From Paracoccus sediminicola (GTDB lineage: Bacteria; Pseudomonadota; Alphaproteobacteria; Rhodobacterales; Rhodobacteraceae): a stretch of DNA of 24,265 nt. Positions 1-24,265 of the stretch are shown in pieces; position 1 is the first letter of the stretch, and every line of letters begins with the position of its first letter. The DNA lies in NCBI RefSeq assembly GCF_027912835.1, contig NZ_CP115773.1, positions 1 through 24,265 of the forward strand. The letters are read 5' to 3'. A program made the translations under genes and the position numbers. The notes under the pieces are model-generated. The model made no database searches and was not told the DNA's origin. It saw only the letters and a program-made list of their open reading frames with translations.

Positions 1-111
1 AGCACGAAAGACGGTGGGTGATAACACGAAAGATGGTGTGTAAAAGCACGAATCTCTTGACCTTGGTGTGTGAAAACACGAATGTGGGCGAATGGTGGGT
101 GAAAACACGAA
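1..111 (+). repeat. Iteron array of the replication origin
   Basis: Four full 18-bp repeats of the form GGTGKGTRAAARCACGAA start at 13, 35, 65 and 94. The 3' half of a fifth, AGCACGAA, sits at 1-8; its 5' half is the last ten bases of the window. Starts are 22, 22, 30 and 29 bp apart, so they are nearly helically phased. Directly repeated sites upstream of a plasmid initiator gene are the usual RepA-binding iterons, so this is the likely oriV and repA autoregulatory region. The last iteron overlaps the ATG at 92, which argues against that ATG as the repA start. Confidence 0.9.
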
Positions 112-139
112 CTCTCGATCTCCGCTCCTGCCGGATCGG

Positions 140-1132
140 ATGCAGCAAGCGGACTTCTTTGTCTGCGACATCTTTGATGCTGCGCCTAAAGGTGACATGG
201 CGTCGATGGAACACCCGATCTTCTCAATATCGACCAAGCCGGACCGACGGATTCGGCGGTATGAGAACGGACAGAATTTTGTTGAGATTACGCCCTCGAT
301 GAAGGGCCTGGCGACGGTCCATGACCGTGATGTGCTGATTTACTGCATCAGCCAATGCATCGCAGCGCTGAATGAAGAACGTGAGGTCAGCCCGATCATT
401 CGCTTCAGAGCATATGACATACTGAAGGCCACTAATCGAGGAACGGACGGGCGCGGGTATGAACAGCTCAGGGCTGCCCTGGAACGTCTTCAGGGCACGG
501 TGATCACAACCAATCTTATCACTGGCGGCAAGGAAGAGTTCGATGGCTTCGGACTGATTGACCGATTCAGGATCGTTCGTGAGACACGCGACGGACGGAT
601 GCAGGAGGTGGAAATCAGGCTTTCGGATTGGGTATTCAACGCCATCCGGCATCGTGAGGTGCTGACCTTGCACCGTGATTATTTCCGTCTGCGCAAACCG
701 TTGGAGCGACGCATCTATGAGCTTGCCCGAAAACATTGTGGGGCAAAGCAGGAATGGAAGATCGGGCTGGCGAAGCTGCAAGCCAAGTGCGGCTCCTGCT
801 CTACTGCAAAAGAGTTTCGCCGCCTGGTCATGAGTATCGTGCGCCAAGATGGGCAACATGCCCACATGCCTGACTACGCTGTGAGGATGGAAAACGACAT
901 GGTGATCTTCACCAACCGGCGCAGCGATCAAGCGGGAATCGCTTCCCCTACCCCCTTGCACATACGGCTCGACCCGGAAGCCTACCATGACGCGCGGGCG
1001 GTCGCGCCGGGATGGGATGTATATGTCCTCGAACAGGAATGGCGAGAGTGGATGACGGAACCGCCCCGCAACCCCAACGCCGCCTTCATCGGGTTCTGCA
1101 AGAAGGTCTTCGAGAAACGCGGCCGTCCCTAA
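140..1132 (+). CDS. repA: Plasmid replication initiator RepA (RPA family)
   Basis: This is the replication initiator that should bind the iterons just upstream and open the origin. The open frame runs from 92, but the ATG at 92 lies at the edge of the last iteron. The family-like N-terminus (QADFFVCDIFDAAPKGDMASMEHPIF region) begins just after the ATG at 140, so I use 140 (330 aa); an ATG at 197 is also possible. The conserved pattern continues with a charged winged-helix-like region (HDRDVLIYCISQ, LKATNRGTDGRGYEQLRAALERL) and a second one around LHRDYFRLRKPLERRIYELARKHCG, typical of RepA initiators of alphaproteobacterial plasmids. No clear Shine-Dalgarno precedes either start. It converges on the par operon with a 4-bp tail overlap. 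The family call is from remembered sequence pattern, not a search. Confidence 0.85.
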   Translation: MQQADFFVCDIFDAAPKGDMASMEHPIFSISTKPDRRIRRYENGQNFVEITPSMKGLATVHDRDVLIYCISQCIAALNEEREVSPIIRFRAYDILKATNRGTDGRGYEQLRAALERLQGTVITTNLITGGKEEFDGFGLIDRFRIVRETRDGRMQEVEIRLSDWVFNAIRHREVLTLHRDYFRLRKPLERRIYELARKHCGAKQEWKIGLAKLQAKCGSCSTAKEFRRLVMSIVRQDGQHAHMPDYAVRMENDMVIFTNRRSDQAGIASPTPLHIRLDPEAYHDARAVAPGWDVYVLEQEWREWMTEPPRNPNAAFIGFCKKVFEKRGRP

Positions 1133-1440
1133 TCTGACCCGCTTTGCTTCTCTGAAAGCAACAGTTCAAGTCCCTGCCAGAGCGTGAGGTCGCGGTCCTG
1201 GCAGAATGCCCGGAATTTGTCGACAACACGTTTCGGTCCCGGAATCGAAACCTTGTCTTGGGGCTCCCTACGCTTCGGGCCGGGTTTCAGCCGTGTGGAA
1301 GCGTCCCGGCTGACAAAGCCGAGGGATTTGCCAGCCTCGACGGCCTTCTCAACAGAACCCGGTTCGGCTTTGGGCCGCGTCTTTGAAGACTCGGAGGGGT
1401 TGGGGAGGTCGATACCGCCGTCAAATCCATACTTGCTCAT
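1129..1440 (-). CDS. Small ParB/ParG-like partition partner of ParA
   Basis: A 103-aa basic protein is encoded directly after parA, its start overlapping the parA stop by 4 bp, so the two are translationally coupled. The N-terminal two thirds is low-complexity, rich in K, R, P and S. The C-terminal third (KVSIPGPKRVVDKFRAFCQDRDLTLWQGLELLL) looks like a strand followed by two helices, compatible with a ribbon-helix-helix DNA-binding fold. Small ParA partners of this kind bind the centromere and stimulate the ATPase. The role is inferred mainly from its position; I see no classical ParB helix-turn-helix. Confidence 0.6.
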   Translation of the reverse strand: MSKYGFDGGIDLPNPSESSKTRPKAEPGSVEKAVEAGKSLGFVSRDASTRLKPGPKRREPQDKVSIPGPKRVVDKFRAFCQDRDLTLWQGLELLLSEKQSGSD

Positions 1441-2165
1441 GCTGCTCTCTCTTTCGTGAGAGCATGAATGACAGCCTGAGCATAATCACGGGCGTTCTCA
1501 ATGGCTCCGGCCACCTGCTTTAGGGCTTTGTCTGTAACAGATGCCGTCTTGCCTTGATGCTCGTTCGTAACGATGTCGGGCAATTCCGCCAGAAGCACCC
1601 CATCGCGAAAGATGCGGGTATAGGGCGCACGTTTTGCGATGCGGATCGGCAAAGTCGGGATGTTATTGATCTCCATCTCTTGCCGCACGTCGCGTTCATC
1701 CGTGGTTTGGAAGGCTGCGTTGGTTCGCGTGAACAGCAGCGAATATGCTATTGGTGCGCGGATCATGCTCGATGTGGTCTGCACAAGCCGAACGGCCGCA
1801 GCCGCCTGTCGAGCCTCCATGGGCGAACCGTCGAGCGGGATAACGCAAAGGTCCGTTCGGGAAAGCGCGAAGGTGACGACCTGATCTTTCGATCCTTCCA
1901 AGTCGATGATCAGATAATCAGCTTCGTCAGCAAGTTGATCAATCAGTTCTACCGTGTCCTCGGCCTGCGGCCGCGCATGAACAGCAAAAGGCACATCGCG
2001 TCCCGCCGCCTGCCTGCCTTCAGACCAAGCAAGAATGTTGGCATTTGGGTCAAGATCGAGAATGGACACCCGACCGCCCGAAAGGGCGATCTGTTCGGCA
2101 AGGAGCATGGCGGAAGTCGTTTTCCCCGACCCGCCTTTCGGGTTTGCGAAGGTGATTACGTACAT
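1437..2165 (-). CDS. parA: ParA-type partition ATPase
   Basis: This is a Walker-type partition ATPase (about 242 aa) that should move plasmid copies apart together with the small protein encoded downstream. The N-terminus carries a deviant Walker A, KGGSGKTT, at about residues 10-17, followed by a Walker A' region SILDLDPNANILAWS and a Walker B-like YLIIDLEGS. The second signature lysine/glycine (KGG) marks the ParA/MinD class. The short length with no N-terminal HTH fits the type Ib group. The frame can start at a GTG (2171) or an ATG (2165); I prefer the ATG because the protein then begins MYVITFANPKGG like its relatives. No strong ribosome site is visible. Confidence 0.88.
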   Translation of the reverse strand: MYVITFANPKGGSGKTTSAMLLAEQIALSGGRVSILDLDPNANILAWSEGRQAAGRDVPFAVHARPQAEDTVELIDQLADEADYLIIDLEGSKDQVVTFALSRTDLCVIPLDGSPMEARQAAAAVRLVQTTSSMIRAPIAYSLLFTRTNAAFQTTDERDVRQEMEINNIPTLPIRIAKRAPYTRIFRDGVLLAELPDIVTNEHQGKTASVTDKALKQVAGAIENARDYAQAVIHALTKERAA

Positions 2166-2180
2166 ACACACAACAATGGC

Positions 2181-2229
2181 AAAGTTAGAGATAAAGTCAA
2201 CCCTAACTACATCTTTAACTCTAAAGTTA
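2181..2229. promoter_or_regulatory. Candidate par operator / centromere
   Basis: The gap upstream of parA is very AT-rich and repetitive. AAAGTTA occurs at 2181 and 2223 in direct orientation. TTAGAG (2185-2190) is matched by CTCTAA (2219-2224) in inverted orientation. Repeats just upstream of parA commonly serve both as operator and as parS for small ParG-like partners. It also lies downstream of parE, so no other gene explains it. Confidence 0.45.
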
Positions 2230-2246
2230 TTTTTAACGCTGAAGCA

Positions 2247-2549
2247 TCATGGCTTCGACCTTCCAAAGCGCAAGGCTGCATCCTGCGATCTTAGGATGGC
2301 CATGATCTCAACATTGTCGCCATCGAGCCGATAATAGATCGAATGCACCCCGCAGACGCTGCGCCGGTAGCCTTCGCGGATTTCCGGCACTTCTTGGTAG
2401 AGCAGCGGGGTCTCGCCCAGCACATCGAACCTTTCAATGATCTGCCAGAAATATGCATCAGCCCGTGCTTCGCCAAATTTTCTTACACCATACTGGTGGA
2501 TACCTATCAGGTCGTCTTTCGCTTCCTCTGAAAGCCTATAAGTCCCCAT
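2247..2549 (-). CDS. parE: ParE/RelE-family toxin
   Basis: A 100-aa protein of the ParE/RelE toxin fold. The N-terminal helix-helix pattern (YRLSEEAKDDLIGIHQYGVRKFGEARADAYFWQI) and the C-terminal strands ending with YYRLDGDNVEIMAILRSQDAALR are characteristic of ParE, which acts on DNA gyrase. It follows the antitoxin gene with a 14-bp overlap, the usual operon order. On a plasmid it should kill plasmid-free segregants. The gyrase target is known for the family and not shown here. Confidence 0.88.
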   Translation of the reverse strand: MGTYRLSEEAKDDLIGIHQYGVRKFGEARADAYFWQIIERFDVLGETPLLYQEVPEIREGYRRSVCGVHSIYYRLDGDNVEIMAILRSQDAALRFGRSKP

Positions 2550-2787
2550 TTTTGCGCAATTCTTCCTTGGATTCTTTGAGAATCTGGTCAGGGGTCATAT
2601 CGGTGAAACCGCGTTGCTCTGCACGAATGAGTTTCGCTCTGATCTCTTCCACGCCGTTCTCGATCTCTCGGGCGCGACGCAATGCGTCGTTAACAGCTTC
2701 GGTTTGGGTTTTGAACTCGCCACTCTCAACCCGCGCCTGCAACCAGGCATGGTTTGGGTCGCTGAGCGTAATGGTCTGTCTGGGCAT
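2536..2787 (-). CDS. parD: ParD-family antitoxin
   Basis: An 83-aa protein starting MPRQTITLSDPNHAWLQARVESGEF, with the ribbon-helix-helix DNA-binding N-terminus of CopG/ParD antitoxins; the basic/acidic C-terminal half (about residues 35-83) should wrap the toxin. An AGGAG ribosome site lies a few bases ahead of the ATG. It is the first gene of the two-gene unit and overlaps parE by 14 bp. Family members repress their own promoter, and a matching palindrome lies just upstream. Confidence 0.88.
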   Translation of the reverse strand: MPRQTITLSDPNHAWLQARVESGEFKTQTEAVNDALRRAREIENGVEEIRAKLIRAEQRGFTDMTPDQILKESKEELRKNGDL

Positions 2788-2803
2788 AACGATCTCCTAT
2801 AGC

Positions 2804-2823
2804 TTGGTGCAATAATACACCAA
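2804..2823. promoter_or_regulatory. Palindromic operator upstream of parD
   Basis: TTGGTG-8 bp-CACCAA is a perfect 6-bp dyad centred about 26 bp upstream of the parD ATG. Read on the minus strand, the spacer contains TATTATT, a plausible -10 element. This is the expected place for ParD autoregulation. Confidence 0.55.
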
Positions 2824-2905
2824 AAACGACCAACTTGCACACGGTATCTGTGTCTCAAGTCGAGCGTGTTCAAGCCGGGTGGGGTAGGGGAGAAGCGGCC
2901 AAACC

Positions 2906-3160
2906 TCATCCCGAGAGTTGGTAGCCCCGCTTCTGCTTTGCCTGGTAGAGCGCAACCATCGCGTCGGCGGCGCGGCCTGCATCCTCGAAACAGTCGATCC
3001 TGTGCCGCCCCTGGGTGCCGATGCGGCCCCACTCACGTAACAGCGACACGCCGCCGAAGAGGTCCGGCATCAAGCGCAGCCGATAGAAGCGATACATATT
3101 GACGTCGTGATCCACGCGCTCGATGCGGATATCCTCGGGAAACATCTCAAGCTGCTGCAT
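2906..3160 (-). CDS. WGR-domain protein
   Basis: A protein of about 84 aa starting MQQLEMFPEDIRIERVDHDVN. The core YRFYRLRLMPDLFGGVSLLREWGRIGTQG contains the WGR signature tryptophan-glycine-arginine. WGR domains bind nucleic acid ends in PARPs and also occur as small stand-alone bacterial proteins of unknown role. The frame opens at 3208, but the ATG at 3160 gives the conserved N-terminus and overlaps the 3' end of the resolvase gene by 14 bp, suggesting coupled translation. Such pairs occur in Tn3-type elements of alphaproteobacteria (from memory). Function unknown. Confidence 0.75.
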   Translation of the reverse strand: MQQLEMFPEDIRIERVDHDVNMYRFYRLRLMPDLFGGVSLLREWGRIGTQGRHRIDCFEDAGRAADAMVALYQAKQKRGYQLSG

Positions 3161-3719
3161 CGGGTGACGCCTCCCGCATGACACGGCTGATCGTGGACCG
3201 GTGAACATTGAACAGGCGTGCAGCTTCGGCCTCGGTACGCTTGCCGGATCGCACTAGGTCGCGGATTTCCCGGCGCTGGTCGCCGGAGAGCTTCGGCTTG
3301 CGCCCTGGGTGGCGTCCCTTCTTGCGAGCGCGCTCCAACCCGGCGCGCGTGCGCTCACGGATCATCTCGCGCTCGAACTCGGCGAAGACGCCAACCATCT
3401 GCATCATCATGCGCCCAGCAGGGGTCGTAGTGTTTATGGCTTCGGTCAGTGACCGGAACCCGGCCCCGGCGGCATCTATCTTCTCCATGATGGAAAGCAA
3501 GTCTTTCAGCGACCGCGACAGCCGGTCGAGCTTCCAGACGATCACCACGTCGCCGTCGCGGAGCTGGTCGAGCATCCGGTGCAGCTCCGGCCGATCCCAA
3601 CGTCCACCGGACGCGCGTTCTTCGAACACGCGCTCGCACCCGGCGGTACGCAGCGCGTCGAGCTGCGCGGCGGTATCCTGACCGCGATCTGTGGAAATGC
3701 GAGCATAGCCAAGGTTCAC
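3147..3719 (-). CDS. Serine resolvase/invertase (TnpR-like)
   Basis: A 190-aa small serine recombinase. The N-terminus MNLGYARISTDRGQD holds the catalytic serine at residue 9. Active-site arginines lie in WKLDRLSRSL (about residues 62-71) and EREMIRERTRAGLERARKKGR (the E helix). The C-terminal helix-turn-helix is at about 155-185 (RTEAEAARLFNVHRSTISRVM). Length and layout match Tn3-family resolvases and Pin/Hin invertases. No Tn3 transposase is present, so this is a stranded resolvase; it could still resolve plasmid multimers if a res site remains upstream. Confidence 0.9.
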   Translation of the reverse strand: MNLGYARISTDRGQDTAAQLDALRTAGCERVFEERASGGRWDRPELHRMLDQLRDGDVVIVWKLDRLSRSLKDLLSIMEKIDAAGAGFRSLTEAINTTTPAGRMMMQMVGVFAEFEREMIRERTRAGLERARKKGRHPGRKPKLSGDQRREIRDLVRSGKRTEAEAARLFNVHRSTISRVMREASPDAAA

Positions 3720-3726
3720 GCGCAGA

Positions 3727-3781
3727 TTGTTGCGCTTTCTTGTTGCTCAATCAAGATAATTCGCAACATATTTTCGCAACA
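3727..3781. promoter_or_regulatory. Candidate res site of the resolvase
   Basis: Directly upstream of the resolvase start there is an AT-rich stretch with the motif CGCAACA at 3762 and 3775 (as TTCGCAACA at 3760 and 3773) and its inverse TGTTGCG at 3728. Resolvases bind repeated sites upstream of their own gene, so this is a candidate. I cannot assign the three canonical subsites. Confidence 0.35.
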
Positions 3782-3929
3782 GTCGGCGATGGGGCAGGGC
3801 AGAGCGGTCTTCGGCGTTCGTTAGCCTGTTTTTCTTGGCTATGAGGGTAGCTGACGGGTCTTGCTGGATCGAAAGGGCAGGGGTGTGTCTCGCAACTGAC
3901 CGTTTTTGGCGTGTGAGTTCTAGCAGGGG

Positions 3930-4000
3930 GTTTGTGTCCGATGTGCGGACAGACCGACCGTTCGCTCAAGGCTGCATTGAATTCTTGTAGTTTGTGTCCG
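3930..4000 (+). repeat. Direct repeat GTTTGTGTCCG, 60 bp apart
   Basis: GTTTGTGTCCG occurs at 3930-3940 and again at 3990-4000, exactly 60 bp apart, in a 347-bp gap with no convincing gene between the resolvase and the small reading frame at 4067. It may be a trace of a transposon end or part of a recombination site. No function assigned. Confidence 0.35.
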
Positions 4001-4066
4001 GGCTCAATTCCACATATTTAAGGAACAAGACCAGACCGAACTATCTTTCAAACTGGAGATTCACCA

Positions 4067-4186
4067 ATGAAAAAGATCGATGTAAAACAAGACTACAAAT
4101 GGTCAAAGTTTCTGATTATTGCCATGGTGGCGCAGATTGTCGTGGTGTGGATTATGACCTGCCCCCCGAGACGCCCTCATTTATGA
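4067..4186 (+). pseudogene. Truncated small membrane protein, N-terminal fragment
   Basis: An ATG with a good CTGGAG ribosome site starts a 39-codon frame, MKKIDVKQDYKWSKFL followed by a strongly hydrophobic stretch (about residues 14-30, IIAMVAQIVVVW) that would form one membrane segment. The frame then turns into CPPRRPHL and stops 18 bp before the end of the outer IS. The clean start and abrupt loss of protein-like sequence suggest the 5' end of a longer gene cut off by rearrangement. It is too short to identify, and could also be an intact short membrane peptide. Confidence 0.4.
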
Positions 4187-4255
4187 CGAGAGTTTGCGGG
4201 TCTGTGCACTGCTCCCCAACTCTGGACCGTCCAAAGCTGGATTTTTCCGGCTCTG

Positions 4256-4394
4256 TCACGATGACGGGCTGGTGACGCCATCGGGATAATGCATGGCAAT
4301 CGGGACGTTGTATCCGATCGCGCTATGGGGTCGGTCCTCGTTGTAGTGTCTACGCCAACCTTCCAACTTTTCGCGCGCGTCGGCAAGGCTCATG
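4256..4394 (-). pseudogene. 3' fragment of the outer IS orfB transposase
   Basis: Read on the minus strand from the CATG duplication, the sequence encodes [20 protein letters not shown] and then [11 protein letters not shown], ending in TGA at 4256-4258. That is the standard C-terminus of IS3-family OrfB. Removing the inner IS and one CATG joins it in frame to the fragment ending HWFM at 5592. The gene is therefore broken only by the insertion. Confidence 0.9.
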
Positions 4395-4433
4395 GGTAAT
4401 CCTCCCCGTTTTAACGGGGCGCGACCGTAGAAC

Positions 4434-5267
4434 TCACGCGGCCATTTTCAGCTTCATGGCGGGTGTAACGCCGCCGATGCCCATATTCGGGCGTTCGTTG
4501 TTGTAGGTCCATAGCCATTCGGTGGCGATCTGCTGCACCTCCTCGATGGTTTCAAAGATGTAGAGGTCGAGCCATTCGTGGCGGACCGTCCGGTTGTAAC
4601 GCTCGACATAGGCGTTCTGCTGCGGCTTGCCGGGCTGGATGTATGTCAGGGCGATGCCCTGCTTCTCGGCCCAGGTCATCAGCGTGGAACTGACGTATTC
4701 GGGGCCGTTGTCGACCCTGATCGCCAGGGGCTTTCCGCGCCATTCGATGATCTGGTTCAGGGAGCGGACGACCCGTTCGGCGGGCAGCGAGAAGTCGACC
4801 TCGATCCCCAGGCCCTCGCGATTGAAGTCGTCTAGCACGTTCAGAAGCCGGAATTGCCGCCCGTCGGCCAAGCGGTCCGCCATGAAATCCATCGACCAGA
4901 CCAGGTTCGGGGCATCCGGCACGGCCAGTTCCTCGGGCTTCTCGCGCTTCAGCCGTCGCCGCGGCTTGATGCGCAGGTTCAGCTCCAGTTCGCAGTAGAT
5001 CCGGTGAACCCGCTTGTGGTTCCAGACATGTCCCTTCACGTTCCGCAGGTGGAGGAAGCACAGCCCGAACCCCCACGTCTTGTGGACATTGGTCAGCCCC
5101 ACCAGCAGGTCGGCGATCATCTCGTTCTCTTCGTCGCGCCTCGGACTGTAGCGGAAACAGGTCTCGCTGACGCCGAACGCGCGACACGCCAGCGCGATGC
5201 TGACACCCTTCGTCGCCACCGCCTTCTCGGCCAACTCCCGGCGTCGAGCTGGCCGCGTCACTTTTTT
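4434..5267 (-). CDS. IS3-family transposase OrfB, copy A
   Basis: This is the catalytic DDE part of the transposase, read after -1 frameshifting at 5261-5267. After the shift it begins [17 protein letters not shown], passes through the HTH_21-like [15 protein letters not shown] region and then the integrase core. The three acidic residues are visible in [18 protein letters not shown] and [12 protein letters not shown]. The C-terminus [21 protein letters not shown] is typical. The frame is open upstream to 5441 but that part overlaps orfA and is not expected to be translated alone. Intact and probably active. Confidence 0.9.
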
Positions 5268-5521
5268 CCAAGAGCCTCTCGAAGCAGGTCGGCCTGCATG
5301 CTGAGATCGGCAAACATGCGCTTCAGCCGCCGGTTCTCGTCCTCGAGGGCCTTCATCTGGCTCATCATGGACGCATCCATGCCGCCATACTTGGCCCGCC
5401 ACTTGTAGAACGTCGCGCTGCTGATCCCATGCTCGCGGCACAGCTCGGGAACGGGCATCCCGCCCTCAGCCTGGCGCAGCACGCCCATGATCTGGGCTTC
5501 GGTGAAACGGCTCTTCTTCAT
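5258..5521 (-). CDS. IS3-family transposase OrfA, copy A
   Basis: An 87-aa HTH protein beginning [21 protein letters not shown]. The helix-turn-helix is at about residues 20-45 ([25 protein letters not shown]) and is followed by a leucine-zipper-like helix ([20 protein letters not shown]). I start at 5521 because GAGGAG lies 7 bases upstream; a second ATG at 5539 is in frame. It ends in GGA AAA AAG TGA, the slippery heptamer that lets ribosomes shift to orfB and make the fused transposase. Confidence 0.9.
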
Positions 5522-5591
5522 CGGAATCTCCTCGTCCATCCTGCCGAGAAAATTCTACTTCTGCATCCCCTTAACCATGGGGAGGATTACC

Positions 5592-6269
5592 CATGAACCA
5601 GTGGGCGTTCAGGCATTCAGACCGGAGCTTGCTGTTGAACGCCTCGATGAACCCGTTGTCGGTCGGCTTTCCTGGCCGTGAGAAGTCCAGCGTGACATCG
5701 TTGGCATAGGCCCATAGGTCCAGGTCACGGGAGATAAACTCGCTGCCGTTGTCGACCCTGATCGTCTTCGGGTAGCCAACCTTGGCGCAGACCTTTTCCA
5801 GCGTCTGCACGACGTCCTCGCCGCGGTAGGCGAAGCGGGGATCAGCCGCCGGGCAGAGCCGGGAATGGGTGTCGACTACCGTCAGGATGCGGAGCTTCTT
5901 GCCCATGGCCAGCTGGTCGTGGACGAAATCCATTGCCCAAACATCGTTCGGACCGACCGCCTCCTGGCGATCTTCCCGTAGCTTTGCCTTCACCCTGCGC
6001 TTCGGGTGCTTGTTGCGCAACTGAAGGCCTAACTCGTTGTATATCCTGCGAGTCTTCTTCATGTTGATTACCCATCCTTCCCGTCGCAGCAGGACATGCA
6101 CGCGGCGATAGCCATACCGCACACGCGTCTCGCAGATCTCCTTGATCCGCATCTCGACGGCAGCCTGGTCCGTCCGCCGGGACTTGTAGTGGTAGCTGGA
6201 CGTGTCGAAGCAGATGGCCCCACAAGCCTTCCGGATCGACACGCCCCAGTCGACGCACATCCCGGTCAC
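5592..6269 (-). pseudogene. 5' fragment of the outer IS orfB transposase
   Basis: The frame runs from the orfA end through MTGMCVDWGVSIRKACGAICFDTS and the DDE core (AMDFVHDQL, RVDNGSEFI, NGFIEAFNSKLR) and is cut at HWFM by the inner IS, where it would read on into IS sequence. All three acidic catalytic residues lie in this piece; only the last 44 residues are separated (see 4256-4394). The reconstituted protein would be about 270 aa from this ATG. The element cannot now make a normal transposase. Confidence 0.88.
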
Positions 6270-6292
6270 GATCTCTCGCAGACGCCCAGGCT

Positions 6293-6559
6293 TCAGAGCT
6301 TTCGGCGGATCACGTCCTGCAACATCTCCCGATCGAGGGTCAGATCGGCCACGATCTTCTTCAGTCGCGTGTTCTCGTCCTCAAGCGCCTTCAGCCGACG
6401 CATCTCGTCCGGCAGCAACCCGCCATACTTTTTCTTCCAGTTGAAGTAGGTCGCCTGACTAATGCCCGCCTTGCGGCAGATCTCCGCGACGGGCGTGCCT
6501 TGTTCCCCCTGCTTCAGGATGAACGCCTTCTGCGCTTCCGTGAACTTCGATGCTTTCAT
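6293..6559 (-). CDS. Outer IS3-family OrfA
   Basis: An 88-aa OrfA starting MKASKFTEAQKAFILKQGEQG, with HTH VAEICRKAGISQATYFNWKKKYGG and a coiled helix LKALEDENTRLKKIVADL. An ATG further upstream (6613) is in frame but falls in the IS terminus, so I use 6559. It ends VIRRKL-stop, and the CCGAAAG stretch just before the stop allows a -1 move into orfB. Intact, but its partner orfB is interrupted. Confidence 0.85.
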   Translation of the reverse strand: MKASKFTEAQKAFILKQGEQGTPVAEICRKAGISQATYFNWKKKYGGLLPDEMRRLKALEDENTRLKKIVADLTLDREMLQDVIRRKL

Positions 6560-6640
6560 GCGTTTCCGCTCCTCTCCCAGCCAGGAAAGACTAGCCGAAA
6601 ACTCCAGCTTCAAACGGTCCAGTTTTCAGGGGGCAGAGCA

Positions 6641-6697
6641 CTCACAGAGTGGGACCAAAAGCTCTACTGGACGGCAGAGCGCGCCTATTTCGCCTGA
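6641..6697 (+). pseudogene. C-terminal remnant of a gene cut by the outer IS
   Basis: From the IS edge the plus strand reads in frame ...EWDQKLYWTAERAYFA-stop at 6697, followed at once by a strong terminator. A protein-like tail directly before a terminator, convergent with the catabolic operon, looks like the end of a plus-strand gene whose rest was lost. It is only about 18 codons, so identity cannot be given and it may be chance. Confidence 0.4.
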
Positions 6698-6700
6698 ATG

Positions 6701-6737
6701 AAAAAAGGCCCCTCCAAGCGGAGGGGCCTTTCTCTTT
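6701..6737. terminator. Bidirectional rho-independent terminator
   Basis: A-run, then GGCCCCTCC-AAGC-GGAGGGGCC (6707-6728), then TTTCTCTTT. The 9-bp GC stem extends with flanking A/T pairs, so it works in both directions. It ends the catabolic operon on the minus strand and the truncated gene on the plus strand. Confidence 0.85.
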
Positions 6738-6770
6738 GGGTTGGGGCAGCTGCCGCTCCTTTGGTTTATT

Positions 6771-7688
6771 CTACATGCCGATCAGGTCGGCCATGTCGAT
6801 CGTGTTCTGCAGCAGGCGCACAACGGCAATGTCGATCATCTTGCCTTCGTAGGTCACCGCGCCCAGGCCCTTGTCCAGCGCCTCGTCATAGAGCGCCTTG
6901 ATCTCGCGCGCCCGGTCCACATCGTCCTGTGCAGGCGAGAATACCTCTTGTGCGATGGTGACTTGGCTGGGGTGTATCGCCCATTTTCCAACTGCACCCA
7001 GCATCTGCGCACGCTGGCATTCGATGCGGAACTGATCGGCGTCGGTGAAATCGGGGAAAGGTCCGTCCACCGCGTCGATGCCATTGGCCCGGCAGGCCAT
7101 GATCAGCCGGTGCCGTTGGTAGTGCCATATGTCTGCGGGGTAATCGCCCTTGCCCTCGATCTCGGCAAAGGGGACGCCCTGGCTGGCGGAATAGTCTCCG
7201 ATACCGAAGATCAGCGCCTCGAGCCGGGGGGTACAGGAGGCGATCTCGTTCACGGCGACCATGGCCTCGACCTCTTCGATCAGACATTCCAGCCCGATCT
7301 TCTTGGTCAGGCCCAGATCCGCCTCGAGCTGGCTGAGCAGCTTGTCCACAAAGAGCAGATCGGCGGGGGTGAAGGGCTTAGTCAGCATGATCACATCGAC
7401 ATTCTCGCGCGCGCCGGTGACCACCTCGATGATATCGCCGTAGCAATAGGGTGTGCCGGTGTCGTTGATGCGCACGCAGCGCGTGGTGCGGCCAAAGTCG
7501 AGCGTATTCAGCGCCTCGACCACCATGCCGCGCGCCTCTTTCTTGCGGTTCGGGGCCACGGCGTCCTCAAGATCGAGAAAGACGTAGTCGAGGTCCATTC
7601 CGGCGGCCTTGCGCATCATCTTTTCGGAGCTTCCGGGCACGGAGAGCTGGCAGCGCCGCAGGCGCTTCGGGCGGGTGGTGTTCTTCAT
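6771..7688 (-). CDS. CitE/HpcH-HpaI-family CoA-ester lyase (malyl/citramalyl-CoA lyase type)
   Basis: A 305-aa TIM-barrel lyase of the CitE-like group, which cleaves (or forms) malyl-CoA, citramalyl-CoA or methylmalyl-CoA esters by a Mg-dependent retro-aldol reaction. Signatures are LSVPGSSEKMMRKA (N-term), FLDLEDAVAP (39-46), the substrate arginine in CVRIND (R73), the metal ligand in IGLECLIEE (E138) and the second ligand in IFGIGDYSASQG (D165). It is the last gene of the operon, 9 bp after the CoA-transferase stop, with a GGAGA ribosome site. In this context it should release a short acyl-CoA plus a 2-oxo acid from the hydrated intermediate. Exact substrate unknown. Confidence 0.85.
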   Translation of the reverse strand: MKNTTRPKRLRRCQLSVPGSSEKMMRKAAGMDLDYVFLDLEDAVAPNRKKEARGMVVEALNTLDFGRTTRCVRINDTGTPYCYGDIIEVVTGARENVDVIMLTKPFTPADLLFVDKLLSQLEADLGLTKKIGLECLIEEVEAMVAVNEIASCTPRLEALIFGIGDYSASQGVPFAEIEGKGDYPADIWHYQRHRLIMACRANGIDAVDGPFPDFTDADQFRIECQRAQMLGAVGKWAIHPSQVTIAQEVFSPAQDDVDRAREIKALYDEALDKGLGAVTYEGKMIDIAVVRLLQNTIDMADLIGM

Positions 7689-7697
7689 TGGGGTCTC

Positions 7698-8927
7698 CTA
7701 GGCGACCACGCCCGAGGCGTGGAGTTCGGTAATGTCGTCGGGTCCGAAGCCGATTTCGGCCAGGACCCGGTCGGTATGTTCGCCCAGCAGCGGGCTGCGG
7801 TTGCGCACGCCGCCGGGGGTTTCGAGCAGGTGGATCGGCGTGTTCACGATCTGCACCTCGCGGCCGCCGGGACCGGGCTGATCGACGGTGGCCAGCATGT
7901 TGCGCGCGGCGACATGGGGATCGGTGACGATGTCGCCCGCGCGGTTCACCGGTCCGAGGGGGATACGCCCGCCGAGCCGCTCCATGATCTGCTGCTTGGA
8001 CAGCCGCGCGGTCCAGTCGCGAACCAGCGCCTCGGTCCGGGCGCGGTGTTTCACCCGGTCTTCGTTGGTGCGGAACCTGGGATCGGTGGCAAGGGCGGGC
8101 TGGCCCATCTCTTCGGCCAGGATCGCCCAGAAGTGATCGCGCGGGCAGCCGATGGCGACATGGCCGTCGGTGGTGGGGAACAGGCCGAAGGGGCAGAGCA
8201 GCGGGTGGCTCGATCCCTCGGGGCCGGGGTTCTCGTCGAAATACGAGTTCTGGTAGACGATGCGTTCACAGACGGCGAGGACCGAGTCGTACATGCCCAC
8301 GTCGACGAACTGGCTTTCGCCGGTGGCGCGGGCCCGGTGCAGCGCGGCCAGTACCCCGGTCGCCAGAAAGAGCGAGGGCACGGTGTCGCCGATCCCGGCG
8401 CCGATCTTGGTCGGCGCGCCCCCCGCCAGACCGGTGATCCCCATGATGCCGCCCATGGCCTGGGCGACCACGTCAAAGGCGGGCCAGTCGGCATAGGGGC
8501 TGCGGCCGGTCCGCGCGTCGCCAAAGCCGCGGATGCAACCATAGACCAGACCGGGTCTGATCGCGCTGAGGTCCTCGTAGGACAGGCCCAGACGATCCAT
8601 CACCCCGGCGCGGAAATTCTCGACCACGATGTCGGACTGCGCGGCGAGACGGCGGACGATCTCTTTGCCCCCGGCCGACTTGAGATCGATGACGATGGAT
8701 TCCTTGTTGCGGTTGATCGACTGGAAATAGCCGCCGAACCCCTTGGGATCGTCATTGCCGGGCAGGCGGGCCGAGGGGCGGACCATGTCGCCCTCGGCGG
8801 ATTCGACCTTGATGATGCGGGCTCCGAGATCGCCCAGCACCATGGTGGCAAAGGGACCGGCCAGCATCGCGGTAAGGTCCAGAACAGTGATGCCGTCCAG
8901 CGGTCCAGCGGGGGCCGTGTCGCTCAT
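7698..8927 (-). CDS. Class III (CaiB/BaiF) CoA-transferase
   Basis: A 409-aa family III CoA-transferase. The N-terminus GPLDGITVLDLTAMLAGPFATMVLGDLGA and KVES are hallmark, and the catalytic aspartate is in WPAFDVVAQAMGG (D152). These enzymes pass CoA from one acid to another through an aspartyl-CoA intermediate. Its start overlaps the upstream MaoC gene by 4 bp. It most likely activates the imported acid using a recycled acyl-CoA as donor. Relatives include itaconate, mesaconate and citramalate CoA-transferases, but sequence alone does not fix the substrate. Confidence 0.88.
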   Translation of the reverse strand: MSDTAPAGPLDGITVLDLTAMLAGPFATMVLGDLGARIIKVESAEGDMVRPSARLPGNDDPKGFGGYFQSINRNKESIVIDLKSAGGKEIVRRLAAQSDIVVENFRAGVMDRLGLSYEDLSAIRPGLVYGCIRGFGDARTGRSPYADWPAFDVVAQAMGGIMGITGLAGGAPTKIGAGIGDTVPSLFLATGVLAALHRARATGESQFVDVGMYDSVLAVCERIVYQNSYFDENPGPEGSSHPLLCPFGLFPTTDGHVAIGCPRDHFWAILAEEMGQPALATDPRFRTNEDRVKHRARTEALVRDWTARLSKQQIMERLGGRIPLGPVNRAGDIVTDPHVAARNMLATVDQPGPGGREVQIVNTPIHLLETPGGVRNRSPLLGEHTDRVLAEIGFGPDDITELHASGVVA

Positions 8928-9415
8928 GCCGCCACCCGGCGGCGGATCAGCACGGTCCGTTCCAGTTCGCAGACCAGCTTGTCCTGCTGGTTGATGCCAT
9001 AGTGCTTGAACCGGATGATCCCGGCGTCCGCCCTGTTGGCATCGCGTTTTTCCAGCACCTCGGTAAAGGCATAGAGCGTATCGCCATGATGCACCGGGGT
9101 GCGGAGCCGGATGGCATCCATGCCCAGTTCGGCGATCACCTGTTCGCCGGTGTCCTGCGCGGCCAGCCCGACCACCAGCGAAAAGTTCAGCCCGCCATAG
9201 ACCACGCGGGTATCGAACCCCGCGACGCCCTTGAAGGCGTCCTTCATGAAGTCCTCGTTGAAATGGGCGTGGGCGGTGTTCATCACCAGATTGGTCAGCA
9301 GCACATTGTCCATCTCGGTCATGGTCTTGCCGCGGGCGTGGCGGATCACCTCGCCGGGTTCGAAATCCTCGAAATAGGTATCGCGCGAGGTCAGGTCAGA
9401 GGGGGTCATAAACAT
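8924..9415 (-). CDS. MaoC-family hydratase (second copy)
   Basis: A 163-aa single hot-dog-fold protein (YFEDFEPGEVIRHARGKTMTEMDN start, then VVYGGLNFSLVVGLAAQD). At the place of the usual MaoC GDxNPxH active site it reads MNTAHAH, keeping a histidine (H51) but having Asn46 where the Asp normally is. This resembles the itaconyl/mesaconyl-CoA hydratase branch more than the (R)-enoyl-CoA hydratases (recalled pattern). It lies 4 bp after the acyl-CoA dehydrogenase and overlaps the CoA-transferase by 4 bp. A second in-frame ATG at 9409 could be the real start. Probable role: hydrating the unsaturated acyl-CoA before the lyase step. Confidence 0.8.
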   Translation of the reverse strand: MFMTPSDLTSRDTYFEDFEPGEVIRHARGKTMTEMDNVLLTNLVMNTAHAHFNEDFMKDAFKGVAGFDTRVVYGGLNFSLVVGLAAQDTGEQVIAELGMDAIRLRTPVHHGDTLYAFTEVLEKRDANRADAGIIRFKHYGINQQDKLVCELERTVLIRRRVAA

Positions 9416-9419
9416 GGTA

Positions 9420-10655
9420 TCACCCGTAGGTCTTGGAATAGGCGTTGCGGGCGATCTGCTTGTCGATCTCGGAGCGGCCCAGCAGGTTGTCCGAAATGAT
9501 CCGCTGCTGGATCTCCGAGGTGCCCTCGAAGATCTTGGTCAGCCGCGCGTCGCGCCAGTGGCGTTCAACTGCAAAGAGTTTCGTATAGCCCGCGCCGCCA
9601 TGGATCTGCAGCGATTCCGAGGTCACCTCTTCGGCGATCTCGGAGGCGAAATATTTCACCATCGAGGATTCGGTATCGCAGCGCTTGCCCAGGTCGATCT
9701 GGGTGCAGACATGATAGAGCAGCTGGCGCGCGGCCTCGATCTTGGTGGCCATGGTGGCGATCTTGAAGCGGATCGCCTGGAATTCCGCGATCGGCACGGC
9801 GAATTGGCGTCGGTCCCTGGCGTAGGCAATGGCATCGTCCAGAGCGCCCTGCGCCAGTCCGATGGAGCGCGCAGCGGTATGGGCGCGGGCGGTTTCCAGC
9901 CCGGCGGCCATCATGTAGAACGCCTTGCCCTCGTCGCCGATCATTGCTCTGGCCGGGACGCGGCAGCCATCGAACGACAGCTCAAACGTGTTCCAGCCGA
10001 AATAGCCGATCTTGGGGATCGGCGCGCCGCTGCAGTTCGCGGGCAGTTCGCCGCGCGGTTTCTCGACCAGAAAGGCCGAGATGCCCAAATGGCGCTTGTC
10101 GGCGGCGGGCGGTGGCGAGGTGCGGGCAAAGACCAGGATGGCATCGGCGCCATCGGCGAAGGTGCACCAGTATTTCTGACCCGAGATCAGCCAGTCCTCA
10201 CCGTCCTTGACCGCACGGCAGGCAATCGAGGACAGGTCGGACCCGGTGTTCGGCTCGGACAGGGCATAGGCCACCAGCATGTCGCCCGAGGCGCTGCGCG
10301 ACAGAAGTTCCTGGCGTCGCGGATGATCCTTGCGCAGCCCCTCCTTGTAGAACGTGCCGTTGCCACGCGCGATGAGCGAGGCGACCGACATCCAGCCGCG
10401 CGCCAGCTCTTCGGCGACGAGGCAGTATTCAAAGGCGCCGAGGCCCTGACCGCCTTCGTCCTCGGGGACGGTGATGCCGAAGAGGCCCAGATCGGCCATC
10501 TTGGTGATCAGCTCGGGCGGGATGGTGCCGTGTTCAGGATCGAGCCGGTTGGCAGCGGGCAGCACCTCGTTCCGGGTAAAGTCCCGTGCAAGGTCGCGGA
10601 TCATCAGGCGTTCTTCGGTGAGGTAGCCCTGGTTGGGGGTCAGCGGTTCGGTCAT
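9420..10655 (-). CDS. Acyl-CoA dehydrogenase
   Basis: A 411-aa FAD enzyme of the acyl-CoA dehydrogenase family. It has the N-terminal helical domain, the flavin-site motif YALSEPNTGSD (130-140), GQKYWCTFADGAD, and the C-terminal IHGGAGYTKLFAVERHWRDARLTKIFEGTSEIQ, with the catalytic base at E377. It oxidises a saturated acyl-CoA to the 2,3-enoyl-CoA and passes electrons to ETF. Its ATG overlaps the upstream MaoC stop by 4 bp. Length is that of short/branched-chain or glutaryl/succinyl-type enzymes and is shorter than the methylsuccinyl-CoA dehydrogenases. Specificity cannot be read from the sequence. Confidence 0.9.
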   Translation of the reverse strand: MTEPLTPNQGYLTEERLMIRDLARDFTRNEVLPAANRLDPEHGTIPPELITKMADLGLFGITVPEDEGGQGLGAFEYCLVAEELARGWMSVASLIARGNGTFYKEGLRKDHPRRQELLSRSASGDMLVAYALSEPNTGSDLSSIACRAVKDGEDWLISGQKYWCTFADGADAILVFARTSPPPAADKRHLGISAFLVEKPRGELPANCSGAPIPKIGYFGWNTFELSFDGCRVPARAMIGDEGKAFYMMAAGLETARAHTAARSIGLAQGALDDAIAYARDRRQFAVPIAEFQAIRFKIATMATKIEAARQLLYHVCTQIDLGKRCDTESSMVKYFASEIAEEVTSESLQIHGGAGYTKLFAVERHWRDARLTKIFEGTSEIQQRIISDNLLGRSEIDKQIARNAYSKTYG

Positions 10656-11146
10656 GGTCTCTTCCTCACGAGATTGGCGCGTTCAAAGTCGATCACCGGC
10701 GCGCCGGTTTCATCCAGCCCGGTGGTTGCCCAGGTGACGATGCCGTAGTCCGGGCGGCTTTTCGGTTCCCGCCGGTCGATCACGCGGGACCGGGCATAGA
10801 CGGTTTCCCCCACGATCACCGGCCGGTGGTGGGTCATCTTGTCGACGCCAAGAAAGGGGCCGCCGATTTCCGACAGATCCTCGACCGAGAGGCCAAAGAT
10901 CGTGTTGAACACCAGAAGCGGGCAGACCACCGCCCCGGCATGACCCTGGGCGCGGGCGAAATCGGCGTTGGTATAGATCGGGTTGTAGTGCAGGGTCAGC
11001 GTGGTGAAGACGGTATTGTCCGCCTCGGTCAGCGTCCGCCCCCAGTGATGGACAAAGGTCTGATCCAGCGCAAAGTCCTCGTAATAGTGTCCGCGGTGCC
11101 ACGTCCGGGCGCGCGATTTGAGATCGGTGACGATGGTGTCCGTCAT
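10652..11146 (-). CDS. MaoC-family protein (first copy), atypical active site
   Basis: A 164-aa hot-dog protein: WHRGHYYEDFALDQTFVHHWGRTLTEADN, then HAGAVVCPLLVFNTIFGLSVEDLS. Where MaoC hydratases normally have GDxNPxH, this one has LHYNPIY, so the catalytic Asp and His are replaced by His53 and Tyr58. The ATG at 11146 overlaps the PrpD-like stop by 4 bp and has GGAGG seven bases upstream; the frame is open further upstream but that part is PrpD shadow. It may pair with the second MaoC protein as a heteromer, or have a different chemistry. Confidence 0.8.
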   Translation of the reverse strand: MTDTIVTDLKSRARTWHRGHYYEDFALDQTFVHHWGRTLTEADNTVFTTLTLHYNPIYTNADFARAQGHAGAVVCPLLVFNTIFGLSVEDLSEIGGPFLGVDKMTHHRPVIVGETVYARSRVIDRREPKSRPDYGIVTWATTGLDETGAPVIDFERANLVRKRP

Positions 11147-12486
11147 CTTGTTGCCTCCAACAGCTGTTTCACCGGGGCGTCTTGCTCGATGAGGGTGATG
11201 ATGCGGCCGGCGCGCCCCGGTCCGAGGACCGGGTCGATGATGCGGCCGGCCTTGTCGCAGAGCGCCTGCCACTGCGCATCGGTGTCCGTTTCCGGGACGC
11301 CGGTGTCGAATTCGACCTCGGCCGTGCGCCCGTCGGTCAGCTGCGCCGAGACCCGAGACCACATCAGCGCCGAGGCGGGAACATCCTCTCCGATCACGCG
11401 GACGCGGTTGCGCAAGGCCTGCATCGCTTCGGTCCGGGCATGGTCCACGTCATAGGCGCCGAGATCGGCGGTATCGGTCCGGGACAGGACCATGGCTGCG
11501 ATGTGGCGCAGGCTGAACTTGCATTCGAGATCCGTGGCGGGGTCGTCGATGTTGCACGACCCCAGAATGGCATTGGGCACATGCAGGGTCAGGCGATCGA
11601 TGCCGTCCGCACCGTGATCGGCGACCAGCACCTGGATGCATTCGATGGCGGCATGGGTCAGGTAACAGGCGGCGTGGCGTTTAAAGAGTGTCTGTTCCAC
11701 CGCAAAGACACCCTGCGGCGCGGGATCAAAGACCGGCGCGGCGGGGTTCAGGCCATGGGCCTGCAGAAAGCCCTGCGCAGATTCGATGGCGTCTGGATAG
11801 GCGCTCAGCCCGTTGGCGACCAACCGCGTGGCAAGGTATCCGGCCTGCGCCGCCGCGCCTACCTGCACCGGCTTGGTCATCGTGCCGAACATCGATTTGA
11901 GCCCTGCCGCCCGCGCCGCCGCGACGCCGAGCGCATGGGCGGTCTGATCCTCCGTGAACCGGTCCAGCGCGGCAAGCGCCGCCGCACTGCCGAAGGTGCC
12001 GATGGTGGCGGTGTTGTGGAACCCCTGCGCATAGTGATCGGCCCCGATCATCGCACCGAGCCGCGCCGCGACCTCGTAACCGCGCACCAGCGCGTCGAGC
12101 ACCGGCCCGACCGGCAGATCGCGGGTCTCGGCGCGGGTCAGCAGGGCGGGCAGCACGGCGACGGTCGGATGGCCGACCATGGCGGAATTGACATCGTCGT
12201 AATCCAGCGCATGCCCCGCCGCACCGTTGACCAGAACCGCCCAGGCCGGGCTGATGCGGTCATTATGCCCGACCACCGAGGCCGCGCCGGTGGCGTCTTC
12301 GCGTGCGGTGGCGAGGGTCGCGGCAACCAGCGGTTCGCTGCGCGCCGCGATGGTGACGGCGGTCCAGTCCAGCAGGCAGTGCCGTGCCCAGGTCAGGGCC
12401 GATGGTCCGACCGGCAGGCTGTCGGCCCGGCCGATCCAGTCGGCGACCGATCGGGTCAGCGGCAGCGGGGGTGTGTCAGCGTCCAT
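11143..12486 (-). CDS. MmgE/PrpD-family protein
   Basis: A 447-aa member of the MmgE/PrpD family, which includes 2-methylcitrate dehydratase, cis-aconitate decarboxylase and some epimerases/isomerases. Visible signatures are HALDYDDVN with HPTVAVLPALL (92-115), YEVAARLGAMIG, and HNTATIGTFGSAAAAAAL-like helix (here HNTATIGTFGSAAALAAL). The start overlaps the dctM end by 11 bp. In this operon it could dehydrate, decarboxylate or isomerise the imported acid before or after CoA activation. The family spans several reactions, so I do not name one. Confidence 0.82.
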   Translation of the reverse strand: MDADTPPLPLTRSVADWIGRADSLPVGPSALTWARHCLLDWTAVTIAARSEPLVAATLATAREDATGAASVVGHNDRISPAWAVLVNGAAGHALDYDDVNSAMVGHPTVAVLPALLTRAETRDLPVGPVLDALVRGYEVAARLGAMIGADHYAQGFHNTATIGTFGSAAALAALDRFTEDQTAHALGVAAARAAGLKSMFGTMTKPVQVGAAAQAGYLATRLVANGLSAYPDAIESAQGFLQAHGLNPAAPVFDPAPQGVFAVEQTLFKRHAACYLTHAAIECIQVLVADHGADGIDRLTLHVPNAILGSCNIDDPATDLECKFSLRHIAAMVLSRTDTADLGAYDVDHARTEAMQALRNRVRVIGEDVPASALMWSRVSAQLTDGRTAEVEFDTGVPETDTDAQWQALCDKAGRIIDPVLGPGRAGRIITLIEQDAPVKQLLEATR

Positions 12487-13756
12487 AGAACATCTCCGGC
12501 AGGAACAGCGAGAGTTGCGGGATGAAGGTGACCATGGCGAGAAGCACCAGTAGCAGGGCGATGAACGGCAGGACCCCGCGCGCCACCCGGTCGACCGGCG
12601 CGCCGGTGGTCGAGGCCATGATGAAAAGGTTCAGCCCGACCGGTGGCGTCAGCAGCGCGATCTCCATGTTGACCACGATGATCACCGCGAAATGCATCGG
12701 GTCGATCCCGAGCGGCGCAAGCAGCGGCAGCACCAGCGGCACCACGATCAGGATCACCGCGATGGTTTCGAGGAACATCCCCAGCATGAACATCACCAGG
12801 TTGATCAGCAGCAGGAAGTGCCAGGCCGAAAGCTCGTTCTCGGTCACGTAGTCGACCATCTGCCGCGCGAAACCTTCCGAGGTGATCCAGTGCCCGAAGG
12901 CGAGCGCCCCGATGGTGATAAAGAAGATCACCGCCGTGGCCTGTATCGCATCGGCCAGGATGCGGGGAAGCTCGGACATGGTGCAGCCCTTGTAGAAGAC
13001 GACCGAGACGACGATCGAGACAAAGGCGGCCATGCCGGCGGCTTCGTTGACCGTGACCAGGCCGCTGTAGATCCCGCCGAGGATGATCAGCGGCAGCAGC
13101 ATCGCGGGCAGGGCGCGGCGGTTGACGGCCCAGAATTCGGCCCGGCTCATGGTTGAACCGGCGGCATAGCCCCGTCGACGCGAGACATAGATGATCCAAG
13201 CCGCAAAGATGCCGACCTGCAGCATGCCGGGGATCACCCCCGCGAGAAACAGCTGCGGCACGCTTTCCCCGGCGACCACGGCAAAGAGGATCATCGCCAG
13301 TGAGGGCGGGATCAGGATGCCGAGCGTCCCCGAAGAAGCCACAACCCCGAGCGCGAACTTTTCGTCATAGCCGGTGTCGCGCATGGCCGGGACCAGCAGC
13401 GTCCCCATGGCCATAGCGGTGGCAACCGACGAGCCGGAGATCGCCGAAAAGACCATCGTGGCCAGCACGCAGACCAGGGCAATGCCGCCGCGCACGCCGC
13501 CGATCCAGCTATAGGCGAAATCGACCAGCGCCTTGGCGATGCCACCCCGCTGCATGAAGGTCGCGGCGATCACGAAGAAGGGCACCGAGACCAGCGTGTC
13601 GGATTTCAGGTGGTCGATAAAGAGCTGCGGCAGGGCGACCATAGGACGGCCTTCGGCGGCAAAGAGCACCAGCGAGACGATCCCGAGAACGAGGAAGACG
13701 GGAAAGCCTGCGACCAGCAGGGCGAGAAACCCGGAAAGGGCGGCGATCGGGGACAT
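12476..13756 (-). CDS. dctM: TRAP transporter large permease DctM
   Basis: A 426-aa polytopic membrane protein, the ion-coupled transport subunit. It starts MSPIAALSGFLALLVAGFPVF at 13756, overlapping the dctQ stop by one base (TGATG); the open frame extends upstream only as dctQ shadow. Typical DctM motifs are PFFVIAATFMQRGGIAKAL, FSAISGSSVATAMAMGTLLVPAM, GTLGILIPPSLAMILFAVVAGES and LLTPPVGLNLFIMAS. About 11-12 hydrophobic segments are visible. Works with the small permease and binding protein encoded upstream. Confidence 0.93.
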   Translation of the reverse strand: MSPIAALSGFLALLVAGFPVFLVLGIVSLVLFAAEGRPMVALPQLFIDHLKSDTLVSVPFFVIAATFMQRGGIAKALVDFAYSWIGGVRGGIALVCVLATMVFSAISGSSVATAMAMGTLLVPAMRDTGYDEKFALGVVASSGTLGILIPPSLAMILFAVVAGESVPQLFLAGVIPGMLQVGIFAAWIIYVSRRRGYAAGSTMSRAEFWAVNRRALPAMLLPLIILGGIYSGLVTVNEAAGMAAFVSIVVSVVFYKGCTMSELPRILADAIQATAVIFFITIGALAFGHWITSEGFARQMVDYVTENELSAWHFLLLINLVMFMLGMFLETIAVILIVVPLVLPLLAPLGIDPMHFAVIIVVNMEIALLTPPVGLNLFIMASTTGAPVDRVARGVLPFIALLLVLLAMVTFIPQLSLFLPEMFYGR

Positions 13757-14301
13757 CAGAGACCCTCCTGCACGGCGGGGGACCCGGCGGATTGCTGATG
13801 CCCGGCCTCCGAAGGATAGGGATCGGCGCCGCGAAAGATGACCTGCCACAGCAGCAGCGCATAACGCAGCGCCATCGAGGCAAAGGCTAGCGGCACGACG
13901 ATATAGAAGATCCATTGCGGGAACTGCAGCGAGCTGTCCGAGCGGATGTCGATCATGCGGGCAAAGGCGACCATGTCGATGCCATAGCGCGCGACGATGC
14001 CGCAATAGACCAGACCCGCGATCAGCGAGGCCACGTCGGCGGTCCGGCGCACTGCATCGGGCACCATGCGGATGAACAGATCAGCGCGGACGTGACGCCC
14101 CTGGGTCACAAGGGACCCGCCGCCGATCAGCACGGCGCTGACAATGAGGTAGATGATCACCTCGCCGCCCCAGTCCGTCAGCATCGACGGCACCAGGTAG
14201 CGGGCCAGCGCCTCGTAGACGACTAGAAGGATCGCCACGCCTGCGACACAGCCCATGACAAGGGTTTCAAAGCGGCTCAGCGCTTTCACTATTCGGTTCA
14301 T
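13756..14301 (-). CDS. dctQ: TRAP transporter small permease DctQ
   Basis: A 181-aa protein with four hydrophobic segments (about 15-33, 45-63, 88-105 and 128-150), the DctQ layout. Sequence includes WGGEVIIYLIVSAVLIGGGSLVTQGRHVRADLF, with the family's conserved RHVRVD-type turn. It precedes dctM with a 1-bp overlap and follows dctP across a 64-bp gap containing a hairpin. GGAAG lies ahead of the ATG. Confidence 0.9.
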   Translation of the reverse strand: MNRIVKALSRFETLVMGCVAGVAILLVVYEALARYLVPSMLTDWGGEVIIYLIVSAVLIGGGSLVTQGRHVRADLFIRMVPDAVRRTADVASLIAGLVYCGIVARYGIDMVAFARMIDIRSDSSLQFPQWIFYIVVPLAFASMALRYALLLWQVIFRGADPYPSEAGHQQSAGSPAVQEGL

Positions 14302-14334
14302 CGGTCGCTTCCATCAGCCAGAGTGCATCGGTGT

Positions 14335-14358
14335 CCGCAGCCCCCTTCGGGGCTGCGG
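14335..14358. promoter_or_regulatory. Intercistronic hairpin between dctP and dctQ
   Basis: CCGCAGCCCC-CTTC-GGGGCTGCGG is a perfect 10-bp stem with a 4-base loop and no following T-run. It sits just after the dctP stop. Such hairpins after the binding-protein gene protect the upstream mRNA or partly attenuate, so that the binding protein is made in excess over the permeases. Inferred from position and structure. Confidence 0.65.
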
Positions 14359-14365
14359 CGCGCGT

Positions 14366-15364
14366 TCACTCGGCGAGGTCTTTCTGCGCCGTTGCGACGA
14401 TCGCGGGATCGACCCGCAGTTCTTCGGCCAGACGGTCCTGATCGGCCATGAGATCGGCACGCAGCGCATCGAGGTCGGCTTCGGCCGCCGAGATGTTCGT
14501 CATCCCGTGGCTCGCCGCCTCTTCTGCCGCCTTGGCCTGAGCTTCGGCTGCGGCCTCGCGGGCCTCGGCCACACCTTCGTTCCAGGTGGTGCGCATGATC
14601 TCTTGCAGATCGGCGGGCAGGTCATTCCAGGCCTTGGCGCTGACCAAGGGAACGTATTGATAAAAGGCGTGATAATCGGAATAGGAGTGCTTCAACCCGC
14701 TGTCCCACAGCTTGGCCGAACGCACCGATTCAAACGTGCTCATCAGGCCGTCGATGGTGCCCTTTTGCAGCGCCTGCGGTACATCGGGGAAGGGGATCGA
14801 GACGCCAGTCGCGCCAAATTTCTCGAACCGGGCGACGACCACCGCGCCGCCGGGAGACCGCATCTTGAGCCCCTTGATGTCCTCGGGCACCTCGACTGCG
14901 GTTTCGGTAAAGAACATCGCGCCAAAGCCGAGGTCCATCCAGTTGCCCAGAACGACGACGCCCAGCTTTTCCTCGGTCTCTTTCGCCAGCGCGGCACCGG
15001 TTTCGCCGTCGGTGGCCTTGTACTGATCCTCACGCGGGAGGCCGTAGAACATCGGCAGGCCGAGCACGTTGTAATCGGGCACGATGCGGGCAAGGTTCCA
15101 GTGACCGGGCATCGCCATGTCGATGGCACCCTGAGCGAGCGCGGTGGTCACGTCGCGGTCGTTATACTGCGACCCGCCTTCGAAGAAGTTGAACTTGAGC
15201 CGCCCCTCCGAGGCCTCTTCGATCTTTTTGGCGATGTCGTGCACCAGAACGTTGCGCAGGTGCGTCGGTCCGGTATCGAGCGACACGTCGATGGTATGGT
15301 CCTGCGCGGCAACCGATGCGGCCGACACGATAGCGGCCAGCGCCGCCGAAGCGAATAGTTTCAT
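14366..15364 (-). CDS. dctP: TRAP transporter solute-binding protein DctP
   Basis: A 332-aa periplasmic binding protein. A signal peptide is evident (MKLFASAALAAIVSAASVAA, cleavage near residue 20-21). The ligand-binding core GLKMRSPGGAVVVARFEKFGATGVSIPFPDVPQAL contains the conserved arginine R169 that salt-bridges carboxylate ligands in this family. It ends with a helical, alanine-rich region. GGGAGG precedes the ATG. First gene of the catabolic operon, downstream of lysR. The ligand is expected to be an organic acid. Confidence 0.93.
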   Translation of the reverse strand: MKLFASAALAAIVSAASVAAQDHTIDVSLDTGPTHLRNVLVHDIAKKIEEASEGRLKFNFFEGGSQYNDRDVTTALAQGAIDMAMPGHWNLARIVPDYNVLGLPMFYGLPREDQYKATDGETGAALAKETEEKLGVVVLGNWMDLGFGAMFFTETAVEVPEDIKGLKMRSPGGAVVVARFEKFGATGVSIPFPDVPQALQKGTIDGLMSTFESVRSAKLWDSGLKHSYSDYHAFYQYVPLVSAKAWNDLPADLQEIMRTTWNEGVAEAREAAAEAQAKAAEEAASHGMTNISAAEADLDALRADLMADQDRLAEELRVDPAIVATAQKDLAE

Positions 15365-15379
15365 GTTTCCTCCCTTGCG

Positions 15380-15501
15380 TCTTCCTCGGACGCGATGCAG
15401 TCCTCCACTGACCTGCGCCGATCTCAGGATAATATCCGGCAGGGAAGTAATTTGAACTGAATAATAATCAATCTGTTGTCAGTCAAAATAACTATCAGAT
15501 T
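15380..15501 (-). promoter_or_regulatory. Promoter/LysR-operator region of the catabolic operon
   Basis: The 140 bp between lysR and dctP is AT-rich, unlike its surroundings. It holds AATCTG (15470-15475) and CAGATT (15496-15501) as inverted arms, and TAATAATCAA-like stretches that could serve as promoter elements. LysR-type regulators bind dyads of this kind. Because lysR is on the same strand as the operon rather than divergent, regulation may be from this gap alone. Confidence 0.5.
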
Positions 15502-15504
15502 GCT

Positions 15505-16431
15505 TCATCCGGTCTGAATTCGATCCAGAATGTCATTGTGCAGCCGGGGCAGGGCCTCGCGGATATGGGCCACAAGATCGGCTGCGGCAGTGCTGAGCTG
15601 GCGGTTCGGATAGGTCACGATGCCGAGCGCGTTGTAAAGGACCGGATCGGCAATCGCGATGGCCTTGACCCCCGGTCCGCGGCAGCGGCTGGCGATCAGC
15701 CCGGTCACGATGATCGGCGAAGCGCCCTGTTCGACAAACCCCAGCAGGGTCGAGACGTCGCGCACCCGAATGCCCGGCGGCATCGGTTTCCCGGCATGGC
15801 GCAGCTCAAGCTCGACATGCCCGAAGAACGAGGATTCGCCCTTGAGGATCATGAAGTCGTGCTGCGCAACCTCGGTCCAGTCCAGGGCCTGAGCGGCAAA
15901 CAGGGGGTCCGACCTCGGCACGGCGGCGACAATCGGATCGTCGATCAGGTGGTCGAAGTTCAGGTTAGAGCCGGGGGCAGGCCGCGTGCCGATGCCGAAT
16001 TCGACAACCTGCTCTTCGACCAGCCGGTGAACGATGGTGCCGTGCCCGTCCTGCAGATCGAACCGGCAGGCGGGAAAGCGGTCGTGGAAATCGGCCAGCA
16101 TCTGTGACAGGACCGATCCGGCGACACTGGTCACGCTGGCAAAGCGGATCGTGGTCGACCGGTTGCCGGACATGGTCATGGCCACCGTTTCAAAGGCATC
16201 GAATTCCCGCAGCAGCTGCTCGGCACGGGGGAACAACTCTTCTCCGGCCGGACTCAGGCGCACCATGTGGGTGGTCCGCTCAAACAGCGGCTCGCCGATC
16301 AGCTCTTCCATCTTCTTGATCCGCCGGGTGATCGCCGGAGAGGTCACCAGAAGCTTGTCCGCCGCCAGTGAAAAGCTGCGCGTGCGGGCGATTTCGCGAA
16401 AGGCACGGAGGTCATCAATGGAAATTGTCAC
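15505..16431 (-). CDS. LysR-type transcriptional regulator
   Basis: A 308-aa LTTR. The N-terminal winged HTH is MTISIDDLRAFREIARTRSFSLAADKLLVTSPAITRRIKKMEELIGEPLFER (about residues 1-52, with the recognition helix around 28-45), then a linker helix and a two-lobed effector-binding domain (from about residue 92). It lies immediately upstream of the operon on the same strand, so it is the likely activator sensing the substrate or a pathway intermediate. Its own promoter must lie in the 98 bp up to IS copy B, which could also drive it. Confidence 0.9.
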   Translation of the reverse strand: MTISIDDLRAFREIARTRSFSLAADKLLVTSPAITRRIKKMEELIGEPLFERTTHMVRLSPAGEELFPRAEQLLREFDAFETVAMTMSGNRSTTIRFASVTSVAGSVLSQMLADFHDRFPACRFDLQDGHGTIVHRLVEEQVVEFGIGTRPAPGSNLNFDHLIDDPIVAAVPRSDPLFAAQALDWTEVAQHDFMILKGESSFFGHVELELRHAGKPMPPGIRVRDVSTLLGFVEQGASPIIVTGLIASRCRGPGVKAIAIADPVLYNALGIVTYPNRQLSTAAADLVAHIREALPRLHNDILDRIQTG

Positions 16432-16599
16432 TGCATAAACCCTGCCAATGCGGGACGCGATTTATCTAGGGGCGACATTCAGAACATCGCCCATCCTCTC
16501 AGGTACTGTAACTGAAAATTCGGCTGGCCGGTAATCCTCCCCATGGTTAAGGGGATGCAGAAGTAGAATTTTCTCGGCAGGATGGACGAGGAGATTCCG

Positions 16600-16863
16600 A
16601 TGAAGAAGAGCCGTTTCACCGAAGCCCAGATCATGGGCGTGCTGCGCCAGGCTGAGGGCGGGATGCCCGTTCCCGAGCTGTGCCGCGAGCATGGGATCAG
16701 CAGCGCGACGTTCTACAAGTGGCGGGCCAAGTATGGCGGCATGGATGCGTCCATGATGAGCCAGATGAAGGCCCTCGAGGACGAGAACCGGCGGCTGAAG
16801 CGCATGTTTGCCGATCTCAGCATGCAGGCCGACCTGCTTCGAGAGGCTCTTGGAAAAAAGTGA
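16600..16863 (+). CDS. IS3-family transposase OrfA, copy B
   Basis: Identical to OrfA of copy A: 87 aa from the ATG at 16600 behind [28 protein letters not shown] and a leucine-rich coiled helix. It ends GGA AAA AAG TGA, and the A AAA AAG heptamer at 16854-16860 is the frameshift signal. Confidence 0.9.
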
Positions 16864-17687
16864 CGCGGCCAGCTCGACGCCGGGAGTTGGCCGAGAAGGC
16901 GGTGGCGACGAAGGGTGTCAGCATCGCGCTGGCGTGTCGCGCGTTCGGCGTCAGCGAGACCTGTTTCCGCTACAGTCCGAGGCGCGACGAAGAGAACGAG
17001 ATGATCGCCGACCTGCTGGTGGGGCTGACCAATGTCCACAAGACGTGGGGGTTCGGGCTGTGCTTCCTCCACCTGCGGAACGTGAAGGGACATGTCTGGA
17101 ACCACAAGCGGGTTCACCGGATCTACTGCGAACTGGAGCTGAACCTGCGCATCAAGCCGCGGCGACGGCTGAAGCGCGAGAAGCCCGAGGAACTGGCCGT
17201 GCCGGATGCCCCGAACCTGGTCTGGTCGATGGATTTCATGGCGGACCGCTTGGCCGACGGGCGGCAATTCCGGCTTCTGAACGTGCTAGACGACTTCAAT
17301 CGCGAGGGCCTGGGGATCGAGGTCGACTTCTCGCTGCCCGCCGAACGGGTCGTCCGCTCCCTGAACCAGATCATCGAATGGCGCGGAAAGCCCCTGGCGA
17401 TCAGGGTCGACAACGGCCCCGAATACGTCAGTTCCACGCTGATGACCTGGGCCGAGAAGCAGGGCATCGCCCTGACATACATCCAGCCCGGCAAGCCGCA
17501 GCAGAACGCCTATGTCGAGCGTTACAACCGGACGGTCCGCCACGAATGGCTCGACCTCTACATCTTTGAAACCATCGAGGAGGTGCAGCAGATCGCCACC
17601 GAATGGCTATGGACCTACAACAACGAACGCCCGAATATGGGCATCGGCGGCGTTACACCCGCCATGAAGCTGAAAATGGCCGCGTGA
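16854..17687 (+). CDS. IS3-family transposase OrfB, copy B
   Basis: Read in the -1 frame after the slippery site. Identical to copy A OrfB, with the DDE residues in [18 protein letters not shown] and [10 protein letters not shown], and a complete C-terminus. The frame is open from 16680 but the upstream part overlaps orfA. Intact, so either copy can mobilise both. Confidence 0.9.
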
Positions 17688-17797
17688 GTTCTACGGTCGC
17701 GCCCCGTTAAAACGGGGAGGATTACCCGGGCAGAAGATCGCTGGCCAAAAATTAAAGGCATGTGTAGCATCAGATCAAACGAATATCTGGTAGAAAA

Positions 17798-18388
17798 TTG
17801 CAATTCCGCTTCCTAACATCCTTTGCCATCTTTCTTGGCTCATACTTACCGCTAGGACTCATTCTGTTAGTACAGGATGTAGACTACGGCAATTACCACA
17901 TATGTTGTTGGAGCTTCTGGAACGAAAGCTGCGGCTGGATTCCAGCGCTGAGCAAGCCATATTTTTCCTTACCTATCTTCCTGACATCTTTTGTTTGTTT
18001 TGGTATCGCCATATACACACTGACCAGCACAAAACCCAAAAATCCCATCAACATAATAAGCACAAAGTATATTCCAGCAGAATTGATGAGCTATACTCTG
18101 CCGTACGTGGTTTCATTCATGAGCCTAGACTACCAGCAAGCCGGAAAATTTGTCGGCCTGATTGTCTTTCTTCTATGGATGTTCTGGATCACACACCGCT
18201 CCGGGCAGATACTACTAAATCCAATATTTATAGCTTTCGGCTGGAGACTGCACGAAATATCTTATCGCTTTCCAGGAAGCGAAACCGTCCACCAGGGCCG
18301 CGCCCTTTCAAGTGGAGCGCTGAAACCAGAAACCCAGTATACCCATGCTATAATCCAAGATGTAGTAATTATCAAAAACACGAGGTAA
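17798..18388 (+). CDS. kwaA: Kiwa anti-phage protein KwaA (membrane subunit)
   Basis: A 196-aa membrane protein with hydrophobic segments at about 6-26, 57-77, 95-110 and 115-133 and a further one near 138-148, matching the four-helix KwaA. The call rests mainly on this topology plus the next gene being a clear KwaB. In Kiwa, KwaA sits in the inner membrane, senses infection and works with KwaB. There is no ATG; the frame from the preceding TAG offers TTG at 17798 as start, 71 bp after IS copy B, so the N-terminus may be slightly altered. Markedly AT-rich compared with the rest of the plasmid, so acquired separately. Confidence 0.78.
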   Translation: MQFRFLTSFAIFLGSYLPLGLILLVQDVDYGNYHICCWSFWNESCGWIPALSKPYFSLPIFLTSFVCFGIAIYTLTSTKPKNPINIISTKYIPAELMSYTLPYVVSFMSLDYQQAGKFVGLIVFLLWMFWITHRSGQILLNPIFIAFGWRLHEISYRFPGSETVHQGRALSSGALKPETQYTHAIIQDVVIIKNTR

Positions 18389-18398
18389 CGGACGAAAG

Positions 18399-19328
18399 AT
18401 GGCAGCACTCGACGATCTAAAAGCCTTCAATATCGATGAAGCACACATCGTTCTATGGGTATTCAAAGGGCCAAGAGGTCCCGCTACGGAAGCACCTGTT
18501 TACACAGGAAAGTGGGTTCAGACGGACGCCGCAGTTGATCAAAAGCTGAAGGATGCGTTTTCCAACGAAAGAAATCGCATTGAAGAGGTTCTGGAGTACA
18601 GCCTTCTTGCCGAAAACAATGAGGCCAGCGTGCTTCGAATCGGAACAGATGAGACGTACGCACATGTGGTAACGGGAGCCGCAGGGGAGGAAACCGAAGG
18701 CAACCGCGCCAGAAGAGAAAAGGACCTTATAAACACAACATTCTACGCCATAAAGGCTGTGCACGGAGACACTGTTATTTTCGCCGTTCGCCAGGCAGAT
18801 AAATCCTGGAAAAGCCGACACAGAAAATCTCTCCGGTCTACCCTCATCATGAAGGAACACGAGCTCACGGTTGACGACACCCCAAGATTTGACATCCACG
18901 ACGGCGTCAATTTCTTCGTGGTAGGTAACGAGCTACTAGTGGGCGGAAAGAGACAATTCGAGTCCATACTCAGGTATAAGGAAGCTCACATTACTGAATT
19001 CGACGACCTGAAAGCAGAGCCGGATTTCTCCGGTATATTCTCAGACATGCAGCATCTCGACGCGCACATTCGAAACAACAAGATTCAGCTTCGACGCGCT
19101 CAAGCCATTCGTCAAAAAGGTCACTATAAAGACGTTGATTTTATGCAGCGTCTAAGGGAAAATCACGTTCACTTCGGATTCCATATAAATTTTGACGATA
19201 CCGGTTTGATTGTTCCAACGCCCGAAACGTGCTCCGAGATAATAACTGCGCTACTAGACCACCGCCTCTCGTCTGCATTCTCAGAAAACATTTACGATGT
19301 CCAGAACACTACTACCGTTGCTCTTTGA
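18399..19328 (+). CDS. kwaB: Kiwa anti-phage protein KwaB (DUF4868)
   Basis: A 309-aa protein with the DUF4868 layout: an N-terminal half beginning LKAFNIDEAHIVLWVFK, and a C-terminal core with RFDIHDGVNFFVVGNELLVGG-type strand (164-183), FESILRYKEA (187-196), LRRAQAIRQKGHYKDVDFMQRL (231-252), FDDTGLIVP (265-273) and LLDHRLSSAFSENIYDV (285-301). KwaB is the DNA-binding effector of Kiwa that stops phage replication and transcription. It starts 10 bp after kwaA behind GGACGAAAG, so the two form an operon. AT-rich, with codon use unlike the flanking mob genes. Identification is by remembered family pattern. Confidence 0.85.
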   Translation: MAALDDLKAFNIDEAHIVLWVFKGPRGPATEAPVYTGKWVQTDAAVDQKLKDAFSNERNRIEEVLEYSLLAENNEASVLRIGTDETYAHVVTGAAGEETEGNRARREKDLINTTFYAIKAVHGDTVIFAVRQADKSWKSRHRKSLRSTLIMKEHELTVDDTPRFDIHDGVNFFVVGNELLVGGKRQFESILRYKEAHITEFDDLKAEPDFSGIFSDMQHLDAHIRNNKIQLRRAQAIRQKGHYKDVDFMQRLRENHVHFGFHINFDDTGLIVPTPETCSEIITALLDHRLSSAFSENIYDVQNTTTVAL

Positions 19329-19371
19329 GAGTGAAGCCAGAGGCCTCAGTCAATCAAATCGCTTACCAGCG

Positions 19372-19653
19372 TTAGCCGAACACTGGTGGCTGATCCGGCT
19401 TCTGATCGAACAGGATCACCCGCCCGTCGCCGCTGGTGGGACTATTGACTAGCACAAACGGAACATCCGCCCCTTCCTTCTCATAGATGCAGCGGTACTT
19501 CATCTGGCCGTCGAGGGGATCGCGCATCTGGTCGTAGCGATAGCTGTGCGGGATGCCCTTCTCGATCCAGCTTTCAACACCTGCGAGCGTCACAAGCGAA
19601 AGTGGCTTTCCATCCAGCAAGATCGTCTTGCCCACGTTGAATACTTCATACAT
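19372..19653 (-). CDS. Conserved hypothetical protein after mobA
   Basis: A 93-aa soluble protein (MYEVFNVGKTILLDGKPLSLVTLAGVE...), with a strong GAGGAG ribosome site about nine bases before the ATG. It follows the relaxase gene by 35 bp on the same strand, so it is probably in the mob transcript. No motif or membrane segment recognised; two strand-rich halves and a central YRCIYEKEGADVPFVLVN are all I can point to. Function unknown. Confidence 0.65.
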   Translation of the reverse strand: MYEVFNVGKTILLDGKPLSLVTLAGVESWIEKGIPHSYRYDQMRDPLDGQMKYRCIYEKEGADVPFVLVNSPTSGDGRVILFDQKPDQPPVFG

Positions 19654-19688
19654 CCGATCAGTCTCCTCTGTCGTTTCACCGGGTTACG

Positions 19689-20975
19689 TCACAGGCTGTG
19701 ACCTTCGCCACGATCCCTGTCCCGCGTGTTTTCATTCTCGTCGTCACCGCGGTCCTGTTCGCGCTCATCCTCGATCTCCAGCCGCTCGCGCGGCTTGTTC
19801 AGCACGTCCTTTAGGCGCTCGTTGACGGATGGCTTGCGCGCCTCGCGCCCTGTGTCCTCGCCCAGACCATACTCGCTGTGACCGTCCAGCTTGTGAACCG
19901 CCGCCTGACCGTCGCGCCCGCCGTCCTTCTCCATGATTTCCTTCAGCCGCTCGCGCGCGTAATTGCGACCTTCCGGCTTCGGCGTGTCGTCCTGCTCTTC
20001 TGACCGGCCCACGACGCGCGCCAACCGCTCCCGGAAGTCATCCGGGTTTCGGTCGCGATCTTTCGCGGTCGCGGCCCTGAGCGCCGCCAGACCGGCAGAG
20101 ACGCGGCCCTGCCGGGCCTCGCGCTCGATGCCGTAGGTCTCGCGCGCCAGTTCCAGCCGCGCGCGCATTTCGCGGAACGCGGCGCGGGCTTGGCGCGCGG
20201 CATGGACCACGGCCCCGCGTTCGGTGACAGGTTTGTATTCCCGGCCCTGGCGCTCGGCCATCCACTTCGCCCGCCGCTCCATGGAATTGGCCGCCGGTCC
20301 CAGCTTCAGCTCGGGGTCGCGGTCCAGCTCCTCAGCGGACAGCTTGTCGCCACGCTCCTGCGCGGCGTCACGCTGCTTCTCAAGCGACCGATGATCGACG
20401 CGCTCCACCTCCCCTGCCCGCTCCAATGCGCGGTTCTGCAGCTCGGCCCAAAGCCCGCGCATCTGCTCGATCTCGACGCCGCCGGTCTTGGCGGAATCGA
20501 GAACGCGCGTCTTGGTCGTAAAGCCTTCGGCTTCCAGCTTGCGGGTGGAGGTCAGGACGTGGGCGTGATGGTTGCGCTGATCGCCTTCCCGGTGCGGTGC
20601 GTGGATCGCCACATCGACGGCCACGCCATAGCGGTTGACCAGCTCCTGGGCGAAGTCGCGGGTGATCTGCGAGCGGTCCTCGTCGCTGATCTCGGACGGC
20701 AGCGCCAGCTCCCATTCGCGGGCGGTGACGGAATTGCGGCGGGTCTCGCTGGCCTCAACCTCGTTCCAGAGACGGGAGCGATCCGTGGCCCAGTCCGGGG
20801 CGTCTTTCGGTGCCAGGATGAAGGTCTCCTCGATGCCCTGCTTGCGGGTGTAATCGTGGACACGGCCTTCCCTCTGGCACTCGATGCGCTCGCCGACACG
20901 GTAGGCTGCTGCCGCCGTGGCAGAGCGCCCGGCGCTGCGTTTGATCGTCTTCACGGAGAGGTGGTAGCTGGCCAT
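19689..20975 (-). CDS. mobA: MobA/MobL (MobQ-type) relaxase
   Basis: A 428-aa relaxase starting MASYHLSVKTIKRSAGRSATAAAAYR, where Y25 is the likely nicking tyrosine and the S-rich N-terminus is typical of MobA/TraA. The metal-binding histidines are in IHAPHREGDQRNHHAHVL (H125, H128, H136-H139). The remainder from about residue 190 is charged and coiled (LEKQRDAAQERGDKLSAEEL), ending in a very acidic/basic tail; there is no helicase or primase domain. It nicks the oriT upstream and leads the strand into a T4SS. The start at 20975 is preferred over the 21005 ATG from homology to relatives. Confidence 0.9.
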   Translation of the reverse strand: MASYHLSVKTIKRSAGRSATAAAAYRVGERIECQREGRVHDYTRKQGIEETFILAPKDAPDWATDRSRLWNEVEASETRRNSVTAREWELALPSEISDEDRSQITRDFAQELVNRYGVAVDVAIHAPHREGDQRNHHAHVLTSTRKLEAEGFTTKTRVLDSAKTGGVEIEQMRGLWAELQNRALERAGEVERVDHRSLEKQRDAAQERGDKLSAEELDRDPELKLGPAANSMERRAKWMAERQGREYKPVTERGAVVHAARQARAAFREMRARLELARETYGIEREARQGRVSAGLAALRAATAKDRDRNPDDFRERLARVVGRSEEQDDTPKPEGRNYARERLKEIMEKDGGRDGQAAVHKLDGHSEYGLGEDTGREARKPSVNERLKDVLNKPRERLEIEDEREQDRGDDENENTRDRDRGEGHSL

Positions 20976-21159
20976 GCCCCCTCCCCTCGCCCGGGACGCG
21001 AACACGACCGCGCGCCGCTGCTGAGCCGGATCAACGCCCCGACATGGGACACCGGGTCAGCCGTCTTTTTCCCGAAGGCCTGCGCCCCACAACGCTGGGG
21101 CCGGAGGGGAAAAGACAGCCCGGACGAAGGGGTGCAGCGCACCTCTGAGGCGCGGGCTT

Positions 21160-21281
21160 GCCAGTGATCTGCCCCCAGATCCCCAGCCTCGTGGGGGGCG
21201 GGATATGGGGACAGATCACTGGCGGTTTGCCGGGGGCAAACCCGGTTCGTGTCGGCACCGTCAGGTCCGATGACACGAACC
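21160..21281. other. oriT leader with nested inverted repeats
   Basis: Three perfect inverted repeats follow each other: GCCAGTGATCTG (21160-21171) with CAGATCACTGGC (21212-21223); GTTTGCC-GGG-GGCAAAC (21225-21241); GGTTCGTGTC (21244-21253) with GACACGAACC (21272-21281). A smaller one, CCAACT/AGTTGG, is at 21366-21382. All lie in the gene-free 600 bp between mobA and the TraD-like gene. They probably bind relaxosome proteins or fold as single strands; no coding frame is convincing here. Confidence 0.6.
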
Positions 21282-21483
21282 TCCCGCAACGGAGACGCCA
21301 GCGGCAGACCGGCCCCCACCGTGGGGCATCGGGCGAGACGTTGGCGCGACATTGCGGGACGCGATCCAACTGCCAAAGTTGGCCCTGGAGAGTTTGAGAG
21401 GCCGGGAAGGCCTTTCATTCCGGCGCGCTTCGCGTCGGACGGAGTTCGCAATCGGCTGAGGCCCTGCCTCAAGGAGATCGCAC

Positions 21484-21528
21484 GCAAATCTCGGAACCGC
21501 AGGTGGAGAGTTTGCATAAGTGCGCCCT
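21484..21528 (+). other. oriT nic region (RSF1010/MobQ type)
   Basis: The core TAAGTGCGCCCT at 21517-21528 matches the nic core of RSF1010/R1162-like origins (established knowledge). Directly before it is an imperfect inverted repeat, GCAAATCTC (21484-21492) and GAGAGTTTGC (21506-21515), in the same relative position as the RSF1010 inverted repeat. Together with a MobQ relaxase next door this is strong evidence for oriT. Confidence 0.85.
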
Positions 21529-21594
21529 TGTCCTTTACAGGCCTACGGGTAAGCGCTATCGGTTGATCTGGCAAGAACAACTTCAACCACAAGA

Positions 21595-21906
21595 ATGTTT
21601 GGTGGCGAGGGTAGAGATTTGGCAGAAACAGAACTTGAACGCGCCGAGAAACGATATGCCCAGGCCAAGGCCCGTCTTCAGGCACTGAAGAACCGGGAAA
21701 GCACCAGACAGCGTAAACTCGACACGCGGCGCAAGGTGATCCTGGGCGGGGCGCTCCTCGATCTGGCGGAAAGGGATTCCAGTGCCGCCGCCATGCTCGA
21801 CCGGCTGATCCGCAACCTCCCCCGCGAACAGGACCGCAAGGCCTTCGCGGATTGGGATGCCCCCTCCCCTGCCCCGTCCAGTTCTGACCCGGAAACGCCG
21901 TCCTGA
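21595..21906 (+). CDS. TraD/MobC-like mobilization accessory protein
   Basis: A 103-aa (or about 95-aa) charged protein. After a helical region ETELERAEKRYAQAKARLQAL it has RQRKLDTRRKVILGGALLDLAER, the signature of the TraC/TraD small mobilization proteins of alphaproteobacterial plasmids. The ATG at 21595 lacks a good ribosome site; a TTG at 21619 preceded by GAGGG gives the more typical N-terminus, so the start is uncertain. Its stop overlaps the coupling-protein ATG by one base. Probably helps the relaxase at oriT. Confidence 0.75.
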   Translation: MFGGEGRDLAETELERAEKRYAQAKARLQALKNRESTRQRKLDTRRKVILGGALLDLAERDSSAAAMLDRLIRNLPREQDRKAFADWDAPSPAPSSSDPETPS

Positions 21907-23558
21907 TGCGGGGCGTGATCCGCCTCTTTGACGGACTGTTCCGGTTCTTCGGTCGGCTGATCTTCACGCCCATCCTGTTGGGCTGGATGATCGGGGCCGT
22001 CCTGTTTGGCGCGATGATCGGGTTCATCATCGGGGGCGTCGTGGCCATGACAGCCTTCGGACCTCCGCTTGGTCACTCTGCCTGGGAATGGATCATCATC
22101 GCGCCACCTGTCTTCATCGGCGCGGTCTTCGGGTTCCAATACTGGCGCAAGACCTCCGGGGCCGATGCCTTCTTCGGTCTGACGGGCGACAGTCACGGCT
22201 CGGCCCGCTTCGCCAGCCGTAAGGAGCTGAAGAAGCTTCAGGGGAATGACGGCCTCCTGATCGGGCGCAATCCGGGGACCGGGCGGCTGCTGCGCTATGA
22301 CGGCCCCGCCCATCTGATCACCCTCGCCCCGACGCGGGCCGGGAAAGGCGTCGGCACGGTGATCCCGAACCTGCTGGCAGTTGAACGCTCGGTGCTGGTC
22401 ATCGACCCCAAGGGCGAGAATGCCCGGATCGCCGGGGAAGCCCGGCGGCGGTTCGGGACCACCCATGTCCTCGATCCCTTCGACGTTTCGGGGATGCCAT
22501 CCGCCGCCTACAACCCGCTCGACCGGCTGACGCCGGACAGCCTCGATCTGGGCGAGGATGCGGCCTCCCTGACAGTGGCGCTGGTGATGGACCCGCCGGG
22601 ACAGGTGACGGAAGCGCATTGGAACGAGGAAGCCAAAGCCATCCTTGGCGGGCTGATCATGTTCTGCGTCTGCCACGAGGACCGCGACCGGCGCTGCCTG
22701 GCCACCGTCCGGGAATATCTCACCCTGCCCCCGGAAAAGCTGCGCGCGCTGCTGGAGCTGATGCAGGACAGCGATGCGGCGGGTGGTCTGATTGCCCGCG
22801 CCGCCAACCGCTTCCTTGGCAAGGCGGATCGCGAAGCCGCCTCGGTCCTGTCGAACGCACAGCGCCACACGCACTTTCTGGACAGCCCGCGCATTGCCAA
22901 AGTCACGTCGCGGTCGGATTTCCACTTCTCCGATCTGCGCCACCGGATCACCTCGGTGTTTCTGGTGCTGCCACCGAACCGGATGGACGCCTACAGCCGC
23001 TGGCTGCGCCTCCTGGTCTCTCAGGCCCTCCAGGACATCGCACGGGACGCTGAGGCCTCTGTAGGCGCTCAGGGCGCTTCTCAGCGCCTCAAGGCCCCTG
23101 CCCTCTTCCTGCTGGATGAGTTTGCGGCTCTGGGCCGTCTGGAGGCTGTGGAGCGCGCCATGGGACTGATGGCGGGCTATGGCCTCCAGCTCTGGCCCAT
23201 CCTGCAGGACATGAGCCAGCTCAAAGACCTCTACGGCGAACGCGCGGGCACCTTCATTGCCAATGCCGGGGTGCAACAGGTCTTCGGCGTGAATGATTTC
23301 GAGACCGCCAAATGGCTGAGCCAGATGATCGGCCAGGAAACCACGGGCTTCCAGACGGACAGCTACAAGCCGGGCGACAGCCCCAGCTTCTCCAACAACC
23401 TCACGGGCCGCGATCTGCTGACCCCCGATGAAATCATGCAGATGCCGCCCGAGTTGCAGCTTCTGCGCGTTCAGGGCCAACCCTCGGCCCTCGCCCAAAA
23501 GCTGCGCTACTACGCCGACCCCGAGTTCAAGAGGCTGTTCGTCCCGCAGGACGCCTGA
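21906..23558 (+). CDS. traG: Type IV coupling protein (VirD4/TraG family)
   Basis: A 550-aa inner-membrane ATPase that recruits the relaxosome to a T4SS. Two N-terminal membrane segments are at about 20-50 and 60-80. Walker A is LAPTRAGKGVG (140-150), followed by VLVIDPKGENA (163-173); Walker B is ALFLLDEFAALG (399-410). The full VirD4 core is present, including FGVNDFETAKWLSQMIG near the C-terminus; length is slightly shorter than Ti TraG. No other T4SS genes are on this plasmid. Overlaps the upstream gene by one base and is followed 20 bp later by a small membrane protein gene. Confidence 0.92.
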   Translation: MRGVIRLFDGLFRFFGRLIFTPILLGWMIGAVLFGAMIGFIIGGVVAMTAFGPPLGHSAWEWIIIAPPVFIGAVFGFQYWRKTSGADAFFGLTGDSHGSARFASRKELKKLQGNDGLLIGRNPGTGRLLRYDGPAHLITLAPTRAGKGVGTVIPNLLAVERSVLVIDPKGENARIAGEARRRFGTTHVLDPFDVSGMPSAAYNPLDRLTPDSLDLGEDAASLTVALVMDPPGQVTEAHWNEEAKAILGGLIMFCVCHEDRDRRCLATVREYLTLPPEKLRALLELMQDSDAAGGLIARAANRFLGKADREAASVLSNAQRHTHFLDSPRIAKVTSRSDFHFSDLRHRITSVFLVLPPNRMDAYSRWLRLLVSQALQDIARDAEASVGAQGASQRLKAPALFLLDEFAALGRLEAVERAMGLMAGYGLQLWPILQDMSQLKDLYGERAGTFIANAGVQQVFGVNDFETAKWLSQMIGQETTGFQTDSYKPGDSPSFSNNLTGRDLLTPDEIMQMPPELQLLRVQGQPSALAQKLRYYADPEFKRLFVPQDA

Positions 23559-23578
23559 CCCCGAAAAGGAAACCGCCC

Positions 23579-24127
23579 ATGTCTGACCAGCCCGACCTCC
23601 CTGCCCTCTCCGACGATGAGCTGCGCGAAACGCTCGACCGGCTGGCGAGCCTGGCGCTGAACCTGTCCGACCAAGTGGAGGATCAGACCAAGGCGATCAA
23701 CCGTGCGACCACGGCGGCGAACGAGGCGCGGCGAGCGGCCGTGACCGTGCAGAGCCAGAATGATCCCGCCGGGTTCGGCGACCGGATCGGACAGGCCGTC
23801 GAGGCGCGCCTCTTGGACACGCTCCAGCGTCTCGACCGCACGGTCAATCATCTGGACCTGCGAACGAACAAGACGGCTGCCGTCCTCGATCAGGCCAGCG
23901 AGGATCGCGGCAACCTTCTCCGCAATATCCGGGACCGGGAAGAAAGGCTGGAGCGCTGGAAATCCTACTGGCCCTGGTTCGGTCTGGGTGCGCTCGTTCT
24001 GGCTTTGGCGATGACCGTCGCCCTGCCCCGTTTCTTAGCCAGCACCCCCTCCACATGCGCTGTCCTCGGGGCGACATGGACGGCCACAACAGAGGGCGTC
24101 AACGCCTGCGTGTTCTACCAGCGTTGA
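23579..24127 (+). CDS. Membrane-anchored coiled-coil protein in the mob operon
   Basis: A 182-aa protein with a soluble, helical N-terminal part (about 11-125, heptad-like LSDQVEDQTKAINRATTAANEA and LDRTVNHLDLRTNKTAAVLDQ) and one transmembrane segment at about 131-152 (WPWFGLGALVLALAMTVALP), then a short tail with two cysteines. AAGGAAA precedes the ATG, 20 bp after traG. Topology is like MobB/MbeB accessory proteins that help the relaxosome reach the coupling protein, but I see no family signature, so this is a guess from context. Confidence 0.6.
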   Translation: MSDQPDLPALSDDELRETLDRLASLALNLSDQVEDQTKAINRATTAANEARRAAVTVQSQNDPAGFGDRIGQAVEARLLDTLQRLDRTVNHLDLRTNKTAAVLDQASEDRGNLLRNIRDREERLERWKSYWPWFGLGALVLALAMTVALPRFLASTPSTCAVLGATWTATTEGVNACVFYQR

Positions 24128-24171
24128 ACAGAATCTGGGGCGCTGCGGGTCAATTCAACGCGCCATTCTGG

Positions 24172-24200
24172 GTGTTAAATATGTGTTAGAATCTGTGTTA
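24172..24200 (+). repeat. Phased GTGTTA repeats upstream of the iterons
   Basis: GTGTTA occurs at 24172, 24183 and 24195, spaced 11 and 12 bp, about one helical turn. They lie in the AT-rich stretch between the last mob gene and the iterons. The spacing suggests a protein-bound or melting part of the origin, but I do not recognise a DnaA box in them. Function is inferred from position only. Confidence 0.4.
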
Positions 24201-24255
24201 CGCCCTGAGTGATTGCCTCTATCCAACTGAAATATATAGTTTTCTTTAGTCGCTC

Positions 24256-24265
24256 GGTGTGTAAA
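24256..24265 (+). repeat. 5' half of the iteron split by the window ends
   Basis: The terminal ten bases GGTGTGTAAA continue into AGCACGAA at position 1. The joined 18-mer GGTGTGTAAAAGCACGAA is identical to the iteron at 35-52. This shows the molecule is circular and was linearised inside the origin. Confidence 0.9.

Follow-up and report, generated by a model that had tools for sequence, protein, structure and literature searches.

Organization of the operon

Which compound is degraded by the nine closely packed minus-strand genes at positions 15364 to 6771 of this Paracoccus sediminicola contig, and by what route? The window analyzed here is the whole contig, 24,265 bases of a genome of 3.53 Mb in 7 contigs. 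An earlier note had described the genes as one tightly overlapping operon, and Pfam confirms all of the families that it named, in the order it gave and on one strand. They are a TRAP transporter (DctPQM) and a six-enzyme module consisting of an MmgE/PrpD protein, two MaoC proteins, an acyl-CoA dehydrogenase, a class III CoA-transferase, and a CitE-type lyase. The genes overlap by 1, 11, 4, 4, and 4 bases or are separated by gaps of 9 and 10 bases, with 64 bases between DctP and DctQ. Gene starts were corrected after the annotation of relatives, such that DctM begins at 13756 (not 14005), MaoC1 at 11146 (not 11362), and MaoC2 at 9409 (not 9415).

The LysR-type regulator that the note had associated with the operon (positions 15505 to 16431, minus strand; Pfam LysR_substrate and HTH_1) is located upstream and is co-oriented with it, not divergent. 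The LysR-DctP intergenic region (15365 to 15504, minus strand) contains the inverted repeat CAATCTG-N20-CAGATTG, a possible LysR site through which the operon could be controlled. We do not regard it as a conserved LysR box, as it is a single inverted repeat in the window and is altered in two relatives' loci (L002 and L003).

The transporter genes, all on the minus strand, code for the solute receptor DctP (14366 to 15364; PF03480, 167 bits), the small permease DctQ (13756 to 14301; PF04290), and the large permease DctM (12476 to 13756; PF06808, with TIGR00786 above its cut-off). Among solved structures DctP matches 98 distinct sequences, every one of them distant (the nearest chains are 4ovs at 92.6 bits and 4oan at 91.2 bits), and we draw no ligand from them.

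A predicted hydratase split over two genes

MaoC1 (10652 to 11146, minus strand) and MaoC2 (8924 to 9409, minus strand) match the two halves of PF19315, at profile positions 9 to 167 and 223 to 352, respectively. Aligned with the solved Methylobacterium extorquens enzyme (8hgn), MaoC2 has Asn44 and His49 at the positions of Asn226 and His231, and both are kept in 71 of 71 rows; in MaoC1 the carboxylate-binding Ser92 is kept in 68 of 68 rows and Arg156 in 67. Phe71 is kept in 53 of the 68 MaoC1 rows, and Asn85 is replaced by Phe in all of them. The Mch/MeaC signature is therefore present but distributed over two proteins, with the Asn/His pair in the C-terminal hot-dog domain and the Ser/Arg site in the N-terminal one. 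Most MaoC hydratases have Asp in place of the Asn. Judged by these residues, MaoC1 and MaoC2 are the N- and C-terminal halves of one predicted mesaconyl-C1-CoA hydratase, and we infer that they form a heteromer. The C1 assignment is weakened because Mcl and Mch are promiscuous; the haloarchaeal Mch accepts the C4 ester weakly (PMC5592240).

A lyase with a glyoxylate-type pocket

The CoA-ester lyase (6771 to 7688, minus strand) resembles malyl-/beta-methylmalyl-CoA lyase (Mcl), matching the solved chains 5ugr and 4l9y at 242 and 238 bits, versus 42 bits for entries named 'acyl-CoA lyase beta chain'. A tree built from the window lyase and 22 of the 85 other module lyases places these 23 in one clade (99/97), grouped with 11 Rhodobacterales Mcl (99/99) and away from three Ccl. 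Residues were counted in all 86 module lyases. Pro210 and Trp236, assigned to the glyoxylate side by motif and spacing with PMC3832036, are present in 86 of 86 module lyases, 11 of 11 Mcl, and none of the three Ccl, with Trp236 partly selected for, as the 80 loci compared were gathered partly by the pattern VGKWAIHP; seven lyase rows (set A1) gathered without this pattern also have it. By phylogeny and pocket residues the lyase is thus assigned to a sister clade of Mcl with the glyoxylate pocket kept, and on the evidence of these enzyme lineages glyoxylate would be the 2-oxo acid released, instead of pyruvate.

All 86 module lyases have Gly164 and Glu139 at positions occupied by Ala and Ser/Thr in the 11 Mcl, and because of these replacements the acyl product may differ from propionyl-CoA. 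In Mcl the Ala position limits the acyl pocket (PMC3832036), and Glu139 adjoins the metal-binding Glu.

CoA-transferase, PrpD, and dehydrogenase

The CoA-transferase (7698 to 8927, minus strand; PF02515) is nearest to succinyl-CoA:mesaconate CoA-transferase. NCBIfam models were compared for the CoA-transferases of three module clusters and one control. The haloarchaeal Mct model (NF041294) is the best in all three module enzymes, with 410 (window), 488, and 454 bits versus 274, 291, and 274 for the next model; the window's lead is about 137 bits, and its score lies below the cut-off of 700. The Ict-type control scores 202 bits with the Mct model and prefers another. With mesaconate, haloarchaeal Mct gives the C1 ester alone; its kcat/KM is higher for methylsuccinate, which its authors deem non-physiological there (PMC5592240).

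The MmgE/PrpD-family protein (11143 to 12486, minus strand; PF03972/PF19305) has His, Asp (for Glu), His, Tyr, His, Lys, and Lys at the methylsuccinate isomerase positions, in 50 of 50 rows. The Asp, at the Glu91 position, is also Asp in La6, and the protein is only 30% identical to that in the Msi position in Cupriavidus necator. We predict that it is a C2 epimerase of a 2-substituted succinate. As a 2-methylcitrate dehydratase it was rejected, scoring 35 bits against a cut-off of 950, versus 927 for the host's own PrpD. The acyl-CoA dehydrogenase (9420 to 10655, minus strand; PF00441/02770/02771) is predicted to oxidize a 2-substituted succinyl-CoA.

The series of import, CoA transfer, oxidation, hydration, and retro-aldol cleavage to an acyl-CoA and a 2-oxo acid proposed in the earlier note fits these enzymes, as does its suggestion of a more reduced branched dicarboxylate. 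Hydroxylated substrates and 2-methylcitrate are disfavored because the dehydrogenase would call for a saturated succinate and PrpD has the epimerase tyrosine in all 50 rows. None of the six enzymes scores above an NCBIfam equivalog cut-off, and the argument therefore rests on lineage, not identity.

Recurrence of the module

The operon is not a chance assembly, because a stretch of about 9.7 kb is found again on a Paracoccus plasmid (98.9% DNA identity) and on Pseudosulfitobacter plasmids (93.5%); of the 41 records that match, 31 span at least 80% of the query. Against one Pseudosulfitobacter plasmid, dN/dS is 0.00 to 0.21 across the nine structural genes (LysR, which differs in length, was left out). 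Among 80 loci, both MaoC genes are present in 60, the CoA-transferase in 56, the dehydrogenase in 55, PrpD in 44, and all six enzymes in 36, at identity thresholds of 45% (MaoC and CoA-transferase), 55% (dehydrogenase), and 35% (PrpD); the counts score presence within the examined stretch, not adjacency, and include contigs that end early, which in part account for the 17 loci having a lyase with neither MaoC. Only five of 120 PrpD relatives listed in a protein-database search are at least 70% identical.

The six-enzyme module is widespread, being present in Proteobacteria, Actinobacteria, and one haloarchaeon. Its surroundings in relatives, where gene calls rest on a home-made codon score, include transporters of several kinds, regulators of the IclR type, TctC receptors, and, in some cases, PtlE-like monooxygenases, and indicate no one substrate. 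Our searches of the open-access literature turned up no description of the module, and plasmid records label its genes by family names only.

Proposed pathway and alternatives

We consider it probable that the operon degrades a small 2-substituted succinate by a C1-CoA route to glyoxylate and an acyl-CoA, whatever the substituent, and tentatively take the substrate to be methylsuccinate itself. The TRAP transporter would bring in the 2-substituted succinate, PrpD would invert C2 of the free acid, and the CoA-transferase would transfer CoA from succinyl-CoA to the C1 carboxyl. The flavin dehydrogenase would then form an enoyl ester of the mesaconyl-C1-CoA type, the split hydratase would convert it to a beta-methylmalyl-CoA type ester, and the lyase would release glyoxylate and an acyl-CoA (propionyl-CoA if R is methyl), not acetyl-CoA and pyruvate. 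The host has malate synthase G and prpBCD, by which glyoxylate could be converted to malate and propionyl-CoA could enter the methylcitrate cycle. The enzyme families and lineages, kept active-site residues, module recurrence, and host genes are read directly from sequence, and the reactions, their order, the C1 position, and the substrate are predicted from them.

The same route could serve a larger or functionalized 2-substituted succinate (e.g., alkyl-, aryl-, or carboxymethylsuccinate), yielding R-CH2-CO-CoA and glyoxylate, although we think this unlikely. The exchange of Ala for Gly at the pocket-limiting Mcl residue and of Ser/Thr for Glu beside the metal-binding Glu favors it, but the space opened by Gly164 may be filled by Glu139, and C5 methyl compounds are the substrates of the nearest characterized homologues of three of the enzymes. 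PtlE-like Baeyer-Villiger monooxygenases, hydrolases, and dehydrogenases lie near some relatives, and in eight of the 60 loci that have the MaoC pair no CoA-transferase exceeds the threshold within the examined stretch, as if ring-cleavage CoA esters were supplied. A C4-type methylsuccinate set also coexists with the module in two genomes, those of the host, whose chromosome carries Mcd-Ict-Ich-Ccl, and of C. necator SHC 2-3, which makes it less likely that both pathways serve exactly the same substrate. It is doubtful, though, that the module represents a widespread aerobic route, so far undescribed, for 2-alkyl- or 2-aryl-succinates larger than methylsuccinate, spread by plasmids among marine Rhodobacterales, with a heteromeric hydratase, a lyase pocket opened by Gly164, and glyoxylate and R-CH2-CO-CoA as products. 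Such succinates are products of anaerobic hydrocarbon degraders or of terpenoid breakdown.

A C4-type itaconate/methylsuccinate route with Ict-Ich-Mcd-Msi-Ccl roles is improbable. The role set does match Pseudomonas aeruginosa PA0878-PA0886 and the five-gene cluster of C. necator, and citramalyl-CoA can be handled by Mcl-type lyases, that of Rhodobacter sphaeroides also making it (PMC3832036). However, the enzymes are not orthologous: the CoA-transferase is 32 to 33% identical to the Ict of La6, C. necator, and the host (mutually 50 to 54%), the dehydrogenase 29 to 32% to the methylsuccinyl-C4-CoA dehydrogenases of the three sets (mutually 71 to 75%), and the lyase 26 to 31% to their (S)-citramalyl-CoA lyases (Ccl; mutually 44 to 53%). 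The window MaoC queries matched neither reference Ich at an E value of 1e-6, their Pfam matches differ, and the La6 Ich is a 274-amino-acid FAS1_DH-like protein. The lyase pocket is of the glyoxylate type, not that of Ccl, and the host already has a C4 set.

It is very improbable that the module handles an intracellular CoA ester with the transporter incidental, such as 2-methylsuccinyl-C1-CoA from the thiolysis of 4-methyl-3-oxoadipyl-CoA derived from methylaromatics, a reaction yielding methylsuccinyl-CoA (PMC6449761) and one whose chemistry would give the C1 position, as a related TRAP transporter accompanies the module in Tistrella and in four of the 80 loci, TctC, MFS, and ABC transporters lie near other relatives, and no aromatic-degradation gene is among the identified window ORFs.

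Relationship to known systems

The proposed C1-CoA route is, on its enzyme lineages, a variant of a known role set built from other enzymes. The Ict-Ich-Mcd-Msi-Ccl cluster of P. aeruginosa, C. necator, and Paraburkholderia xenovorans likewise combines a class III CoA-transferase, a hydratase, an acyl-CoA dehydrogenase, an MmgE/PrpD isomerase (there methylsuccinate isomerase), and a CitE-type lyase, and in P. aeruginosa has its own dicarboxylate transporter; P. putida KT2440 is without this cluster (PMC9875883). The window operon differs in its non-orthologous enzymes, two-subunit MaoC hydratase, Mcl-type lyase, gene order, plasmid location between IS copies, and predicted C1 esters and glyoxylate in place of C4 esters and pyruvate. 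The earlier statement that no named pathway has exactly this order stands for the order and the enzyme lineages, but the role set was already known and the module recurs widely. If our reading is correct, a five-role plan for branched dicarboxylates has been assembled twice, from different enzymes and with different end products.

The lower half of the haloarchaeal methylaspartate cycle (Mct-Mch-Mcl) shares the CoA-transferase lineage, the mesaconyl-C1-CoA hydratase type, and a glyoxylate-forming lyase, but is anaplerotic, starts from mesaconate, has Mch as one two-domain protein, and lacks the dehydrogenase and PrpD. The lower half of the ethylmalonyl-CoA pathway (methylsuccinyl-C1-CoA to propionyl-CoA and glyoxylate) shares the predicted intermediates and the hydratase active site, and its lyase belongs to the sister clade; the window operon, in contrast, is coupled to import and CoA transfer, and in the host genome we found no Ccr above the cut-off (best 81.7 bits versus 378.55), no second Mch, and no second Mcl. 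The mobile island would then be the host's sole source of a mesaconyl-C1-CoA type hydratase and an Mcl-type lyase. The Yersinia pestis-type itaconate operon RipABC shares the MaoC (RipB) and CitE-type (RipC) families and is a three-gene type with neither dehydrogenase nor PrpD (PMC12290011); it was rejected on NCBIfam scores of 103 to 104 bits for RipB (cut-off 340) and 151 for RipC (cut-off 375). The scheme would provide testable reactions for genes annotated by family names only, and possibly C1-specific enzymes for synthetic pathways.

Plasmid and insertion sequences

The operon is very likely plasmid-borne, as the earlier note had it, because the contig carries a RepA replication initiator (92 to 1132, plus strand; PF10134, 286 bits), a ParA-type partition ATPase (1437 to 2171, minus strand), a MobA/MobL relaxase (19689 to 21005, minus strand; PF03389, 200 bits), and a TraG/VirD4-type coupling protein (21906 to 23558, plus strand; PF02534, 280 bits). 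No terminal repeat was found at the ends of the 24,265-base contig. Taken jointly with the C1-CoA route for a small 2-substituted succinate, we favor the view that the operon is a self-contained catabolic unit moving horizontally.

The operon lies within the 10,938 nucleotides between two inverted, 100% identical IS3-type copies of 1,198 bp each (left, 4394 to 5591, minus strand, transposase ORF 4434 to 5441; right, 16530 to 17727, plus strand, transposase ORF 16680 to 17687). The two copies bracket the cargo as in a composite transposon, but transposition of the unit by them is unsupported, with no target-site duplication around the whole bracketed unit (outer flanks CAT and GGG). The left copy, flanked by CAT on both sides, probably sits inside an older interrupted element at about 4155 to 6641, and is 97.3% identical to an IS annotated as ISPam3.

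Operon structure and carrier plasmid

The window is the whole of contig C6 (24,265 bases), one of 7 contigs in a genome of 3.53 Mb that is 99.99% complete, and the operon shares it with RepA, ParA, a MobA/L relaxase, and a TraG-type protein. All of the families named in the earlier note are matched by Pfam, each on the minus strand: LysR (15505 to 16431), the TRAP components DctP (14366 to 15364), DctQ (13756 to 14301), and DctM (12476 to 13756), MmgE/PrpD (11143 to 12486), MaoC1 (10652 to 11146), an acyl-CoA dehydrogenase (9420 to 10655), MaoC2 (8924 to 9409), a class III CoA-transferase (7698 to 8927), and a CitE-type lyase (6771 to 7688), with the starts of DctM, MaoC1, and MaoC2 placed after relatives. 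The operon genes overlap by 1 to 11 bases or are separated by 9 to 10, except for a gap of 64 between DctP and DctQ.

A second set of enzymes for known roles

The two genes that the earlier note regarded as odd are explained by role, since the published itaconate/methylsuccinate cluster has the same roles as the window operon (PMC12290011). Roles are shared with this C4-type cluster, but the window enzymes are non-orthologous by identity. We take PA0884-PA0886 to be TRAP proteins. They form the transporter part of PA0878-PA0886, a cluster that enables Pseudomonas putida to use itaconate, methylsuccinate, (S)-citramalate, and mesaconate for growth (PMC9875883).

Three C4-type references were compared, on a Paracoccaceae plasmid (L015), in C. 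necator SHC 2-3 (L115), and on the host chromosome (L117). The window CoA-transferase is 32 to 33% identical to them (50 to 54% among the references), the dehydrogenase 29 to 32% (71 to 75%), and the lyase 26 to 31% (44 to 53%), and MaoC1 and MaoC2 as queries find no match to the reference hydratases at an E value of 1e-6; the hydratase of the L015 plasmid is a 274-aa FAS1_DH-like protein. The host chromosome holds Mcd-Ict-Ich-Ccl (dehydrogenase, CoA-transferase, hydratase, and lyase) at C1:2528831-2532823, and about 18 kb away a PrpD protein (C1:2509837-2511156, L116) that is 47% identical to the L015 PrpD and 33% to that of C. necator. Given these low identities and the host's own chromosomal set, the plasmid operon is, by sequence, a second, independent set, which argues against redundancy and so against methylsuccinate as the sole substrate.

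C. necator SHC 2-3, probably a strain other than that of the published study, has both types, the module (L033/L112) and the C4-type set. Judged from its gene set, L115 would be the cluster of PMC12290011. We note that this strain carries the module, though that paper terms the C1 ester, methylsuccinyl-C1-CoA, a dead end for its C. necator (PMC12290011).

The role set is therefore known from the published cluster, and the enzyme set compared here is a separate variant. None of the titles and abstract beginnings listed in searches of open-access papers describes the module, which may have been described elsewhere.

Predicted properties of the enzymes

MaoC hydratases usually carry an Asp/His motif, which by-eye inspection does not find in MaoC1. 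On the mesaconyl-CoA hydratase profile (PF19315) MaoC1 covers positions 9 to 167 and MaoC2 positions 223 to 352. The study of the solved M. extorquens hydratase proposes Asn226/His231 as the catalytic pair and has malic acid held by the side chains of Ser79 and Arg142 (PMC10164722). MaoC2 Asn44/His49 align to the former (kept in 71/71), and MaoC1 aligns Ser92 (68/68) and Arg156 (67/68) to the latter; Phe71 is kept in 53/68 MaoC1 rows, and at the site of Asn85, which makes a backbone contact, all 68 have Phe. MaoC1 and MaoC2 would together form one heteromeric hydratase acting on fumaryl-type C1-CoA esters.

The closest solved relatives of the lyase are malyl-/beta-methylmalyl-CoA lyases (Mcl; 242 and 238 bits), with "acyl-CoA lyase beta chain" entries at 42. 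In a tree of 44 rows, all 23 module lyases fall into a single clade (99/97), which groups with 11 Rhodobacterales Mcl (99/99); three Ccl and seven neighboring second lyases lie outside this group, and the tree carries a long-branch warning for two of the Ccl and some of the second lyases. The Mcl study links a Pro and a Trp to the disfavoring of pyruvate and an invariant Ala to space for the propionyl methyl, and notes that R. sphaeroides Mcl can make citramalyl-CoA given a large pyruvate excess (PMC3832036). Pro210 and Trp236, assigned by motif and 26-residue spacing, are present in the window lyase, all 86 module rows, and 11/11 Mcl but 0/3 Ccl, the Trp being partly selected for because VGKWAIHP was one of the two scan patterns used to find module loci. 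The acyl-pocket Ala is replaced by Gly in 86/86 module lyases, and in all of these the residue following the metal Glu is Glu, not Ser/Thr. A second CitE-type lyase, of its own clade, lies near the module in L022, L024, L027, L031, L033, L043, and L089; in 7/7 rows its acyl-pocket residue is Asn, and Thr/Ser replaces Trp.

The top model for the window CoA-transferase is NF041294, a haloarchaeal succinyl-CoA:mesaconate CoA-transferase (Mct), at 410 bits (next model, 274), short of its cut-off of 700. It is also the top model for the Tistrella (488 bits) and Variovorax (454 bits) enzymes, and is not for the Ict-type control from the L015 plasmid (202 bits). Haloarchaeal Mct forms mesaconyl-C1-CoA as its sole ester, and its kcat/KM is higher with methylsuccinate than with mesaconate, although the authors of that study doubt the relevance of methylsuccinate in haloarchaea (PMC5592240). 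At seven isomerase positions, in P. aeruginosa numbering transferred via the C. necator protein (which has the fitting residue at each of the seven), PrpD has His, Asp (for Glu), His, Tyr, His, Lys, and Lys in 50/50 rows, one of the seven being the tyrosine of two-base epimerases.

Searches of the host genome found no crotonyl-CoA carboxylase/reductase above cut-off (81.7 versus 378.55), no methylmalonyl-CoA mutase match, no PF19315 match beyond those of the operon, and no further Mcl-like protein, the sole other match being the chromosomal Ccl. Malate synthase G (1,023 bits) is above cut-off, as are prpB and prpC, which share one locus with a PrpD slightly below (927 versus 950), and the host could, on this gene content, use both glyoxylate and propionyl-CoA.

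Distribution of the module

One scan of genome contigs, which found more than 80 loci, was limited to the best 80. Among these, both MaoC genes are present in 60, the CoA-transferase in 56, the dehydrogenase in 55, and PrpD in 44; both MaoC genes occur with the CoA-transferase and dehydrogenase in 45, all six enzymes in 36, neither MaoC in 17, and TRAP in 4. Most or all of the module genes are present at loci of Alpha-, Beta-, and Gammaproteobacteria, Actinobacteria, an Anaerolinea MAG, and a Halomarina plasmid. Tistrella pTM1 matches the gene order of the window from the lyase through DctP, with IclR adjoining in place of LysR; Variovorax has the six enzymes and an ABC transporter. At an E value of 1e-60, the lyase is matched in 271 of 295 genomes of the host's family, and among the matches listed only the window's exceeds 48% identity. 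A PtlE-like Baeyer-Villiger monooxygenase family adjoins lyase relatives in L012, L016, L017, L036, L050, and L064 (NF045818, 783 and 657 bits in the two examined, under the cut-off of 1,100), which hints at an upstream breakdown of cyclic ketones or terpenoids.

Relatives of the island and accessory genes

The operon region (about 9.7 kb) is 98.9% identical on a 17.8-kb Paracoccus plasmid and 93.5% identical on Pseudosulfitobacter plasmids, for which the sources given are diatoms from surface seawater; coverage is at least 80% in 31 of 41 matching DNA records. Homology to Pseudosulfitobacter spans 6749, just beyond the lyase, to 16529, one base short of the right IS copy, and that to the Paracoccus plasmid stops at 16463. 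Values of dN/dS against Pseudosulfitobacter (0.00 to 0.21 across nine genes) indicate that the operon is under purifying selection. Across 6771 to 15364, dS in the same comparison is 0.38 to 0.42 for the two end genes (lyase and DctP) and 0.05 to 0.08 from the CoA-transferase through DctQ, which suggests recombination within the island.

Two inverted, 100% identical IS copies of 1,198 bp each flank the operon. The left copy, flanked by CAT/CAT, was probably inserted into an older IS3-type element (4155 to 6641; transposase fragment, 5571 to 6269), to which relatives align as two or three separate pieces. The flanks of the right copy do not match each other, and those on the outside of the pair are unequal (CAT versus GGG). 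The bracketed unit looks like a composite transposon, but its flanks do not support transposition as one unit.

KwaB of the Kiwa anti-phage system is encoded at 18399 to 19328 (plus strand; PADLOC, 368 bits; Pfam, 81 bits). A 172-aa ORF (17902 to 18420, plus strand) overlaps it from in front, presumably the expected place of KwaA, and has no match in Pfam or PADLOC. A ParE-type toxin (2247 to 2549), a WGR-domain protein (2906 to 3208), and a serine resolvase (3147 to 3719) lie on the minus strand, and the block from 2262 to 3799 shares 82% identity with Dinoroseobacter shibae plasmids, which have a ParD antitoxin annotated there.
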